Assembly (NCBI RefSeq): GCF_013359755.1
Contig: NZ_JABMCJ010000077.1
Span: forward strand, 186,001-250,000
Direction of reading: 5' to 3'
Source: Tardiphaga robiniae
GTDB taxonomy: Bacteria > Pseudomonadota > Alphaproteobacteria > Rhizobiales > Xanthobacteraceae
Length of the DNA: 64,000 nt
Position numbers and translations under genes: made by a program. Under the pieces are notes generated by a model. The model was not told the DNA's origin. It worked only from the letters and a program-made list of their open reading frames with translations, and ran no database searches. Shown here in pieces: positions 1 through 64,000 of the stretch; positions within the stretch are counted from its first letter, which is position 1; each line of letters opens with the position of its first letter.

Positions 1-637
1 GCGGCGCCATCACGTTGTCGACCCGCAGCCCGGCGCTTCGCATGGCATCGAGATATTCAGAGAGAAGAAACGCGTTCTCGCCGCCATAGAATTTATGAAG
101 CGCATGCTGTTGTAGAAACGTGTTTAAATCGGCGCGACGTGTCAGCACATGCTCGCGCGTGGCGACCATCACGCCGCCGGGCTTGAGCACGCGGAATATC
201 TCACGACATGTTTGCTGGAGATCGCGGGCGTGATGCAGAACCTGTCGGCAATTGACGACGTCGAAAGTCGCATCGGCGAATGGCAACCTCTCCGAGTATT
301 CTGCGACTACTTCGATGGGGTAACTGGTCGCCTGGGATAGCATCCTAATTGCGCCTGCACCCACCAGGTCGCTTGGATCCGGCTCAAGCGCGGTCACCTG
401 CCAGCCATCCCGGGCTAAGGCATAGCTGCTGATGCCTCGCCCCGCCCCCATATCAAGCGCGCGCCCAGACGCCGGCGGCAGCAATGAAGCAATCGCCTTC
501 CACTCTTCACTGTTCCAGAAGCGCTCGGCGGCTTCGGCGAGTGGGTCGTCGAAATAACAGGCGCGGACCAAAACCTGCTGTTCGGGCTGATCGCGGAGCC
601 ACTCGACAGCTTCTTCCCAGGTCATCTGACTCACCAT
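1..637 (-). CDS. Class I SAM-dependent methyltransferase (partial, C-terminus beyond left edge)
   Basis: Reading the minus strand from the ATG at 637 gives an open frame that runs off the left edge. It carries the Rossmann-type methyltransferase signature: the SAM-binding loop 'ALDMGAGRGISS', then 'VVNCRQVLHHARDL' and 'REIFRVLKPGGVMVATREH', the motif I and post-I/motif III pattern of the Methyltransf_11/25 families. A second in-frame ATG at 625 is an alternative start. It lies upstream of no visible partner but is next to acyltransferase and glycosyltransferase genes on the same strand, so modification of a cell-surface glycan or its lipid carrier is a reasonable inference. The substrate cannot be told from sequence. 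Confidence 0.8.
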   Translation of the reverse strand, partial: MVSQMTWEEAVEWLRDQPEQQVLVRACYFDDPLAEAAERFWNSEEWKAIASLLPPASGRALDMGAGRGISSYALARDGWQVTALEPDPSDLVGAGAIRMLSQATSYPIEVVAEYSERLPFADATFDVVNCRQVLHHARDLQQTCREIFRVLKPGGVMVATREHVLTRRADLNTFLQQHALHKFYGGENAFLLSEYLDAMRSAGLRVDNVMAP

Positions 638-837
638 TACCGAAGTGTCCCATGTCGACATCGCCGACGATCGTCGTCACACCGCCAGCACGACGGAGCA
701 TCCAAGCTTTGCCGCAGGCGACTTCTACCGAGCGCCCCAGTTAACTCAACGTCGCGCAGGCCACAATCGCGATGCGACCTCGAAACATATCAAGAACCCA
801 CGCGATGAGAACGACGTCCCGAGGGGGGGCCAACTTC

Positions 838-1464
838 TTACCGGAGTTCCTTGATCGGACGGGCTGGATTTCCCGCAACAAGGGTCCACGGCGCAACATC
901 TTTCGTGACGACAGATCCCGCTGCGACAACTGCCCCCTCACCGATGGTGACGCCCTTTAACACAGTTGCGTTCATGCCGATCCAGGACTTTGACCCGATC
1001 GAGATCGAAGCCATCTCAACGACGCTCCAATCCTTTGAGCGGCTAGCATCGGCCAGTCCGCCCGACAAGAGGCCGGCGCGCCAATCCGCCACGTCCTGAC
1101 TGCGGCGACGCCAATCCAGCGAATGAGAATCATGATCTACGATCGTGCACCCCCAAGACACCAGAACATCGTCGCCGATGCTGACGCCTATCGCACAGAT
1201 AATCGTCGAGGAACCGAGATAGCTTCGCTCGCCAATGGAAACGTTGCCGACGTCCCTCTCGAGCACGATCCGGCAGCCGATCACCGATTGCTTGCCGAAG
1301 GAAACCCGCTCTTTGGCATTGCCGGAGCGGCAGTCGATGACCGCACCTTCCAGTAACGGAGCATCCGAGTCGGCCGAGATCATTGAAGCGGTCGCCACGC
1401 GAGCAATCGCATCGCGCCGGCGTAGAACGGCATCCCTGCCGCGAATGAGAAAGCGCCTGATCAT
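838..1464 (-). CDS. Hexapeptide-repeat (left-handed beta-helix) acyltransferase
   Basis: This 208-residue protein has the repeated [LIV]-G-x4 pattern of left-handed beta-helix acyltransferases in its C-terminal two thirds (for example '[19 protein letters not shown]' then '[18 protein letters not shown]') and ends with the typical '[12 protein letters not shown]'. The family (WcaF/NodL/CatB type) transfers acetyl or other acyl groups from acyl-CoA to sugars. Its ATG overlaps the stop of the gene at 1461-2078 by four bases (ATGA), so the two are translationally coupled. Together with the glycosyltransferase upstream it probably decorates a polysaccharide. The N-terminal 40 residues are basic and unassigned. 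Confidence 0.85.
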
Positions 1465-2078
1465 TTCAGTGGGACAATCTGAGGTGTGATGTTACAGCGA
1501 TAAACGACACCCGGCGGCACATCGTCAACGACCGTTGCGCCCGCAGCAATGATGCTTCCAGCGCCAATTCTCACGCCGCGCAGGATTGTCACGCCGAAGC
1601 TGATCCAGACGTCATCCTCGATAATCACCGGTGCCGAGTGGACGCCAGGCAACTCATCCGCGGATTTCGGATGACCGCGTGTGATCATCGTGTGGAAGTG
1701 CTCATGCCGCTCCACCGCATTAGCCGAATGCGCCGTCCCGTCATGGATGTTCACATTGTGCGATATCAGTACACGATTGCCGATTTCAATGGAATCCATC
1801 GACCAGATTTCCGACCTCACCCCAATGTAGCACCACTCTCCGATGCGGATTCTGCCGCCATGTGCATAGGTCAGCAGACGCCCGCGTACATAGCTGCTGC
1901 GTCCAATTTCGATGTTGGCTCGATCTTCCGTCAGGTTTTCAACACTGCCCTCGGGCAGCACTGTCGCTCCCGGATGAAGGATGAAATTCGTGACGAGCGA
2001 CGAGGAAACGCGCTCGCGCTCGAAAGCGCGCGCGAGTCGAGAAACGACGCCACGCTTCACGCGATCAACTAAACGCAT
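1461..2078 (-). CDS. Hexapeptide-repeat acyltransferase, second copy
   Basis: A 205-residue left-handed beta-helix acyltransferase. The helix is visible in '[18 protein letters not shown]', '[18 protein letters not shown]' and '[18 protein letters not shown]', ending '[18 protein letters not shown]'. The conserved HDG-type histidine region '[11 protein letters not shown]' is typical of the maltose/galactoside O-acetyltransferase branch. The frame stays open upstream to 2513, but that part is the shadow of the glycosyltransferase gene; I chose the ATG at 2078, which overlaps that gene's end by 14 bases. It is the middle member of a three-gene coupled unit and is probably a sugar O-acetyltransferase; the acceptor is unknown. 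Confidence 0.85.
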
Positions 2079-3030
2079 GCGCGAGCCTTGCTTTGAATCG
2101 TCCCAGCTGGGAACGCCACCCCGATCTTGTCTGCGGGTTTGCCGGTGCAACCGCAGCCGTACCGGCGACGAAAGCTTCGAGCTGCTCCAGATGCTCTTGC
2201 TCAAACGAAACCTTTTCCGGAAACCGCGGCGGCTGCTGCATGCGCCAGGCATCCGGATTGATACCTGCCTGCCCCGTGAAATCTGCATCGCCACAATGGA
2301 CACCGGATCCATCGAACCCCCCGTTCCATACCAGTGTCTGCGCGGGATAAACCACCAGTCCTCGGCGGCGAGAAACTGCATACCACCACAAAATACCCCA
2401 GGAATCGTTGCGGCCGGCAAGACGATCGTCCAGCATGCCGTTATAGAAGCCTGGACCGGCAAGATCGAACAACTGCTTCCATTCAGCGTCGCGCCGAGCC
2501 TCATCCAGCGCATGCGGCTGCCAGGCGAAAGCCTCCCAAGCGCGTTTCCAGGTCGCCCAACCCCAAGTCGTCGTCACCGGCAGTAGAAATGCATCCGTCG
2601 ACAGATTCTTCGGCGGGCTCAGCGTATAACCGCCAACCTGCATGACTGCCGCATCGTCCGCGTATCGATCGAGCGCGGAAATCATGAAGTCGAGAAAGTC
2701 CGAACCGAGAACGAGATCGTCCTCGATGACAATGGCGCGCCCATAGCGCTCGCAAAGCGCCGTTGCGCCGGCGTGTATCGAGCGGGCAAGACCCAGATTC
2801 ACGTCGCGCTCAACCAGTTCGGCGTCGAGACGCGAAGCCCAGTCACGCAGCACAGCACGCGTGGCCTCAATCTGCGCTCGTGACGCCTCACTTGCCTCAG
2901 TCTTGGGCCCATCGGCGAATAGGAACAGATCGCATTCGTCGAAGCGTCGGCATGCCGCGAGTGACCGCAACGCACGATCTGCATGCTCCGGTCGGTTGTA
3001 GGCAAAAAATGCGATGGGAGTACGATTCAT
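2065..3030 (-). CDS. GT2-like glycosyltransferase
   Basis: The protein (about 321 residues from the ATG at 3030) has a GT-A fold signature: '[16 protein letters not shown]' at the N-terminus, an acidic metal/nucleotide-sugar motif in '[18 protein letters not shown]', and the '[16 protein letters not shown]' motif common in a poorly studied GT2-like branch found in polysaccharide clusters. An upstream ATG at 3057 is possible, but homologous proteins of this type begin close to the first strand ('[11 protein letters not shown]'), so 3030 is preferred. It is the first gene of a unit with two acyltransferases, which fits synthesis and acylation of a surface or exopolysaccharide. No membrane segment is visible, so it is probably cytosolic. 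Confidence 0.8.
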
Positions 3031-3564
3031 TGCTCGTTCGGTATGATTTATGAGCATGCTGCAGCGGTTCTACCGTGCTCCCACAACACACGCGAGGAAA
3101 AACACCCGCTGATACAGAAGTTTAGGGCACGCAACGTGCGATCGCTGCACCGCCTCCGATTTCATATCAACGCCACCAGCCGCATCCTCGAAACAAACGC
3201 CCCCATCGAGACACCTTGCATTCTAAGTATTCTCATCGCCAATAATGCGAGAAGTCGCTCCGATGCGCGACGCGGTGATAAACGGTCTGGTTTGGGCGCC
3301 ATCAACTCGTTTCCGGCCTTTTACAGGGTCGTTACCATACTCGCAAGCTTCGCAAGGGCGACCGACCGTAATCATAACCGGTTAGACTCATTGTTGAATT
3401 TCGCTCCGACCGATTCCGCCGCAATCCCAGAACCTGCGCGTAAGTGGTGCAACGCAATCATGGAACTATTGGCGAGATCCCAGATTTGCAGGATCGCACG
3501 AGTACAGACATTATCACCACAATGGTTCTCGTGCGCCCATGCCGTGCGAGTCGGAGCCCTCTGA
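3031..3564. other. Intergenic region between divergent genes, nothing recognised
   Basis: This 534-base stretch separates the minus-strand glycosyltransferase from the plus-strand CoA-transferase. It must contain both promoters, but I see no convincing -35/-10 pair, operator, RNA gene or terminator. Open frames crossing it have no recognisable motif and are judged non-coding. Confidence 0.5.
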
Positions 3565-4758
3565 ATGCCCTTCCCGCGCGCCTCGCAGGCCCTCTCACGG
3601 TTTACCGTTCTCGACCTCACCCGGATCCGTTCGGGCCCGACAGCGGTGCGGCAGTTCGCGGACTGGGGCGCCAATGTCATCAAGATCGACGCGCTGAGCG
3701 ATGACGCGGGTTCCGAGCAGCCCGGCGGCCCGCGGCAGGGCTCGGATTTCCAGAACCTGCACCGCAACAAGCGGGCCATGACCTTGAACCTGAAGGACCC
3801 GCGCGGTCTCGCGGTGTTCAAGCGGCTGGTCGAGAAAGCCGATGTGGTGGTCGAGAATTTCAGGCCCGACGTGAAGGCGCGGCTCGGCATCGATTATGAG
3901 AGCCTGAAGGCGATCAATCCCGGCATCGTCTATGGCAGCATTTCCGGCTTCGGCCAGGACGGCCCCTATCACAAGCGACCGGGCTTCGATCAGATCGCCC
4001 AGGGCATGGGCGGCCTGATGTCGATCACAGGCGCCCCCGGCGAGGGCCCGATGCGGGTCGGCATTCCCGTTGCCGACCTCACCGCCGGGCTGTTCTGCGC
4101 GCTGGGCGTGCTCACAGCGCTGCTGGAGCGCGATGTCTCCGGCCAGGGCCAGTGGGTGCAGACCTCGCTGCTGCAGGCCCAGATCTTCATGCTGGATTTC
4201 CAGGCCGCGCGCTGGCTGATGGAACAAGACGTGCCCAAACAGGCCGGCAACAATCACCCGACCAGTATTCCCACCGGCGTGTTCAAGACCTCCGACGGTT
4301 ACATCAATATCGCCACCACCGGCGGCAAGATCTGGGAGCGCTGCGCCCAGGCGATCGGTGCGCCTGAACTGATCACCCATCCCGATTACGCCACCGGCCC
4401 TGCCCGCTCGAAGAACCGCGACGCCCTCAACGACGCGATCAGCGCCTGCACCGAAAAGCGTACCACCGAGGAATGGGTCAACGACCTCAATGCCGCCGGC
4501 GTGCCCTGCGGGCCCATCTACTCCGTCGACCAGATGTTCGCAGATGCACAGGTCAAGCATCTGGGCCTCGCGCAAGACGTTCCCAACGATCAGAACCGCA
4601 AGATCACGCTGGTCGGTCAGCCCTTCACGCTGTCACGCACGCCGAGCCACATGGCCGCTCGGCCGCCAGAAGTCGGCGAGCAGACTGAGGAGCTACTCGC
4701 CGAGTTTGGCTTTGGTGCCGAAGAGATCGCCGAATTGCGGCGCGGCAAGGTGGTCTGA
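3565..4758 (+). CDS. CaiB/BaiF-type class III CoA-transferase
   Basis: This 397-residue protein matches the family III CoA-transferase (formyl-CoA transferase/CaiB/BaiF) pattern throughout: 'SRFTVLDLTRIRSGPTAVRQ', 'DWGANVIKID', 'LHRNKRAMTLNLKDPRG', 'ADVVVENFRPDVKARLG' and 'YGSISGFGQDGPY'. The catalytic aspartate is Asp171 in 'GIPVADLTAGLF', at the position of Asp169 in formyl-CoA transferase. Enzymes of this family move CoA between carboxylates through an aspartyl-CoA thioester and form interlocked dimers in the cytosol. It is monocistronic here: the next gene is 122 bases away and unrelated. The acid substrate cannot be predicted. Confidence 0.9.
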   Translation: MPFPRASQALSRFTVLDLTRIRSGPTAVRQFADWGANVIKIDALSDDAGSEQPGGPRQGSDFQNLHRNKRAMTLNLKDPRGLAVFKRLVEKADVVVENFRPDVKARLGIDYESLKAINPGIVYGSISGFGQDGPYHKRPGFDQIAQGMGGLMSITGAPGEGPMRVGIPVADLTAGLFCALGVLTALLERDVSGQGQWVQTSLLQAQIFMLDFQAARWLMEQDVPKQAGNNHPTSIPTGVFKTSDGYINIATTGGKIWERCAQAIGAPELITHPDYATGPARSKNRDALNDAISACTEKRTTEEWVNDLNAAGVPCGPIYSVDQMFADAQVKHLGLAQDVPNDQNRKITLVGQPFTLSRTPSHMAARPPEVGEQTEELLAEFGFGAEEIAELRRGKVV

Positions 4759-4880
4759 GGCGGTGAACCATCAAGTACTATGAAAATTAACGCCAGAGGC
4801 TGCATTAATCGGGAGCACATCTTCGTCCAGGCGCAGTCGATCGGAGATCGTGCTGCCCCTCGAACCCGCAGGAAGGCTCC

Positions 4881-5810
4881 ATGACCGCACCGCCCCGCGT
4901 GGCTATCCTGATCCCCTGCTTCAATGAAGAGGTCGCAGTCGCAACAGTCGTGAACGATTTCCGCAGGGCGCTGCCGGCCGCCACGATTTATGTCTACGAC
5001 AACAACTCGACAGATCACACGCGCGAAGTAGCCTCGCAGGCGGGTGCGATTGTTCGCAGCGAGCCGCGTCAAGGCAAGGGTCATGTCGTCCGCCGCATGT
5101 TCGGTGACGTCGATGCCGATGTCTATGTTCTCGTCGATGGCGATGCGACCTACGACGCGACATCTGCACCAGCCATGATCGAAGCGCTGTTAAACGATCG
5201 CCTCGACATGGTGGTGGGCCGCCGCATCGAACAGCAGGTTGCCGCCTATCGCCTTGGTCACCGTGCCGGTAACTCACTGCTCACCGGCTTTCTGTCAATG
5301 ACGTTCGGTCAGAACTTCAAGGATGTGCTGTCAGGCTATCGCGTATTCTCGAGACGCTTTGTCAAATCCTTCCCGGTGCTGTCCGATGGTTTCGAGATCG
5401 AGACCGAACTGAGCGTTCATGCGCTGCAGCTCGCACTGCCGGTCGCTGAAATCGAGACGCCATATTTCGCGCGACCACAGGGCTCCATCAGCAAGCTCAA
5501 CACGTGGAAGGATGGCTTCCGGATCCTCGGCACCATCATGAAGCTCTATCGTTCGGAAAAGCCGCTGCGCTTCTTCGGCACGATTGGCCTGTTTTTCGGC
5601 ATCGTCTCCATCGGCCTCGCGATTCCCGTCACCGTCACCTATCTGGAAACAGGGTTGGTGCCTCGGCTGCCCACCGCCGTGCTCTCGACCGGCCTGATGA
5701 TCGTCGGCGTGCTCTCATTTTCGTCGGGCCTCGTGCTCGACACTGTCACCCGCGGACGCCGCGAGATAAAGCTGCTGGCATATCTGGCGCATCCGTCACT
5801 GCCGGATTAG
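4881..5810 (+). CDS. GT2 family polyprenyl-phosphate-type glycosyltransferase with C-terminal membrane segments
   Basis: The 309-residue protein begins with a GT2 nucleotide-sugar domain ('VAILIPCFNEEVAVATVV', 'IYVYDNNSTDHT', the DxD-type 'VLVDGDATYDA' and 'DVLSGYRVFSRRFVKSFP'). It ends with two predicted transmembrane helices (about residues 230-255 and 265-290). This architecture belongs to the dolichol/undecaprenyl-phosphate sugar transferase branch, which loads a sugar from a nucleotide donor onto a lipid carrier at the inner face of the membrane. 'GFEIETELSVHA' is a conserved acceptor-side motif. It stands alone: upstream CoA-transferase is unrelated and the downstream transporter gene converges on it. 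Confidence 0.85.
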   Translation: MTAPPRVAILIPCFNEEVAVATVVNDFRRALPAATIYVYDNNSTDHTREVASQAGAIVRSEPRQGKGHVVRRMFGDVDADVYVLVDGDATYDATSAPAMIEALLNDRLDMVVGRRIEQQVAAYRLGHRAGNSLLTGFLSMTFGQNFKDVLSGYRVFSRRFVKSFPVLSDGFEIETELSVHALQLALPVAEIETPYFARPQGSISKLNTWKDGFRILGTIMKLYRSEKPLRFFGTIGLFFGIVSIGLAIPVTVTYLETGLVPRLPTAVLSTGLMIVGVLSFSSGLVLDTVTRGRREIKLLAYLAHPSLPD

Positions 5811-5839
5811 GTCTCCATCAAGCCACGCGCGAGCACGAT

Positions 5840-7357
5840 TTACGTCGTCACCGGCGTCGGCCGCCAGATGCGTGCAACGGCCGTAAAGGCACGATCGATC
5901 AGTGGCCAGAACAGCAGCGTGATCGCCAGCGTGGTGATGGTGCCGACCAGGCCATTGGACCAGAACACACCGACACTACCGCCGGAGCCGATCATGGCGA
6001 GGCGGAACGCATCCTCGGCGCGGCTGCCGAGCACCAGCGCCAGCGTGAATGGCGCGAGCGGAATGCCGATCTTCTTGAAGACATAGCCGACGACGCCGAA
6101 GCCGAGCATCAGCCAGATGTCGAACATGGCATTCTGGATCGCATAAGCGCCGATGGCACAGGACACCACGATCATTGGCGCCACGGCCGCAAATGGCACG
6201 CGCAGGATCGAGGCGAAGACCGGAACGGTCGTCAACACGATGACGAGACCGACCACATTACCGAGATACATCGAGGCAATCAGCCCCCACACAAAGTCCT
6301 TGTGCTCGACGAACAACAGCGGTCCGGGATTGAGCCCCCACACCATCAGGCCGCCGAGCAGGATCGCCGCGGTGCCGGAACCGGGAATGCCGAGCGCCAG
6401 CATCGGCAGCAGCGCTGCGGTGCCCGACGCATGCGCAGCGGTTTCCGGTGCGAACACGCCTTCGATGCGGCCCTTACCGAAACTCTCGGGATCCTTGGAG
6501 AAGCGCTTGGCGAGGTTGTAGCCCATGAAGGACGCCGCAATGGCGCCGCCCGGCGTGATGCCGAGCCAGCAGCCGATCACCGACGAGCGCAGCAGCGTCA
6601 CCCAGTATTTCGGCAGATCCATCCAGACCTTGAGCACCGTGCGCAGGCTGATCTTGGCGGCATGGCCGCGCAGCGCGAGGCGTTCTTCCATGGTGAGCAG
6701 GATTTCGCTGATGCCGAACAGGCCGATCACGGCGACGAGGAAGTTGATGCCGCGCAGGAGATTGTCCGATCCGAAGGTCATGCGCAGATTGCCCGACACC
6801 GTGTCCATGCCGATGCCGGCGATCAGCAGCCCCAGCGCCATCGAGATGACGGTCTTGTGCTTGGCCTCGCGGCCGAGACCGACGAAGGAGCAGAAGGTCA
6901 GAAGATAGACCGCAAAGAATTCCGGCGGGCCGAATTTCAGCGCGAAGGATGAGATCATCGGCGCCAGGAATGTGATCAGCATCACCGCCACCAGCGACCC
7001 GATGAAGGACGAGGTAAACGCCGCCGTCAGCGCCTCCGCAGCCTTGCCTTGCTGCGCCATCGGATAGCCGTCGAAGGTGGTGGCCACCGACCACGCCTCG
7101 CCGGGGATGTTGAACAGGATCGAGGTGATGGCGCCGCCGAACAGCGCGCCCCAATAGATGCAGGACAGCATCACGATGGCCGAGGTCGGATCCATGGTGA
7201 AGGTCAGCGGCAACAGAATGGCGACGCCATTGGGGCCGCCGAGGCCCGGCAGCACGCCGACAAAGATCCCGAGCACGAGACCCACGACCATCAGCGAGAT
7301 GATCTTCCAGGTCATCAGCACGGCAAAGCCGTGCATCAACAATCCAAAGGCTTCCAT
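5840..7357 (-). CDS. tctA: Tripartite tricarboxylate transporter large permease TctA
   Basis: A 505-residue polytopic protein with the TctA hallmarks: 'GLVLGIFVGVLPGLGGPNGVAILLPLTF' near the N-terminus (shown in part), 'YWGALFGGAITSILFNIPGE', and 'ALGIPGSGTAAILLGGLMVWGLNPGP' in the second half. The two Gly/Pro-rich loops are the internal repeat typical of the family. TctA forms the main channel of the TTT transporter with TctB and a periplasmic Bug/TctC protein, importing citrate or other carboxylates. The open frame extends 23 codons upstream, but the ATG at 7357 opens on 'MEAFGLLMHGF', the usual start. It is the last gene of tctC-tctB-tctA. Confidence 0.93.
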   Translation of the reverse strand: MEAFGLLMHGFAVLMTWKIISLMVVGLVLGIFVGVLPGLGGPNGVAILLPLTFTMDPTSAIVMLSCIYWGALFGGAITSILFNIPGEAWSVATTFDGYPMAQQGKAAEALTAAFTSSFIGSLVAVMLITFLAPMISSFALKFGPPEFFAVYLLTFCSFVGLGREAKHKTVISMALGLLIAGIGMDTVSGNLRMTFGSDNLLRGINFLVAVIGLFGISEILLTMEERLALRGHAAKISLRTVLKVWMDLPKYWVTLLRSSVIGCWLGITPGGAIAASFMGYNLAKRFSKDPESFGKGRIEGVFAPETAAHASGTAALLPMLALGIPGSGTAAILLGGLMVWGLNPGPLLFVEHKDFVWGLIASMYLGNVVGLVIVLTTVPVFASILRVPFAAVAPMIVVSCAIGAYAIQNAMFDIWLMLGFGVVGYVFKKIGIPLAPFTLALVLGSRAEDAFRLAMIGSGGSVGVFWSNGLVGTITTLAITLLFWPLIDRAFTAVARIWRPTPVTT

Positions 7358-7367
7358 AGTTAAAGTC

Positions 7368-7910
7368 CTAGCGACCGAGAGCCGATTCGATCGGCCCCTT
7401 CGGCATGATGACGTCGAACGCGACATCGAAGGTGACGAACATGATCGCAGTGAACACGAAGGCGGTCAGCAGCGACTTCCACAGCGCGATCTTGCCGACC
7501 ATGCGCATGAAGCCGGCGATCAGCACGAAACTCGCGACATAGATGCCGAGGAACTGCGTGGCTAGGCAGAACAATGCGGTGGGCACGAAGACCAACGCCA
7601 CGCGCCGCAATTGTGCGCGGGTGACGAAAGTGTCGGAACTGCCGCTGCGGGCGAAGAACGTCGTGATCAGCCCGTAAAGGCTGGCGCCGCCCAGAATGAC
7701 CGAGAGATAGAACGGGAAATAGCCCGGCTGAGGCCCGGTGGAGTCCCAGGCTATGCCGGTGCGCCAGTTGTCAAAGCCAAGCACGATGGCGAGTGCCAGC
7801 AGAACCAGCGAGGCGATGATCTCGACGGTGCGCGTGCTGACGACGGAGGGCGAGTCGTCCTCCGGAGCGGTCGGATCTTCGACGATGATTTCGAGGTCGG
7901 TGTTGGACAT
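7368..7910 (-). CDS. tctB: Tripartite tricarboxylate transporter small permease TctB
   Basis: The protein is 180 residues from the ATG at 7910 ('MSNTDLEIIVED'), with an acidic N-terminal tail and four predicted transmembrane helices, including 'TVEIIASLVLLALAIVLGF' and 'PGYFPFYLSVILGGASLYG', the segment diagnostic of TctB/DUF1468. It lies 10 bases before tctA and is the small membrane subunit of the same carrier. Frames open further upstream into the repeat-containing spacer, but nothing supports coding there. Confidence 0.9.
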   Translation of the reverse strand: MSNTDLEIIVEDPTAPEDDSPSVVSTRTVEIIASLVLLALAIVLGFDNWRTGIAWDSTGPQPGYFPFYLSVILGGASLYGLITTFFARSGSSDTFVTRAQLRRVALVFVPTALFCLATQFLGIYVASFVLIAGFMRMVGKIALWKSLLTAFVFTAIMFVTFDVAFDVIMPKGPIESALGR

Positions 7911-7952
7911 GGGGTCTCGCAGATGGGAACTGGCGGAATGATATGGTGCTAA

Positions 7953-8131
7953 CCTCTCCCCGCTCCCGTGCACAGCGGAGCTGTGCTAGGCGGGGAGAGG
8001 TCGAAGCCTGAGCGAAGCGACGGCTTCAGGTGAGGGGCGAGGCACGAACGCAAAGCAAATCGCCGAGCCTGCGGATCGAAGAGCCCCTCACCCCACCCCT
8101 CTCCCCGCAAGGGCGGGGCGAGGGAGAAGAG
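7953..8131. repeat. Palindromic intergenic repeat (REP/RPE-like) between tctC and tctB
   Basis: The 11-mer CCTCTCCCCGC occurs at 7953-7963 and again at 8098-8108, and its reverse complement GCGGGGAGAGG lies at 7990-8000. A second inverted pair, GGTGAGGGGC at 8029-8038 and its complement GCCCCTCACC at 8083-8092, brackets the middle. The result is a nested stem-loop in the transcript between tctC and tctB. Sequences of this kind (CCCTCACC..CTCTCCCCGC) are dispersed many times in Bradyrhizobium-type genomes (from general knowledge). In an operon it could make expression of TctC exceed that of the permease. Confidence 0.7.
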
Positions 8132-8149
8132 ACGTCGCTTCGCAGTTAC

Positions 8150-9157
8150 TTACTTCGCCACGAATCCCGCTTCGGTCATCAGCGACTTATTGAGCGCATC
8201 GTCCTCTTCGAGGAACTTGAGCATCTCCGGCCCCTTCAGGAAGATCGGCTTCAGCGCCTGCTTCTCCATGTAGTCCTTGTATTCGGCCGTCTTGGTCACC
8301 TTCTCGAACAGGTCGACATAGAAGGCCTGCTGCTCGGGCGTCACCTTGCCGGGCAGGAACATGGCGCGCAGCATCAGATACTGCACGTCGAGGCCCTCTT
8401 CCTTGCAGGTCGGGATGTCGTTCCACGACTGCGTCTCGGTCACCTTGGTCTTGTAGGCGATACGTTCTTTGTCGAAGACACAGAGCGCCCGCACCTGACC
8501 GGCGCGCCAGACTTCGAGATTTTCGCTGGGGTTATTGACGTTGGCTTCGGTGTGGTTGCCGACCAGCTGCGTCGCCGCCTCGCCGCCCGACTTGTAGGGC
8601 AGATAGGAAAACTTGGCGCCAGTCTGCTTTTCCATGAACACCGTCAGCACATGGTCTTCACGCTTGGATCCGGTGCCGCCCATCTTGAACGGCGACGATG
8701 CAGCCTTGGCCGCCGCGATGAATTCCTTCACCGTCTTGGCGCCGCCCGCATTGTCCCACAGCACGAACTGGTCCATGGCGACGACGGAGACCGGCGTCAG
8801 GTCGCGCCAGTTGAACGGGATCTTGGCCGAGAGCGGCAGCATGTAGATCAGCGAATAGGCGATCAGCACCTTGTTGGCGTCGCCCTCGCTGGACTTCATG
8901 TAGATCAGCGCTTCCGCACCGGATGCGCCACCCTTGAGCGACACCACCACCGGCGCCTTCATCAAATTGTTCTTCTGGATGGCAGCCTGCATCATGCGCG
9001 CCATCTGGTCGGAGGCGCCGCCGGCGCCCGCTGCAACGACGATTTCGACGGGCTTCGTGGGCTCCCAGGCCGTAGCCGGCGACGTGGCCAATGAGAGGAT
9101 GGGCGCGCTGGCGAACACGGCTGCAAGCGCAGCTGTGGCCCTGATCGACTTGGACAT
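8150..9157 (-). CDS. tctC: Bug/TctC-family periplasmic solute-binding protein
   Basis: This 335-residue protein starts at the ATG at 9157. It has a signal peptide (basic 'MSKSIRATAAL', hydrophobic core, cleavage likely after 'SPATA') and the Bug-family opening 'WEPTKPVEIVVAAGAGGASDQMARMM'. 'MKMGGTGSKREDH'-like and 'KFSYLPYKSGGEAATQLVG' segments form the carboxylate-binding cleft in this family. It feeds TctA/TctB, encoded 240 bases downstream behind the palindromic repeat. Position 1 in the operon suits the higher copy number needed for a binding protein. The ligand is probably a di- or tricarboxylate, but Bug proteins bind many acids. Confidence 0.92.
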   Translation of the reverse strand: MSKSIRATAALAAVFASAPILSLATSPATAWEPTKPVEIVVAAGAGGASDQMARMMQAAIQKNNLMKAPVVVSLKGGASGAEALIYMKSSEGDANKVLIAYSLIYMLPLSAKIPFNWRDLTPVSVVAMDQFVLWDNAGGAKTVKEFIAAAKAASSPFKMGGTGSKREDHVLTVFMEKQTGAKFSYLPYKSGGEAATQLVGNHTEANVNNPSENLEVWRAGQVRALCVFDKERIAYKTKVTETQSWNDIPTCKEEGLDVQYLMLRAMFLPGKVTPEQQAFYVDLFEKVTKTAEYKDYMEKQALKPIFLKGPEMLKFLEEDDALNKSLMTEAGFVAK

Positions 9158-9296
9158 TGGTTTCTTCCCTGTAGACGCGGACGTTGGCTGCCCGCCACTT
9201 TTCGTTGGTTCTATTGTGCGGGGTATTGACCGTGACTTCAAGCATGTCCCGCGCATGCGAAGGCCGACTTTGGTCAGGGGCCGGCTGTTTAGCTGC

Positions 9297-9336
9297 CGGG
9301 CGGCGGAATGAGGCGATCGCCCGAGACCGCCGCCCG
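9297..9336 (-). terminator. Possible terminator/hairpin after the crotonase gene
   Basis: A 10-bp inverted repeat, CGGGCGGCGG at about 9297-9306 pairing with CCGCCGCCCG at 9327-9336, sits just downstream (left) of the crotonase stop. There is no clear T-run, so it may be a transcript-stabilising hairpin rather than a true Rho-independent terminator. Confidence 0.4.
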
Positions 9337-9340
9337 CCCG

Positions 9341-10138
9341 TTATTTCCCCTGCCAGTTCGGCTTGCGCTTGTTCAGGAAGGCATCCATGCCCTCGCGGAA
9401 ATCCTCGCTCATATAGGCCTTGAGCACGAGATCCTTGCCCTCCTCGCGGGTCAGGGTCGGGCGCAGCCGGCGCACGGCTTCCTTGGTCACTTCGAGGGTG
9501 ATCGGGGCATGGCTCGCGACCAGTTGGGCGAGTTCCAACGCGCGGCGCTGCAGCGTCTCGACATCGGGCACGATCTCGTTGATCAGACCCAGCGCCAGCG
9601 CCTCGTCAGCCTCGATGAGGCGGGCGGTGAAGATCATGTCCTTGGTGCGGGCCGGTCCGACCAGCGCCATCACGCGGCTGATATTGGACATCGACAGGCA
9701 GTTGCCGAGGGTGCGGGCAATGGGGAAGCCCATGCGCGTGGCAGCCGTACCGATGCGCAGGTCGCAGCAGGCGGCAATGCCGGCGCCGCCCCCGGTGCAG
9801 GCACCGGCGATCGCGGCGATGGTCGGCACCCGGCAGGTCTCCAGCGCGGTGAGCACGCGGTCGATCCGCGCTTCGTAATCGAGGGCGTCCTGCGCCGTCT
9901 TGAATTCGCGGAATTGCGAGATGTCGGTACCCGAAGCGAAGGCTTTGTCGCCGGCGCCGGTCAGGATGATCGCCTTGATCGAGCGGTCCTCATTGGCGGC
10001 CTGGCAGATCTCTGCCATCCGCTCATACATCGAGAACAGCATGGCATTGCGCGCCTGCGGGCGGTTGAACGTGATCTTCGCGATCCCGTTCTCGACGGAA
10101 TACAGCAGGTCTTCATTGGCAGGCGTTGGCACGTTCAT
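9341..10138 (-). CDS. Enoyl-CoA hydratase/isomerase (crotonase) family protein
   Basis: A 265-residue crotonase-fold protein starting at the ATG at 10138 ('MNVPTPANEDLLYSVENGIA'). The oxyanion-hole segments are clear: 'GDKAFASGTDISQF' and 'AGACTGGGAGIAACCDLRI'. However, where enoyl-CoA hydratase has a catalytic Glu in a 'PE..LG' motif, this protein reads 'GFPIARTLGNCLSM', without Glu. It may therefore be a crotonase with another reaction (isomerase, thioesterase or lyase) rather than a hydratase. It lies between the aminotransferase gene and tctC on the same strand, separated from both by hairpins, so it may be an independent unit. Confidence 0.88.
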   Translation of the reverse strand: MNVPTPANEDLLYSVENGIAKITFNRPQARNAMLFSMYERMAEICQAANEDRSIKAIILTGAGDKAFASGTDISQFREFKTAQDALDYEARIDRVLTALETCRVPTIAAIAGACTGGGAGIAACCDLRIGTAATRMGFPIARTLGNCLSMSNISRVMALVGPARTKDMIFTARLIEADEALALGLINEIVPDVETLQRRALELAQLVASHAPITLEVTKEAVRRLRPTLTREEGKDLVLKAYMSEDFREGMDAFLNKRKPNWQGK

Positions 10139-10179
10139 GTGATTCGTCCTCTGGTGCAGCATTCCGCCGCAACATGTTG

Positions 10180-10207
10180 AAAAGGCTGGAGCGATTATGC
10201 TCCAGCC
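10180..10207 (-). terminator. Rho-independent terminator after the aminotransferase gene
   Basis: Read on the minus strand, GGCTGGAGC (10207-10199), a six-base loop and GCTCCAGCC (10192-10184) form a perfect 9-bp stem followed immediately by TTTTC. It lies 42 bases beyond the stop of the aminotransferase gene and separates it from the crotonase gene. Confidence 0.85.
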
Positions 10208-10248
10208 TCCAGTAGATTGTTAGGCCTCAAAGGCGAGAATTCGCGCGC

Positions 10249-11448
10249 TTAAGCCACCGCCGCCTTGGTCATCGGCACCACGCTTTTGCCGGTCAGCACA
10301 TCCATCGCTGCCATCACGCCGCCGGCGCGGTGCGGGACCTTGGCGAGTTCGAGACCCATCTCGACGCCGGCCAGTGTGCCCATCAGCATCAGGTCGTTGA
10401 AGTGGCCGATATGGCCGATGCGGAAGATCTTGCCCTTCCACTTGTTGAGGCCGGTGCCGAGCGACATGTCGAAGTTTTCGAGCACCACCTTGCGGAACAC
10501 GTCGGCGTCATGCCCTTCCGGCATCAGCACTGCGGTCAGTGCGGGCGAGTGATCATGCGACTCGATCGAGACCGTCTCGAGACCCCAGGCCTTGACGGCG
10601 GCGCGAGCGGCCGCACCGTGGCGCTTGTGGCGCGCGAACACGTTGTCGAGCCCCTCCTCCTCCAGCATCGCCACGCCTTCCTTCAGCGCATAGAGCAGAT
10701 TGGTCGCAGGCGTGTAGGGCCAGGAGCCAAGCTTGTTGGCGGCAATGATCTCTTCCCAGTCCCAGTAGGAGCGGAAGGAGTTGTTGGTCTTGGAGGCTGC
10801 GAGCGCCTTCTCGGAGACGGCGTTGAAGCCGAGGCCCGGCGGCAGCATCAGGCCCTTCTGCGAACCGGCGACGGAGACGTCGATGCCCCAGGCGTCATGT
10901 TCATATTCGAGCGAGCCGAGGCCGGACACCGTATCGACCATCAGCAGCGCCGGATGCTTCACGCGGTCCATGATCTTGCGGACGTCCTGCGGATGGGTGA
11001 CGCAACCGGTCGAGGTCTCGTTATGGACGATCATCACGGCCTTGATGGCGTGCGACTTGTCGGCGGCAAGACGCTTCTCGATCTCGGCGAGATCGGCGCC
11101 GTGGCGCCAGTCGCCCGGCACGAAATTGATATCGAGCTTGAATTTCTCGGCGAGACCGCGCCACAGGGTCGCGAATTGGCCAGTCTCGGCCATCAGCACC
11201 TTGTCGCCCGGCGACAGCGTGTTCACGATGGCGGCTTCCCAGGCGCCGGTGCCCGAGGACGGATAAATCATGACCGGCTGCTTGGTCCGGAATACACGCT
11301 GCATCGCAGCAATGACGTGGAGGCCGAGCTCGGCGAATTCGGGACCGCGATGGTCCAGCGTGGGCATATCCATCGCCCGCAGCACCCGGTCGGGCACGTT
11401 GGTCGGGCCAGGAATCTGCAGGAAATGCCTTCCGGTGTGCACGGTCAT
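10249..11448 (-). CDS. Serine--glyoxylate-type aminotransferase (class V)
   Basis: The 399-residue protein has the class V aminotransferase features: 'QIPGPTNVPDRVLRAMDM' and 'DHRGPEF' at the N-terminus, 'YPSSGTGAWEAAIVNTLSPGD', the PLP-phosphate aspartate in 'LMVDTVSGLGSLEYEHD', and the Schiff-base lysine in 'VAGSQKGLMLPPGLGF'. It resembles SgaA of the serine cycle and the alanine/serine-glyoxylate aminotransferases, which convert glyoxylate plus an amino acid to glycine and a keto acid. It is divergent from a D-lactate/glycolate-type dehydrogenase gene, and the pair would link glycolate oxidation to glycine. A GntR-like palindrome lies in the shared promoter region. Confidence 0.9.
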   Translation of the reverse strand: MTVHTGRHFLQIPGPTNVPDRVLRAMDMPTLDHRGPEFAELGLHVIAAMQRVFRTKQPVMIYPSSGTGAWEAAIVNTLSPGDKVLMAETGQFATLWRGLAEKFKLDINFVPGDWRHGADLAEIEKRLAADKSHAIKAVMIVHNETSTGCVTHPQDVRKIMDRVKHPALLMVDTVSGLGSLEYEHDAWGIDVSVAGSQKGLMLPPGLGFNAVSEKALAASKTNNSFRSYWDWEEIIAANKLGSWPYTPATNLLYALKEGVAMLEEEGLDNVFARHKRHGAAARAAVKAWGLETVSIESHDHSPALTAVLMPEGHDADVFRKVVLENFDMSLGTGLNKWKGKIFRIGHIGHFNDLMLMGTLAGVEMGLELAKVPHRAGGVMAAMDVLTGKSVVPMTKAAVA

Positions 11449-11520
11449 GTCTCGTCCTTCCCAGGGAGTCCATTTTTATTGAAACGCCCGGATAGCACCT
11501 TTCAAACGGCTTGTCCCGCG

Positions 11521-11534
11521 TCTGGTATACCAGA
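11521..11534. promoter_or_regulatory. Perfect 14-bp palindrome, candidate GntR/FadR-type operator
   Basis: TCTGGTATACCAGA is a perfect palindrome between the divergent aminotransferase (starts at 11448) and dehydrogenase (starts at 11681) genes. Its core TGGTNNNACCA-like form matches the half-site style of FCD-type GntR regulators such as GlcC, LldR and PdhR, which control glycolate, lactate and pyruvate genes. No GntR gene is visible in this window, so the regulator would act in trans. Confidence 0.55.
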
Positions 11535-11680
11535 GCGCCGAAGAAAAACGTGGGGCAGCCATGAGGATTTCTTATCCCTCCCGTAGCTCCTTATTGCCAC
11601 TGCCGGAGCGCGGCACCTCCGGGTTGCCAAGCCGGAATCCGGATGCAAGACAGGACGATAGAGGGACAAGGCGGGAATCC

Positions 11681-14650
11681 ATGGCGAAGGCGGCAATCAT
11701 TCGGAGCACGGCTGCAGACAGCGCGCTGGCTGCCAAGCTGTCACGAGAAGTCTCCGGCGATGTGTTCTTCGACCTGTTCAATCGCGGCCGTTATGCCACC
11801 GATGCCTCGTTCTACCAGATCGTACCGTTCGGTGTGGTCGTTCCGCGCACCATCGACGAGGCGCTGCGCGCGCTGGCGATCTGCCGCGACGATGGCCGCA
11901 TCGTTACGCCGCGCGGCGGCGGTACCTCGCAATGCGGACAGACCGTCAATGACGGCATGGTCATCGACCTCTCCAAACATCTCAACAAGCTCATCTCGCT
12001 CGACGTCGAGAACCGCACCTGCATCGTCGAGCCCGGCATTGTGCTGGACGATCTCAACCGGCAGCTCAAGAAACACGGGCTGTGGTTTCCAGTCGATGTC
12101 TCCACCGCGTCACGCGCCACCATCGGCGGCATGGCCGGCAACAATTCATGCGGCGGTCGCTCGCTGCGCTACGGCACCATGCGCGACAACACGATCGCGA
12201 TGGATGCCGCACTGGCCGATGGCAGCCTGCTGCATTTCGGCGAAGTAAATTCCGGGGACGATGCGCCTGCCCTGTTTCGCGACATGCTGGCGCTCGGTGA
12301 GCGTGAAGCGACCGAGATCGCTGAGCGCTTCCCGCAGGTGCAGCGCCGTGTCGGCGGCTACAATCTCGATGCGCTGACACCGCGCAACACCGCCAACAAC
12401 CTGGCGCATCTCCTCGTGGGCTCCGAAGGCACCCTCGCCTTCACCACACAGGTCGAACTCAAGCTGTGGCCGCTCATCGGCAGCAAGGCGCTCGGTGTCT
12501 GTCACTTCGGCAGCTTCTATGAAGCGATGGATGCGACCCAGCATCTGGTCAAGCTCAAGCCCATCGCCGTCGAACTGGTCGACCGCACCATGATCGCACT
12601 CGGCCGCGACATCGCGATGTTCCAGCCGATCATCAAGAGCGCGGTGCGCGGAGATCCGGATGCACTCCTGATCGTCGAATTCGCGGAAGAGGATCAGGCC
12701 GCCAATGCCGCCAAGCTGAAAGAGCTAGGCACATTGATGGGCGATCTCGGCTTTGGCTGGAACAACCCGACGCGCAAATGGGGCGGCGTCGTCGATGTCA
12801 CCGAGCCTGCTCTGCAATCGGGCATCGCCGAATTTCGTGCCGCCGGCCTCAATGTCATGATGTCGATGAAACAGGACGGCAAGCCGGTCTCCTTCATCGA
12901 GGACTGCGCGGTGCCGCTGCCGCATCTCGCTGATTACACCGACCGCCTGTCCGCGATCTTCAGGAAGCACGATACGACCGGAACCATGTATGCACACGCC
13001 TCGGAAGGCTGCCTGCATGTCCGCCCGGTGCTGAACCTGAAGCTCGACAAGGACGTCAAGGCAATGCGCGCCATCGCCGAAGAAGCCTTCGCGATGGTCA
13101 GGGAATACAAGGGCTCGCACTCCGGCGAGCACGGCGACGGACTCGTGCGCTCGGAATTCCACGCCGAAATGTTCGGCGAGCGGATCATCGGCGACTTTGC
13201 CGAAGTGAAGCATCGCTTCGATCCGCAGAACGTCCTCAATCCCGGCAAGATCGTCGATCCGCCCAAGATGGATGATCGTTCGCTGTTTCGTTACACGCCG
13301 GATTATCGCGTCGGCGAGCTCAAGACTGCTCTCGACTGGTCCGCCTGGCCCGGCGCCGGCGGCGGTTTCCAGGGCGCCATCGAAATGTGCAACAACAACG
13401 GCACATGCCGGAAGTTAGAGGGCGGCGTGATGTGCCCGTCCTATCGCGCGACGCGCAACGAGAAAGACGTCACCCGCGGCCGTGCCAACACACTGCGGCT
13501 GGCAATCTCCGGCCAGCTTGGCCCGGATGCGCTGACGTCGGATGCCATGGCCGACACGATGAAACTTTGCGTGTCGTGCAAGGCCTGCCGCCATGAATGC
13601 CCAACCGGCGTCGATATGGCCAAGATGAAGATCGAGGTTCTGTCCGCACGCGTCGCGAAACATGGTCTCACCCTGCGCGATCGCCTTGTCGGGTATCTGC
13701 CGCGCTATGCCGCTTTGGCCGCGCGTGCCGCGCCGCTTGCGAATTTGCGCAACAAGAGCCCGCTGCTGCGCAACCTGCTGGAACGCTATGCAGGGATCAG
13801 CGCCAAGCGCAGCCTGCCGGAATGGCGCAGCGACGTGTTTCACAGCGACGCCGAAGCCGTCGGTCCCATCGATGGCCGCGAGGTCGTGCTGTTCGCCGAC
13901 ACCTTCAACCGCGCCTATGAGCGCGAGAATCTCGACGATGCATTGCGCGTGCTCACCGCCGGCGGCTACCGCGTGCATCTGCCGAAGCCAGTGGATCGCA
14001 GCAGTCGTGCCCTGTGCTGCGGCCGTACCTTCCTTTCGGCAGGCCTCATCGATCAGGCCCACGCCGAACTCGACCGTCTCGTCACCACCTTTGCGCCCTT
14101 CGCGGCACGCGGCGTCCCCATCGTCGGCCTTGAGCCGAGCTGCCTGCTGACGCTACGCGATGAATTGCTGTCGCTACGTTCCGACGATACGGCCAGGAGC
14201 GTTAGCGCGCACGCCATGCTGTTCGAGGAATTCCTGGTCCGCGAGGCCGAGGCCGGCCGGCTGCAACTGCCGCTGAAGCCCATCGCGCCGAAGGCGATGG
14301 TTCACGGCCACTGCCATCAAAAGTCATTCGGTGCGTTCAAGCCGGTCGAACAGGCCTTGCGCCTGATCCCGGATCTGAAGGTCGAGACCATCGAATCCAG
14401 TTGCTGCGGCATGGCGGGCGCGTTTGGCTATGGTGCCGACACCTATGACGTCTCGATCCAGATGGCCGAAGCGTCGTTGCTACCCGCCGTGCGCAAGGCC
14501 GACGCCGATACGCTAATCATCGCCGACGGCACATCCTGCCGGCACCAGATCGCTGACGGCGCCTCCCGTCACGCGTTGCATGTCGCGCGCGTGCTGGCCA
14601 TGAGCCTCGACGGCGCCGCAACAAACGTCCATTCTTCCACGCTCAACTAG
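11681..14650 (+). CDS. Fused FAD-binding and Fe-S oxidoreductase, D-lactate/glycolate dehydrogenase type
   Basis: A 989-residue fusion. Residues about 1-480 are a GlcD/vanillyl-alcohol-oxidase-type FAD domain: 'VTPRGGGTSQCGQTVNDGMV', 'IGGMAGNNSCGGRSLRYG', 'HLLVGSEGTLAF' and the C-terminal 'HSGEHGDGLVRSEF'. Residues about 540-980 are GlcF-like, with cysteine clusters in 'MCNNNGTCRKLEGGVMCPSY' and 'CVSCKACRHECPTG' for 4Fe-4S centres. They are followed by two CCG-type motifs ('GHCHQKSFGAF', 'IESSCCGMAGAFGYG'). Such proteins oxidise D-lactate, glycolate or D-2-hydroxyglutarate and pass electrons to the respiratory chain. Start: ATG at 11681 preceded by GCGGGAA; the frame is open upstream to 11561. 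glcG follows after 12 bases. Confidence 0.92.
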   Translation: MAKAAIIRSTAADSALAAKLSREVSGDVFFDLFNRGRYATDASFYQIVPFGVVVPRTIDEALRALAICRDDGRIVTPRGGGTSQCGQTVNDGMVIDLSKHLNKLISLDVENRTCIVEPGIVLDDLNRQLKKHGLWFPVDVSTASRATIGGMAGNNSCGGRSLRYGTMRDNTIAMDAALADGSLLHFGEVNSGDDAPALFRDMLALGEREATEIAERFPQVQRRVGGYNLDALTPRNTANNLAHLLVGSEGTLAFTTQVELKLWPLIGSKALGVCHFGSFYEAMDATQHLVKLKPIAVELVDRTMIALGRDIAMFQPIIKSAVRGDPDALLIVEFAEEDQAANAAKLKELGTLMGDLGFGWNNPTRKWGGVVDVTEPALQSGIAEFRAAGLNVMMSMKQDGKPVSFIEDCAVPLPHLADYTDRLSAIFRKHDTTGTMYAHASEGCLHVRPVLNLKLDKDVKAMRAIAEEAFAMVREYKGSHSGEHGDGLVRSEFHAEMFGERIIGDFAEVKHRFDPQNVLNPGKIVDPPKMDDRSLFRYTPDYRVGELKTALDWSAWPGAGGGFQGAIEMCNNNGTCRKLEGGVMCPSYRATRNEKDVTRGRANTLRLAISGQLGPDALTSDAMADTMKLCVSCKACRHECPTGVDMAKMKIEVLSARVAKHGLTLRDRLVGYLPRYAALAARAAPLANLRNKSPLLRNLLERYAGISAKRSLPEWRSDVFHSDAEAVGPIDGREVVLFADTFNRAYERENLDDALRVLTAGGYRVHLPKPVDRSSRALCCGRTFLSAGLIDQAHAELDRLVTTFAPFAARGVPIVGLEPSCLLTLRDELLSLRSDDTARSVSAHAMLFEEFLVREAEAGRLQLPLKPIAPKAMVHGHCHQKSFGAFKPVEQALRLIPDLKVETIESSCCGMAGAFGYGADTYDVSIQMAEASLLPAVRKADADTLIIADGTSCRHQIADGASRHALHVARVLAMSLDGAATNVHSSTLN

Positions 14651-14662
14651 GAAACAACCGAT

Positions 14663-15094
14663 ATGGCCGACCTCACCCTCGATACAGCCCGCAAGATCAT
14701 CGATGGCGCTCTCGCCAAGGTGATCGAGATGAAGCTCAAGCCCATGGTCATTACGGTGCTCGACGCTCGCGGCTGCGTGAAGGCCACCATCGCGCAGGAT
14801 GGCACCAGCCTGATGCGCGGCGAAGTCGCCCACGGAAAAGCCTATGGCGCATTGGCCATGGGGCTCGGCTCGCGGGCTTTGTTCAAGCGTGCTGAGGAAC
14901 AGCCGTTCTTCATCGATGCCGTGAATACCATGGCACGCGGTGCGCTGATCCCGGTGCCGGGCGGCGTTCTCATTCATGACACATCGGGCAGCCTGCTCGG
15001 CGCCATCGGCATCTCTGGCGATACATCCGACAATGACGAGATCGCAGCCGTCGCGGGCATCGAGACGGCCGGCCTCAAGGCCTCGACCGGCTAG
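14663..15094 (+). CDS. glcG: GlcG/HbpS-family protein
   Basis: The 143-residue protein matches the GlcG/HbpS (DUF336) fold: 'ITVLDARGCVKATIAQDGTS', 'RGEVAHGKAYGALAMGLGSR', 'PVPGGVLIHDTSGSLLGAIG' and a final 'SNDNDEIAA'-like segment ('GDTSDNDEIAAVAGI'). GlcG is encoded with glycolate oxidase subunits in many bacteria and binds haem or small ligands in characterised relatives; its precise role is unknown. It starts 12 bases after the dehydrogenase stop, so they are surely cotranscribed. Confidence 0.9.
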   Translation: MADLTLDTARKIIDGALAKVIEMKLKPMVITVLDARGCVKATIAQDGTSLMRGEVAHGKAYGALAMGLGSRALFKRAEEQPFFIDAVNTMARGALIPVPGGVLIHDTSGSLLGAIGISGDTSDNDEIAAVAGIETAGLKASTG

Positions 15095-15101
15095 ATCGAC
15101 G

Positions 15102-16067
15102 TTGACTCAGCCACCGCATCCCCCGATCGACGACAGCGCGCTACGCCCGCTGATCGACCGTATCGGCGATGCGCATGTGAAGGCCCGGCTGGAGATCGAG
15201 ACCCATCGCGATCACCAGCTGTTCGGCCAGGGCCGCCTGTTCTTCAATCTGGAGAACTGGCTCACCGCACCACCGATCATCCGCACCGCGTTGCAACTCA
15301 CCGGCCTCTATGGCCGCGCCCGCCGCGAGGCTAACCGCGTGTTGGTCCGCGAGAATATCGTCGCCTCACCGCGCCTGCCCGCCGCGTTCGACGGCTTCAC
15401 GATCCTGCATATCAGCGATCTCCACGTCGATCTCAGCGAGGATGCGCTGCACCACCTGATCTCCTTCGTCGGCGATCTCGATTACGACATCTGTGTGCTG
15501 ACCGGCGACTATCGCGGCAAGACCTATGGGCCGTATCAGCGCGCTACCGAAGGTGTCGGTGAACTTCGCACGAGGCTGCACGATCCCGTCTATGGCGTTC
15601 TCGGCAATCACGACAGCATCCGCATGACGCCGGCGCTGGAAGCCATGGGCATCCGCATGATGTTCAACGAATGCGAGACGATCGCTCGCGGCGACGAGAG
15701 GATCTATCTCGCCGGTGTCGACGATCCGCATTTCTACCTTGCTGACGACATCCCGAAGGTCGCGTCGCAAATTCCGAAGGACGCCTTCTCGATCCTGCTA
15801 TCGCACACGCCGGAGACCTATGCCGAGGCGGCCGAGCACGATTTCGATCTGATGTTGAGCGGCCACACCCATGGCGGCCAGCTCTGCCTGCCCGGCGGCT
15901 ACGCCATCAAGCTGGAGGCCGTGTTGCCGCGCCATATGGGGAACGGCGCGTGGCGCCATGAAGGCATGGCCGGCTATACATCCGTCGGCGTCGGCACCAG
16001 CCTGCTCCCGGTGCGACTGAATTGCCCTCCGGAAGTGACGCTGCACCGGCTGAAACGCACCGGCTAG
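15102..16067 (+). CDS. Calcineurin-like metallophosphoesterase
   Basis: A metallophosphoesterase of about 321 residues carries all metal-binding motifs in order: 'LHISDLHVDL' (D-x-H), 'CVLTGDYRG' (GD), 'VLGNHDSIR' (GNHD), 'ILLSHTPE' (H) and 'LMLSGHTHGGQLCLPGG' (GHxH). The last motif resembles the YkuE/YaeI membrane-associated phosphoesterases, but no membrane segment is present here. The start is uncertain: I chose the TTG at 15102, seven bases after glcG, because the first ATG in frame would remove conserved sequence or lie inside glcG. Cotranscription with the dehydrogenase is likely; a functional link is not obvious. Confidence 0.85.
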   Translation: MTQPPHPPIDDSALRPLIDRIGDAHVKARLEIETHRDHQLFGQGRLFFNLENWLTAPPIIRTALQLTGLYGRARREANRVLVRENIVASPRLPAAFDGFTILHISDLHVDLSEDALHHLISFVGDLDYDICVLTGDYRGKTYGPYQRATEGVGELRTRLHDPVYGVLGNHDSIRMTPALEAMGIRMMFNECETIARGDERIYLAGVDDPHFYLADDIPKVASQIPKDAFSILLSHTPETYAEAAEHDFDLMLSGHTHGGQLCLPGGYAIKLEAVLPRHMGNGAWRHEGMAGYTSVGVGTSLLPVRLNCPPEVTLHRLKRTG

Positions 16068-16195
16068 TTCTTGGATACGATTTACTAACCAAAGCGGCTG
16101 TCAGCCGCCACCTGTCACCACGAGCTGCCGTTTATTAAGCTGACAGGGCTAGTGTCGATGGTTGCCCGACAGCTTCCAGGCAGGACCATTCCGAC

Positions 16196-17209
16196 ATGAC
16201 GGTGATGATTACAGGCGGTGCCGGCTTTATAGGCTCGCATATCTGCGTGGAGCTCATGCACGCCGGTCGTCAGGTCGTGATCTATGACAATTTCGGCAAC
16301 AGCCATCCGGAAGTCATCAATCGGATTCGGCGGATCACCGGCACGGCGCCGGATGTCGTCAAAGGCGATGTGCGCGATGTCAACACGTTGATATCGACCC
16401 TGTCGGCGTATGGCTGCAGCGCTGTCATTCACGTTGCCGGACTAAAGTCGGTTGCGGATTCCGTCAGCAAGTCGGCTGAGTATTACGATTGCAACGTGGT
16501 CGGAACCCTGAGGCTGGCGCAGGCCATGCAGCAGACCGGCGTGCGCAATATCGTCTTCTCATCGTCGGCGACCGTCTATGGCGAGCCGGACGTGCTGCCC
16601 TTGCGGGAGGACCACAAGCTCGCACCAGTCAGCCCCTATGGCCGCACTAAAATGCAGGCCGAGGAATTGCTCATCGACATTGCCCATTCCCTAAGCCCGC
16701 TGAACGTCGCGATTCTGCGCTATTTTAATCCGGTCGGCAGCCACGAAAGCGGGCTGATCGGAGAAGATCCCAATGGCGTTCCGAATAATTTGATGCCCTA
16801 TATTTCACGCGTCGCTATTGGGCGACTGCCCGCGCTCAATGTTTATGGCAACGATTATCCGACACCGGACGGCACTGGCATACGTGACTACGGCCATGTG
16901 GTCGATCTGGCCGCCGCCCATATTGCAGCCCTCGACTGTGTCGACAAGCAGCGGATCCTTAAGGTCAATCTGGGAACCGGCCAAGGCACCAGCGTTCTGG
17001 AGTTGGTTGACGCCTATACGCGTGCGAGCGGAAAGATGATCCCTGTCACTTTTGCGCCGAGACGCCTTGGCGATATCGCCAGCTACTATGCAAGCGCAGA
17101 GCTTGCAGCAGATGTTCTCGGATGGCACGCAAAGCGCGGCATTGCAGAGATGTGTCGTGACGCCTGGAACTGGCAGCGGAAAAATCCCAACGGCTATCTC
17201 GACCAGTGA
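16196..17209 (+). CDS. galE: UDP-glucose 4-epimerase
   Basis: This 337-residue extended SDR has the NAD-binding 'ITGGAGFIGSHICVELM', 'VVIYDNFGNSHPEVINRI', 'AVIHVAGLKSVADSV', the Ser in 'IVFSSSATVYGEP', the catalytic YxxxK in 'SPYGRTKMQAE', and 'LRYFNPVGSHESGLIGEDP', all diagnostic of GalE. It interconverts UDP-glucose and UDP-galactose in the cytosol. Its stop overlaps the GTG start of the next gene, placing it at the head of a unit with a polytopic membrane protein, a lipid-carrier glycosyltransferase and a methyltransferase, so it probably supplies UDP-galactose for a surface glycan. Confidence 0.95.
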   Translation: MTVMITGGAGFIGSHICVELMHAGRQVVIYDNFGNSHPEVINRIRRITGTAPDVVKGDVRDVNTLISTLSAYGCSAVIHVAGLKSVADSVSKSAEYYDCNVVGTLRLAQAMQQTGVRNIVFSSSATVYGEPDVLPLREDHKLAPVSPYGRTKMQAEELLIDIAHSLSPLNVAILRYFNPVGSHESGLIGEDPNGVPNNLMPYISRVAIGRLPALNVYGNDYPTPDGTGIRDYGHVVDLAAAHIAALDCVDKQRILKVNLGTGQGTSVLELVDAYTRASGKMIPVTFAPRRLGDIASYYASAELAADVLGWHAKRGIAEMCRDAWNWQRKNPNGYLDQ

Positions 17210-18774
17210 ACATGATTACGCGAAATTCGAAGGCCATGTCTGCGCGAACGCAGGCGGATCCCAATCGATCTGCAGGAATCATCATTTTCGCAGTGCTGGC
17301 GGCAGCCTCGCTTCTTCCCACATTGCTGACTCCGATTCCGGCGATGGTGGATTACCCCAATCACCTCGCCCGCATGTATCTTCTGGCCCAGAATGGGGAT
17401 CCAGGAGCCAATCCATATTATGAAGTCCGCTGGGCGCTGTATTCCAATCTTGGGATGGATTTGCTTGTCCCACGGCTCGCGCAGTGGGTCGGCGTCGAGA
17501 GCGCGACCCGGCTGTTTCTGCTCTGCAGCCAAATATTGATTATTGGTGGCGCACTGGCCCTCGAACGGGTCGTGAAGGGCCGAGTTCAGATTGGCGGCTT
17601 CGTCGCGCTCTTGTTCGTCTACTGCCTGCCCTTCAGCTGGGGTTTTCTGAATTTCGAATTCGGTCTTGGCGTCTCGCTTTGGGGGATCGCGTTCTATCTG
17701 ATGGTCATCGAGCGTTCGTTCCTGACGCGGCTCGTCGTCAATACCTTTTTCGTCTCGGCGCTCTTCGCGGTTCATTTCTTTTCGCTCGGCATCTATGGCG
17801 CAGCGATCGGTCTTTATGAGCTATGGCGCGCCCATCAACGGAGGGCGCCGTATCACGTCACCGCATTGCGACTGGTGCTTCTCGGCCTGCCGGTCGCTCT
17901 GCTGCTTCTGGTTATGCGCGCCACCGCCGGTTCTGTTGGCAGCGAGGGGACGGAGTGGCTGTTGCAGTACAAACCGCTCTGGCTGTTTCGCATCATGAAC
18001 GGCTATGATTTGACGGTGTCCGCCGCCAGCGTTCTGGCCCTGCTGGGGTTGTCGTATCTGGCGTTCAAGCGCAACGTCTTGAAGATCGAACCGGTCGGCA
18101 TTTGGCTCGCCGCCGGTTTTGCGCTTCTTTACCTCGTCATTCCATCGAAGCTTCTCGGCACGTCATTTGCCGATCTCCGGATTATCCCTGCCGCAGTGAT
18201 CATCGTTGCAGCGTTCTGCTCGCTATCGCTACCGAACCGGAAATGGCTGGCTGCCGTATTGCTGGTCGTCAGCGGCGTCATCATCGCCAATCTCGCAACC
18301 GTATTTGCGGTCTGGCTCTCTTATCGCGCAGACTATGCGGCGCTGATCGCTTCGTTTCAAAAGCTTGACCGCGGTTCGCGGGTACTCGTGGGAACGAGCG
18401 GCGATGGCGACGACCCGCCATTCAAAGACCTTACGCAGTATCCAATGGCCTATGCCCCGACGCTGGCCGTGCATTACGCGAATGCTTTCGTCCCCAACGT
18501 GTTCACCGAGATTGGCAAGCAGCCCATTCGCCCCCGTGTCGACATGCAGCGGCTCGCCATTCCATATGGCGGCCCTGTGCCGATGCGGCTGCTCAGCGCG
18601 ATTGCGGCCGGCGGTACGACAGCAGCCGTGCCATCGTTCATCCAGACCTGGCACCGCGATTTCGACTATCTCTATGTGCTTGGCCCCGCTGCGGCGAACC
18701 CGCTGCCCGACAGACTGCAAGAGGTGGACAGGTCAGCACGATTTGTCCTGTACAAGATTGACAGGCGGCCATAG
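17206..18774 (+). CDS. Polytopic membrane protein, probable glycan-assembly function
   Basis: The protein is about 522 residues with some ten to eleven predicted transmembrane helices. Examples are 'IIIFAVLAAASLLPTLLTPI', 'LVLLGLPVALLLLVMRA' and 'WLAAVLLVVSGVIIANLA'. It ends in a soluble tail. The first loop holds 'VDYPNHLARMYLLAQ', reminiscent of the acidic first loop of GT-C transferases, but I cannot assign a family with confidence. A GTG at 17206 overlaps the galE stop (GTGA); an ATG at 17212 is an alternative. Coupling to galE and the nearby lipid-phosphate glycosyltransferase suggests a role in sugar transfer or export at the membrane. Confidence 0.75.
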   Translation: MNMITRNSKAMSARTQADPNRSAGIIIFAVLAAASLLPTLLTPIPAMVDYPNHLARMYLLAQNGDPGANPYYEVRWALYSNLGMDLLVPRLAQWVGVESATRLFLLCSQILIIGGALALERVVKGRVQIGGFVALLFVYCLPFSWGFLNFEFGLGVSLWGIAFYLMVIERSFLTRLVVNTFFVSALFAVHFFSLGIYGAAIGLYELWRAHQRRAPYHVTALRLVLLGLPVALLLLVMRATAGSVGSEGTEWLLQYKPLWLFRIMNGYDLTVSAASVLALLGLSYLAFKRNVLKIEPVGIWLAAGFALLYLVIPSKLLGTSFADLRIIPAAVIIVAAFCSLSLPNRKWLAAVLLVVSGVIIANLATVFAVWLSYRADYAALIASFQKLDRGSRVLVGTSGDGDDPPFKDLTQYPMAYAPTLAVHYANAFVPNVFTEIGKQPIRPRVDMQRLAIPYGGPVPMRLLSAIAAGGTTAAVPSFIQTWHRDFDYLYVLGPAAANPLPDRLQEVDRSARFVLYKIDRRP

Positions 18775-18915
18775 CCACGCGGTCTGGTTCGCACCTGGGC
18801 CTGCCTCATGGAACCGCGCAAAGGCGGTCAAGGCGCCTGATTTCAAGGCGCTTTGCAAGGCCGCCTTAACCATCAGGGCTTAGGATCCCGCCATTCAGCA
18901 GGGCGGAACTCCAAA

Positions 18916-19908
18916 ATGGCGATTGATGGCGGGCGGATCATCTACAGCATCGTCGTGCCGGTCTATAACGAGGAGGCCGTGCTGCCTGTGTTGGTCCGCC
19001 GGCTGGGACTGCTGCTCGACCGCCTCGACGCGCCCGCGGAAGCCATCTTCGTGGACGACGGCAGCAGCGACACCAGCCCCATCGTGCTGCAGGCACTCGC
19101 CAGGAGTGATCCACGCTTCCGTTACATCGGCCTGTCGCGCAATTTCGGCCACCAGGTGGCCATCACCGCCGGCATGGACGCCGCGCAAGGCGACGCGATC
19201 GTCGTCATGGACGCGGATTTGCAGGACCCGCCTGAAGTCGTCGAACAACTGATCGCCAAGTGGCGCGAAGGCAATGACGTGGTCTATGCGCGGCGCCTGT
19301 CCCGCGCGGGTGAAAGCGCGTTCAAGCGCGCCACCGCCCATGTGTTCTATCGGGTGCTTGGCCGTATGACCTCGGTTCGTATCCCGGCAGACGTCGGCGA
19401 TTTCCGACTGATCGACCGCAAGGTGCTGGACGCGTTGCGCCAGATGCCGGAGCGCGATCGCTTCGTGCGCGGCATGATCGCCTGGCTCGGTTTCCGCCAG
19501 GCCGAAGTGAGTTTCCATCGCCTTGAGCGCGCCGCCGGCGAAACCAAATATCCGCTGTTCAAGATGGCCCGGCTCGCCATGTCGGCCGCTCTCGGCTTTT
19601 CCGATGCGCCGCTGCGGCTGGCGATCTGGTGCGGTCTCGCGGTGTCGGGCATGGCCCTGCTGTACGGCGCCTGGGTGTTGCTGCTCTGGATGACGAACGA
19701 CCCGCATCTGGTTGCCGGCTGGTCGTCGATCATCGTCATCGTGTCGCTGCTCTGCGGGTTGAACATGCTGATGACCGGCATCGTCGGCCTCTATGTCGGG
19801 CGCATCCACGCAGAAGCGAAACATCGTCCACTTTATGTCGTACAGAACCGCGTCGGTTTCGACCGCGATCAAGCCGAAACATCTTACCGCACCTCGCGCA
19901 GCGCCTGA
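18916..19908 (+). CDS. GT2 family polyprenyl-phosphate glycosyltransferase, GtrB/ArnC type
   Basis: A 330-residue protein with a GT2 domain ('YSIVVPVYNEEAVLPVLV', 'IFVDDGSSDTSP', 'RYIGLSRNFGHQVAITAGMD', 'IVVMDADLQDPPEVV', 'DFRLIDRKVLDALRQMPERD') and two C-terminal transmembrane helices ('LAIWCGLAVSGMALLYGAWV', 'IIVIVSLLCGLNMLMTGIVG'), ending 'GRIHAEAKHRPLYVVQ'. This is the GtrB/ArnC/DPM layout, which makes undecaprenyl-phosphate sugars. The ATG at 18916 opens directly on the domain. A methyltransferase gene follows after 13 bases. It is a different subfamily from the GT2 at 4881. Confidence 0.9.
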   Translation: MAIDGGRIIYSIVVPVYNEEAVLPVLVRRLGLLLDRLDAPAEAIFVDDGSSDTSPIVLQALARSDPRFRYIGLSRNFGHQVAITAGMDAAQGDAIVVMDADLQDPPEVVEQLIAKWREGNDVVYARRLSRAGESAFKRATAHVFYRVLGRMTSVRIPADVGDFRLIDRKVLDALRQMPERDRFVRGMIAWLGFRQAEVSFHRLERAAGETKYPLFKMARLAMSAALGFSDAPLRLAIWCGLAVSGMALLYGAWVLLLWMTNDPHLVAGWSSIIVIVSLLCGLNMLMTGIVGLYVGRIHAEAKHRPLYVVQNRVGFDRDQAETSYRTSRSA

Positions 19909-19921
19909 CGGAGCGGATGTC

Positions 19922-20605
19922 ATGAGCCAGCTGTTCGACAGCTACCGCAGCAACTACCGCGACGTCGTTCAATCCTCGATCGACTTTTCCGGCCTGCCAC
20001 ATAGCTTCTTCATGCGTGCAAAGGCCGATCTGCTGCGCGAATTGATCGCAGAGCGACTTCGATCAAAAAAGCCTGACATGCTCGATGTCGGGTGCGGCGT
20101 TGGCAGCTTCCATCCACTGCTGCGCGGCATGGTCGGTCAACTCAGCGGCATAGACGTATCCTCCGCCAGTATTGCGCAGGCACAGGTCGACAACCCCGAT
20201 GTCGCCTACCAAGCGTTCGATGGCCGCATTTTTCCTTTCACCGATGCCAGCTTCGATCTCGTCACCACGATCTGCGTCATGCATCACGTCCCGCCCGCCG
20301 AATGGGCGGGCTTCATGCGTGAGATGCGGCGCGTTGTGCGGCCAGGAGGGCTGGTCTGTGTCATCGAACACAACCCGTTCAATCCGCTGACCCGTCTTGC
20401 TGTCGCGCGCTGTGAGTTCGATCGCGACGCGATATTGCTTGGCGCGGGCAAGACGCAAAAGATCATGGCAGGCGCCGGCCTCCGCGACATCGCTTCGCGT
20501 CATTTCCTGCTACTGCCCTGGGAAGCGAAAGCCGCGCGGCGTGTCGAAAACGCCTTCAGTGGCCTGCCGCTTGGCGCACAATACGCCACTTTCGCCACGG
20601 CCTAA
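19922..20605 (+). CDS. Class I SAM-dependent methyltransferase
   Basis: The 227-residue protein starts at the ATG at 19922 ('MSQLFDSYRSNYRDVVQ'). It has the SAM-binding motif 'DMLDVGCGVGSFHPLL', the acidic loop 'LSGIDVSSASIAQAQ', 'FDLVTTICVMHHVPPAEW' and 'MRRVVRPGGLVCVIEHNPFN', i.e. Methyltransf_11/25. The final part ('HFLLLPWEAKAARRVENAF') resembles methyltransferases beside GtrB-type transferases. Its TAA stop is immediately followed by the TTA (stop complement) of the convergent membrane-protein gene with no base between them. Likely role: methylation of a glycan or its lipid carrier. Confidence 0.85.
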   Translation: MSQLFDSYRSNYRDVVQSSIDFSGLPHSFFMRAKADLLRELIAERLRSKKPDMLDVGCGVGSFHPLLRGMVGQLSGIDVSSASIAQAQVDNPDVAYQAFDGRIFPFTDASFDLVTTICVMHHVPPAEWAGFMREMRRVVRPGGLVCVIEHNPFNPLTRLAVARCEFDRDAILLGAGKTQKIMAGAGLRDIASRHFLLLPWEAKAARRVENAFSGLPLGAQYATFATA

Positions 20606-22051
20606 TTACTTCGCCGTTGCATTCTGCCGCTTGTGGACCACCGCGACGTCATCGCCATAGACGCGCTTCCAGCCTGGCAGCCGATCGAGCAACGCCACCG
20701 CCGGAGTTTCCGGCTCCAGCAGCGTGGCATCTATTTTGTAATCGTCGAGCAGTTTCAGAAAATCATTCAGGTCCGCCAGCGATAGGCTGCTGTTGTAGCG
20801 ATGAAGAAATCTGCCGCCATAGAGTTCGCCGCGACCATCGATGAAAGTGGGAATTCCCGCGAAGATCAGATAGCCGCCAAACGAATAATCGTTGAGCACG
20901 CGGTTCGCCGCGGTCAGACCGGCGCTGGCCACCGCTGCCTGTGGCGTATTTCGCGCGGCGGGGCGAACGTCGCGCGCCGAAGCGATTACGGTCGCCAGGA
21001 TCATGACACCGAGGGCACCGACCTGCAGCGCCCGACCTGAGCCGGCCTCATTGGATGCGGCCCAGCTGCGAAACTGCTGCGCGATCGGCGCGGCAAGATA
21101 GAGTGGCGCCAGCATGGCAAGCAGATCCGCGTTGCGCACCTGCGCCAGAGCAAAATGCAACAGGCCGATTAAGACCAGAGCCCGCACCACGGGAAGCGTC
21201 ACGCCCCGCGACAGCGCAAAGATTCCCGCCAGCAGCAGGATCTCAAAGACCCCGATGCGGCCGAAATTCTGTGGCCGCCATTCGCCGATCCAGTTGAGCG
21301 CATCGCCAAGACCCAGCGTCGTCAGCGGCATCAACAGCGTGCCGGGCCCGTAAGGGGTCAGGCAGGATGCGGCAACAGCGAGAGCCGTGAAAGCGAGCCA
21401 ATGGAGCACTTCGCGAGGCCGCTCGCGGAGCTTGTTTCGTATGAGGACTTCGAGGATTGCGGGTCCGATCAACCCCAGTGCCAGGATGACGCTGCCGTGG
21501 AGATTGGCCCAAAGGACCAGCAGCGGTAACGCCCAGTAAGGCGGTCGTGCACGCGTATCCATGGCACGAACGAGCGCGGTCGCCCAGGTCATCATGACCG
21601 GAAGTGCCAATACATGCGGCCGCGCCAGCAGATGGGGCGCGAGAAGAACGACCACGGCTGTAACGATGATCAATACCGGCTTCGGCGCAAGTTCGCGCAG
21701 CAGGAACCGGGTCAGAATCCCGACGGAAAGCGCGATGGCCGCGGCAGCGAGCGCCACGACGCCTTGCCAGCCGGCAAACGTATAGACCGCCCCGTAAATG
21801 ACCTCGGAGAGCCATTCGAAGGCAAGCCAATGACCGCCATGCATGGAAAAGGAGAACGAGTCGGTCGACGGAATGACGCCATTCGCCGGGATCCAGCGGC
21901 CGATCGCGATATGAGAATAGCTGTCCGGATCGTTCAGCAGCCGCGGCCCGAGCGCCAGCAGCAGGCCATAGACGCACGCGCTCACCAGCAAAGGCATCGT
22001 TGCCCGCACCGGGAACTGTTTGGCTGGGCTGCTGATGGCCTGGTCGCTCAC
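20606..22051 (-). CDS. Polytopic membrane protein, GT-C-like
   Basis: This 481-residue protein has ten or more predicted helices and begins 'MSDQAISSPAKQFPVRATMP'. An acidic first external loop, 'NDPDSYSHIAIGRWI', precedes the second helix; together with 'FSFSMHGGHWLAFEWLSEVI' it looks like the catalytic loop region of GT-C membrane glycosyltransferases or oligosaccharyltransferase-like proteins. The C-terminal 'LNDYSFGGYLIFAGIPTFIDGRGELYGG' motif is conserved in this poorly characterised family. Function is inferred only. It converges on the galE unit and is probably part of the same surface-glycan locus. Confidence 0.78.
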   Translation of the reverse strand: MSDQAISSPAKQFPVRATMPLLVSACVYGLLLALGPRLLNDPDSYSHIAIGRWIPANGVIPSTDSFSFSMHGGHWLAFEWLSEVIYGAVYTFAGWQGVVALAAAAIALSVGILTRFLLRELAPKPVLIIVTAVVVLLAPHLLARPHVLALPVMMTWATALVRAMDTRARPPYWALPLLVLWANLHGSVILALGLIGPAILEVLIRNKLRERPREVLHWLAFTALAVAASCLTPYGPGTLLMPLTTLGLGDALNWIGEWRPQNFGRIGVFEILLLAGIFALSRGVTLPVVRALVLIGLLHFALAQVRNADLLAMLAPLYLAAPIAQQFRSWAASNEAGSGRALQVGALGVMILATVIASARDVRPAARNTPQAAVASAGLTAANRVLNDYSFGGYLIFAGIPTFIDGRGELYGGRFLHRYNSSLSLADLNDFLKLLDDYKIDATLLEPETPAVALLDRLPGWKRVYGDDVAVVHKRQNATAK

Positions 22052-22153
22052 GGGCTACGAGGGTACGGCGACACTGTTAATTCCACTTTAAGGCTGACGA
22101 TGCGCCCGTGCGCCGGCTCGATGGTCTGTCGTGGCGCGCCACCGAGAGCCGCC

Positions 22154-22933
22154 CTATTTGCCTGGCCACACTGGCTTGCGCTTCTCGCCAAACGCCTTGA
22201 GGCCTTCTTTCGCATCCTCGGTCATCGACAGGATCGCGATCTGGCTTTCGGTATAGGCGATGCTCTCGTCGAACGACATCGCGGCGATGGCGCGCATCGC
22301 ATATTTTCCGCGGCGGATCGCGGTCGGCGACTTGTCGGTGATGCGCGCGATCAGCCAGTCGACCTTGCTGTCGAGCTCGGCCGCCGGCACCACGTGATTC
22401 AGCAGGCCAGCGCCAAGCGCGGTCTGCGCGTCGAACGGCTCGCCGGTGATGCACCATTCGTTGACCAGGCGACGCGGCGCAATGGACTGCAGCAGCGCCA
22501 GCACCTGCATGGGAAACACGCCGACCTTCACCTCGGGCAAACCGAAGATCACGTTGTCCGCGGCCACCGCCATGTCGGTCATGCAGAGCAAACCCATGCC
22601 ACCGGCCATGCAGACGCCGTTAACGCGGGCGATGGCGGGTTTGGTGGCGTTTTGCGACAGCCGCATGAGATCGGCGAGATCACCATTGGGCTTGGAGAAA
22701 TCCATCGAGAAGGCCGCACCCGCATTCGCCAGATCAGCGCCGGCGCAGAACGCCTTCTCGCCCGCGCCGGTCAGAACGATCACCCGTACGCCCGCATCCT
22801 CGTGGGCGGTGTGATAGCCGTTGGCGATGCCGGCGATGACATCGCCATTCATGGCATTGCGCTTCTCCGGCCGGTTGATGGTGATCCAGAGTGCGGCGCC
22901 CTTCTTCTCCAGGATTACTCTATCATCGGCCAT
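22154..22933 (-). CDS. Enoyl-CoA hydratase/isomerase family protein
   Basis: The 259-residue crotonase opens with 'LEKKGAALWITINRPEKRNA', has oxyanion-hole segments 'AGEKAFCAGADLANAG' and 'VNGVCMAGGMGLLCMTDMAV', and 'FGLPEVKVGVFPMQVLALL', where the Glu in 'LPEVKVG' matches the first catalytic Glu of enoyl-CoA hydratase. It ends with 'FGEKRKPVWPGK', the usual tail. It is better equipped for hydration than the crotonase at 9341. A glutathione S-transferase gene lies 44 bases downstream in genome order (upstream in transcription), so the two may be cotranscribed. Confidence 0.9.
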   Translation of the reverse strand: MADDRVILEKKGAALWITINRPEKRNAMNGDVIAGIANGYHTAHEDAGVRVIVLTGAGEKAFCAGADLANAGAAFSMDFSKPNGDLADLMRLSQNATKPAIARVNGVCMAGGMGLLCMTDMAVAADNVIFGLPEVKVGVFPMQVLALLQSIAPRRLVNEWCITGEPFDAQTALGAGLLNHVVPAAELDSKVDWLIARITDKSPTAIRRGKYAMRAIAAMSFDESIAYTESQIAILSMTEDAKEGLKAFGEKRKPVWPGK

Positions 22934-22977
22934 CGGTCTGCTCGCTTGGTTGAAGTTGATGCGGCTGGTATAGCCGC

Positions 22978-23628
22978 TCAGAAGCGGCGCGCCAAACCCA
23001 GCGCGTCGCCGGCGCGGTTCTCGGACTCAACCGCACGCAGGTAGCCCTCGCGCTGCTGCAATCGCGCCCAATAGGCTGTGACGCTCGGCCCGAATTGCGA
23101 TGCAAGCCCGAGACGATTGGCCAGCAACAGTGCATAGCCGACAGAAATGTCCGCGGCGGTGAAACGGCCGGCGCAGACATAGTCTTTGCCGGTGGTGATG
23201 GTCTCGATCATACGCAACCGTCCAAGAAAGAACTTCGAATAGTCCTCGACCACCTGCGGATGACGGCGCTCCTCCGGCTCGAGCTTCGAATAACGCAGCA
23301 CCAGCGCCTGCGGGAAGGTCAGCGTGGCCTCGCCGAAATGCAGCCAGTTCAGGAACGCGCCGTAGTCCGGCTCGTCAATGCCGACGGCCAGCGGCGTCGG
23401 GCCATGTTTGGTGACGAGATATTGCGCGATCGCCGCCGATTCCGTCATCCGGGTCTCGCCATCGAGCATCAGCGGGATGGTGCCGAGCGGATTGATGCCG
23501 AGATATTCCTTCGCAAAGACACGCGGCGGGAACGGCAGCATCTTCAGCTCATAGGGCAGCCCGAGCTCTTCAAGCGTCCATAGCGGGCGGAACGAGCGCG
23601 CGCGGGCGCAGTGATAGAGCGTGATCAT
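22978..23628 (-). CDS. Glutathione S-transferase
   Basis: A 216-residue GST: N-terminal thioredoxin-like domain ('MITLYHCARARSFRPLWTLEELGLP' in part, 'NPLGTIPLMLDGETRMTESAAIAQYLV', where 'TESAAI' is the glutathione-contacting ES motif) followed by the helical C-terminal domain with 'GRFTAADISVGYALLLANRLGL'. The ATG at 23628 starts exactly at the first beta strand. The 'YHCARARSFRP' active-site loop is that of bacterial beta/nu-like GSTs. It precedes a crotonase gene on the same strand. Confidence 0.9.
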   Translation of the reverse strand: MITLYHCARARSFRPLWTLEELGLPYELKMLPFPPRVFAKEYLGINPLGTIPLMLDGETRMTESAAIAQYLVTKHGPTPLAVGIDEPDYGAFLNWLHFGEATLTFPQALVLRYSKLEPEERRHPQVVEDYSKFFLGRLRMIETITTGKDYVCAGRFTAADISVGYALLLANRLGLASQFGPSVTAYWARLQQREGYLRAVESENRAGDALGLARRF

Positions 23629-23695
23629 CGGGCGAGACCTCCAAGCAGGCACGGACTATCGCTGTGCTGCCAGCCAATGAGAAGCAGCCGCGACG

Positions 23696-23735
23696 CTTCG
23701 TCAAGTCTTGCCCTTCTTCGTCAAGACTTGCCCTT
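23696..23735. repeat. 20-bp tandem direct repeat, two copies
   Basis: CTTCGTCAAGTCTTGCCCTT (23696-23715) is followed directly by a copy with one substitution at 23716-23735. It lies between the GST gene and the truncated acyltransferase, near the point where the latter loses homology. Confidence 0.75.
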
Positions 23736-23863
23736 CGCTACATGGTCCCGGCAAACCGGCTTCGCCCTTCCCGATCCGACGACACCCATCACCACGCGCA
23801 CGTCACCGAGGCCGATCACGACGGCTTCGCGCCTCGGTTGCAACTGATGCGGCCAGCGGAAAA

Positions 23864-24190
23864 GCTCCTCCACCGACAATGACCAGGTGTGTTCCAGCGG
23901 GTTCGGCACCGCATGCAGTGGATGATAGAAATTGAACGTGTAGGTCAGAAGGCTCAGCGTATGCGCCGGACCCAATCTGAAGATGAAGTAGCAGACGAGC
24001 ACCGTGAGGTAATAGACCGGGAAGATGCGCAGCGCCCGGCGCATATAGAAGTCCTTGATGCGGCCGGTCTTGGCCCGTTCGCGTAGCAGCAAACGCGTGA
24101 TTGGGTAAACACCACCACGCCAATCCCCCGGAAGCCGTCGAACGCCGGAAATTTCTCCAGCCGCTTGGCGACGCCTGCATTCTCCGACAT
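23864..24190 (-). pseudogene. Acyltransferase-3 (OafA/YrhL) remnant with internal and 3' deletions
   Basis: From the ATG at 24190 the frame gives 'MSENAGVAKRLEKFPAFDGFRGIGVVVF', the standard start of an OafA/YrhL-type membrane O-acyltransferase. Similarity then jumps to a different frame reading 'YPITRLLLRERAKTGRIKDF' and 'MRRALRIFPVYYLTVLVCYF', followed by 'LLTYTFNFYH' and 'EHTWSLSVEEL'. The junction (about 24100-24110) therefore lacks roughly 40-50 codons (the 'GV.GVDVFFVISG' region) and shifts frame. After 'SVEE' homology ends abruptly, with some 200 residues missing. The gene cannot encode a functional enzyme. The intact family acetylates surface polysaccharides. Confidence 0.8.
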
Positions 24191-24460
24191 TGCGATCTCC
24201 CCGTTTGAACCGGGGATAGCAACGGCGCGAATAACGAGGGTGAAGGCGATTTACAGGCCTACCACCTCAGGCGAAATGTTCGGGCTTAACGTGAATGTCC
24301 GTTTGCGCGGGAGTATTAGGGTCGACGCCGCCGCGTTTACCACAACCTGGACAAACTTCACTGCGACTCCAACACCGCTTACGATCCGTTAAGGATCTGG
24401 GAACAGGCTGGGAACGATCGAAATTGACTCAACTTGTATCGACAAGTGTGAGGGCACTAG

Positions 24461-24643
24461 ATGACCAGGGTTCAGTATCTCAGAGAACAAGCGACCCGCG
24501 CCGAACGGTTGGCAAAGACTATTCTGGATGCCGTCACCGTCACGCGACTTGTCGAAGCATCGCACGCATACCGCCAGGAAGCCGATCGCCTTGAGCAACA
24601 CGAGGCGAGCGATCAGGCGACAACGATGCGGATGCCTCACTAG
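24461..24643 (+). CDS. Small hypothetical protein, helical
   Basis: A 60-residue protein ('MTRVQYLREQATRAERLAKT...') predicted to be one or two amphipathic helices rich in Arg, Ala and Glu. Similar short proteins beginning 'YL/YREQAxRAERLA' and containing a 'YRxEADxLE' second half are frequent in Bradyrhizobium-type genomes (from memory, not searched). The ATG at 24461 is the only good start. It stands alone between the acyltransferase remnant and the cyclase gene; its function is unknown. Confidence 0.65.
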   Translation: MTRVQYLREQATRAERLAKTILDAVTVTRLVEASHAYRQEADRLEQHEASDQATTMRMPH

Positions 24644-24808
24644 GGCGTGAACACATAAACTTGGAGCGGGACGGCGGACGTCCGCTTAGGTGCCGATTAC
24701 GGACTCAGGTCGGACATCGCCTCAGGTCCGAAAGTGCCACAAGCGGAAGTCAACTCATCGAGATGTGCTCGGAAAGGTATCGATGCCGGCCGGCTCTCTC
24801 CGGTCGTT

Positions 24809-26590
24809 CTAGTCAGGCAACCCGAGCTTTCGGAGGTTTTCTGCCATACGGTTCAGAACAGCAGGCGAAAACACCATTGCCTGTTTGAATTTTGAAATCG
24901 TCAGATCGGGGTAAGTAAGCATCAACTCCTCGAATGCTTGTTTAGCTTCGCCGACCCGGCCGGCTCCCGACAGGACCGACGCCAAATTGCGATAAATCCA
25001 ACTAGCGTTTGGCCGTTCTTCGAGGGCGCGCCGATAGAACGCGGCAGCCTTGTCGTATTCTTGCGCTACTTCATGCGCAGAGGCTATTCCTACATAGTTG
25101 TTGAAATTCATTGGATCAATCGGGCTCAGGCGCAGAGCGCGCTCGAAATTGTCAATCGCCTTCTGAGGCTGATCGGCATAGTTCTCTAGCCATCCGAGCC
25201 TACTCCAGGCCCATGCAGCGTTGGGGTCGAGGCTGACGGCTCGCTCAAGCAGTATACGCGCGGTTCCATGGTTGCGTACAAATGTGTGCACTGCGCCGAG
25301 TACCGCCAGAATGATAGGGTCATCGCCACTCATCTCTGCTGCCCGCTCGGCGAGCGATCGCGCCATTGCCTGGCTTCCAACGATGTCGTCCGCCCAGTTA
25401 TAGACCGAGCGCTGGGCGTGGCACCAACCAGCAAGCGACAAAGCTAGGGGATATTCGGGATCAATCGCGAGCGCCTTTTCGAGAAGTTCAATCGCTTTAG
25501 CGCTTTCTTCCTTCTCCAACGCCCAGACATGAGGCATCGCTCTCATAGTATAGTCATAGCTGCTCAGGTCTTGCGGCCGTTTGCGTCGCGACCGCTCAAT
25601 CTCGGCAATGCGGATGGAAGGCTGTAGAGCGCCTGCCACCTGCTCCGTTATTCGGTCTTCGAGGTCAAAGAACTCGTCGACTGCGCCGTCAAAGCGTGAG
25701 CTCCAAACATGTGCCCCTCCCTCGGTTTCGATTAGCTGAACGATAATGCGGAGGCGATTGCCGACTTTCTGCACGCTACCCTCAAGCAAATAAGCAACGC
25801 CCAACTCCTTACCGACGTTGCGCGCATTTATCGCGCGGCCCTTATAGGTGAACGCTGAGCTACGGGCGATGACGAAAAAAGAGCGAATGCACGAAAGAGC
25901 TGCGGTAATTGCCTCGACGATACCATCAGCAAGGTAATCCTGACCCGCCTCAGCGGACATGTTGTCGAACGGCAGGACGACGATGGACGGTTTGTCAGGT
26001 AGCGCTAGATCTCGAACTTGTTTCGCAGACGAATTTGACGGGATCGCAGGGGCGCTCTCGCGGGCAAGCCGTATGAGCCATACGCGCATTGGCTCGGCAA
26101 TATTCTTTAAAGTCTGCTCGCCGATGTCGTCGAAGGCGACGTCGAGCTTGCCGCGAATTTGCCTGTGTGCATCATCGGAGATGCAGATGCCGCCTGGCTC
26201 GGCAATTCCCTCAAGACGGGCTGCGATGTTGACACCATCGCCGAAAATATCGTTGTCGTCGATGATGATGTCCCCAACGTGTATGCCGATGCGAAATTCA
26301 ATCCTGAGTTCCGGCGGAACGGCGGCGTTTTGTTGAGCCATCTCTTGCTGGATTTCCACCGAACAGCGCGCTGCATCGACAGCACTGGCGAATTCGACCA
26401 GCATGCCATCGCCAGTGGTCTTGACGATGCGACCGCAGTGCGTGGCGATCCTGGGATCGACAAGCGTCTTTCGAAACGCCTTTAGCTCCGCAAGCGTGCG
26501 CTCCTCGGCATGACCCATCAACCGGCTATAGCCGGCGACATCCGCCGCCAGCACAGCCGCCAGTCGCCGTTCCACGCGCTCGCCGGGCAA
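24809..26590 (-). CDS. Class III adenylate/guanylate cyclase with TolB-like and TPR domains
   Basis: The protein has about 593 residues. Residues 1-175 are a class III cyclase domain: first metal Asp in 'AAVLAADVAGYSRLMG', second in 'RIVKTTGDGMLVEF', and the transition-state Asn/Arg pair in 'DGVNIAARLEGIAEPGG', so it should be active. Residues about 205-320 form a TolB-N-like domain ('SIVVLPFDNMS', 'YLLEGSVQKVGNRLRI'). The rest is TPR repeats ('AKAIELLEKALAIDPEYPLAL', 'KAIDNFERALRLSPIDP'). The start is a TTG at 26590 preceded by AGGGAG at good spacing; no ATG lies before the domain. It would make cAMP in response to an unknown cytosolic or protein signal. Many paralogues occur in rhizobia. 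Confidence 0.9.
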   Translation of the reverse strand: MPGERVERRLAAVLAADVAGYSRLMGHAEERTLAELKAFRKTLVDPRIATHCGRIVKTTGDGMLVEFASAVDAARCSVEIQQEMAQQNAAVPPELRIEFRIGIHVGDIIIDDNDIFGDGVNIAARLEGIAEPGGICISDDAHRQIRGKLDVAFDDIGEQTLKNIAEPMRVWLIRLARESAPAIPSNSSAKQVRDLALPDKPSIVVLPFDNMSAEAGQDYLADGIVEAITAALSCIRSFFVIARSSAFTYKGRAINARNVGKELGVAYLLEGSVQKVGNRLRIIVQLIETEGGAHVWSSRFDGAVDEFFDLEDRITEQVAGALQPSIRIAEIERSRRKRPQDLSSYDYTMRAMPHVWALEKEESAKAIELLEKALAIDPEYPLALSLAGWCHAQRSVYNWADDIVGSQAMARSLAERAAEMSGDDPIILAVLGAVHTFVRNHGTARILLERAVSLDPNAAWAWSRLGWLENYADQPQKAIDNFERALRLSPIDPMNFNNYVGIASAHEVAQEYDKAAAFYRRALEERPNASWIYRNLASVLSGAGRVGEAKQAFEELMLTYPDLTISKFKQAMVFSPAVLNRMAENLRKLGLPD

Positions 26591-26843
26591 AAAACGCTCC
26601 CTGGCTCGGTGAAAAACTATCTGCCTCTACCAAAGCATAGGCGGTGGCTGTTCCGCTAGGTACAATGTTCAAAACAGGTCCATTTGCCGCGCTACGATCA
26701 ATCAGGACGGGCGGTGAAGTCGGGTACGCCCTGAAAGCTAACTCTTGCGCGCCCAATGATTGTCCCCAATAACCGAGGGCAGCTTCGACGCAATGCATGG
26801 CAATTGGAGCCGTCGCAAACAACGCAATGTCGGGAAATGCATC

Positions 26844-27899
26844 ATGGGACGGAAATATCAAAGTATCGTCGAAACGATCGGTAATACGCCGGTAGTGCGG
26901 ATCAATCGTCTGGCGCCGGAAGGCGTGAATCTCTTCGTAAAAATTGAAGCCTTCAACCCGCTTAGTTCAGTGAAGGACCGATTGGCTCTCGGAGTAATCG
27001 AGGCGGCCGAAAAATCCGGAGAGCTCAAGCCTGGTCAGACGGTCATAGAGGCGACAAGTGGAAATACGGGCATTGGTCTTGCCATGGTCTGCGCCGCCAA
27101 GGGATACCCGCTTGTGATCACCATGGCAGAGCCATTTAGCGTCGAGCGGCGTAAGCTCATGCGGTTCCTTGGAGCGAAGGTCATCGTAACTCCCGCGGCT
27201 GAGCGCGCCGTAGGCATGATCAACAAGACCATCGAGCTCGCCAGGGCGCATGGCTGGTACATGACTAGGCAGTTTGAGAATGAAGCCAATCCCGATATTC
27301 ATTCGCGTACGACAGCGCGTGAGATACTCGACGATTTCTCCGGAGAACGGTTGGATTATTGGATCACGGGCTATGGAACGGGCGGAACGTTAAAGGGCGT
27401 CGCGCGGGTGCTCGCAGAGGAGCGTCCCGAAACGAAGATAGTGGTTTGCGAGCCAGAGGATGCGCAGTTGTTGGCCAGTGGCACCCCGCAGTCGCGAAAC
27501 TCAGATGGAACTCCGGCCGCCCCGCATCCGACATTCAAGCCCCATCCGATGCAAGGCTGGACGCCGGATTTCATCCCAAAACTCACCGACGATGCCGTCG
27601 CAATGAAGGTCATCGATCGCATCTTAGCGATCTCCGGTCCGGATGCCATTCGCTGCAGCAAGGACCTTGCTACCAAAGAGGGCATCTTTGTGGGTATTAC
27701 CTCAGGCGCAACCTTTGCGGGCGCGCTCAAGGTTGCAGCCGAGGCAGAGAAAGGGGCAAATATTCTCTGCATGCTTCCCGATACCGGCGAGCGCTATTTA
27801 AGCACACCCCTTTTCGCTGATGTGTCGGCAGACATGAACGAGGAAGAGCTTGAGATCTCACGCTCTACGCCGAACGGACAGCTCAAGCCTGGCTCTTGA
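26844..27899 (+). CDS. cysK: Cysteine synthase (O-acetylserine sulfhydrylase) family
   Basis: A 351-residue PLP enzyme starting at the ATG at 26844 ('MGRKYQSIVETIGNTPVVRI'). The PLP lysine is in 'FNPLSSVKDRLAL', the phosphate/substrate loop is 'IEATSGNTGIGLAM', and the glycine loop is 'ITGYGTGGTLKGVARVL'. The final domain has 'GIFVGITSGATFAGAL' and 'ILCMLPDTGERYLSTPLF'. It makes cysteine from O-acetylserine and sulfide. It is about 40 residues longer than E. coli CysK because of an insert around 'SGTPQSRNSDGTPAAPHP', seen from memory in rhizobial homologues. Divergent from the cyclase gene across a 253-base spacer. Confidence 0.92.
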   Translation: MGRKYQSIVETIGNTPVVRINRLAPEGVNLFVKIEAFNPLSSVKDRLALGVIEAAEKSGELKPGQTVIEATSGNTGIGLAMVCAAKGYPLVITMAEPFSVERRKLMRFLGAKVIVTPAAERAVGMINKTIELARAHGWYMTRQFENEANPDIHSRTTAREILDDFSGERLDYWITGYGTGGTLKGVARVLAEERPETKIVVCEPEDAQLLASGTPQSRNSDGTPAAPHPTFKPHPMQGWTPDFIPKLTDDAVAMKVIDRILAISGPDAIRCSKDLATKEGIFVGITSGATFAGALKVAAEAEKGANILCMLPDTGERYLSTPLFADVSADMNEEELEISRSTPNGQLKPGS

Positions 27900-27970
27900 T
27901 TTGCAAAGATCGAATAAAAAAACATCCGACGTTATGAGGCCCGGACCGGAACGCGATGCTCTGCGCGCAA

Positions 27971-28186
27971 TCAGTTCGCCCGACAGACGTCTCGTTGCGC
28001 TTTGAAAGCAGCAATGAATAACTCGAGGCCGGCCGAGGTTAATCCGCTTTCGGTGATCAGACCGAGCCGCATGAGGTTGACTGTTTCTATCGGACCATCA
28101 CCATAGGCTGATCCGCCGCCGAACAGCTTGTTCATAATTCGCTGTTCGCGGCGCGTTAGCTCGTTCCAGAGGATCAAATCATTCAT
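27971..28186 (-). CDS. Small hypothetical protein
   Basis: From the ATG at 28186 a 71-residue protein reads 'MNDLILWNELTRREQRIMNK', then 'LFGGGSAYGDGPIETVNLMR', then 'LGLITESGLTSAGLELFIAA'. The pattern (a helix-turn-helix-like Arg/Glu-rich N-terminus, then 'LxxLGLIxxxGLTxAG') resembles short winged-helix-like proteins common in rhizobia, with 'LTSAG' like 'LTPAGR' tails. The frame is open to 28411, but the upstream part is unlike protein. No partner is evident. Confidence 0.6.
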   Translation of the reverse strand: MNDLILWNELTRREQRIMNKLFGGGSAYGDGPIETVNLMRLGLITESGLTSAGLELFIAAFKAQRDVCRAN

Positions 28187-28724
28187 CCCAAATGCCTCGC
28201 GAGAATCATTGCGTGACGTTGCGAGATTAGCCGATCGCTCGGAGGCAAAATCGTGGCGATTCAGTTGTCGCCATTGAAAGTAGATTCGACGCCAGCGACT
28301 TCGAAGCAGGACATGCAAAACGCGTGCAGCGGACACCTTGTTGATCACTGGTGATGGCCGTGGCCGACGATGCTCAGCCAAGGCCACCACGCAATAGCGG
28401 CAGTCGATCAACTTTCGCTTTCACAGCGAACGCGACGGTTTGCGAGAGTACTACCAGTTATTTCGCGGCGTCGCGGGTGACGTCCCTGTGCTCGCCGCGC
28501 TCCTGCGACCGCGCGCGCCGGTGCCCAGGAGATCGAAACAGCCCATGTCTGGTGTGGGTCATTCGGGTCGATTTTGACATGTCCGGATATGTCCGCTTAC
28601 GGGGTAATCTCGCAAGTACGGTCTTCCGTTTTTTGCCGATTGAAGGCATCGGCTTAGACGTGATTCAGGCGTCCAAACCGAAGCATCGATGCGGTATCAC
28701 GGACTTCGAATGGGCAGCCATTGT
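28187..28724. other. Long intergenic stretch without recognisable gene
   Basis: This 538-base stretch lies between a small hypothetical gene and the end of the IclR gene. No frame in it has protein-like motifs. Part of it (about 28540-28610, with GTGTGGGTCATTCGGGTCG and nearby ATGTCCG repeats) resembles, from memory, a decayed intergenic element found in many Bradyrhizobium genomes; this was not checked. Confidence 0.4.
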
Positions 28725-29480
28725 TCACATCGCACGAACATGGCCGAGCGCTAGGCCGATGGCGCGCGCCGCTTCCATCACGTGAACGGCGTATTCCTTG
28801 ATCTGCTTTCGTTTGACCCGGATGTCCGGGCCAGACATGCCGATGGCTCCAACGAGTTCACCGGAGCGTCCAACGATGGCGCAAGCACAGGCGGCGATAC
28901 CTTCTCGCCATTCGCCATGCAGCACTGACGAGTAACCTTGTACCCGTGCCGCATGGATGTCTTCGCGCAACTCCTCGATGGTCGTTCGCGTCGTATCCGT
29001 ATAACGCCTGAGATGCGGGCGAAAGTTCTCCAGATATTCGTCTGGCATTTGCGCGAGCATCGCCTTCCCGGTTGCCATGGTGAATGCAGGCGCACGCATG
29101 CCGACGCTGGTATGCGCGCGGATATGATGCGCGCTTTCAATCTTGTCCACATAGACAACGTCGGTGCCCTCGAGCACCGACAGATGAACGGTCTCTCCGG
29201 TAACTTCGGCCAGCGCCGTCATCGCCGGGCGTGCGATATGGATGAGATCCATGCGCTGAATGACGTGATTGCCGAGCACCCATAGCTTGGTTGTGAGCTC
29301 GTAGGTGCTGTGCGGCGGAATCTGGCGAACGAAGCCCTGCGATTGGAGCGTCGTCAGCAGGCGATGCACATTGCTCTTGGTGAACTTCAGCTCATTGGCG
29401 AGATCGGTGACCCCGCGCGGCTGCTCGCTCATCGCGAGCGCCTCGACGAGCCTCAGTCCCTTGATAAATGCCTTATCCAT
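28725..29480 (-). CDS. IclR family transcriptional regulator
   Basis: The 251-residue protein begins at the ATG at 29480 ('MDKAFIKGLRLVEALAMSE'). Residues about 20-65 are the winged helix-turn-helix ('RGVTDLANELKFTKSNVHRL' then 'LTTLQSQGFV'). The rest is the IclR effector domain ('VHLSVLEGTDVVYVDKIES', 'MATGKAMLAQMP', 'GYSSVLHGEWREGIAACACA', 'GAIGMSGPDIRV'). The frame opens 31 codons further up, but that would run into the hairpin and the end of the binding-protein gene. IclR proteins usually control adjacent catabolic genes with an acid or aromatic effector. Here the likely targets are the two mirror operators at 33642-33667 and 33829-33854. Confidence 0.92.
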   Translation of the reverse strand: MDKAFIKGLRLVEALAMSEQPRGVTDLANELKFTKSNVHRLLTTLQSQGFVRQIPPHSTYELTTKLWVLGNHVIQRMDLIHIARPAMTALAEVTGETVHLSVLEGTDVVYVDKIESAHHIRAHTSVGMRAPAFTMATGKAMLAQMPDEYLENFRPHLRRYTDTTRTTIEELREDIHAARVQGYSSVLHGEWREGIAACACAIVGRSGELVGAIGMSGPDIRVKRKQIKEYAVHVMEAARAIGLALGHVRAM

Positions 29481-29519
29481 CCAAGCAGCCGATGTGGGGA
29501 GTTCTCTGTTGCGAACAGA

Positions 29520-29540
29520 CCGGCGGCCCTGGGCCGCCGG
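29520..29540 (-). terminator. Strong GC hairpin between binding-protein and iclR genes
   Basis: CCGGCGGCCC (29520-29529) and GGGCCGCCGG (29531-29540) form a perfect inverted repeat around a single T. It sits just past the binding-protein stop at 29563 and upstream of the regulator start. There is no T-run, so it may attenuate rather than stop transcription into iclR. Confidence 0.6.
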
Positions 29541-29562
29541 CCTCATTGTTGTATGGCGCGAT

Positions 29563-30651
29563 TTACTGGGCAAGCAGTGCGTTCAGCTTTTCCTGCGCAT
29601 ATTCTTCATTGGTCGAATTGCCCGCGGGCGATGGCGCCCCCCAGAAGTCCGGGCTCCATTCGATCGCCTTGGAGATGTTCTCGGGATTGTTCGCCCAATA
29701 GCGCGCGACGTTCTTGTCCGTCGCCGCATCGAACACGACCTTCGAAGGAAGCGCGACCGGGAAAGTGGAGGTCAGCTGGGCGGCGCGCTTGGGGTCGAGA
29801 CGCCAGGACAGCAGCTTGAGCGCGTTATCATAGTTCGGCGCGCCCTTCGGAATCGAGAAGAAGTCGTAATAGACGAAGCCTTGATTGAAGGTGAGATCAA
29901 TCGGAGCGCCTTCCAGCGCCAGTTTGCTCATCGACCCTGTATAGGCCTGGCACATATCGGCCTCACCATCGAGGATCAGCTGCGGCGGCTGCGCGGCGGT
30001 GGTCCACCATTTGACGATATGCGGCTTGATCTCTTTGATCTTCTTGAGCGCACGCTCCATGTCGATCGGATACAGCTTGCTCTTGTCGACACCGTCGGCC
30101 ATCAGCGCGGCCTCGAAGGTGAAGCGCGGCCAGGCTGGCATGCAGCGGCGCCCCGGAAACTTCTTCACGTCCCAGAAGTCGGCCCAGTTCTGCGGTGCCT
30201 TATCGCCCTTGAACTTGTCCTTGTTGTAGACGAGGCCGACGCCGATCACTTGCAGCGCGACACCCTTCTTGCGCTTCAGATTGTCCGGCATCGCCGCCAG
30301 GGTCTTCTGCGCGGATTCCGACAGTTTGGAATAGTCGATGTCAGCCAGGCAGCAGTCGCCGAGCAGCTTGGTTTCCTGATCGAAAATGAAGGTCAGGTCC
30401 CACTGCGCCTTGCCAGCTTCGGCCTGCGCCTTGATGCGCGGACCGCTGCGCGCTTCCTGCACGGTGACGACCTTGATGCCGGTTTCCTTCTCGAACGGAT
30501 CGTACATCACCTTGCGCAGCGCATCGCCATAGCCGCCGCCCGGATCCTGCATGATGACGACGTTGCTCTGGGCAACGGCCAGACCCGTCCCCATGGCGAT
30601 GAACGCCGCCGAAGCCAAGGCCGGCAGCCTGAAGCGTTTCATTCCCAGCAT
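29563..30651 (-). CDS. ABC transporter periplasmic binding protein, polyamine/iron-type (PotD/FbpA-like)
   Basis: The 362-residue protein has a signal peptide ('MLGMKRFRLPALASAAF' then a hydrophobic stretch, cleavage after 'LAVA'). The mature protein starts 'QSNVVIMQDPGGGYGDALRK' and has 'MYDPFEKETGIKV' and 'WADFWDVKKFPGRR', the type II binding-protein signature of the spermidine/putrescine-type group. A near-perfect Shine-Dalgarno AGGAGG lies nine bases before the ATG at 30651 and decides the start. It is the last transporter gene of the ATPase-permease-binding protein operon. The ligand is unknown; the family binds polyamines, phosphonates, ferric ion or opine-like compounds. Confidence 0.9.
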   Translation of the reverse strand: MLGMKRFRLPALASAAFIAMGTGLAVAQSNVVIMQDPGGGYGDALRKVMYDPFEKETGIKVVTVQEARSGPRIKAQAEAGKAQWDLTFIFDQETKLLGDCCLADIDYSKLSESAQKTLAAMPDNLKRKKGVALQVIGVGLVYNKDKFKGDKAPQNWADFWDVKKFPGRRCMPAWPRFTFEAALMADGVDKSKLYPIDMERALKKIKEIKPHIVKWWTTAAQPPQLILDGEADMCQAYTGSMSKLALEGAPIDLTFNQGFVYYDFFSIPKGAPNYDNALKLLSWRLDPKRAAQLTSTFPVALPSKVVFDAATDKNVARYWANNPENISKAIEWSPDFWGAPSPAGNSTNEEYAQEKLNALLAQ

Positions 30652-30679
30652 AGTATGTTTCCTCCTGTTTGATCGTTGG

Positions 30680-32476
30680 TCATCGGGTCGCTTTTTGCGA
30701 CGTTGCGAGCACTGGCCGGGCGAGGAACAGTCCTCCCACGACCAGCAGCACTTCGAGCGTGGACACGACAGCCAGTACCGGATTGAGCCGGTAATAGATG
30801 TCGCCCCACAGCATCAACGGAAGCGTCTTCAGCTGCGCGCTCGACAGGAACAGGGTGAGCACCAATTCGTCGAACGAATGCAGGAACGCAAAGAAGGTCG
30901 CGGCCGCAAGGCCCGGCGCGATGGCCGGCAGCGTCACCAGCCGCAGCACCGTGAGCGACGACGCGCCATGGACCGAGGCGGCCTGTTCGAGCCGCGAGTC
31001 CACGTTCTGCAGCGCAGCAGACAGGATCACCACCACGATCGGCAAACCGCCGATAGCATGGGCCGCCGCAAGGCCGAACACCGAGCCGACCAGATCGAAC
31101 TTCAGGAACAGCGTGTAGAGCGACAAGCCGAGCACCACCGGCGGCACGATGATCGGGCTGACCAGCAGCAGCATGATCGCGGATTTGCCGCGCACATTAC
31201 CCCTGACGATGCCCAGCGCCGCGCATGTACCGAGACCGACCGCAATGAAGGCCGAGACCGCCGCGATCAGCGCGGATGTCCAGAACGCGCGCATCCAGTT
31301 GGTGTCGGAGAAGAACTGCTCGTACCAGCGCAGCGAGAAGCCCGGCGGCGGAAAGGTCAGATAGCTGGCGCTGCTGAACGAGATGATCATGACCACGATA
31401 ATGGGCAGGATCAGAAGCGCGACCACCAAGCCACCCATCAGACGGACCGTCCATGTGCCGCAACTGGCCGGCAGCATGCCGAACAGCCGGAGCAGCGGCC
31501 AGCCGATGGCGTCGGCGAATGCGCTGCCGAAACTGCGACGCGCGGTGGCGGACGTTGCCGCTGGCGCGACCTTCCCTGCTGTCGTCTCGGTGAGCTTGCG
31601 CCCGCCCCAGATGAATTCCAGGCCAAGGAAACGTCCGGCGATGGCAACCACCAGCAGCGTGATCAACAACAACACGACGCCCAGCGCCTGCAGGAAGCCC
31701 TCAGACGTCACCGAGTCCGCCTGCTGCGTGATATGCATGGCGAACATCTGGTCGCCCGGGCCGCCGAGCAGCGTCGGCGTGATGAAGAAGCCGATCGCGG
31801 CCACGAAAACCAGCAGGAAGCCGGCGCCAATGCCGGGCAGCGTCAGCGGCAGCAAAACCCGCCAGAACACGGCGATAGGCCCGGCACCGCTGGCCAGCGC
31901 CGCGCGCGTCAAGCCGGGATCCAGCCGCGACACACTCGAATAGATGGTTAGCACCATCAGCGGCAGCAGCACCGCCGTCATGCCGAGCAGCACGGTGCCG
32001 CGGTGAAACAGCAACTGGACCGGCTCGCTCAGGATACCGATCGACACCAGGAACTTGTTGACCGGGCCGTTGCGGCCGAGCAGCACCATCCAGGCATAGG
32101 TGCGGATCAGGATCGCGATGAAGTATGGCAGCACGATCGCGGTGGCGATCAGAGCACGGGTGATGCCGCGGGTGCGATGGATCAGCAGCGCGGTGGGATA
32201 GCCGAACAACAGGCACAGGAATGCGACCGTGACCGAGATGTGCATGGTCCGGACCAGCGATTCCCAATAGAGCGGCACCGCAAAGACGCGCTGAAAATAA
32301 GTCAGCCAGCTTGGCCCGCTGATGCTGATGCGAATGAGATCGACCAGCGGCAGCAGATAGATGAACGACAGGAAAGCGACCGCGGGCAGCAGTAGCAGCG
32401 CGGGGTTCTTGAGCTTCATGGCCAGGTTGGAACTCGCCTGATGCCGCGGCTCCTCGGACAGCGAGATCGTCGTCAT
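30680..32476 (-). CDS. ABC transporter fused double permease (PotB-PotC/FbpB type)
   Basis: A 598-residue protein joins two membrane domains, each with about six helices and each with its own EAA loop: 'RAALASGAGPIAVFWRVLLP' and 'EQAASVHGASSLTVLRLVTL', each followed by 'P..PG'. The halves meet around residues 295-330 in an Ala/Thr/Lys-rich linker. The fusion replaces separate PotB- and PotC-like subunits. Its ATG overlaps the ATPase stop (ATGA at 32473-32476), so stoichiometric synthesis is expected. One fused permease, an ATPase dimer and the binding protein would make the importer. Confidence 0.92.
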   Translation of the reverse strand: MTTISLSEEPRHQASSNLAMKLKNPALLLLPAVAFLSFIYLLPLVDLIRISISGPSWLTYFQRVFAVPLYWESLVRTMHISVTVAFLCLLFGYPTALLIHRTRGITRALIATAIVLPYFIAILIRTYAWMVLLGRNGPVNKFLVSIGILSEPVQLLFHRGTVLLGMTAVLLPLMVLTIYSSVSRLDPGLTRAALASGAGPIAVFWRVLLPLTLPGIGAGFLLVFVAAIGFFITPTLLGGPGDQMFAMHITQQADSVTSEGFLQALGVVLLLITLLVVAIAGRFLGLEFIWGGRKLTETTAGKVAPAATSATARRSFGSAFADAIGWPLLRLFGMLPASCGTWTVRLMGGLVVALLILPIIVVMIISFSSASYLTFPPPGFSLRWYEQFFSDTNWMRAFWTSALIAAVSAFIAVGLGTCAALGIVRGNVRGKSAIMLLLVSPIIVPPVVLGLSLYTLFLKFDLVGSVFGLAAAHAIGGLPIVVVILSAALQNVDSRLEQAASVHGASSLTVLRLVTLPAIAPGLAAATFFAFLHSFDELVLTLFLSSAQLKTLPLMLWGDIYYRLNPVLAVVSTLEVLLVVGGLFLARPVLATSQKATR

Positions 32477-33624
32477 GTCAGCACCCAGCAGTCTTCCGGA
32501 CCCCAGCTCACATGCAGGCGATCGCCGACATCGGGCAGCGGCCGCCTGGCGGTGTCGGTGCAGCGGATCAGCAGCGTGTCGCCGCCGTCCATTTGCGCCT
32601 CGATGCGCAAGATCTCGCCAAGGAAGATCGCCGACGTCACGGTCACCGGCGTCGAGCTTGCGGTCGGCTCGTTGGCGATCGCGATGCGCTCGGGCCGCAC
32701 CAGCACGGTGACGCGGCCGACATCGATGGCGTCGCGGCTCTCGGCATCGAACACATAGCTGGCGCGGTTCTTCAGCGTCACGGTGGTGCCGCGCTTCTGC
32801 ATGATCTCGGCTTCGATCAGATTGCTCTCGCCGACAAACGACGCCACGAAACGATTGGACGGGTGACGATAGATGTCGAGCGGGCGGCCGATCTGCACGA
32901 TCCTGCCGGCATCCAGCACGGCGATGCGATCGCTCATGGTGAGCGCCTCGCCCTGATCATGCGTCACGAACAGGATCGTGCTGCCGATCGTCTGATGCAG
33001 ATCGCGTATCTCGATCTGGATCGATTCGCGCAGCCGACGGTCGAGCGCGCTGAGCGGCTCGTCCATCAGCACGACCTTCGGCCGCATCACGATGGCGCGC
33101 GCAATCGCGACGCGCTGCTGCTGTCCGCCGGACATTTCCGACGGCGATTTGTTCGCATGATCCGACAGGCGCATGATTTCCAGCGTCTCGGCAACACGCC
33201 GCTCGGTGGTGGCGCGATCAACGCCGGCCATGCGCAGCGGGAACGCGACGTTCTGTGTCACCGTCATGTTGGGAAACAGCGCATAGCTCTGGAACACCAT
33301 GCCGAATCCGCGCTTATGCGTGGGCACGTTGTGCACCGGCCTGCCGTCGACGAGAATCTCGCCGCCGTCGAGGTTCTGGAAACCGGCCAACAGGTTCAGC
33401 AATGTGGTCTTGCCGCTGCCGGACGGGCCGAGCAGTGTGATGAATTCGCCGGGTTCGATATCGAGATTGATACGATTGACGGCATGGAACTGGCCGTACC
33501 GTTTTTCGGCATCGCGAACTACGATGCGCGAACCGATGACCTGACGCTCGCTAGCGCCACCCGACTGCGACGCCGGAACACCCGCGCCGGAATGTCCCAC
33601 GCGCAGCGCCAATGGCTCAGCCAT
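32473..33624 (-). CDS. ABC transporter ATPase, PotA-like
   Basis: The 383-residue ATPase has Walker A 'LLGPSGSGKTTLLNLLAG', Q-loop 'GMVFQSYALFPNMTV', signature 'MSGGQQQRVAIARAI', Walker B 'VVLMDEPLSALDRRLRE' and H-loop 'ILFVTHDQGEAL'. A C-terminal TOBE domain follows ('IAIANEPTASSTPVTVTSAI'). Two adjacent ATG codons (33627 and 33624) follow GGGAGG; 33624 has the better spacing. It is first in the operon and energises the fused permease. The promoter and a three-half-site operator lie immediately upstream. Confidence 0.93.
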   Translation of the reverse strand: MAEPLALRVGHSGAGVPASQSGGASERQVIGSRIVVRDAEKRYGQFHAVNRINLDIEPGEFITLLGPSGSGKTTLLNLLAGFQNLDGGEILVDGRPVHNVPTHKRGFGMVFQSYALFPNMTVTQNVAFPLRMAGVDRATTERRVAETLEIMRLSDHANKSPSEMSGGQQQRVAIARAIVMRPKVVLMDEPLSALDRRLRESIQIEIRDLHQTIGSTILFVTHDQGEALTMSDRIAVLDAGRIVQIGRPLDIYRHPSNRFVASFVGESNLIEAEIMQKRGTTVTLKNRASYVFDAESRDAIDVGRVTVLVRPERIAIANEPTASSTPVTVTSAIFLGEILRIEAQMDGGDTLLIRCTDTARRPLPDVGDRLHVSWGPEDCWVLT

Positions 33625-33641
33625 CATCAACCTCCCTGGTC

Positions 33642-33667
33642 GTTCTATATTATGAGACGTTATTCCA
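33642..33667 (-). promoter_or_regulatory. Candidate IclR operator of the ABC transporter operon
   Basis: Read towards the transporter genes, the site is TGGAAT, 3 bases, GTCTCA, 5 bases, TAGAAC. The operator at 33829-33854 has the same three-half-site layout and matches at 19 of 26 positions. It starts four bases beyond the -10 element, so a bound protein would block the promoter or be placed to act on polymerase. Three half-sites, two inverted and one extra, is the arrangement described for IclR-family regulators such as PcaU. Confidence 0.65.
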
Positions 33668-33671
33668 ATTA

Positions 33672-33700
33672 TTGTTGGCGCGACGCATCGTCTTGTCAAG
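33672..33700 (-). promoter_or_regulatory. Sigma-70-type promoter of the ABC transporter operon
   Basis: On the minus strand a consensus TTGACA (33700-33695) is followed after 17 bases by AACAAT (33677-33672). The -10 is imperfect. The transcript would start inside or next to the operator at 33642-33667 and have a leader of about 35-40 bases before the ATPase start. Confidence 0.5.
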
Positions 33701-33794
33701 TGAATGCGCGATGCGACGACGCGTCGGTCATCATCGACTTACCGACGGGTTTGCATTTTCCCCTATGGGCAAAGCGCTTCGCGACACAAACGGA

Positions 33795-33824
33795 TTGACA
33801 GCCGCGGCGCGGCGCGACTAACTT
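33795..33824 (+). promoter_or_regulatory. Sigma-70-type promoter of the CoA-transferase/molybdoenzyme operon
   Basis: TTGACA at 33795-33800 is a perfect -35; TAACTT at 33819-33824 after an 18-base GC-rich spacer is the likely -10. Spacing from -35 to the downstream operator (28 bases) nearly equals that in the divergent promoter (27 bases), supporting both assignments. Confidence 0.55.
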
Positions 33825-33828
33825 TATT

Positions 33829-33854
33829 TAGAACTACGTTCTACAATATAGAAC
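33829..33854 (+). promoter_or_regulatory. Candidate IclR operator of the catabolic operon
   Basis: Three perfect half-sites: TAGAAC (33829-33834), 3 bases, GTTCTA (33838-33843), 5 bases, TAGAAC (33849-33854). The first two form a palindrome and the last two form a second, overlapping inverted repeat. It lies four bases after the -10 and 21 bases before the GTG start of the first gene, ahead of the GGGAGG ribosome-binding site. It is a mirror copy of the site at 33642-33667. Confidence 0.7.
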
Positions 33855-33875
33855 AATAAAATCGGGAGGCGAATT

Positions 33876-34682
33876 GTGGTAAGCGATCTTCGCGCGTTGG
33901 CGAAGTATGTGGAGCCGGGAATCCGGCTAGCGCTGCCGGTGGATTATGCCGGCGTCTCGATGGCAATGACGCGCCCGATCATAGAGCGCAACACGCGTAA
34001 TCTCGATCTCGTCTGCGTGCCGACTGGTGGCCTTCAGGTGGACCAACTCGTCGGTGCCGGTCTGGTTCGGTCGGTCGAGACCAGCGCCGTCTCGCTCGGC
34101 GAAGCTGGCGGCGCGCCGCGCTTCAACGCAGCCGTCAAGGACGGCGCGATCGCATTGAAGGACGCCACCTGCCCCGCTATCCATGCCGGCCTGATGGCCG
34201 CGCAGAAGGGCAGCCCATTCATGCCGATGCGCGGGCTGATCGGCAGCGACCTGCTGCACCACCGCAGCGACTGGCGCGTCATCAACAATCCGCTGGCGGA
34301 TGGCGGCGATCCCATCGTGCTCATCCCCGCGATCAAGCCCGACATCACGATCTTCCATGCACCGATGGCCGACCGATTCGGCAATGTGTGGATTGGGCGA
34401 CGCCGCGAACTCGCCGCGATGGCCTATGCGTCGGCCACCACGCTTGTCACTGTCGAGCGCATCGTGGACGACAGCCTGCTCGCCAATGAGATGAGCGCAG
34501 CGGGCGTGCTGCCGGCGCTCTATGTCACCGAAGTCGCCGTCGCGCCGAAGGGCGCTTGGCCCTACGGCCTGTGGGGCGAGTATCCGACCGACACGGCCGA
34601 GATCCTGCGCTATGCGCGCGCCGCGCGCAGCGCCGAGGGTTTTGCCGACTACATGACGAACGCACAGATGGAACCCGCATGA
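33876..34682 (+). CDS. CoA-transferase family I, subunit A (GctA-like)
   Basis: A 268-residue alpha subunit starting at a GTG (33876) with GGGAGG six bases upstream. Family features include 'LDLVCVPTGGLQVDQLVGAG', 'KDATCPAIHAGLMAAQKGSPF', 'MPMRGLIGSDLL' and 'ALKPDITIFHAPMADRFGN'-like ('AIKPDITIFHAPMADRFGNV'). These are typical of glutaconate/3-oxoacid CoA-transferase alpha subunits. It pairs with the next gene product to activate a carboxylic acid by taking CoA from acetyl- or succinyl-CoA. The ATG of subunit B overlaps its stop. It is the first gene of the operon that runs to 40922. Confidence 0.9.
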   Translation: MVSDLRALAKYVEPGIRLALPVDYAGVSMAMTRPIIERNTRNLDLVCVPTGGLQVDQLVGAGLVRSVETSAVSLGEAGGAPRFNAAVKDGAIALKDATCPAIHAGLMAAQKGSPFMPMRGLIGSDLLHHRSDWRVINNPLADGGDPIVLIPAIKPDITIFHAPMADRFGNVWIGRRRELAAMAYASATTLVTVERIVDDSLLANEMSAAGVLPALYVTEVAVAPKGAWPYGLWGEYPTDTAEILRYARAARSAEGFADYMTNAQMEPA

Positions 34683-35449
34683 TGAGCGAGGTTCACCCGC
34701 GCGAAATCCTGATCTGCACCGTCGCCAAGCTGCTCGACGGCGTCCGGCATGTCGCTGTCGGTGCGTCCTCACCGATCCCCGCGGCCGGCGCCATGCTGCT
34801 GCGAGCGCTAAAGCAGCAGGCCGGCGAGAAAGGCCCGCGCATCTCGATCCTCGGATCGGTGGAGCACAATTTCTTCACCAACGGCTCGGCCGAACTGTTC
34901 GATTGCGCCGGCCAGGGCCGCATCGATGCCTTCTTCCTCGGAGGCGGCCAGATCGACGGCCGCGGCAATGTCAATCTGGTGGGCACCGGCGACTATCCGC
35001 AGACGCCAGTGCGATGGCCCGGCTCGTTCGGATCGGCCTATCTTTATTACGTGGTGCCGCGCGTGATCTTGTTTCGCGAGGAGCACACGCCACGCACTCT
35101 GGTCGAGAAGGTGGATTTCATCAGCGCGCCCGGCGTCAGCGACGATGGCGTTTACCGCAGTGGCGGCCCGATCGCGCTGTTGACGAGCAAGGCGCTGTTC
35201 CGCTTCGACAAGACGCGTCCGGGCTTCGACCTGCAGAGTGTCCATCCCGGACACGACCTCGCAGGTATCAAGGACGCCACCGGCTTCCAGTTCACCCATG
35301 AAAGCCAGCCGGAACAGACCGCGCTGCCGGATCCGCAGACGCTGGCTTTGCTGCGCGGGCGTGTTTACGACGAGGTCGCCGAAACCTATCCGGACTTCGC
35401 CGCGCAGATGCGGCGCGAGATCGAACGGCCGCTGTCCCATGCATCCTGA
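34679..35449 (+). CDS. CoA-transferase family I, subunit B (GctB-like)
   Basis: The 256-residue beta subunit begins at ATGATGAGC (34679), overlapping the stop of subunit A. Motifs include 'VGASSPIPAAGAMLLRALKQ', 'ISILGSVEHNFFTNGSAELF' (its Glu sits where related beta subunits carry the CoA-accepting Glu; inferred), 'DAFFLGGGQIDGRGNVNLVG' and 'RVILFREEHTPRTLVEKVDF'. With subunit A it forms the heteromeric enzyme. The acid substrate is unknown and could be the product of the downstream oxidoreductase or aldolase. Confidence 0.9.
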   Translation: MMSEVHPREILICTVAKLLDGVRHVAVGASSPIPAAGAMLLRALKQQAGEKGPRISILGSVEHNFFTNGSAELFDCAGQGRIDAFFLGGGQIDGRGNVNLVGTGDYPQTPVRWPGSFGSAYLYYVVPRVILFREEHTPRTLVEKVDFISAPGVSDDGVYRSGGPIALLTSKALFRFDKTRPGFDLQSVHPGHDLAGIKDATGFQFTHESQPEQTALPDPQTLALLRGRVYDEVAETYPDFAAQMRREIERPLSHAS

Positions 35450-35482
35450 CAGGACCGGCGAGCAACGACACGGAGACGATGC

Positions 35483-37795
35483 GTGAGTGAGATCAAGCGA
35501 ATCCCGCATTGCAGTCACTGGGGCGCCTATACGATCCTCGTGCAGGACGAACAGATCGTGGGCATCGAGCCGTTCGCCCATGATCCCGCCCCCTCGCCGA
35601 TCATCCATTCGGTGCCGGAATGGGCCAATCCTGAACGCCGCGTTCTGCGTCCGATGGTGCGCTCCAGCTGGCTCGACAAGCGCGAGCACAGCGATCGGCG
35701 CAAGCGCGGCGCGGAGAAGTTCGTGCCCGTCAGCTGGGATGAGGCGACCACGCTGGTGGCCGACGAAATCCGTCGCGTCTCCAGCACCCACGGCAATGCG
35801 TCGATCTTCGCGGGCTCCTATGGCTGGACCAATTCGGGCCGCCTGCATCATGCGTCGTCATTGCTCAAGCGCATGCTCAATCTGGTCGGCGGCTTCACCC
35901 GGCATGTGGATACATATTCCATTGCTGCCGGCCCGGTGATCCTGCGCCATACGCTGGGAAGCTCCGATGCTTGCGACGGCCAGGCCAATACGCTCGACAC
36001 CATAGCCGCACACACCGAGACGCTGGTGGTGTTCGGCGCACTATCGCCACGCACCGCGCAGACCGAAGCCGGTGGCATCGGCGCCCACCGCCTCGAATCC
36101 TATCTCAGGAAAATCGCCGAGCGCGGCATCCGCATCGTTCACGTCTCGCCGCTGAAGGACGATATGCCGGATTGGGTCGATGCCGAATGGTGGCCGATCC
36201 GCCCGAACACTGATACCGCGCTGATGCTGGGCCTCGCCGGCGAGATCGTGAAGGCAGGCCGGCACGCTCGGGATTTCCTCGATCGCTGCACCAGCGGCGC
36301 CGAGCAACTGCTCGGCTATCTCGACGGCTCGTCCGATGGCATTCGCAAGGATGCAGCCTGGGCCGCGGAGATCTGTGGGCTCGATGCCGACGGCATCCGC
36401 CAGCTGGCGCGACGCCTCGTCGATACCCGCAGCATGCTTACCGTGAGCTGGAGCCTGCAGCGCGCGCATCATGGCGAGCAGCCGTTCTGGGCAGCGCTCG
36501 GCCTCGCCTCCATCATCGGCCAGATCGGGCTGCCGGGCGGCGGTGTCGGCTACGGCTATGCCTCGCTCGGCGGCGTCGGCTCGCCCTCCAATCTCGGCAA
36601 GTCACCGGCCATCTCGCAACTGACGCGCCCGATCGACAGTTTCATCCCGGTGGCGCGCATCAGCGACATGTTGCTCAATCCCGGCGCGACCTTCACCTAT
36701 GAGGGCGAGACGCGAACCTATCCGGACACAAGGCTGGTCTACTGGGCCGGCGGCAATCCCTATCATCACCATCAGGATCTCAACCGGCTGTCCGAAGCCT
36801 GGACGCGGCCCGAGACCATTATCGTCCAGGATCCGATGTTCACCGCGACGGCACAGCGCGCCGACATCGTGCTACCGGCGACCACATCGATCGAACGCAA
36901 CGACCTTGCCGGCAACAGGCGCTCCGACTTCATCATTGCGATGAAACAGGCCATCAAGCCGGTCGGAGACTCGCTGCCCGACTTCGAGATTTTCGACCGC
37001 ATCGCCGGCAAGCTCGGCGTTGCCGACCGCTTCAACGAAGGCCGCGACGAAATCGGCTGGGTCCGTCATCTTTATGAGGCGAGCCGGCAGGACGCCTCCG
37101 AGCGGCTCGGCTTCGACATGCCCGACTTCGAAACATTCTGGCACGACGGCTATACGCGCTGCCCGGTGCGCGCCGACCACACTTTCCTCGCCGATTTCCG
37201 CATCGATCCCGAGGCGCATGCGCTCAAGACCGAAAGCGGCAAGATTGTGCTCGGCAGCAAGACCCTCGCCCGGCTCGGTTATGCCGATTGTCCGTCGCAT
37301 CCGGCCTGGGTTGAGCCGGCGGAATGGCTCGGAAACGGTAGCGATGCGTCCGACTTGCACATGATCTCGCATCAACCGGCCGGCCGGCTGCACAGCCAGA
37401 TCGAAACCGGCGTCGCCAGCGTGGCCAACAAGCGCAACGGCCGCGAACAGGCACGGCTGCATCCCGACGACGCCGCGGCGCGCGGCATCAGCGACGGACA
37501 GACCATCCGCATCTGGAATGCACGCGGCGCCTGTCTCGCCACTGCTGATATCACTGACAGCGTGCGCTCCGGCGTGCTGGTGCTGCCGACCGGCGCCTGG
37601 TTCACCCCGCGCGCTGAGACTGGTCTCGAAGTCGCCGGCAATCCGAACGTGCTGACGCTCGACATCGGCACCTCGCAATTCGGCCAGGGCTGCTCGGCGC
37701 ATACATGCCTGGTCCGCACCGAACCCCATATTGCAGATCAACGCGACGCTTTTGAAGAATACCAGGACAGACTGGTTGCACTCGCGACTGCCTGA
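35483..37795 (+). CDS. Molybdopterin oxidoreductase, DMSO/biotin-sulfoxide reductase family, cytoplasmic
   Basis: The 770-residue enzyme belongs to the DMSO reductase family. 'AGSYGWTNSGRLHH' supplies Tyr113 and Trp115, and Ser146 in 'HVDTYSIAAG' follows Trp115 by 31 residues. This is the spacing of Tyr114, Trp116 and the Mo-ligand Ser147 in Rhodobacter DMSO reductase. Later motifs include 'QIGLPGGGVGYGYASLGGVG', 'DIVLPATTSIERNDLAGN' and the C-terminal MGD-binding domain ('MISHQPAGRLHSQIETG'). There are no N-terminal Fe-S cysteines and no Tat signal, so it resembles cytoplasmic BisC rather than periplasmic DorA. The retained Tyr favours an S-oxide over an N-oxide substrate. GTG start at 35483 after GGAG. 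Confidence 0.9.
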   Translation: MSEIKRIPHCSHWGAYTILVQDEQIVGIEPFAHDPAPSPIIHSVPEWANPERRVLRPMVRSSWLDKREHSDRRKRGAEKFVPVSWDEATTLVADEIRRVSSTHGNASIFAGSYGWTNSGRLHHASSLLKRMLNLVGGFTRHVDTYSIAAGPVILRHTLGSSDACDGQANTLDTIAAHTETLVVFGALSPRTAQTEAGGIGAHRLESYLRKIAERGIRIVHVSPLKDDMPDWVDAEWWPIRPNTDTALMLGLAGEIVKAGRHARDFLDRCTSGAEQLLGYLDGSSDGIRKDAAWAAEICGLDADGIRQLARRLVDTRSMLTVSWSLQRAHHGEQPFWAALGLASIIGQIGLPGGGVGYGYASLGGVGSPSNLGKSPAISQLTRPIDSFIPVARISDMLLNPGATFTYEGETRTYPDTRLVYWAGGNPYHHHQDLNRLSEAWTRPETIIVQDPMFTATAQRADIVLPATTSIERNDLAGNRRSDFIIAMKQAIKPVGDSLPDFEIFDRIAGKLGVADRFNEGRDEIGWVRHLYEASRQDASERLGFDMPDFETFWHDGYTRCPVRADHTFLADFRIDPEAHALKTESGKIVLGSKTLARLGYADCPSHPAWVEPAEWLGNGSDASDLHMISHQPAGRLHSQIETGVASVANKRNGREQARLHPDDAAARGISDGQTIRIWNARGACLATADITDSVRSGVLVLPTGAWFTPRAETGLEVAGNPNVLTLDIGTSQFGQGCSAHTCLVRTEPHIADQRDAFEEYQDRLVALATA

Positions 37796-37810
37796 GAGGA
37801 AACACAAACC

Positions 37811-38380
37811 ATGACCACCCCAGCCATCAGCCGCTTCCCCGTCCCCGAAATCTCCAGCCTGCCGGAGGACATCCGCACGCGCATCCTCGCGGTGCAGGAA
37901 AAGTCCGGCTTCGTGCCCAACGTGTTCCTGACGCTGGCGCACCGGCCCGACGAATTCCGCGCCTTCTTCGCCTATCATGATGCGCTGATGGACAAGCCAG
38001 GCCCAATCACCAAGGCCGAGCGCGAGATGATCGTGGTGGCCACCAGCAATGCCAACCAGTGCCAGTATTGCGTGGTGGCGCATGGCGCCATCCTGCGCAT
38101 CCGCGCCAAGAACCCGCTGATTGCCGACCAGATCGCGGTGAACTATCGCAAGGCCGACATCACGCCGCGGCAGCGCGCGATGCTCGATTTCGCCATGAAG
38201 GTCTCGATGCAGGCTTACGAGGTCGGCGATGCCGATATCGAGGCGCTGAAGCGCCACGACTTCACGGAGGACGACGTCTGGGATATCGCTGCCATCGCCG
38301 CCTTCTTCGGCATGTCGAACCGGTTGGCGAATGTCACCAGCATGCGGCCGAACGACGAATTCTTCGCCATGGGGCGCTGA
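37811..38380 (+). CDS. Carboxymuconolactone decarboxylase/AhpD-like peroxidase-related protein
   Basis: A 189-residue helical protein of the uncharacterised peroxidase-related AhpD-like group. It contains the redox motif 'NANQCQYCVVAHGAILR' (CxxC followed by His) and 'KAEREMIVVATSNA', whose Glu completes the proton relay seen in AhpD. 'DDVWDIAAIAAFFGMSNRLAN' is the second conserved block. Such proteins can reduce peroxides or act on small organic acids. It starts 15 bases after the molybdoenzyme stop and is part of the operon; it may protect against peroxide or act on the pathway substrate. Confidence 0.88.
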   Translation: MTTPAISRFPVPEISSLPEDIRTRILAVQEKSGFVPNVFLTLAHRPDEFRAFFAYHDALMDKPGPITKAEREMIVVATSNANQCQYCVVAHGAILRIRAKNPLIADQIAVNYRKADITPRQRAMLDFAMKVSMQAYEVGDADIEALKRHDFTEDDVWDIAAIAAFFGMSNRLANVTSMRPNDEFFAMGR

Positions 38381-38456
38381 CCCGCCTCGCACCGATATAA
38401 CGATCGCCCGCAGCGGCCGGTAAGAGCCGCAGCGACGACTTTCGAGGAAACAAGCC

Positions 38457-39143
38457 ATGACGCATCCAAGCGCCGCAGACGTCGCAACCCGACAGGCCAT
38501 CATCGATGCCTGCCACGAAATGTCGGCTGCCGGTATCAATCAGGGCACGTCCGGCAATATCAGCGTCCGCACCGGGGACGGCATCCTGCTGACGCCGTCC
38601 GGTGTTCCCTATGACAGCATGCGGCCGGAAGACATCGTCGCGATGAAATGGGATGGCTCGTGGACGGCGCCGGCTGGCCGCGTGCCCTCGACGGAATGGC
38701 GTTTCCACCTCGACATACTCAAGGCCAAGCCCGAAACGAATGCCGTCGTGCACGCGCATCCGATCTTCTGCACGATCATCGCGATCATGAACCGCAGCAT
38801 TCCCGCGATCCACTACATGATCGCGGCGGCCGGCGGCAACGACATCCCCTGCGCGCCCTATGCGCAATATGGCACCGCGGAACTGTCGCAAGCGGCACTG
38901 GAGGCGCTGCGCCATCGCCGCGCCTGCCTGCTCGCCCATCACGGGCTGATCGCCATCGGCCCCAATCTGCGCAAGGCGATGTGGCTTGCAGTGGAGGTCG
39001 AGGTGCTCGCCAAGCAGTATCACGGCTGCTTGCAACTCGGCACGCCGCCGCTGCTGCCGGATGCCGAGATCGACAGCATCCTGAAGCGATGGGGACAATA
39101 CGGCCTGCGCGACACCGACGGCACGCCGAAAACCTCGACCTAA
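38457..39143 (+). CDS. Class II aldolase/adducin family protein
   Basis: The 228-residue protein has the class II aldolase signature: 'GINQGTSGNISVRTGDGILLTPSG', here quoted to its core 'GTSGNISVR', the catalytic Glu in 'VPSTEWRFHLDIL', zinc ligands in 'VVHAHPIFCTIIA' (HxH) and 'CLLAHHGLIAIG' (H), as in L-fuculose-phosphate aldolase. These enzymes cleave phosphorylated ketoses or beta-hydroxy acids into DHAP or glycolaldehyde plus an aldehyde. The PfkB kinase encoded 33 bases downstream could provide its phosphorylated substrate. Both are part of the IclR-controlled operon. Confidence 0.9.
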   Translation: MTHPSAADVATRQAIIDACHEMSAAGINQGTSGNISVRTGDGILLTPSGVPYDSMRPEDIVAMKWDGSWTAPAGRVPSTEWRFHLDILKAKPETNAVVHAHPIFCTIIAIMNRSIPAIHYMIAAAGGNDIPCAPYAQYGTAELSQAALEALRHRRACLLAHHGLIAIGPNLRKAMWLAVEVEVLAKQYHGCLQLGTPPLLPDAEIDSILKRWGQYGLRDTDGTPKTST

Positions 39144-39176
39144 CAAACCAGCACCAACAATTGCGAGACTTGCCAC

Positions 39177-40136
39177 ATGGCCCATCCCCACGACGTCAGC
39201 GTCTGCGGCACCTACATCCTGGACATCCTCGGCGTCCCCATCACTGAAATCCCGGCCGGCGGCGGCCGCGCGCTGATCGATGAGATCCGGCTCACGGTCG
39301 CTGGCACCGCGGGCGGCACCGTGGTGCCCTGCGCGCGCCTCGGGCTGAAGGCGCTCGCCGTCGGCGCGGTTGGCGCCGACGAGAAGGCCGACTGGGTGCT
39401 GAATGCGATGGAACGCGAGGGCATCGATATTTCGGTGATGGAGCGGATGGCCGGCGTGCCGACCTCCGCCACCATCCTGCCGATCCGTCCGGATGGCTCG
39501 CGCCCGGTGCTACATGCGCGCGGCGCCTCCGCGCGCTGGAAGATTTCGCCCGAAGCGCAGAAAGCCGCCTGCCGCAGCAAGGTGCTGCATCTTGGCGGCG
39601 TCGGCTCGCTGCTGGCGATGGACGGCGAGCCGACGGTGGCGCTTTTGCGCGATGCCAAGGCGGCCGGCTGCATCACCACCGTCGATCTCATCCAGGCACG
39701 CGGCGAGACGCTGGCACTGGTCGAACCGCTGATGCCCTATACGGACTTCTTCATGCCGAGCATCGACGAGACCCACGCGCTGGTCGGCACCGACGATCCC
39801 GCGGCCTGCGCGCAGTATTTCATCGGCAAGGGCGCCGGTGCCTGCGCGATCTCGCTCGGCGAACACGGCTCTTTCATCATGACGCGCGACGGGCGGCAGT
39901 TCACGGTACCGGCCTTCGAGGTGACGGTGCGCGACACCTCCGGCTGCGGCGATTCCTATACCGGCGGCTTCATCGCCGGCCTGGTCCGCGACTGGGACCT
40001 GCTGGACTGCGCAAAACTGGCGACAGCCACGGCCGCCATCGTCGCGACGGGGCTCGGTTCCGGCGCCAATCTCGTGTCCTTCGAGGAGACGGTCAAGGCG
40101 ATGAACACGCTGCCCGTCCGCGGCGCACGCACCTAA
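39177..40136 (+). CDS. PfkB/ribokinase-family sugar kinase
   Basis: A 319-residue PfkB kinase with N-terminal 'VSVCGTYILDILGVPI', substrate-site 'GGTVVPCARLGLKALAVGAVG', 'GAGACAISLGEHGSF' and the anion-hole/catalytic motif 'VRDTSGCGDSYTGGFIAGLV', whose Asp is the general base (DTxGxGD). The 'TVAGTAGGT' loop differs from ribokinase 'GGKGAN' loops, so the sugar or sugar acid is uncertain. Next to a class II aldolase it would phosphorylate the substrate before cleavage. Confidence 0.9.
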   Translation: MAHPHDVSVCGTYILDILGVPITEIPAGGGRALIDEIRLTVAGTAGGTVVPCARLGLKALAVGAVGADEKADWVLNAMEREGIDISVMERMAGVPTSATILPIRPDGSRPVLHARGASARWKISPEAQKAACRSKVLHLGGVGSLLAMDGEPTVALLRDAKAAGCITTVDLIQARGETLALVEPLMPYTDFFMPSIDETHALVGTDDPAACAQYFIGKGAGACAISLGEHGSFIMTRDGRQFTVPAFEVTVRDTSGCGDSYTGGFIAGLVRDWDLLDCAKLATATAAIVATGLGSGANLVSFEETVKAMNTLPVRGART

Positions 40137-40175
40137 TCCATCCATCGACAGCTTTCATAGAAGCAGGAACATCAC

Positions 40176-40922
40176 ATGACCAGACATGCCATCGTCACCG
40201 GGGCCAGCCGCGGAATCGGACGTGCCATCGCCCTTGGCCTCGCCAAGCGCGGCTACAATCTCGCTCTGACGGACATCGCGTCGCAGGAGAGCACGCTGTT
40301 GGAGACCGTCACGGATGTGAAGAAGCTCGGCGGCAACTGCATTCCTGTTCTGGCAGATGTCAGCGAGCTCGAGGATTGCCAGCGCTCGGTTGCGGAAGCG
40401 GTCGCGGGTCTCGGCCATGTCGATGTTCTCGTCAACAACGCCGGCATCCTGCGTCTCGCGACCATCGAAGAAACCACGCCCGAACACTGGGACCAGACCT
40501 TCGCCGTGAACGTCCGCGGCGTGTTCCAGATGACCCAGGCGATGGTCGTCCACATGAAGGAGCGCAAATACGGGCGCATCGTCAACATCGCATCGCTGGC
40601 CGCGCGCACCGGCGGCCCCGGCCAGTCGCATTATGCCGCGTCGAAATCCGCTGTGGTGGGCTTCACGCGGGTCTCGTCGATGGAATTCGGTGGCCATGGC
40701 ATCACGGTGAATGCCGTATGCCCCGGCATCATCCTCACCGAGATGGGCCGCAACAACCTGCGCGATCCGGAGCGGGTCACCTATTTCGAGAAGATCACCG
40801 ACCTGCATCGGCTCGGCGAGCCGGAAGACGTCGTCGGCCCAGTCGCATTCTTCGCCTCCGACGATTCCGCCTTCGTGACGGGCCAGGCACTCAACGTGGA
40901 TGGCGGTATCTTCTACAGCTAA
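40176..40922 (+). CDS. Short-chain dehydrogenase/reductase (FabG-like)
   Basis: This 248-residue classical SDR has the cofactor loop 'VTGASRGIGRAIALGLA', 'VLVNNAGILRLATIEET', catalytic Ser in 'RIVNIASLAARTGG', YxxxK in 'SHYAASKSAVVGFTR', 'GITVNAVCPGIILTEMG' and the terminal 'NVDGGIFYS'. Asp after beta-2 ('LALTDIAS') favours NAD(H). It is the last gene of the operon and would oxidise or reduce a hydroxyl in the pathway rather than serve fatty-acid synthesis. Confidence 0.9.
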   Translation: MTRHAIVTGASRGIGRAIALGLAKRGYNLALTDIASQESTLLETVTDVKKLGGNCIPVLADVSELEDCQRSVAEAVAGLGHVDVLVNNAGILRLATIEETTPEHWDQTFAVNVRGVFQMTQAMVVHMKERKYGRIVNIASLAARTGGPGQSHYAASKSAVVGFTRVSSMEFGGHGITVNAVCPGIILTEMGRNNLRDPERVTYFEKITDLHRLGEPEDVVGPVAFFASDDSAFVTGQALNVDGGIFYS

Positions 40923-41250
40923 TCGACCTCAATCCGAGATCGACGCCCGGCAACGAACGCACGACCCTGCCGGACTTCGCGGACGTGCGTATCCGGGACC
41001 GCGCAATGATACGGCGGCCCCTGCTCCATACTCACAAACGATAACGCAGCGCTTCGACCAGACGCGTGAAGGCGGCGGTCGAACGTCGAAGCGATCCTGG
41101 ACGCGCCTATCTGGACGTTAGGCTTGGAATTTTGGCGCGGTCAGAATGAGGTGACGCCTGGGCCGACAGCTTTTTTTGCCCCGCGCTGCAACCAACGAGG
41201 TTCACGGATGTTGCAGCATTTGCTGGGTGGCCGTCCATAGGAGCGCATCC
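40923..41250. other. Intergenic region after the catabolic operon
   Basis: This 328-base stretch has no protein-like frame. It contains an inverted repeat GCTGCAAC (41185-41192) / GTTGCAGC (41210-41217) about 35 bases upstream of the next gene, which could be an operator or leader hairpin, and a T-run at 41171-41177 that could end the preceding operon. Confidence 0.5.
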
Positions 41251-41670
41251 ATGTGTGATTACAGCCTGCACGCGGTCGCCAACCGTCCCGCAGAGGTGGC
41301 GGATAGGTTGGTATCGACAAGATTTCCTTCGACGACGACCAAAGGGTTCGCAAGCTTCGACGATCCAAACGTTGCGGTATGCCTTCGCCCTGGCACCGAG
41401 ATCGCTTTTGAAGAAAACGTCCGAGTCGATGGATGGGTGTTTCGCCGCAACGTCAACGATCGACTAGCACGGTTTCGTCAAATTGACATGGGCCAGTATC
41501 ACAATCACCACGACGCGCTGGAATTCTCAAATGGCAGGATTGTTCTCGTCACCGACCTGAGGCCCGGGCAGAAGGCAATCGTGCTGCAATTACCGGTCAG
41601 CCAGGCAATCCAGAAAACCAGGACCGCTGCGCCTGCAGCGACGCCGCGGGCCGCTCGGACCACTCCCTGA
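41251..41670 (+). CDS. Conserved hypothetical protein of rhizobial type ('MCDYSLHAV')
   Basis: The 139-residue protein starts at the ATG at 41251 with AGGAG eight bases upstream ('MCDYSLHAVANRPAEVADRL'). It contains 'FASFDDPNVAVCLRPGTEIAFE', 'RLARFRQIDMGQYHNHHDAL' and 'LVTDLRPGQKAIVLQLP'. From memory this is a widespread unnamed family in Bradyrhizobium and relatives. It has no signal peptide or membrane segment; the conserved early Cys and 'HNHHDALEF' suggest a possible metal or redox role, but that is speculation. A strong terminator follows. Confidence 0.85.
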   Translation: MCDYSLHAVANRPAEVADRLVSTRFPSTTTKGFASFDDPNVAVCLRPGTEIAFEENVRVDGWVFRRNVNDRLARFRQIDMGQYHNHHDALEFSNGRIVLVTDLRPGQKAIVLQLPVSQAIQKTRTAAPAATPRAARTTP

Positions 41671-41696
41671 CGAGCCGTATCGCCAGTAGGCAGAAG

Positions 41697-41725
41697 AAAC
41701 CCGCCGGCGCAGCTCGGCGGGTTTT
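41697..41725. terminator. Bidirectional Rho-independent terminator
   Basis: AAACCCGCC (41697-41705), a 10-base loop, and GGCGGGTTTT (41716-41725). It has T-runs on either strand, so it can terminate the gene at 41251-41670 and any transcript arriving from the right. Confidence 0.85.
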
Positions 41726-41919
41726 CATTGCATTGGCAGGGTCTTGGCTATGCTCGACGTCTCGCGGCATATCGCCGAACCGAACACCGCCACAGCCCGC
41801 TCGATACCCTCGGGCGTTTTTTCTTTGGCTCCCTTGAACCTTTCAGCCACGTCCATCGTACCAATTTGAACTGGGGATTTGAGGGCCCAGTGTTTAGCCA
41901 ACGTCGCCGGGGCGATCAT
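41725..41919 (-). CDS. Possible small protein, doubtful
   Basis: The frame from the ATG at 41919 encodes 64 residues ending 'MDVAERFKGAKEKTPEGIER' and 'AVAVFGSAICRETSSIAKT'; an internal ATG at 41856 would give 43 residues. The only support is that its stop abuts the bidirectional terminator at 41697-41725 and the C-terminal half looks helical and protein-like. No family is recognised. Confidence 0.3.
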   Translation of the reverse strand: MIAPATLAKHWALKSPVQIGTMDVAERFKGAKEKTPEGIERAVAVFGSAICRETSSIAKTLPMQ

Positions 41920-42011
41920 ACTCCGCCCAGGGCGGCGTTGCGCGTGCGGTCTCCACCCGCCCTCACCCGCGGGCTTTTGCAGAGCCGCACGCCATCGGCT
42001 AGAATGACGGG

Positions 42012-42248
42012 ATGACGAATACAAAAGCATGGCAGTCCAAGCTGCTCGACGAACCCAGGATCGGCTTTGTTGAAGAGCACGGTTCGCGCGCGGCCAATGC
42101 CGAGCGCGCCATGGTCGTCGAGCGCCGGCACAAACCGACGGCATCCCCTCGGACGCCTCCGAAACACGATCCTCTAGCGAAGATCCTGAACGAACCGCGC
42201 GTGGGCTTTGAGACTATCCATCGATCCGCCCCCAGGTCGCCAAAATGA
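42012..42248 (+). CDS. Small hypothetical protein with a two-fold internal repeat
   Basis: The 78-residue frame begins at the ATG at 42012 and contains two copies of one motif: 'KLLDEPRIGFVEEH' near residue 10 and 'KILNEPRVGFETIH' near residue 58. The pattern L-x-E-P-R-[IV]-G-F repeated with the same flanks argues that it is translated. It is basic, has no membrane segment, and matches no family I know. Confidence 0.5.
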   Translation: MTNTKAWQSKLLDEPRIGFVEEHGSRAANAERAMVVERRHKPTASPRTPPKHDPLAKILNEPRVGFETIHRSAPRSPK

Positions 42249-42271
42249 AAGAGCCGCCCACTGAGGCTGCC

Positions 42272-42502
42272 TTACTGCTTGGGAAGCCTAAAACCAGATC
42301 GGTGCCGAAAATGAAAATACAGGCCGGCGCCTATTCCCAACACCCAGCATATCGTTGCGATGCCATGGATCATGTACTTCACCACAGGATGATCGTTGGG
42401 TATTCCGAACTGACTGACGCCCAGCACGAGCGCTAGACACAAGATTACCGTCGCCAGAATCCCGGCCGCCGACCCCGCGCAAAACCACAAAAAGAGCTTC
42501 AT
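42272..42502 (-). CDS. Small membrane protein, two helices
   Basis: A 76-residue protein with two predicted transmembrane helices ('LFLWFCAGSAAGILATVILC' with continuation, and 'GIATICWVLGIGAGLYFHF') and a basic C-terminal tail 'RHRSGFRLPKQ'. The ATG at 42502 is the first codon of the hydrophobic segment. Function unknown; it stands alone. Confidence 0.65.
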   Translation of the reverse strand: MKLFLWFCAGSAAGILATVILCLALVLGVSQFGIPNDHPVVKYMIHGIATICWVLGIGAGLYFHFRHRSGFRLPKQ

Positions 42503-42602
42503 CTGCAGATAGTGGCCCGTCTGCCCCTAACGTTTCTTAAATTCGGCCACCGCGGTTTTCAAACCGGGCCGCTGAGGTCGCAAACCGGCCAGGACGAATA
42601 GT

Positions 42603-42878
42603 CTAGAGCTTCGCCTGGACCGTCCAGAATGATGCATCCTTATCGGACAGGTCATTGTGGATGGTGCTGTCGCTCGGGGCGTGTGGACGCAGCCGCCAGG
42701 CCTCCGAATTGATCTCCAATTCGAGCTCGCTGTGCGAAGCTGAGATCACCTTACCTGACACCCGACTTTTGTTTGGGTATTCGAGCGCAAGCGTTTCTCC
42801 CGGCGCCACCGATTTGGCGACGACAGAAATCACGGTACCGGTTTTGATATCTTTTCCGTTGATGAAGGCGCTGAGCAT
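42603..42878 (-). CDS. Hypothetical protein of 91 residues
   Basis: From the ATG at 42878 (GGGAG seven bases upstream) the protein reads 'MLSAFINGKDIKTGTVISVV' and then 'AKSVAPGETLALEYPNKSRV'; it is rich in beta strand and contains 'HSELELEINSEAWRLRPHA'. The frame is open further upstream but that part is not protein-like. I recognise no domain. It is the last host gene before the tRNA fragment that marks the prophage boundary. Confidence 0.7.
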   Translation of the reverse strand: MLSAFINGKDIKTGTVISVVAKSVAPGETLALEYPNKSRVSGKVISASHSELELEINSEAWRLRPHAPSDSTIHNDLSDKDASFWTVQAKL

Positions 42879-43259
42879 CGACAAACTCCCATTTGCTGCT
42901 TGGTGATTGGACTTGAATGCAAAGCGCGCCGCACGACGGCACCAGAATGCTGTTTCTCCAGATGTAGGAACGTGCACGCATCCCGGCGGTTCCACCTGGC
43001 CACCTCCCACAGAGGGCTCGGGACCAATAGAAAAATTCGGTCCGCGTTTTCGCTCGGGTTTGCAAAGAGCTCCGGAAAGGTCGCTACAGCGCGCGGAGGG
43101 GGCTCAACGGGTTTTCGACGTTTCTTCGTGGCTTGGCCGTCTGGTTGATGGTTGGCTCAGCGAAACACCAAAAGCAGGTGACCCGTCAGAATGACAGACG
43201 ACGTCCGGTCGGAATGACTGACCACCGAAATTCTAACAATCTGATTTGTTGAGATTTTT
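42879..43259. other. Spacer between last host gene and prophage attachment site
   Basis: No convincing gene is seen in this 381-base stretch. It ends with a weak hairpin (AACAA, 6 bases, TTGTT at 43235-43250) and a T-run touching the CCA end of the tRNA-Lys fragment. Confidence 0.5.
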
Positions 43260-43304
43260 TGGTGGGCGCACTAGGGCTCGAACCTAGGACCCGGTGATTA
43301 AGAG
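43260..43304 (-). other. Prophage attachment site: 3' half of tRNA-Lys(CUU)
   Basis: On the minus strand this reads anticodon loop CTCTTAA, stem half TCACC, variable loop GGGTC, a T arm CTAGG-TTCGAGC-CCTAG, acceptor strand TGCGCCC and ACCA, a complete tRNA 3' half with anticodon CUU. To the right (43305-43350) the expected 5' half is degenerate: 'TAGAGCAGGTGA' is still tRNA-like, but nine extra bases separate it from the anticodon loop and neither the acceptor stem nor D stem pairs. This fits an att site where the host keeps the 3' end and phage DNA replaces the 5' half. Confidence 0.7.
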
Positions 43305-43398
43305 ATACTTGGTTCACCTGCTCTATCAATGACTTACGTGTCGCACCACAGAGCTTTTCCGACGAAATCCGGCGTTTGTCGCACGGCGTGTGGCACGG

Positions 43399-43788
43399 TC
43401 AATGCGGCGGGAATTTCGGCGTGATCGAGATCCAGTTTGCGAGTGCCCAGGTGAGTAACGAGCCCAGCCCGACGCCGCCGATGCCGATCGCCGCCCATAT
43501 GATCTTACCCAGCGTCTGCGCTCCCTTGGCCTGCTGCCGGGCATTGTCGAAGGCCTTCACTGAAGGCGCGAGCACAGCGACCTCCTTGCTGAGGCCACCC
43601 ACCTGATTTTGTAGTCCGGTCACCTCAGCCTTCACCGCTTCGAGCTTCTGATAGACCTCGCGGCGGCCGGCCGAGGCTGAGGCTTCCTGACCTCGCCATG
43701 TGTCTGTCATCAATTTTACAGTCCCGGTCAGCTCGCCAACCTGGCTGCAAAGGTCCCGAATGGCGGCCTGCGTATCCGCGTCGCTCAC
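43399..43788 (-). CDS. DUF1515-like phage protein, coiled coil plus C-terminal membrane helix
   Basis: The 129-residue protein starts 'MSDADTQAAIRDLCSQVGEL', continues with a long coiled coil (about residues 10-85) and ends with one transmembrane helix ('IIWAAIGIGGVGLGSLLTWA') and a short tail. This matches from memory the DUF1515 proteins found in rhizobial prophages beside lysis genes. Its ATG overlaps the stop of the Rz1-like gene. It may be a holin-associated or antiholin-like membrane protein, but no function is established. Confidence 0.75.
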   Translation of the reverse strand: MSDADTQAAIRDLCSQVGELTGTVKLMTDTWRGQEASASAGRREVYQKLEAVKAEVTGLQNQVGGLSKEVAVLAPSVKAFDNARQQAKGAQTLGKIIWAAIGIGGVGLGSLLTWALANWISITPKFPPH

Positions 43789-44081
43789 AGCCGGCCGGCC
43801 TTCATCCGCTCGCGCTGGCGCACCTGGCAGGTCCGCGTCGCGTCCAGATTGGTGTTGGCCGTGTCGAGCGCCACGGCATATTCGCCGACCGTCACGCGCG
43901 GATCGGTTTCGATCGTCGGTTCCGGATGGTCGACGGTTTGCGCCAGCTGCTCGCAGGACCGCGAGATCTGCACCGATGTACTAGCGGGTGTGACGCCGGA
44001 GCTGGCGCAACCGCTGAAGATCGTCATCAGTGAAAGTGCACTTACCGTCCGGACGGCCAGTGAAGCTTTTGCGGTAGTCAT
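43785..44081 (-). CDS. Rz1-like outer-membrane spanin lipoprotein
   Basis: A 98-residue lipoprotein: signal peptide with lipobox 'IFSGC' (Cys25), then a short periplasmic segment rich in Thr, Asp and Arg ending 'CQVRQRERMKAGRL'. Its first 101 bases lie inside the 3' end of the Rz-like gene in another frame, and an AGGAGAG ribosome-binding site lies within that gene. Nested Rz/Rz1 pairs fuse the inner and outer membranes at lysis. It lacks the very high proline content of lambda Rz1 but resembles o-spanins of many alphaproteobacterial phages. Confidence 0.75.
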   Translation of the reverse strand: MTTAKASLAVRTVSALSLMTIFSGCASSGVTPASTSVQISRSCEQLAQTVDHPEPTIETDPRVTVGEYAVALDTANTNLDATRTCQVRQRERMKAGRL

Positions 44082-44430
44082 CCAACTCTCCTTTGATGGC
44101 TGCCGCCCTGGTCTCGGCCTCCTCCTTCAGGCGCTCGGCGTCCTGCGCCTGTGCCTCCTGTTGCTCCAACTGATTGCGCGACCATTCAAGCTCGCCCTTC
44201 AATCGCTTCGTTTCAGCGCGCTCGTCCGACAGGCGATGCCCGATCAGCAGTCCCAGCAGGAACAGCGCGACATAGCCGATGGCCGTGGCGAGCTTCATCC
44301 AGTGATCGATGGTGGGGATCCAACGGATCAACGGCACGTGGCTGACCACGATACAGGCCAGCGCCACGATGCCGACGATCGCCAGCACCAGGTTCGATGT
44401 CGCAACGGTCCAAAACAGATCGACAAGCAT
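43981..44430 (-). CDS. Rz-like inner-membrane spanin or lysis-associated membrane protein
   Basis: The 149-residue protein has two predicted N-terminal helices ('LVLAIVGIVALACIVVSHV' and 'LATAIGYVALFLLGLLIGH'), followed by a charged coiled coil ('DERAETKRLKGELEWSRNQL' onward) and a basic tail. An i-spanin normally has one helix, so this may combine a holin-like hairpin with a spanin stalk or have its N-terminus inside. The start ATG (44430) overlaps the endolysin stop; a GTG three bases earlier is possible. The nested Rz1-like gene in its 3' end supports the spanin call. Confidence 0.7.
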   Translation of the reverse strand: MLVDLFWTVATSNLVLAIVGIVALACIVVSHVPLIRWIPTIDHWMKLATAIGYVALFLLGLLIGHRLSDERAETKRLKGELEWSRNQLEQQEAQAQDAERLKEEAETRAAAIKGELDDYRKSFTGRPDGKCTFTDDDLQRLRQLRRHTR

Positions 44431-45380
44431 CACTGCACCAGGCTGCGGCGATAGATGATGTAACCGCAGCAGGCGATCACGATGAATGCGCAGATCACCG
44501 CCAGCGATCGCCAGTCACTCAACAGGCCGACAACGGAGGTTAGGCCCATGCCGGCTGTCGCCTGGGTAATCCGGCTCTTGGCCAGGCGCCAAAGCGCGGG
44601 AACGCCGCCTGCACTCTCGTCGGTGTCGCGGGTGCCGATCGGCGCGGCGTAGTCGGTGCCGGGCGTGACGGGCGCGAGCTCGTCGCCGCCGCCGGCGCTC
44701 TCGTCGCCCTCCGCCGGCGCCGGTGCGTCGTCTGCGATCTCTGCAAAGGTGACCGGCTTGGTGAAGCGCAGCAGCGGCGAGAGATCCCGGCGCAGCTGCT
44801 CCAGCGGAAACAGCGGATTGGTGTCGACCTTGCGACCCGGCGAGATCAGCCAGTGGGTGACGATCTCCTTGATGCCGTAGCTCTTGCACAGCCCCTCGCA
44901 CAGATCATGCACCGCTGCGACCTGCGCATCGGTATAGGCGAGCCAGAAGCCGTCGCCGTGCGCTGCCGTCTTGGCGCGCTTCACGACCAGCGACGGATCC
45001 TTGTTGGTGTCATAGGTGCCGACGCCCTTGTAGACGCCAGGCGAGACCACCTGCAGCTTGCCCGGATTGACGATCTCGATGCCGATCGAGAAACCGTTGA
45101 GCAGCGGACGCCCGGCCCAGATCGACTGACCGGCATGCCAGGCCTTGACGTTGAATGGCACCAGCTGCGTGATCTTGCCGTCGCGGCCGATCACCACATG
45201 CGCCGACACCTTGCTGATCGGATCGGTCAGCCAGGAAATCGGGCCGCTGTCATTGAGGCCCGACGCCGTATCGTGCAGCACGATATATTCGGGGACGAGC
45301 TTGCCGCCGATATTCGGACTGGCCTTGAAAGGCAAAGGCACGCCGCTGCGATAGCCGCGGCCGTTCTGAATAGCGATCAT
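44430..45380 (-). CDS. Endolysin: N-acetylmuramoyl-L-alanine amidase (Amidase_2) with C-terminal membrane anchor
   Basis: Residues about 25-200 of this 316-residue protein form an Amidase_2 domain: zinc ligands His36 ('YIVLHDTAS'), His176 and Asp186 ('VTHWLISPGRKVDTNP'), plus 'SAHVVIGRDGKITQLVPF'. Residues 215-260 are an acidic, Gly/Ala/Pro-rich linker, and residues about 292-310 ('SLAVICAFIVIACCGYIIY') are a single transmembrane helix followed by Arg-Arg. The enzyme cuts the bond between MurNAc and the stem peptide. There is no N-terminal signal. A C-terminal anchor is unusual for an endolysin: it would tether the enzyme to the membrane after or during holin action. Overlaps rlpA-like and Rz-like neighbours. 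Confidence 0.88.
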   Translation of the reverse strand: MIAIQNGRGYRSGVPLPFKASPNIGGKLVPEYIVLHDTASGLNDSGPISWLTDPISKVSAHVVIGRDGKITQLVPFNVKAWHAGQSIWAGRPLLNGFSIGIEIVNPGKLQVVSPGVYKGVGTYDTNKDPSLVVKRAKTAAHGDGFWLAYTDAQVAAVHDLCEGLCKSYGIKEIVTHWLISPGRKVDTNPLFPLEQLRRDLSPLLRFTKPVTFAEIADDAPAPAEGDESAGGGDELAPVTPGTDYAAPIGTRDTDESAGGVPALWRLAKSRITQATAGMGLTSVVGLLSDWRSLAVICAFIVIACCGYIIYRRSLVQ

Positions 45381-45739
45381 GGGACGACCTCAATGGTGAC
45401 AGGCCCGACGCCGGCGGCGACGAGATCGAGGGAGCGGGCAATGCCGAGAGAGACATCGAGTGTGCGCGGCGGTTGGAGCCGATGAGACGGACCGCGATCG
45501 TTGACACGGCATACGGCCGTGCGGCCGCGATAGGTCACGCGCAGCAGTGTGCCGAAGGGGTAAGTGCGATGGGCGCAGGTGCGGCCGAGCGGGTCGAAGC
45601 GCTCGCCGTTGGCCGTATGCGTTCCGCTTTCGGAACCGTAATAGCTGGCAACATCGCCCGCGAACGCATGGGGCGAGAGAGCGGACAGGAGAAGTCCACC
45701 AAAGACCCAGCTACAAATCCGTGACGTGATAAGTCGCAT
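45377..45739 (-). CDS. RlpA-like double-psi beta-barrel protein
   Basis: A 120-residue secreted protein with signal peptide (cleavage after 'SPHAFA') followed by a complete RlpA double-psi beta-barrel: 'VASYYGSESGTHTANGERFD', 'CAHRTYPFGTLLRVTYRG', 'AVCRVNDRGPSHRL' and 'LDVSLGIARSL'. The Asp in 'NDRGP' and the His in 'CAHRTYPFG' are the conserved pair of RlpA lytic transglycosylases, which cut glycan strands lacking stem peptides. Following amidase action on the same wall would make it useful, and its gene overlaps the amidase gene by four bases. It lacks the SPOR domain of host RlpA. Confidence 0.88.
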   Translation of the reverse strand: MRLITSRICSWVFGGLLLSALSPHAFAGDVASYYGSESGTHTANGERFDPLGRTCAHRTYPFGTLLRVTYRGRTAVCRVNDRGPSHRLQPPRTLDVSLGIARSLDLVAAGVGPVTIEVVP

Positions 45740-45801
45740 CCTGTCCGCCTCTCGCTATGCGCGAGAATGCGGTCGGATGCGCAGTGTCAAGCGTAGGAAG
45801 T

Positions 45802-46044
45802 TCACGCCAGGCCGAGTGCGACCTTCAGGTCGTCGACCGTCAACCCCGCAGCAGCGAGACGCTCGGCGACTGTCAGTTCCGCCGGCGGCAGCGCCGCCAT
45901 CCGTACGACTTCAGCCTCGATCGCCGCGTCGGTTGGCCGCTGGATATCGGCGCTTAGCCATTCGAGCGTCGCGAGATCGCCACTGTCGAGCAGCGTCCAC
46001 TCCGCGTCCGGGCACAGGCTGGCGATCGCGCTAGGAAGGCTCAT
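45802..46044 (-). CDS. Small phage tail-associated protein (XkdW-like)
   Basis: From the ATG at 46044 the 80-residue protein reads 'MSLPSAIASLCPDAEWTLLD' then 'LATLEWLSADIQRPTDAAIE', a pattern like the XkdW/tail-fibre-associated small proteins ('LEW.d..IpkPt..EI'), and ends with a leucine-rich helix 'LTVAERLAAAGLTVDDLKVA'. The start overlaps the stop of the fibre gene. It is probably a fibre chaperone or a small tail component; this is inferred from position and pattern. Confidence 0.7.
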   Translation of the reverse strand: MSLPSAIASLCPDAEWTLLDSGDLATLEWLSADIQRPTDAAIEAEVVRMAALPPAELTVAERLAAAGLTVDDLKVALGLA

Positions 46045-47852
46045 GACATCAACTCCTCGACCTTCATGCCGCCATTGCCCCCGGAGGTGTTTTCCGGGAA
46101 GCGGGTGGTGTTGGTAGCTTGCGCCTTGATCTTGATCATATAGGCCGGCGTGGTCGTGTTGGGCGCGTCCAGCCATTCGCCGGACAAGGGACCGACCAGT
46201 GAGGCCGACGCAACATTCAGAAATTCGATATATTCGGGACCTATTTGCGTGGCTCCGCGATGCAGCCCGGCATAGACCGCCGCCGACGAATTTGCGCCGC
46301 TCAAACCGCCCCACCAGCTCACCTTGGCGATATTTGCCGCGCTCTTGAGCGTCGGCGAGACTGTCACACCGGTGTTTTGGTAACTGGTCGCCGTCGTCGA
46401 TGTCGTCGTCGACGTCAGCATCTGTGTCACCTCACCGACCGGCTCGCCGGGCTTCGGAACGCCTGGGCCGTAAAGCTGCATCCATGACGGTGCGATGCCC
46501 CAGGTGCCAACAGCCGCAAGGCCCGCTTCATAGGAAGCGACGCCGATGATGCAGTAATATTTCGAGGCGACGGCTGTGCCGGTATAGAACGTGCCGGCAT
46601 TGTCGGCCCCGCCAGCGCCGCCTTCTGCCGTGGATGAGGCCGGGAACGCTTCGTTGAGCCCGGAGAGCACCGTGCCGGTCCAGCAGTTCTTGAAGCCGAG
46701 CCGGACGGTGCCGGCGTCGTCGAACGCAACGAGCCACAGATGAAACGCCACACTGTTGATAGCGCCCGCAGACGACCCCGACGATATAACGATTGAAAGA
46801 GCGGCGGTCACGGCGCGGATGACGTAGCCGCCGCCACCGGTGTTGAATACGAAGAACACGGGATCCGCAGAGGTCGGGTCGGTTCCTGCGAGCGTCTTGA
46901 CGGCATATGTCGCGGCACCGCCAACGCGGCTTTCGACGAACGTGCCGTTGATCATGCCGACGCGCGCCCCCAGCGCCGAAGGTGCAAGCGTCTGCGCGGT
47001 CACTGCGCCGGCAGCGACCGCGGCACCCGCCGTTGACGACACGAGCTTCCAGCGCGCGTCAGTCCCGTCATATCGCAACAGCGCAGCCTGCTTGCCGGCA
47101 AGGGTGACATCGTTGCCGAAATCAAAGCGATTGGCGGCCGTCGATCCGGCATCGGCATTTTTGAGCACGAGCGGATTACTGCCGACATTGATGATCATCT
47201 TCATCGCGCCGTCGCGCGGATCGACAAGACCCGTGAGATTGCGCGAGGCATCCGTGGACAGGCGCAGCGTGGTCGCGAGCGCAACGCTGGTCGGCGCATA
47301 ATCGTTCGTGTTCGCCGTGATCTGCGCAGGCGATATGACGCCCGTCAACAACAGCTCTTGCGGGATGGTGGCGAACTTGACACCGCCGGAGGTCCGCATC
47401 CAACGGCTGTCGGTCGTCGAATACTGGATCTCGACCGCAGCGTTCGGCCGCATGACAATGTCGGCCTCGAACAGAAACCGATTGGCCGCCGTCGACGATG
47501 CCGAGCTGTTCGCGAGCGTGATCTCGAACGATCCGCGATTGATCAGTTTGATGTTGCGCCCGAACGCGCCGCCGGCGATGCCGGTGATCGTACGCGCCGC
47601 GTCCGAATTCAGCAAAATGGTTTCCGCGATGGATAGATCTGTTGGATTGTAGTCGTTCTGGTTGGCCGTGATCTGCGCTGGGATGAGCGGGTAGCTATAG
47701 CCCCAACGCTTATGCAGGTAGCCGCCAAGTGTAGCGCCGTCGCCCATGCGCAGAGCTTTGAGGGTCTGATCCCACCACAACTCACCGTCGGCGGGCGTTC
47801 CAGCCTGACAGTTGGTGCGCGTGTCGCGGCGACGCTGGACGATGATGCTCAT
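46041..47852 (-). CDS. Phage tail fibre/receptor-binding protein with tandem repeats
   Basis: The 603-residue protein begins with an Mtd-N/tail-fibre-like head domain ('IVQRRRDTRTNCQAGTPADG' and 'ALRMGDGATLGG'). Two tandem domains follow at residues about 57-151 and 174-268, each starting 'PAQITANxNDYxPT' and ending 'T/GTDxRW', offset by 117 residues. The C-terminal 300 residues are Ser/Thr/Gly-rich with short strands, typical of a receptor-binding tip. It probably trimerises and attaches through the T7-gp17-like adaptor encoded just upstream, whose stop overlaps its start (ATGA). Confidence 0.8.
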   Translation of the reverse strand: MSIIVQRRRDTRTNCQAGTPADGELWWDQTLKALRMGDGATLGGYLHKRWGYSYPLIPAQITANQNDYNPTDLSIAETILLNSDAARTITGIAGGAFGRNIKLINRGSFEITLANSSASSTAANRFLFEADIVMRPNAAVEIQYSTTDSRWMRTSGGVKFATIPQELLLTGVISPAQITANTNDYAPTSVALATTLRLSTDASRNLTGLVDPRDGAMKMIINVGSNPLVLKNADAGSTAANRFDFGNDVTLAGKQAALLRYDGTDARWKLVSSTAGAAVAAGAVTAQTLAPSALGARVGMINGTFVESRVGGAATYAVKTLAGTDPTSADPVFFVFNTGGGGYVIRAVTAALSIVISSGSSAGAINSVAFHLWLVAFDDAGTVRLGFKNCWTGTVLSGLNEAFPASSTAEGGAGGADNAGTFYTGTAVASKYYCIIGVASYEAGLAAVGTWGIAPSWMQLYGPGVPKPGEPVGEVTQMLTSTTTSTTATSYQNTGVTVSPTLKSAANIAKVSWWGGLSGANSSAAVYAGLHRGATQIGPEYIEFLNVASASLVGPLSGEWLDAPNTTTPAYMIKIKAQATNTTRFPENTSGGNGGMKVEELMS

Positions 47853-48634
47853 GTAACGGTCCCATAGTCACGGGTTTCGGTTGGGGCATCGGCGACGAAG
47901 CCATAGTCGGTCACGGCAAGTGCTGCGAGAACGAGCGCGGCCGCCGCCTGAGATTTACGCGACCAGTGATAGGAGGAATATTCAGCGCCCTGCACAGGCG
48001 TGTTCTCGGCGGTGTCCGACCATGCCTGCGCCTTGTCACGCGCCGCTTCCGCGCCGGTTTTGTATCCGAGCGCTTCCATGGCCGATGCAGCCGCTGCAGC
48101 TGCGGATGCCGCGCACTGAATTACGTAGTTCTGCAGATTGAGAATGCCGGTGACGGTCAGCACATAGAACTTGGTTGCCAGATCGCTATCATCGATCGGA
48201 TCGGCCGCCTTGATCCGCCGCGGGCGGAAATCGACCACGTCGTCGGACGTGAAGAAGGGACCGACAGAGCGGACTACCCTGGACTTCAACTCGCCGAGCA
48301 GCCGGAATGCGCGATCGAACAGAACGCCGTGTACAGTCGCATTGTAGCGATGCAGGTTCTCGAAATTGGTGCCCTGGACGGCGTCCGTATTGCGCTCGAA
48401 CGTCATCGTCTTCGGTGCAACCGGCAAAGCGATCGGGGTTACCGAGACGTTCAGTGCGCTGTCGAGCGAGACGTTGAAGTGCACGCCGCGCGTCAGAGGG
48501 ACCGGCAAGCCGTCGGCGTCGAGATAGCTGACCTCGACGTCGTCGATGTGCTCGGCCGTAAAGCCCGGGGTAAAGGCCGTCTCGCCCCCGGACCAGAGCA
48601 GTTCGGCATATGCGGCTTCGGTTGGCACAGTCAT
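47849..48634 (-). CDS. T7 gp17-like tail fibre adaptor (N-terminal domain only)
   Basis: The first 150 residues of this 261-residue protein match the T7 tail-fibre N-terminal domain: 'FTAEHIDDVEVSYLDADGLP', 'VTPIALPVAPKTMTFERNTD', 'HRYNATVHGVLFDRAFRLLG' and 'RRIKAADPIDDSDLATKFYV'. An Ala-rich coiled coil (about 170-205) and a short tail ('AWSDTAENTPVQGAEYSSYH', the 'S-A-x-S..A..W...PE..pv..g.yS..hW' motif of fibre shafts) follow. It lacks a receptor tip and so is likely a tail-attached adaptor for the separate fibre encoded downstream. Confidence 0.85.
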   Translation of the reverse strand: MTVPTEAAYAELLWSGGETAFTPGFTAEHIDDVEVSYLDADGLPVPLTRGVHFNVSLDSALNVSVTPIALPVAPKTMTFERNTDAVQGTNFENLHRYNATVHGVLFDRAFRLLGELKSRVVRSVGPFFTSDDVVDFRPRRIKAADPIDDSDLATKFYVLTVTGILNLQNYVIQCAASAAAAAASAMEALGYKTGAEAARDKAQAWSDTAENTPVQGAEYSSYHWSRKSQAAAALVLAALAVTDYGFVADAPTETRDYGTVT

Positions 48635-48689
48635 GACGCCAACCTAGCGGCGCACGGGCGTCGTCAAGCGTGGTCAGGACGCGCCGGGC

Positions 48690-51293
48690 CTATCGGCCCG
48701 AGAGCACCGCCCCGAAGTCCGGCGCCCGGCGCGCTTCCGTCTGGCCCGGCGGCAGCCAGTAGGTCTGACCCCAGTCTTTCTTCGCCTGTGCCTCGATCCG
48801 GCTGAAGCGCTCGCGCGCGCGCGGATCCGCCATCAGCGCCAGTTGATCCATCACGCCGCGCTGGAACGCCAGGCGCGTGAACCATAGCGACGAGCCCGGG
48901 ATATGCCGGCCGAGGGCATACAAGGCATCGCCTGCGAAGTGCGTCTCGTTGCCCTTCCCCGCCTGCTGGATGTTCTTGATGACGAAATCGCCAAGGATGC
49001 TTTCCGCCGACGCCGCCAATGGCCCGGCCATGGTCGCCGCCCAGCTGTTGCCCTGCTTGGTCTGATCCAGAAACAGGATGTCGCCGAACACGCCGAAGCC
49101 GCCGCCCTGCAGCGTCGCCTTGCCCCAGGCGCGCAGCCCGTTGCCCGTGGTCGGATCCAGCGACAGCGGATCGCGGCCGCTGGCGATCTCCTTGGTCTGC
49201 ATCGAGACGACGCCCAGCGCCGTCATGGCGGCGAAGGCGAGCGCAGAATGGCCGAGCCGGGTGCCGTCCCAACCGCGGGCGGCCGCGCGCGAGAAATGCA
49301 TCATGACGAAGGTCGCCGGGAACGAGCGATACATCGACACGGCGCGGCGCGTTTCGCCGCCGAGCGAGCCCGGTTTGCTGTCGCCGATCATCATCGCGCG
49401 CGTCACCGGATCGCCTTCGATCACGGCGTAGTCCATTTCGGTGTCGATCATGCGCTGGAATTTATCGGCCGCAGCAATATGCGCCTGCGTGCCCCCTTCG
49501 CGGATATCAACCGGCCGCAACAGGACGGCATCGGGACGAGGTGCATGCGGCTCTGTGCTGCGGATCAGGTTCCAGTCAGCATCGGCTATGCCGTAGCGCG
49601 ACAGTGCGCCGCGGAATTCATCGGACAGGCCGGCGAAGTCGGTACCGCGCTCGCGCGCCACATGCGCCATCATCTCCAGCCCGAAGGCGCCGCGCAGCAT
49701 CGCGGTCCATTTGCGCAGGCCCGATGCACGGATGTTGGCACTGGAGAGTTTCTGCGCCAGCCCCGTGCGGATCTCTTCGCCCATGATGCGATCGCTCTGC
49801 CCGGCAGCATGCGCCAGGCTGTCGAATACCAATCCTTGCTGCGCAATAAAGACCTCGCTGCCCTTCTCGGTCATCATCGAGACGGCGCGATTGATCGTGT
49901 TCATGACCGGCAGGCCGTTGAAGCGAGCGACCATCGCAAGCGAGCCGGGATCCGTGAATGACGAAATGATCGCGCTGCCGAGCTGGGTGGCGGACAACCA
50001 GTGCCGGGCATCGGCCATCGCGGTCGCGAACGTCGTGTTGACCGGCGTCTGATTGGTGCCGGTCACCTCGGCATAGAGATCATCGAACAGGCGCTTTTCG
50101 AGCTTCACCCGGCTTTCAATGCCGCGATTAGCCTTGACGGTCGCCGCGATCTCTTTCGCCGTCGCTTTGTCGCCGGCCTTGACCGACAGACGCGCGGCCT
50201 CGCGATCAAGAAGGTTGTGGATAAACTGCTTCGTTGCGTCCGGGTTCGGGCCAAGCACCCGCAGCGCCGCGATGTCATCGGCCATGCCCTTGATGTGTCC
50301 GGTCATGGTATCGAACACGCTCTGGTGCGTGCCGACGGCCTCCGCCACGGCCAGCCAGCTTTCGGCATCCTTCCATGCAAAGAAGCGTGCCATGTCGCGC
50401 TGATTGGCCAGCATCGGCCGACCCGACCGCGCGGCCGTCACCGCGCCCTGCGGTCCGTCGATGATATCGGCCGTAACGCTGTCGAGAAGCTGGGCAAACC
50501 GCGCATCGCCCATCGGCTCGCCAGTTGCCCAGTCCAGCATGTCGCGACGGTCGATATTGTCCCGCACCAATTGCTTGAAGCGATCGGCGCCGAGCGCGCG
50601 CGCCTTGTTGGCGTCGATCGACGGGTTCGGCAGCCGCCACGTCTCCCGTTCACCCAACGCGCCGCCGGCGGCGCTATACTGATCCGCAAGGCTCTTGGCG
50701 ACGTCGCCCCATGCCTTTGCCGCTGTCGCCGCTTCGCCCTCGGCACCTTCGCCATAGAGCGCGCGCAGCACGTCCAGCTCGCGCGTCGCCTCCGGCGCGA
50801 AGCCAAGTTTCTTCGGCCGCAGATATTCCATCGCATCGGCGAAGGCCGCATGCGCGACGCCGCGGATGTTGCGCGCAAGATAATGGACGTTGTTCCAGCC
50901 GGAGATCTCGAACGGGTCGCGGGCCAGCAGCGAGCGCACGGCAAAGCCGAGTGTGGTCTGATCCTTGCCGAGCGTCGGCGGCGCCTTGTTGCCGAAACCG
51001 AGATCGCCAGGCGTGGCGCGCAATTCAACCACCTTCGCCTCATAGGCGGCCGCGGCGCGCATGACGCTGGATTGCGCAACGATGCTGCCGCGCGTGAGAT
51101 CCGCCTTGCGGGCAGCTTCTGCCGTTGCGATCTCCGCGGCATCGAGCGCCGCCTGCCGGGCACCTGCGGCGTCGCCGAGCGTCGCCTGATGCTCCGCTTC
51201 GAAGGCGTTCATCATGTCGAGGATCTGGCGGCCGGATCGCGACGATACCTTGCCGGCGGAGATCTTGCGCACGAAACATTTGCGAGCGGTCAA
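48690..51293 (-). CDS. Large internal virion/ejection protein
   Basis: An 867-residue, mostly helical protein with no enzymatic motif I can recognise. It has an Ala-rich N-terminal coiled coil (about 25-90), a central region with 'ATQLGSAIISSFTDPGSLAM', and conserved blocks seen from memory in internal virion proteins of podoviruses, such as 'RRAVSMYRSFPATFVMMHFS' and 'LGHSALAFAAMTALGVVSMQ', the latter hydrophobic enough to insert in a membrane. By position, between the SLT/ART proteins and the fibres, it is probably ejected with the DNA to form part of the trans-envelope channel. Its start overlaps the stop of the ART-containing gene. Confidence 0.8.
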   Translation of the reverse strand: MTARKCFVRKISAGKVSSRSGRQILDMMNAFEAEHQATLGDAAGARQAALDAAEIATAEAARKADLTRGSIVAQSSVMRAAAAYEAKVVELRATPGDLGFGNKAPPTLGKDQTTLGFAVRSLLARDPFEISGWNNVHYLARNIRGVAHAAFADAMEYLRPKKLGFAPEATRELDVLRALYGEGAEGEAATAAKAWGDVAKSLADQYSAAGGALGERETWRLPNPSIDANKARALGADRFKQLVRDNIDRRDMLDWATGEPMGDARFAQLLDSVTADIIDGPQGAVTAARSGRPMLANQRDMARFFAWKDAESWLAVAEAVGTHQSVFDTMTGHIKGMADDIAALRVLGPNPDATKQFIHNLLDREAARLSVKAGDKATAKEIAATVKANRGIESRVKLEKRLFDDLYAEVTGTNQTPVNTTFATAMADARHWLSATQLGSAIISSFTDPGSLAMVARFNGLPVMNTINRAVSMMTEKGSEVFIAQQGLVFDSLAHAAGQSDRIMGEEIRTGLAQKLSSANIRASGLRKWTAMLRGAFGLEMMAHVARERGTDFAGLSDEFRGALSRYGIADADWNLIRSTEPHAPRPDAVLLRPVDIREGGTQAHIAAADKFQRMIDTEMDYAVIEGDPVTRAMMIGDSKPGSLGGETRRAVSMYRSFPATFVMMHFSRAAARGWDGTRLGHSALAFAAMTALGVVSMQTKEIASGRDPLSLDPTTGNGLRAWGKATLQGGGFGVFGDILFLDQTKQGNSWAATMAGPLAASAESILGDFVIKNIQQAGKGNETHFAGDALYALGRHIPGSSLWFTRLAFQRGVMDQLALMADPRARERFSRIEAQAKKDWGQTYWLPPGQTEARRAPDFGAVLSGR

Positions 51294-53821
51294 AACGGTG
51301 CCTCCTCTGCAGCGCCGACGATGCAGGCGTTGAGTTCATCGGCGGCGCGCGCGTCTTCCTCGACCTCGCGAAGCGCGTCGCTGGCTTTCAGCGTGCGCAT
51401 GGTGCCGTCCGGATTGATGAGAGTAATTTCGAGATCGCCGCCGGCATCTTCGAGCGCGCGGGCGGCATCGGCCGCAAGGGCCGGGTCGCCTAGCTGGCGC
51501 GGCGTTCCAGCGCCATCGCCAGCGTCTCGTGACGCTGCGCCATCTTTTCCGCTGTCGCCTTGTCCGGCGCGTTCGGCTTGCCGGCGTTGCTGCGGATCAG
51601 GCGTGCCATCGCGCGATGCTGTGCCGAGTTCATCAGCGTCCCAGCCTGCGATTTTTCCGAGTTCGGCATCTGCTTGTCTGGCCGCAGCCAGTCCCTCGTA
51701 GCGTTCCGCGTCCTCCATGATAGCACGTTCATAGGCGGACAACAGATCGGTTTCTTTTTCCTGGCGGACGATTTGTACCACCCGATCGGCAATGGCCTGG
51801 TCGATGCGGGTGTCGCCGGCGCCGGTGTCGTATAGTTCCTTTTCCAGCGCGCCGACGATGGCATGCGCTTCCTGCCCGTCGTCGATGGCGGCTTCCCGGG
51901 CCTGGCCGGGCTTGTAGAGCTTTTGCCCGCGGTTCTCAGCGTCGAGCCGATCCAGCAGATCGTTCGGCGTCAGGCCGAGATCGCGGCGCCCGGCGAGCCC
52001 AAGCGTGCCGTTGTCCGGTCCGTCCATGTCGCGCGGATCGACCAGATAGCCCGCATCTTTTGCCGCGCGCAGCGCGTCATCGAGCGACTTTCCACCCTTG
52101 CGGATCAGCGGGCCGAAGCCCGGCACGAATGGCCCGCGCGCGGTGCCGTAGATCGCTGCCAGTTCGGGATCAGGCTTCAAGCCGCCCTGGCTGACGATGA
52201 ACTCATTGAGCGAGAAGGTTTCGGGGTCCGCTGCGGCGCGACCGCGGGGAGCTTTTGATTTTAGCTCGGTCACCCGACCATCGGCATCCGGAATAAACCT
52301 ATATGTCTTGATGACATATTCGGCGGGATTACCTGCAAACGTCCAAGGCTCAGTCCGCGTCCGCACCAGTTTGAATTCGCCCGGAGGCAGCATCCGCTCC
52401 AGCTCACCAGCGTTCGCTCCAGCGTGCGGGCCAGCATCAAATACTTTTGTGTTCGCGGGAACGATGATTTCACTCAATGGCAAGCGTGGCGGACCGCCTC
52501 CGTCCTGGGGCATCCTTTCTAGCTCGACGTCATTTCGCGATGTTGCAAATGACTGTGCCCCGAGCCGATCTGAAACGGAGGTCGCCTGTAGCTTTCTTTG
52601 CAGATCCGGTGCCCCGGGCCACTCACCACGATAGAATGTGGTTTCGGCCTGCAGCGGCTGACCGAAGCGATACACCGCTTCTGGCAGCAGCGAGAGGTTA
52701 GCGCCGGCGTCGGCACCTGACGCCCATTTACTGACCTCGGCCAGCACGTCGGCGTCGGAAGGGCCGGCCATCTTGCTAGGTGATCCGGCCAATTCGATCC
52801 GGTCTGCCGCGTCGTCCACCTTGACCGCGTGATCGAGCCGACCCTCCGCCGTATCGACCGGCGACATGACGTCGACGACGTGGTCGCGCTCGGCAAGATC
52901 TCCGGCGGCGTGGAAATCGTCCGGCGCAAACTGCTCGACCGACCGCTGCGGCGTCAATGCACCGGCCGGAGCCGGATCAGGAGATGCCGCGGGCGCCGTG
53001 CCGGACTCACCGATGCGTGTTTCGGCCGCCGGGGGCACGATGACGCCCTCGGCCGGCGCGGATGGTTGTACGGCCTCCGCAGGCCGTTCCCCGCGCAAGG
53101 CGCGAAGCCCGCGGCCGGCGACATGGAATAGGCCCGACAAAGCGGCGCCGCCGACGCCGGCTTCGAAGATATTGCCCGCGGCCCGGCCGAAACCGCTGTC
53201 GACGCCCAATCGCTCGCGCTGCGGCTCGATGACGGGCTCGACGATCGCCTGTGCGGCAGCATTGGCGCCGGCCTCGCGGCCGATGGTGGCGAGCAGCGAG
53301 GCACCGCGCGCGGCACCGAGCGGTGCGGTCGCGACCATGGCGGCGACGTTGACGGGGTCCGCCGCCTGGCGCGCGACGCCGGCGATGAAAGCCGTGGCAT
53401 GGGCTGACAGACCATAGGTGGCGTTACCGATGTCGTCGGCATCCGCCTCGATCTTCTGCGCCTTCTTCGCGGCGTTGAGCCGGATGTCCTTCAGCGGCTC
53501 GATCGTCTTGCGCTTGTCCTCCGGCAGCGTATCGGCGAGTGAGCCGAGCAGCCGGATATCCTCGGCCTGGGTGACACCGGCGCCAAGCTTGACGCCCATC
53601 TGTGCGGCATAGTCCGCGATCGGGCGGCCCGATGCGGTTTCGATGGCGGTGACGAGATCCGCGCGCGCGTCGCCGAACGGCTGACCGACGCCGGCGATAG
53701 TATCGAGCGAAGTCCGCTTCCACTCGCTGTCCCACACCTGGCCGAGCGTCGCCGGCTGCTGACCACCAGGCGAGCGCGACAATTCGGCGAGATAGCTGGA
53801 TGCGTCGTTTTCCCAACTCAT
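51290..53821 (-). CDS. Internal virion protein with embedded ADP-ribosyltransferase domain
   Basis: The 843-residue protein has a helical N-terminal part (residues 1-245, with a glycine/alanine-rich membrane-active stretch about 140-240), a Pro/Ala-rich linker (about 250-300), an ADP-ribosyltransferase domain (about 390-510) and a charged helical C-terminal region. The ART signature is complete: Arg398 in 'TTFYRGEWPG', the Ser motif in 'AQSFATSRND' (424-428), and the ExE pair Glu473/Glu475 in 'GELERMLPPGEFKLVRT', the usual 'ExExLLPxxxxF.V' strand. It lies between the SLT internal protein and another ejection protein and overlaps both by four bases. The domain could modify a host protein on entry, as T4 Alt does. 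The target is unknown. Confidence 0.85.
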   Translation of the reverse strand: MSWENDASSYLAELSRSPGGQQPATLGQVWDSEWKRTSLDTIAGVGQPFGDARADLVTAIETASGRPIADYAAQMGVKLGAGVTQAEDIRLLGSLADTLPEDKRKTIEPLKDIRLNAAKKAQKIEADADDIGNATYGLSAHATAFIAGVARQAADPVNVAAMVATAPLGAARGASLLATIGREAGANAAAQAIVEPVIEPQRERLGVDSGFGRAAGNIFEAGVGGAALSGLFHVAGRGLRALRGERPAEAVQPSAPAEGVIVPPAAETRIGESGTAPAASPDPAPAGALTPQRSVEQFAPDDFHAAGDLAERDHVVDVMSPVDTAEGRLDHAVKVDDAADRIELAGSPSKMAGPSDADVLAEVSKWASGADAGANLSLLPEAVYRFGQPLQAETTFYRGEWPGAPDLQRKLQATSVSDRLGAQSFATSRNDVELERMPQDGGGPPRLPLSEIIVPANTKVFDAGPHAGANAGELERMLPPGEFKLVRTRTEPWTFAGNPAEYVIKTYRFIPDADGRVTELKSKAPRGRAAADPETFSLNEFIVSQGGLKPDPELAAIYGTARGPFVPGFGPLIRKGGKSLDDALRAAKDAGYLVDPRDMDGPDNGTLGLAGRRDLGLTPNDLLDRLDAENRGQKLYKPGQAREAAIDDGQEAHAIVGALEKELYDTGAGDTRIDQAIADRVVQIVRQEKETDLLSAYERAIMEDAERYEGLAAARQADAELGKIAGWDADELGTASRDGTPDPQQRRQAERAGQGDSGKDGAASRDAGDGAGTPRQLGDPALAADAARALEDAGGDLEITLINPDGTMRTLKASDALREVEEDARAADELNACIVGAAEEAPF

Positions 53822-56568
53822 GGCGCTACACCGTCAGTGTCGAGCCGGGTCTGCTGGATCCGGTCATTGATCTCGGCGCGGGTGGCGGCGCGTCCTCGCT
53901 GATAGGCAGATAGCTGCCCGGGCGCCGTGTTCTTCAGCATCGACATGTCGATCACCAGCGGGCGATTTGGCACGTTCGGATCCGGCGCCTGCCAGACCGG
54001 CACTTCCTTGCCGCCGGCGCCTTGCGGCAGCACCACGACATAGCGCGAACCGCCGGGCTCCAGCTGCTTCAGCACCGCGCGCGACGACAGGAACGATCCG
54101 CTGTAAGGCTTGCCGCTCCGATCGTAGGCGCCGCCGAACTGATCTAACGACGTGTCAGTGAGCGCATCGAGCGCGCCGGTGAACTGCCCAGCGGTCATGC
54201 CGGGAGGTGCCGCGGTCTTGACGCCGTTGCGCTTGACGATCGGCCCGGCCACGTCCTCGATGGCCTTCTCGATCGCGCCGCTGTCGGTCGCGTCATAAAG
54301 CGCACTGCCACGGCGGGCGACGTAGAGCGAGAGCGCCGCGTCGATCACCGAGCCCTGCTGATCCGGCGACACATAGATCTGTCCGCCGAGCTTGTTTGAC
54401 AGCGCGGTGCGGACGTCGCCCGTCTTGTTCTTGACGCCCTCGGTCTGCGCCAGCTGCTGGCCGCGGAAGATCTCGCGCGCCAGCTCCGGCCGGGTGCGGG
54501 CAATCTGGCCGACAAACTGCGTACCGCCATCGGTGCCGGCGATCTGCTTCAGTGTGTCGCGATAGACGTTCTCCGGCAACGACACCGCAAGCGACTGCAC
54601 GATGCGGAATTTGTCGTCGGCGCCGGCGCTGTCGTACCGTTCCTTGAGTGCGGTCGCCTCCTCCGGCTTCAGCGCCGCGGCCGAGCCGAGATAGATCTTC
54701 GCCGACGTCGCCGCCTGCTGCCCGCGCACTGCCAGCGTCTCGCGGAATTGCGGGCTGTCCGGATTGGCCGTCGGGTCGATCGCAACCGGCTGATAATAGC
54801 CGCCGCGCTCACCCAGCGAGATCGGATCGGTGTCGCGGCGTTTTGCGACTTCATCGCGAACCGCCTTGAACGCCTTGAGCTGCTGCGTCATCGCCGTCGT
54901 CACGTTCGGCGACGACGCGACCGCGCTCTCCAGCTGCGACACCATGCCATCGAGCATCGCCGGCGCCGTCTTCCAGGCCTGCTGAATATAGGGATGCATC
55001 TGCAGCGCCTGGTCGAGCGCGCGGATGTTCTCGGCCGCGGCGCGGTCGCCCTTGTCGGCACTGGCCTGCTGGACCGCACGCCAGCCGGCAATGCGCGCAG
55101 GATCGGCATTAAGCCCTTGCTGCAGGATGTTCGGCAGCTCATCGGTCGCCGCGATCGACGACGCCTGTACTGCCAAATTGCGCGCTTCCTGCGCCTGCTG
55201 CTGCGTGATGACGGCGCCGATGCCGTTGACGGCGCGGCCGAGCGACGCCGGCGACGAAAACGCCACATCCATCGGCGCGCCGGAATTCTTGTAAAGATTG
55301 TTGACGTAGTTCCTTGTTTCCTTGAAATCGATGACGCTGGCGAGTTGCGCGGGCGTGAAGGTCACACCGAACTGCGCTTCCGCCGCCGCCTTCCAGCGGT
55401 CGGCATTTGCGGGCCCGGCGTTGTAGGCGGCCGCGGCAAGGCCGATATTGCCTTCATAGCGCACGCCCATTTGCCGGAAATAGGTTCGGCCGAGTTGCAG
55501 ATTGAGGCCGGGATCGGACTTCAAGCGTGCTTCGAGATCGGCATCGGACAATGCGGCAATCTCGGTCTTGCCGAGCGACCTCGCTACATCGCGCGCTGTG
55601 CCGGGCAGGATCTGCGCCAAACCAATCGCGCCCTTGCTGGACACCAGATCCGGCTGCCCTGTGTCGTTCTCCAGCTTGCGGATCCCGGTGTCGAAGATCT
55701 TATCGAGCTGATCAGGTGTCGACACCCGGCCGACAGCCAGCGCGGTCCCGACCGGATCGAAGGACGCGCGCGGCACCCATGTGGTCAGTTGATTGTCATC
55801 CGCGCGGCCGATCGCCTGCTGGATGTAGGCCTGGCGCGTGACCGGATCGAGCGACGGAAACGCTTTCGGATCGTTCAGCCGCCGCAGCGCCGTGGCCGGG
55901 TCCGACTGAACGACCGACATGGCGTCGGCATTGTCGAGCTGCTGCTTGAACTTCAGACCCCGCGCGGTCGCGGTCTTGGCATCGATCCAGCCCGCACCAT
56001 AGAGCCGGCTTACTTCTCCGGCATATTCGTCGATCACCGCAACCTTGGCGACGTCAGATGGTGCGGTCACCGCGCGGCGCAGCGCGTTGCCTTCGAACGT
56101 ATCCAGCGACGACACGTTAATATCGCGCTGCTTGGTGAACGACGACGCCCGTACCGTGCCCGCGCTCTCGATTGATGTCCGCTGCATCTGCAGCGCGGTC
56201 CGTGAGCGCAACTGAGGATCGTCGATGCCTTCGAGGCGCAGCGACTTCTGAGCGTCCAGCTCGCCGCGAAACCGTTCCTCCGACGTCGCATAGTCAGGAT
56301 CGTTGAGATATTTCTGGGTCAGCTTGTCGTTGTCGTCGAGGAACCCCGACAGCGCCTCTGTCGCCTTGGTGTGCTGGATGCCTTCGTTCAGCTTCGCGGC
56401 TACCGTGGCCAGCTCGTTGCCAAGCGCGCTGGTCGCCGCACCGACGGCCGTCGACGCAGGTCCGCCCGACAGGTTCGGGACCGAAATCAGCGGCGTGGCC
56501 GTAACGGCCGGGATCGGCCCGTTGCCGGGCGACACGCGCGATTGATAGTCTGGGAGTTCGCCTGCCAT
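53818..56568 (-). CDS. Internal virion protein with lytic transglycosylase (SLT) domain, T7 gp16-like
   Basis: A 916-residue protein. Residues about 45-260 are helical; residues about 290-440 form an SLT domain with the catalytic Glu300 in 'GIRKLENDTGQPDLVSSKGA', then 'IGLAQILPGTARDVARSLG', 'LQLGRTYFRQMGVRYEGNIG' and 'LAAAAYNAGPANADRWKAA'. The remaining 470 residues are long helices and a terminal domain ('SGKPYSGSFLSSRAVLKQLE'). Such proteins sit in the capsid, are ejected first and cut the peptidoglycan to let the genome pass. Upstream neighbours encode the gp14-like and nozzle proteins, matching the T7-like order. Confidence 0.88.
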   Translation of the reverse strand: MAGELPDYQSRVSPGNGPIPAVTATPLISVPNLSGGPASTAVGAATSALGNELATVAAKLNEGIQHTKATEALSGFLDDNDKLTQKYLNDPDYATSEERFRGELDAQKSLRLEGIDDPQLRSRTALQMQRTSIESAGTVRASSFTKQRDINVSSLDTFEGNALRRAVTAPSDVAKVAVIDEYAGEVSRLYGAGWIDAKTATARGLKFKQQLDNADAMSVVQSDPATALRRLNDPKAFPSLDPVTRQAYIQQAIGRADDNQLTTWVPRASFDPVGTALAVGRVSTPDQLDKIFDTGIRKLENDTGQPDLVSSKGAIGLAQILPGTARDVARSLGKTEIAALSDADLEARLKSDPGLNLQLGRTYFRQMGVRYEGNIGLAAAAYNAGPANADRWKAAAEAQFGVTFTPAQLASVIDFKETRNYVNNLYKNSGAPMDVAFSSPASLGRAVNGIGAVITQQQAQEARNLAVQASSIAATDELPNILQQGLNADPARIAGWRAVQQASADKGDRAAAENIRALDQALQMHPYIQQAWKTAPAMLDGMVSQLESAVASSPNVTTAMTQQLKAFKAVRDEVAKRRDTDPISLGERGGYYQPVAIDPTANPDSPQFRETLAVRGQQAATSAKIYLGSAAALKPEEATALKERYDSAGADDKFRIVQSLAVSLPENVYRDTLKQIAGTDGGTQFVGQIARTRPELAREIFRGQQLAQTEGVKNKTGDVRTALSNKLGGQIYVSPDQQGSVIDAALSLYVARRGSALYDATDSGAIEKAIEDVAGPIVKRNGVKTAAPPGMTAGQFTGALDALTDTSLDQFGGAYDRSGKPYSGSFLSSRAVLKQLEPGGSRYVVVLPQGAGGKEVPVWQAPDPNVPNRPLVIDMSMLKNTAPGQLSAYQRGRAATRAEINDRIQQTRLDTDGVAP

Positions 56569-56570
56569 GG

Positions 56571-57251
56571 TCAGCCCGCAATGCCTGCAATGGGATCAAA
56601 TCCCGGAACCGAAATTGACGGCATCGAGAAACCGCCCATGCCCTTGCCCATCGACGCCGCACCGGTCAGCAGCGACGACAACGCACCGATGCCGGCCGCG
56701 GTGCCGTCGTCATTGGACTTCGTGAACAGCGACCGCGCCTTGAGCTGCGCCGTCATCTTCTGGCCGAGCGATGAGACCACCTGCCCTTGCGCGCCTGCGG
56801 CCTGGCCGAGAATGCCGGCCTTGCGAGAACGAGCATCGGCCGCTTCCACAGCGGCATTGGCGTCGGTGATATCGAGATCCTGCGCGATACGGCCGGCCGT
56901 GATCGCCTGCATCAGCAGCGGCGACCCGAAGGTCGGATCGATATTGCGGCTGGCGAATTCAGACCGCTGCGCGGCGAGCGTGACGCGGCCCGTCTCGCTG
57001 ATGCGGCTTTTTTGCAGACGCGCCTTCGCGAACGCGAAATCCTCGCCCATGCCGGCTATCTCGGCCTGTGTCGTCAGCAGGCGGCCGCTTGTCTGCGCAG
57101 TCTCGGCATTGAGGCCATAGAGATCGGCCTGCTGCAGCAGTAACTCGGCATCGGCCTTGTCTGCCCAGGCCTGCGAAGCGCCAGCGGTCAGCTTGCCGTA
57201 GGCCGACATCGCCGTGCCCGCCATCGCCACCCCGATCGTGAACGGGTTCAT
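56571..57251 (-). CDS. Internal virion protein, gp14-like
   Basis: The 226-residue protein begins with a short hydrophobic/glycine-rich segment ('FTIGVAMAGTAMSAYGKLTA') followed by an alanine-rich coiled coil with 'GRVTLAAQRSEFASRNIDPT' and 'FGSPLLMQAITAGRIAQDLD', and ends in a glycine/serine/methionine-rich tail. This layout is that of the small internal/ejection proteins (T7 gp14, P22 gp7 type). It starts within the stop of the nozzle gene (TGATG) and is followed by the SLT protein. Function is inferred from layout and position. Confidence 0.75.
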   Translation of the reverse strand: MNPFTIGVAMAGTAMSAYGKLTAGASQAWADKADAELLLQQADLYGLNAETAQTSGRLLTTQAEIAGMGEDFAFAKARLQKSRISETGRVTLAAQRSEFASRNIDPTFGSPLLMQAITAGRIAQDLDITDANAAVEAADARSRKAGILGQAAGAQGQVVSSLGQKMTAQLKARSLFTKSNDDGTAAGIGALSSLLTGAASMGKGMGGFSMPSISVPGFDPIAGIAG

Positions 57252-59488
57252 CAGTCATCCTCCTCGACTTCGATGACCGGCGACATGCCAAGCAGGGTCA
57301 GCGGCATTGCGTCGTCGCAGACGAGCTCGATCTGCGCTTCGTCGCGCACATTGCCCTCGATGTTCATACGGAACTGGCCTGAGATCAGGGGCGGCGCGTC
57401 GTCGTAATCGTTTGCGCCGGTCTCGACGAGATCTTCCCAGCTCTGCGCATCGGCATTGATCTGCGCAGCCGTTGCGTCGTCAGGTAGGGTTTCCTCCGGA
57501 TCATAGGCGCGGATCTTGCCGCCGCCGGTATGCAGCAAGTGCACATCGACCTCGGCCACGCGCTTCTGCTTCGCCGTGGTGCCCTGCAGGTTGCGCGGCA
57601 GATCGCGCAGATAGCCGCGCACCGGCAAGCCCACCGTGATGTCGTTCGACGGGCGATCAAGCTGGATCGTACCGGACGCAACCGTCTTGCGGCTCTGCAT
57701 CGCGCCGTCAGCGAATACCGCGACCTCCTGGCCTTCGAGATGGCCGAGCTGGGTGATCTGCGTAATGTTGGTGCCGGTCACCCGCAGCCCGCAGTCGACA
57801 AACCAAGCGCCTTGTGCGGTCGGGGCGTCTGGATTCTGCGGCTCAAAATAATCGGCAAGCTGCTCGACATAGCGCTTGGTGACGCCGCCGATGGTACGAC
57901 GGATGATGAAATAGACTTCGTCGACGCCACTGGCGACGCCTGGAATCGCCGCGACATTCTCGACGAAGCAATTGACGCGGGGATGTCGCGCGAAGGCGAT
58001 GATTTCCTGCTCCGGCATGAAGGTCGCGGAGGCGAGCGTGCCGTCATCCATCGCCATCCACAACACGCGATGCGGATCGCGCTGCCATGCCATTTCAGCG
58101 ACACCGCGGCCGAAGATGCTGCGCGCGGTGACCGACAGCTCCTGCGTCTCCAGCAGCTGCTTCTGGCGGTCATACTTGCCGTAATGCATGCGCTTGCCGG
58201 TTCTGCCGATGAACATGGCGCCGCCATCGACGCGGACAGGGACATGCGGTTCAGAACCTTCCGACGTCTCCGGAAATGCGTCGATGGTCTTGGGTGTCAG
58301 CGGATCGAACACATTCGGACCGCGCAAAACCCACTCACCGTCCGCCGTTCCCAGAATGAGCGCCCCCGACGGCAGCGCCCATTTGATCTCGACGAGCGAT
58401 GCATCGGGCGCACGCAGACGGATCGCGATCGCGTCGTCGTCATCAGCCAGCCCAAGATCGTGGTCGGATGGATCATCGACGGCGGAGAGCCACCCCTTGT
58501 CGCCGCGGAAGAAGCCAAGACGTGATTTGACGAAGGCCACCACTTCCGGCCAGCCCGCCGTCGACGTCCAGGCCGGCGGATACCAGCGAAAGCTGCCGGC
58601 GCCCATCAGCGAATCCGGCATTCGACCGATCACCGTCCCGGTCGCGCTGTTGGTATTACTCACAGCGGTGATGCGAACATAACCGTACCCGGAATGCAGA
58701 TAGCGCCACGTCTGGTAATTATTGCCGGCAGTGACGTCGCCCTCGGTATGCACCGGCGCATTCGGACCGCTGTCCTTGCCCGACTGCATCGCCTGATACA
58801 CATTGCCGTTCCAGCGACGCTGCGCGCTCAGAGCGACCGTCGCCTCCAGCGCACTCCATTGCGGCGTCAGCGAAAGGTCGCGGTCGTCGATGCGGATGAC
58901 GCCGCCGACCATGCCGGTATTGAACGGAGAGCCCATCCCAGTCAGCGTAATGTTTCCGGTCGAGGCACTGGTCTGGATGGTCCGCGCAACGTCAAGGTTT
59001 TGCGCATCGACCGGGCCATTGTCGGGCGAGTAGACATCGACGGCCCAGTTGGTGTGATCGTTGCGCGTCAGCCGCTGCGGCTGCTTCAGCGACGTCACGT
59101 AGAGCTGATTGCCGGCCGGCGCCGATCGCAGGCTCGCCATATCAGCCTCAACCCATGGAACATTGAATTCGAAGATCGATGTGTTCGGGTTCTGGACAAA
59201 GCCGCCCTCGCGCACCAGGCGCGTAACACCACCGTTGACGACAAGCGTGTAATAGTCGTTTGAGGCGACCCGGAATGGCAGCAGCCGGCCGCGCTGCAGA
59301 CTGTCTTTGACTTCCAGTACAAACCGCGTGCCAGGCGCGCGCGTGACGACGCCCTCGACCAGCGTGACGAAATTTTCCTGCTTTTCGAAAGCGATCTGAT
59401 ACTTGGCAGTGTCCGCGCGGCCGAAGAGTTTTTCCCCGAACTCGCCGCCTGCAAATGAAATCCGGTCGATCAGTCCACGGGCGCCCAT
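57251..59488 (-). CDS. Tail tubular protein B / nozzle protein (gp12-like)
   Basis: A 745-residue beta-rich protein with the typical opening 'ISFAGGEFGEKLFGRADTAK' and 'NFVTLVEGVVTRAPGTRFVL', seen in podovirus tail-tube/nozzle proteins ('GE.sp.l.gR.Dl.kY..g...l.Nf.v.pqGg..rRPGt.fv'). Later 'MFIGRTGKRMHYGKYDRQKQ' and 'RYVEQLADYFEPQNPDAPTA' form further conserved blocks. It follows the gp11-like adaptor by nine bases. Together they build the short tail. Confidence 0.85.
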   Translation of the reverse strand: MGARGLIDRISFAGGEFGEKLFGRADTAKYQIAFEKQENFVTLVEGVVTRAPGTRFVLEVKDSLQRGRLLPFRVASNDYYTLVVNGGVTRLVREGGFVQNPNTSIFEFNVPWVEADMASLRSAPAGNQLYVTSLKQPQRLTRNDHTNWAVDVYSPDNGPVDAQNLDVARTIQTSASTGNITLTGMGSPFNTGMVGGVIRIDDRDLSLTPQWSALEATVALSAQRRWNGNVYQAMQSGKDSGPNAPVHTEGDVTAGNNYQTWRYLHSGYGYVRITAVSNTNSATGTVIGRMPDSLMGAGSFRWYPPAWTSTAGWPEVVAFVKSRLGFFRGDKGWLSAVDDPSDHDLGLADDDDAIAIRLRAPDASLVEIKWALPSGALILGTADGEWVLRGPNVFDPLTPKTIDAFPETSEGSEPHVPVRVDGGAMFIGRTGKRMHYGKYDRQKQLLETQELSVTARSIFGRGVAEMAWQRDPHRVLWMAMDDGTLASATFMPEQEIIAFARHPRVNCFVENVAAIPGVASGVDEVYFIIRRTIGGVTKRYVEQLADYFEPQNPDAPTAQGAWFVDCGLRVTGTNITQITQLGHLEGQEVAVFADGAMQSRKTVASGTIQLDRPSNDITVGLPVRGYLRDLPRNLQGTTAKQKRVAEVDVHLLHTGGGKIRAYDPEETLPDDATAAQINADAQSWEDLVETGANDYDDAPPLISGQFRMNIEGNVRDEAQIELVCDDAMPLTLLGMSPVIEVEEDD

Positions 59489-59497
59489 GCAGCGCCC

Positions 59498-60130
59498 CTA
59501 TCGGAAACGGCGCGAGCGACCGCGACGGGCTGCGACCCAGCCAGTGTCGGGACGCGACGGCGCGCGCGCCTTTTCCTTGCTGTCGATGCCGCCAGCGACG
59601 CTCAGTTTCTGCTGCGCCGTCGCACGCAGGCTGTCGGCATAGCTGGTCGACTTGCCGCATTTGCGAGCGCACAGCGCCGCCAGCTCGTACCCGAACTGTT
59701 CGATGAACAGCGTATCCCAGAGCCGGACCTGCTCGACGCGGCGCGTATAGCAGACGTTCGGCGCCGTGATCGAGCTGACAAGGATAGTTGCCTCGACGGC
59801 CACACCGCCGATACTGACGACGGCGTTCTCGATCGCCCAGCTGTCGTCATCGGCGCCCTCAATGAAGCGGACGCGGATGCAATCCGGCGGCATCGGGTAG
59901 CGGATCTTGAGCGTGCCGTTACTGGCTGTCACATCCGCCGCCGGCGTCGCCCAGGCCGTGGCAAAATTCCACCATTTCAGGCGAAGCGTCGCATCACGCG
60001 CCATGGCGAAGAATTGCCGGACCGCGCGCGTGCGTGTGTTGTTGTCCGACAACGTCGCAATCTCGCGCTGACCGAGATGGCCCATCGCGAGATTGGCAGC
60101 GTATTCTTCCGTCCCGCCGGTAGCGGTCAT
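59498..60130 (-). CDS. Tail tubular protein A / adaptor (gp11-like)
   Basis: The 210-residue protein has the adaptor features 'EEYAANLAMGHLGQREIATL', 'NNTRTRAVRQFFAMARDATL' followed by 'LKWWNFA', a beta insertion ('IRYPMPPDCIRVRFIEGADD'), and 'RLWDTLFIEQFGYELAALCA' with a helical end, then a basic tail 'RRGRSRRFR'. Homologues dock under the portal and connect it to the nozzle. It is immediately upstream (in transcription) of the nozzle gene. Confidence 0.82.
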   Translation of the reverse strand: MTATGGTEEYAANLAMGHLGQREIATLSDNNTRTRAVRQFFAMARDATLRLKWWNFATAWATPAADVTASNGTLKIRYPMPPDCIRVRFIEGADDDSWAIENAVVSIGGVAVEATILVSSITAPNVCYTRRVEQVRLWDTLFIEQFGYELAALCARKCGKSTSYADSLRATAQQKLSVAGGIDSKEKARAPSRPDTGWVAARRGRSRRFR

Positions 60131-60148
60131 GCGACGCCCCGATCGGGT

Positions 60149-60631
60149 TTACTTCTTGCTGTAGAGCAAATGCCCGCTGAACGCCGCCGTCGCCGACGCG
60201 TCCGCTTTGGTGGTGAGAACCACGTCGTATTCAACGCCGGGATCGTTCGCCAAACCGAGCAGCTGCCAGAGCTGCTTGCCCGCGTCGGCAACAGGGATCG
60301 CTGCGTAAGGATCCTTGGTGCCGGCCGAGGCGAGCGTCAGACCGTCCGCGAAGATGTCGATGTCGACAACGACGCCATCCTTGTAGAGACCGATATCGAC
60401 GTCCGCTGCGCCGGTGATGGCGCCATGCTTCAATGTCGACAGGCCGGTGATCGGGATCGCACTCGACGACATCTTGCCGAGATAGAATTTGGAGTTGGCG
60501 TTGTCGCCATTGGTGACGGTGACGGCGGGGACGTTGATCGCGCGCATCCGACCTTCGGCCAGCACTGCAGCAGGCAGACTGTTGATGGACGGATCCTTGA
60601 AGCCGGCAGCATATTTGGTAACGACGGCCAT
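60149..60631 (-). CDS. Phage head protein, probable decoration or minor structural
   Basis: This 160-residue protein is beta-rich ('MAVVTKYAAGFKDPSINSLP', 'AITGAADVDIGLYKDGVVVD', 'VEYDVVLTTKADASATAAFS') with no signal peptide. It lies directly after the major capsid gene, separated by a strong hairpin. In position and size it resembles capsid decoration or head-stabilising proteins of related phages. I recognise no domain. Confidence 0.7.
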   Translation of the reverse strand: MAVVTKYAAGFKDPSINSLPAAVLAEGRMRAINVPAVTVTNGDNANSKFYLGKMSSSAIPITGLSTLKHGAITGAADVDIGLYKDGVVVDIDIFADGLTLASAGTKDPYAAIPVADAGKQLWQLLGLANDPGVEYDVVLTTKADASATAAFSGHLLYSKK

Positions 60632-60685
60632 CGTGGCCTCCTTGATTTGATCAGCGGAAATTCGGTGAACGCAGACGCTGGTGAT

Positions 60686-60709
60686 CGCGGGCGGCTTTCG
60701 CCGCCCGCG
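60686..60709 (-). terminator. Perfect 10-bp hairpin with GAAA loop after the capsid gene
   Basis: CGCGGGCGGC (60686-60695) and GCCGCCCGCG (60700-60709) enclose TTTC (GAAA on the transcript). It sits seven bases past the capsid stop. It lacks a T-run, so it is more likely an mRNA-stabilising or attenuating structure that would help make capsid protein exceed downstream tail proteins. Confidence 0.65.
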
Positions 60710-60715
60710 CCGCTG

Positions 60716-61606
60716 TTACGAGTTCTTGTTGAGGATCTTGACGACCTTCGCGTCTTCCGAGCGGGTCGCACCTTCCCAACCTTCGATATAGGGATGTTCG
60801 CGGTACTGCTTCGCGGGGTTCTGCTGGGACTTGATGTCCATCGGCATAAACGGACCCCAATGCATGCCGCTCTTGGCCCACAGTGCCGCCGTCGACGTCG
60901 AGCCGTCATAGTCGGTCAGCAGTTTGGTCGAGACGATCGGAATGCCGAAAATCGACTGCACGCGCTTGGCCATGTCGTCGAGCTGCGCATCCTTGCGATA
61001 ATCCTTCGAGACGAAGGTGATATCGTTCCAGAGCTGCTCGACTTCCAGCGGATCGAGCGCGAGCGCCAGATCCTCGTCCTCGACTTCGATTTCGTCGGTT
61101 TCCATCAAACGCAACGCGTTGAGGATCTTCTTGACCGACATGCCGTTCGGCGTGCCGGTCGAGCCGAGATCCACAGGAACGGTGCGGCCAGCCCACGGCG
61201 TGGATACCGGCACCTCATTGCCGATCAGGCGCGGGCCGAACAAAGCCCCGCCGAGAATGCGGTTGTGCTTGCGCACGAACGCATTGACGCCGCCCTGCAC
61301 ATATTCCGACTTGAAGTCGGTCAGCGCCTTGATCTGATCTTCCTTCTTGATGATCTTGCCCCAGTCGATACGCGTGGGCTTGACCCAGACCGGCTCGTGG
61401 TTGCTGTCGATGTCAGGCGTGTCGCCACCTTCCGGTGCATCGAGACGCGCTTCCGAGGTGCCGATGATATCGGTCACCATCACCTGCTTGCCGCTGAGAT
61501 TGTCGAGATAGGTGAAAAAGTCGTCGAATTGCCGGCGCTTCTCCTGCAACGCCAGAACGACGTTGTCGCGGTACATAATACGATGGACGTCTGTGACGGG
61601 ACCCAT
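60716..61606 (-). CDS. Major capsid protein
   Basis: The 296-residue protein starts at the ATG at 61606 with GGAGG six bases upstream ('MGPVTDVHRIMYRDNVVLAL'). It contains the HK97/N4/P22-like capsid pattern of long E-loop region ('VTDIIGTSEARLDAPEGGDT', 'PTRIDWGKIIKKEDQIKALT') and 'MKLSVKKIL'-type middle helix ('GMSVKKILNALRLMETDEIE'), then 'IFGIPIVSTKLLTDYD'. Identification rests mainly on position between scaffold and adaptor genes and on the good ribosome-binding site. A 277-base leader precedes it and a hairpin follows, both expected for a highly expressed gene. Confidence 0.8.
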   Translation of the reverse strand: MGPVTDVHRIMYRDNVVLALQEKRRQFDDFFTYLDNLSGKQVMVTDIIGTSEARLDAPEGGDTPDIDSNHEPVWVKPTRIDWGKIIKKEDQIKALTDFKSEYVQGGVNAFVRKHNRILGGALFGPRLIGNEVPVSTPWAGRTVPVDLGSTGTPNGMSVKKILNALRLMETDEIEVEDEDLALALDPLEVEQLWNDITFVSKDYRKDAQLDDMAKRVQSIFGIPIVSTKLLTDYDGSTSTAALWAKSGMHWGPFMPMDIKSQQNPAKQYREHPYIEGWEGATRSEDAKVVKILNKNS

Positions 61607-61883
61607 GGTCGCCTCCGATCGAAACAAAAGAATGAGGGTTGCTTCGGTCGGGTTGCGGCGAGCGGGTGCCCGCGGGTCCGTCCTGCCGAGTAACGCTTCG
61701 GGTCAGCGGCGCGGCTTTCGCGCGGGTCAGCCGGGTCCGGCTTGCGCCGGGTTGCGGGCTCCTAAAATCGGGCCGCCGTTGCCAGCGGCCCAAGTCTAGG
61801 GAGGAAACGCCCAAGGAGGGCAGCGAGAGCGCCAGGCGCTACCGCACGTCGCAAACATAGGCGGGCCGAACCGCCGTCAAGCG
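61607..61883. other. Untranslated leader of the capsid gene
   Basis: This is the longest non-coding gap in the prophage part (277 bases). It is GC-rich with short repeats of CGGGT/CCGGGTC and GC-rich segments that can fold on the transcript. No promoter consensus is clear. A dedicated promoter or processing site for the capsid transcript would fit. Confidence 0.45.
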
Positions 61884-62543
61884 TCAGCGACCGAGCCGAT
61901 GCTCGATGGCCGGCACGCTTGCGTAGCTGTCGGCTGGCGTATCTGGGCCGCCGCGCTGCGCCTCGACGAAGCGCCCGTTGTCGAAGGAAAGGATCCAGTC
62001 GGCGCCGATGACGCGGTAATCGCCATCCGGCACATCGTGATCCTTCGCCGCCCTGCGCTTGTCCTTCTCCAGCTCGAACACGCCGGACGACAGGGTCGAC
62101 TGCGGAATGCCGCGGGAGAATTCGATCCAGACCTTTTGAATGGCCTCGATCTGATCGTCGGACAGCTCCCCTCCCTCGGCCTTCTTTTTCGATTTCGTGC
62201 TGGCACCCGCGCGGACCGGACGCTTGGCAGTGGCCGACAGCTCCCCTCCCTCGGCCTTCTTTTTCGATTTCGTGCTGGCACCCGCGCGGACCGGACGCTT
62301 GGCAGTGGCCGACAGGTCCGCAGACGGCGGCTTCGGATCATCCGACGCGGCATCATGCTTCTCGATCAGCGCGATCGCATCGTCTCGGCTCTTCGCCGGT
62401 CCGAGGTCGATGTTTTTGTCGATGGTATATTTCAGCAGATCGTCGTCAGACATCTTTTCGAGCTCGACCCGGCGTGCGGACTTTTCCGGCGCCGTCTGCT
62501 GCTGCGTCGTGGACTGCTGAGTGGTGGATGTGGTCGCGTTCAT
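61884..62543 (-). CDS. Phage head-region protein with perfect 25-residue tandem duplication
   Basis: The 219-residue protein starts at the ATG at 62543 (AGGAG six bases upstream). It opens with a Thr/Gln-rich low-complexity run, then 'RRVELEKMSDDDLLKYTIDK', a SAP/rho-N-like helical segment, followed by two identical 25-residue copies of a lysine-rich unit ('KRPVRAGASTKSKKKAEGGE' core). A C-terminal beta domain ends it ('DGDYRVIGADWILSFDNGRF'). Homology is not recognised. Located between scaffold and capsid genes, it may be a head-associated or scaffold-related protein whose basic repeats bind DNA. Confidence 0.75.
   Translation of the reverse strand: MNATTSTTQQSTTQQQTAPEKSARRVELEKMSDDDLLKYTIDKNIDLGPAKSRDDAIALIEKHDAASDDPKPPSADLSATAKRPVRAGASTKSKKKAEGGELSATAKRPVRAGASTKSKKKAEGGELSDDQIEAIQKVWIEFSRGIPQSTLSSGVFELEKDKRRAAKDHDVPDGDYRVIGADWILSFDNGRFVEAQRGGPDTPADSYASVPAIEHRLGR
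62161..62310. repeat. Perfect 75-bp tandem duplication inside a phage gene
   Basis: Positions 62161-62235 and 62236-62310 are identical over 75 bases and in frame, giving two identical 25-residue units. No synonymous changes are seen, so the duplication is recent or an assembly/replication slippage product. Confidence 0.95.
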
Positions 62544-62587
62544 GGTCGTCTCCTGGTGATGCCCCAATTTTCAGATGCCTGATGGCG

Positions 62588-63565
62588 TTACGCGGCCTTG
62601 CCGCCGCGGGCCTTCAATTCGAGTTCGGCCTTGCGCTGCATCAGCGTTTCACGCTGCGCGATCACATCCTTGTGGCGCGGATGCTGCGGATTATCCCGCG
62701 CCTTCCTGAATTCTGGATCGGAGTTCAACCGGTTGAGTTCGGCGGACAGGCCCGCAACGGTTTCGGTCTGGAAGCCGCCTCCGCCGCCACCACCTGCGCC
62801 GGGCAACTTGTCCTCGCCGATCAGCTTGCCGATGTTGGCGAACAACTTGGCCGTGCGCGGCGAACCGATCGCGGCCGCGACCTCCTCCGGCTTGAAGTCT
62901 TCGCCGCCGAACGACGCAAAGGCACGCTTCGCCAGTTCGATATTCGTGTTGTAGTCCGCGCCCCAATCCTGCCGCAGCTTGTTATCGAGATCTCGCTTTG
63001 CTGCGGCGCCGCGCGTCGCGGCATCCTTGTGCTGCTTGCGCTCCATTTCGTGCATCGCATTGAACAGCGCTTCGGCCTGAAACGCCGGCACCTTCGCCGC
63101 ATGCGCAGCGGTGACGAATTCGCTGAAGGCCGCTTCGTCGAAGCTCTCGCCCTCCCCGACCTGTGGCTTGGTGATCGCGTACTTTTCGCGGTCAGGATTC
63201 CAGCCGAGTTCGGTGAAGCCCTCCCAGCCCTTTACGTTCTTCGGGTCTGGCTTGGGCAACACGTTGCGATCGCGCGCGAGCTTCGAGCCCTCGCGACCTG
63301 CTTTAAGAGTTTCGCCGAGATCCGGAAACTTGCGCTCCTCGATCCATGCGACAGTGTCGGCGTCGAAGTTGTGCGAGGAATACCATGGACCGCTCTGCTG
63401 CTGGCCGCCGCCACCTTGGCCGCCGCCGTTGTTCTGTCCTCCGCCTCCCTGCCCGCCATTGCCCTGCCCACCCGAGCCGCCGTCACCGCCGCCGCCACCC
63501 GCGCCGCCATCAACGTTGCGCAGCATTGCAGCGCCCATCATGTATTGCCGAACGAAATCAGGCAT
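62588..63565 (-). CDS. Phage scaffolding protein
   Basis: The 325-residue protein starts at the ATG at 63565 (AGGAGAG seven bases upstream, 'MPDFVRQYMMGAAMLRNVDG'). It has a long Gly/Gln/Asn-rich segment (residues about 20-60), an 'WYSSHNFDADTVAWIEERKF'/'WEGFTELGWNPDREKYAI' block and long charged helices with a basic C-terminus ('ETLMQRKAELELKARGGK'). This architecture (low-complexity N-terminus, helical body, basic helix that binds capsid) and its position before the capsid gene identify a scaffold. Confidence 0.82.
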   Translation of the reverse strand: MPDFVRQYMMGAAMLRNVDGGAGGGGGDGGSGGQGNGGQGGGGQNNGGGQGGGGQQQSGPWYSSHNFDADTVAWIEERKFPDLGETLKAGREGSKLARDRNVLPKPDPKNVKGWEGFTELGWNPDREKYAITKPQVGEGESFDEAAFSEFVTAAHAAKVPAFQAEALFNAMHEMERKQHKDAATRGAAAKRDLDNKLRQDWGADYNTNIELAKRAFASFGGEDFKPEEVAAAIGSPRTAKLFANIGKLIGEDKLPGAGGGGGGGFQTETVAGLSAELNRLNSDPEFRKARDNPQHPRHKDVIAQRETLMQRKAELELKARGGKAA

Positions 63566-63864
63566 CACTTCTCTCCTGGGTTGGATGGTCGCTTCTCGAT
63601 CTGCTGCCACAGCAGGTCGATGTCGGCTCGCGCCATCTTGAAAATTTCAATGGCCAGCTGCCGCCGGCCTTCCTCGATCCACGCCTGTCGATCGTTCTCG
63701 GCGCGGATTGGTACGAACAGGTTTGCGCGTAGCGCGATGTCGGCCAGCAACTCCGGCTTGGTGCTCAGACTGCGATACTGTTCGAGCACGACGCGGCGGC
63801 GCACCACGTCGGGCCACATCTGGCGAAACCAGTTCGGCGCAAGATCGTACAGGCGGCGGATCAT
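63565..63864 (-). CDS. Small phage protein between portal and scaffold
   Basis: The 99-residue protein ('MIRRLYDLAPNWFRQMWPDV') is helical and rich in Arg, Trp and acidic residues, with 'RQAWIEEGRRQLAIEIFKMA'. Its ATG overlaps the portal stop (TGATG) and its stop overlaps the scaffold ATG in the same way. No family is recognised; a head-assembly role is likely from position. Confidence 0.75.
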   Translation of the reverse strand: MIRRLYDLAPNWFRQMWPDVVRRRVVLEQYRSLSTKPELLADIALRANLFVPIRAENDRQAWIEEGRRQLAIEIFKMARADIDLLWQQIEKRPSNPGEK

Positions 63865-64000
63865 CACGACGCCTTTCTGCCGCGCGCCAGCGTCTGTGCC
63901 TGCGCAGCATGTGCATTGGTCGCGGCGATCTCGGATGATTGCGCCTGGTTCGCCAGTTCGATCTGCTGCTGCTGTGCAGCCGCACGCTGCTGGCGCTTCT
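63864..64000 (-). CDS. Probable portal protein, C-terminal end only
   Basis: The minus-strand frame entering at the right edge encodes 44 residues rich in Gln and Ala ('RQQRAAAQQQQIELANQAQS' then 'SEIAATNAHAAQAQTLARGR') ending at TGA (63866-63864). A Gln/Ala-rich helical C-terminus just upstream of a scaffold gene is typical of T7-like portal proteins. The rest lies beyond the window, so this is an inference. Confidence 0.6.
   Translation of the reverse strand, partial: KRQQRAAAQQQQIELANQAQSSEIAATNAHAAQAQTLARGRKAS

What the first reader, a model, noticed from the sequence alone, without database searches (positions are those of the whole stretch)
52292..52654. ADP-ribosyltransferase domain embedded in a predicted phage ejection protein
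The 843-residue internal virion protein has, at residues about 390-510, the full R-S-E signature of ADP-ribosyltransferases: Arg398 in 'TTFYRGEWPG', the 'SFATS' serine motif at 424-428 and the ExE pair (Glu473, Glu475) in 'GELERMLPPGEFKLVRT'. Its gene is translationally coupled between the SLT-carrying (gp16-like) gene and another large internal protein, so the ART is probably carried in the virion and injected with the DNA. T4 Alt is the known precedent for a virion-borne ART in a long-tailed phage; a short-tailed alphaproteobacterial prophage with the ART fused into the ejection apparatus looks new to me. It could modify host RNA polymerase, translation factors or defence proteins on entry.
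Basis: partly seen in the sequence, partly recalled or inferred. Interest (0 to 1): 0.82.

Follow-up and report, generated by a model that had tools for sequence, protein, structure and literature searches.

The report
Swappable enzyme in phage ejection protein
A dormant virus in a bacterial chromosome carries, in the middle of a protein that it probably injects into new hosts, what looks like an ADP-ribosyltransferase, and related viruses carry other enzymes or nothing recognisable at the same place.

Summary
The 843-aa gene (window 51290-53821, minus) sits in the internal-virion block of an apparently complete ~40.5-kb prophage of the short-tailed type. R398, SFATS 424-428 and E473/E475 lie where stated.

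Homology tools do not recognise the domain: Pfam, PHROGs, PDB sequence, HMMs, hhalign and single-sequence AlphaFold gave nothing decisive. A three-block R/S/ExE model built from 18 Alt/ModA/ModB-type proteins scores it 29.6; 160,000 shuffles reach at most 25.2, the best other tile 11.8. It scores within the range of genuine ARTs held out of training. I judge an R-S-E ART likely, not proven.

The stronger finding is architectural: the ART lies in a discrete slot. In the nearest relative the flanks are 81% identical, yet the slot is unrelated. Slot GC3 is 59% against 75% in the flanks. Related proteins carry HYD-type ARTs (four loci), a GH108 muramidase (one) or no recognised domain (five) there.

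Virion-linked ARTs are known (T4 Alt, MuF fusions including prophage-borne Bxa, a podoviral polyvalent protein). An Alt/Mod-type ART in this kind of protein goes against a published statement. New variant of a known kind.

The parts
51290..53821 (-). 843-aa ejection / internal virion protein gene carrying the putative ART
   Evidence: gene order and homology of the flanks to proteins in related phages; 11 of 15 relatives' loci hold a homologue of the 867-aa neighbour (weakest L039, E 3e-4)
52793..53821 (-). conserved N-terminal part (residues 1-343), with two mildly hydrophobic stretches near 145-181 and 214-236
   Evidence: 81% identical in G180 (residues 1-343), 62% in L014 (3-350), 42% in L038 (1-252), 28% in L047 (23-233); the G180 homologue hits phrog_342 internal virion protein at 1e-8; hydropathy
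52256..52792 (-). variable slot (residues 344-522)
   Evidence: no blastp match to G180, L014 or L038 between matching flanks; no blastn match between gene nt 997 and 1609 against G180; GC3 of residues 341-523 is 0.590
52277..52654 (-). putative R-S-E ADP-ribosyltransferase domain (residues 390-515)
   Evidence: three-block motif test; negatives
52628..52630 (-). R398 (R of R-S-E) in TTFYRG
52538..52552 (-). SFATS, residues 424-428 (serine motif, atypical)
   Evidence: T4 ModB SFTTS
52397..52405 (-). E473-L474-E475 (ExE)
   Evidence: same ExExMhPxG pattern as T4 ModB EQEWMIPIG
51293..52255 (-). conserved C-terminal part (residues 523-843), including the RGRAAADP domain, to which no Pfam model matched
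   Evidence: alignment A1
53818..56568 (-). 916-aa internal virion protein with SLT transglycosylase domain
   Evidence: PF01464 and phrog_992
48690..51293 (-). 867-aa virion structural protein, next gene downstream
   Evidence: phrog_684, E 1.8e-136
56571..57251 (-). 226-aa internal virion protein
   Evidence: phrog_418, E 3e-5
57251..60130 (-). two tail genes (57251-59488 phrog_376, 59498-60130 phrog_394; the latter also phrog_9239 'tail tubular protein')
43260..43304 (.). 45-bp prophage attachment-site repeat (3' end of tRNA-Lys); the other copy is L084:5706-5750

Best explanation
The gene encodes an ejection (internal virion) protein of a temperate T7-like short-tailed phage. Between a conserved N-terminal part and a conserved C-terminal part it carries a mono-ADP-ribosyltransferase of the R-S-E (Alt/ModA/ModB-like) kind, acquired as a cassette. 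The protein would be packaged, leave the capsid with the other ejection proteins at infection, and deliver the ART into the cytoplasm. There it would use host NAD+ to modify a host protein before phage genes are expressed, as T4 Alt does to RNA polymerase. Shown: gene order, intact reading frame, prophage ends, slot replacement between conserved flanks, compositional contrast, co-linear R/S/ExE blocks. Inferred: ART fold and activity, packaging, injection, target.
For: Three-block ART model: 29.6 against 0 of 160,000 shuffles and 0 of the 3,491 other tiles (the top 3 of 3,494 tiles are copies of the domain itself). Trained on Alt alone: z 5.0, 0 of 3,000 shuffles, while 10 held-out ModA/B proteins give z 1.2-9.8; trained on Mod alone: z 6.3, 0 of 3,000, while 8 held-out Alts give z 4.3-8.0. 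Late-gene context: SLT protein, phrog_684, phrog_418, tail genes, head-tail connector PF12236, integrase next to tRNA-Lys, 45-bp att repeat. Slot replacement. GC3 0.590 in the slot against 0.752 in the flanks. In 4 of 15 relatives' loci the related protein carries an HYD-type ART upstream of the shared C-terminal domain (PF18760, E 9e-7 to 8e-6).
Against: No Pfam hit at E up to 10, no PHROG, no PDB sequence hit. Alt and Mod HMMs are not significant: 5 and 6 of 2,000 shuffles score as well and several background ORFs higher. hhalign gives 1.2% (Alt), 6.6% (Mod) and 0.4% (HYD) probability, with 2, 0 and 14 of 100 shuffles as good. The AlphaFold model is unusable (pLDDT 36.5). No convincing homologue of the domain was found in viral contigs, phages, plasmids, genome contigs, 198 family or 347 order genomes, so conservation of R, S and E cannot be tested. 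The serine motif is atypical. Part of the C-terminal flank is also low in GC3 (0.634 for residues 721-843), so the contrast is not confined to the slot. The PF18760 hits are all below the gathering score. Nothing shows packaging.
Confidence: 0.56

Rival explanations
1. The slot holds an ART-derived or unrelated domain without catalytic activity, for example a structural or binding module of the ejection complex that keeps parts of the R-S-E pattern by descent or by chance.
For: Profile and fold tests fail; SFATS lacks the STS of the Alts; five of the 12 relatives scanned have no recognised domain there, so the slot does not need an enzyme.
Against: R and both Glu of ExE with fitting order and spacing; 0 of 160,000 shuffles; a scaffold role would predict conservation, yet the slot is the part without any match in the three closest relatives.
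Confidence: 0.24
2. The ART is active but is not an injected takeover effector: it acts in the producing cell or lysogen, modifies virion proteins during assembly, or is a fitness factor released against other bacteria, as proposed for prophage ART Bxa.
For: T4 deploys ModA and ModB later in its cycle (PMC9503650, passages); the MuF-fused prophage ART Bxa is an antibacterial fitness factor with immunity proteins (PMC11699363, passages and title); no test here distinguishes the place of action.
Against: It is fused inside a protein of the internal-virion block and shares overlapping starts and stops with its neighbours, which leaves no room for an immunity gene directly beside it; a related protein carries a peptidoglycan hydrolase (GH108) at the corresponding place, which fits entry.
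Confidence: 0.15
3. The slot is only a fast-diverging linker and no cassette was exchanged.
For: Ejection proteins diverge quickly and mosaically (PMC8954989, passages).
Against: Abrupt loss of DNA similarity at both edges with 79-81% identity outside, a GC3 fall in the slot, and different enzymes identified in relatives.
Confidence: 0.05

Closest known systems
T4 Alt / ModA / ModB (Alt/VIP2 clade, R-S-E ARTs)
   Same: R, ExE and ExExMhPxG block, order and R-to-S spacing; ModB has SFTTS where the window has SFATS; Alt is carried in the particle (annotation; PMC5512222 passages); an Alt-type ART was found by mass spectrometry of Klebsiella phage virions (PMC13119998, passages)
   Different: no significant HMM or hhalign score; the stretch from S to E is 23 residues shorter than in ModB; here fused inside an ejection-type protein of a short-tailed temperate phage
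Polyvalent proteins with ART-PolyVal / Tox-ART-HYD2 domains (PMC5512222, passages; PF18760), including the N4-like RNAP-ART fusion of Roseovarius Plymouth podovirus 1
   Same: multidomain phage protein presumed packaged and injected; relatives L013, L015, L016 and L017 share the C-terminal domain and carry HYD-type ARTs upstream of it
Alt/VIP2 ARTs fused to MuF head proteins (PMC9503650, passages) and the prophage ART Bxa fused to MuF (PMC11699363, passages)
   Same: ART fused to a virion protein, in Bxa's case in a prophage
   Different: different carrier: an internal-virion (ejection) protein beside the SLT protein, not MuF; no immunity gene directly beside it
T7 gp16 / P22-type ejection proteins and their domain swaps (PMC8954989, passages)
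   Same: position in gene order; swapping of functional domains among ejection proteins is called thematic there (lysozyme activity on gp15-like or gp16-like proteins)
   Different: a putative host-modifying enzyme in an internal slot, rather than a cell-wall enzyme

Membership tests
R-S-E ADP-ribosyltransferase (Alt/ModA/ModB kind) | R, S-motif and ExE in order with family-like spacing, beyond chance | tested here: met
   block borders were drawn after seeing the domain; S-motif atypical
R-S-E ADP-ribosyltransferase (Alt/ModA/ModB kind) | significant profile match to an ART family | tested here: not met
   Pfam E up to 10: none; Alt and Mod HMMs not above shuffles; hhalign 0.4-6.6%
R-S-E ADP-ribosyltransferase (Alt/ModA/ModB kind) | ART fold | tested here: inconclusive
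   AlphaFold single sequence, pLDDT 36.5, pTM 0.20
R-S-E ADP-ribosyltransferase (Alt/ModA/ModB kind) | conservation of R, S, E among homologues | tested here: inconclusive
   no convincing homologue of the domain found
R-S-E ADP-ribosyltransferase (Alt/ModA/ModB kind) | NAD-dependent ADP-ribose transfer | not testable with these tools
   needs purified protein
Ejection / internal virion protein of T7-like podovirus | gene lies in the internal-virion block between tail and fibre genes | tested here: met
Ejection / internal virion protein of T7-like podovirus | homology to a known internal virion protein family | tested here: inconclusive
   indirect only: the window protein itself hits no PHROG; its 81%-identical homologue L036 hits phrog_342 at 1e-8, and so does L016 at 2.5e-14
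Ejection / internal virion protein of T7-like podovirus | present in virions and ejected | not testable with these tools
   needs mass spectrometry
Polyvalent proteins (PMC5512222) | two or more disparate domains in one phage or plasmid protein transferred at invasion | tested here: inconclusive
   one putative enzymatic domain plus two conserved unnamed parts; relatives L020 and L039 look, by eye, like genuine polyvalent proteins, but Pfam shows only weak hits in them
ART-PolyVal / HYD2 (PF18760) | H-Y-D active site and PF18760 match | tested here: not met
   the window domain has R-S-E and no PF18760 hit; four relatives do hit it, below gathering score

The most novel reading that the evidence does not exclude
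This family of ejection proteins has a fixed payload slot: phages exchange different enzymes (ARTs of two different active-site types, a muramidase, unidentified domains) between a conserved N-terminal part and a conserved C-terminal domain. One injection chassis thus delivers different host-modifying or entry enzymes, and reading the slots of related prophages would list the payloads directly.
Probability: 0.45. Interest if true: 0.76.

Novelty: new variant of a known kind. Interest (0 to 1): 0.6.

Why it matters
If right, short-tailed temperate phages use an ejection protein as an exchangeable delivery chassis. The conserved flanks then become a probe for new injected enzymes that profile libraries do not recognise, as here. 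The case also links two ART clades that PMC5512222 keeps apart: the Alt/Mod type and the polyvalent HYD type would both be carried by proteins that share one C-terminal domain. That would make the carried activity (ADP-ribosylation on entry) look like the thing selected, rather than a particular gene. The integrase-bearing prophage makes it testable by induction and virion mass spectrometry.

Tried and rejected
Fold: AlphaFold of residues 355-520 alone and of the HYD-type slot with four sequences (pLDDT 55.3, pTM 0.43) gave models too poor to search; no fold search was run. Homologues of the ART: viral contigs (0 confirmed of 13 stretches), phages (none), plasmids (six hits at E 0.3-8; of the two that I fetched, H53 lies on the strand opposite to a DciA gene and H56 in an unannotated stretch), genome contigs (0 of 31), family genomes (26 of 198 at E <= 0.1 including the window's own; of the 26 other places listed the best, G168 at 3.8e-5, covers 44 residues of an ORF overlapping what looks by eye like a transporter gene; I looked at few of them and treat them as chance), order genomes (1 of 347, its own). 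PF03496 in 190 class genomes rang nowhere, not even in the controls, so it says nothing. The first genome-contig scan, with the C-terminal domain, confirmed 0 of 597 stretches, against what the other searches found.

HMMs from 8 Alts and from 10 ModA/B did not separate the domain from shuffles; hhalign did not either, although 0 of 100 shuffles reached its score against ModA/B. These negatives are why I do not claim membership, only likelihood. The three-block model was made after the HMM failures, with borders drawn by me. The 18 proteins were picked by me from 1,183 (Alt) and 1,036 (ModB) matching records; two further fetched loci, L066 and L080, were left out as partial or short.

Rows dropped before counting '15 relatives' loci': duplicates (L001-L004, L071, L072); L005-L011, which match only within residues 146-255; L037, L040-L046 and L058, where the C-terminal domain is weakly matched or stands in another kind of protein. 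The A1 match in G411 (L035/L045) looks like an antisense reading. L021, L022 (contig end) and L023 were not put through the family scan; L046 was dropped from it for the residue limit.

Considered and dropped: that the G180 slot is a GNAT-like acetyltransferase (my impression by eye; Pfam and PDB sequence searches give nothing useful).

Full report
What is there. The finding lies in an 843-aa minus-strand ORF, window 51290-53821. Upstream is a 916-aa protein with an SLT domain (PF01464; phrog_992), then a 226-aa phrog_418 internal virion protein and two tail proteins (phrog_376, phrog_394); downstream is an 867-aa phrog_684 virion structural protein. The 843-aa gene starts inside the stop of the SLT gene, and the 867-aa gene starts inside the stop of the 843-aa gene. 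Beyond the window the block goes on with a head-tail connecting protein (PF12236, 214.5 bits), a weak terminase hit (phrog_10250, E 7e-4), primase-like proteins and an integrase (phrog_1, E 6e-13) beside tRNA-Lys. A 45-bp exact copy of the 3' end of that tRNA lies at window 43260-43304. The element is therefore an apparently complete temperate prophage of about 40.5 kb (contig 229260 to 269750). That it is short-tailed and T7-like follows from the gene content; the equation with T7 gene order is recalled.

Is it an ART? Ordinary tools do not recognise it: no Pfam at E up to 10, no PHROG, no PDB sequence, AlphaFold pLDDT 36.5. I fetched T4 Alt, ModA and ModB and relatives (8 Alts and 10 ModA/B used). 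HMMs from them give no significant score, and hhalign finds single motifs at 1.2% and 6.6% probability, with 2 and 0 of 100 shuffles as good. I then asked whether the three catalytic blocks occur together, in order and with plausible spacing. A three-block model built from the 18 proteins scores the domain 29.6; none of 160,000 shuffles reaches this (maximum 25.2), and the best of the 3,491 other 166-aa tiles of fetched loci scores 11.8. Trained on Alt alone, the domain has z 5.0 while ten held-out ModA/B proteins have z 1.2 to 9.8 (T4 ModB itself the lowest); trained on ModA/B alone it has z 6.3 while eight held-out Alts have 4.3 to 8.0. The domain thus looks about as ART-like as real ARTs of one T4 family look to the other. 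The block borders were drawn by me after seeing the domain, so the test is not fully independent. SFATS is unusual, though T4 ModB has SFTTS at the same distance from its arginine.

What the relatives show. I searched for the flanks instead of the domain. The C-terminal domain (alignment A1) occurs in 2 of 18 genomes of the genus, 5 of 198 drawn from the family, 6 of 397 from the order and 2 of 385 from the class, the window's own genome included each time; some of these matches are weak. The genome-contig scan confirmed 0 of 597 stretches. I compared 15 distinct relatives' loci by BLAST (rows dropped are listed under Tried and rejected). In 11 of 15 the locus also holds a homologue of the 867-aa neighbour, from 88% identity down to a weak hit (E 3e-4). 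In G180, same genus, the SLT gene is 70%, the 867-aa gene 88% and the two flanks of the ejection protein 81% identical, but residues 344-522 have no counterpart. At DNA level similarity of 79-81% stops at gene nucleotide 997 and resumes at 1609. The G180 gene is broken by a frame change into two ORFs and its slot holds a different, unidentified domain. In L014 the flanks are 62% identical and in L038 about 42 and 41%; the ART has no match in either.

Composition. The slot (residues 341-523) has GC3 0.590 against 0.752 in the rest of the gene. The lowest of 116 183-codon windows over nine late genes starts at residue 361 (0.590; mean of all 0.777, s.d. 0.058). Against a clean border, the far C-terminal part (residues 721-843) is also low, at 0.634, and the eleven lowest windows all lie in this gene.

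Slot contents. Twelve of the 15 relatives' loci were scanned with Pfam. Four (L013, L015, L016 = L002, L017 = L003) have PF18760 ART-PolyVal at E 9e-7 to 8e-6 upstream of the shared C-terminal domain; all four are below the gathering score (27.1 to 30.1 bits against 31.2), but H, Y and D as described in PMC5512222 can be pointed to by eye. L047, a human-faecal phage record, has a GH108 muramidase above its gathering score (31.1 against 21.2 bits; phrog_315 endolysin). Five (L014, L018, L019, L036, L038) have no domain over its cut-off. L020 and L039 are 1,825- and 1,953-aa open frames with an HExxH stretch by eye and only weak Pfam hits (PBECR1 in L039, E 0.086). In 11 of the 15 (all but L036, L014, L038 and L047) BLAST finds only the C-terminal half of the window protein, so 'the same slot' there rests on the order of parts, not on alignable N-terminal flanks. 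The strict replacement between two alignable flanks is shown for G180, L014 and L038, and more loosely for L047.

How it most likely works. The N-terminal part, whose 81%-identical homologue hits phrog_342 internal virion protein, has two mildly hydrophobic stretches (19-residue means up to 1.36). In the T7 model (PMC8954989, passages) gp16 refolds to cross the inner membrane and its C-terminal domain reaches the cytoplasm, where NAD+ is available. I infer that the ART is carried in the virion, enters with the first DNA and modifies a host protein; the target is unknown, and RNA polymerase or translation factors are only analogies to Alt and ModB. That ExE usually goes with arginine as acceptor is recalled, not tested.

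What is known. Virion-linked ARTs are not new. [quoted passage not shown] PMC9503650 (passages) reports Alt/VIP2 ARTs fused to MuF and about 44% of the phage ARTs recovered in head-packaging contexts. PMC11699363 (passages) describes the prophage ART Bxa, a C-terminal fusion to MuF and an antibacterial fitness factor with immunity proteins. PMC13119998 (passages) reports an ART among virion proteins of Klebsiella phages. PMC8954989 (passages) calls domain swapping among ejection proteins thematic. In the library searched, combined ART terms with 'internal virion protein', 'ejection protein', podovirus or prophage and 'virion protein'; among the papers that I opened at the matching passages (PMC5512222, PMC8402733, PMC10386132, PMC11699363, PMC5694885, PMC5384007, PMC13119998) none reports an R-S-E ART inside an ejection protein. 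PMC9404725 and PMC9026906 were seen as listings only, and one search listed 15 of 75 papers, so this is no proof of absence.

Verdict. The more interesting point is that the ART sits in an exchangeable slot of the ejection protein. New variant of a known kind.

Noticed in passing
window 43260-43304 and L084:5706-5750: 45-bp exact repeat of the tRNA-Lys 3' end bounds a ~40.5-kb prophage with an integrase at L084:3734-5056.
   Followed up: yes
L036:10019-12531 (genome G180): The closest relative's ejection gene is broken by a frame change near the slot's end and carries a different, unidentified domain in the slot.
   Followed up: partly
L047:5887-9093: A human-faecal phage record carries a GH108 muramidase in the middle of the related ejection protein.
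   Followed up: partly
L040:8679-9224, L037:7238-9928, L041:877-4236, L042:7295-10729: The RGRAAADP C-terminal domain (no Pfam hit) also occurs, at lower similarity, in a short separate ORF and inside other large proteins.
   Followed up: no
window 46041-47852: Fibre-like protein with a weak match to the Major tropism determinant N-terminal domain (PF18454, E 4.7e-4, below cut-off); not checked for a diversity-generating retroelement.
   Followed up: no
window 43981-45739: Lysis block: amidase (PF01510), a small protein matching phrog_7930 (lipoprotein precursor) and a weak Rz-like spanin hit (phrog_89, E 0.0011).
   Followed up: no
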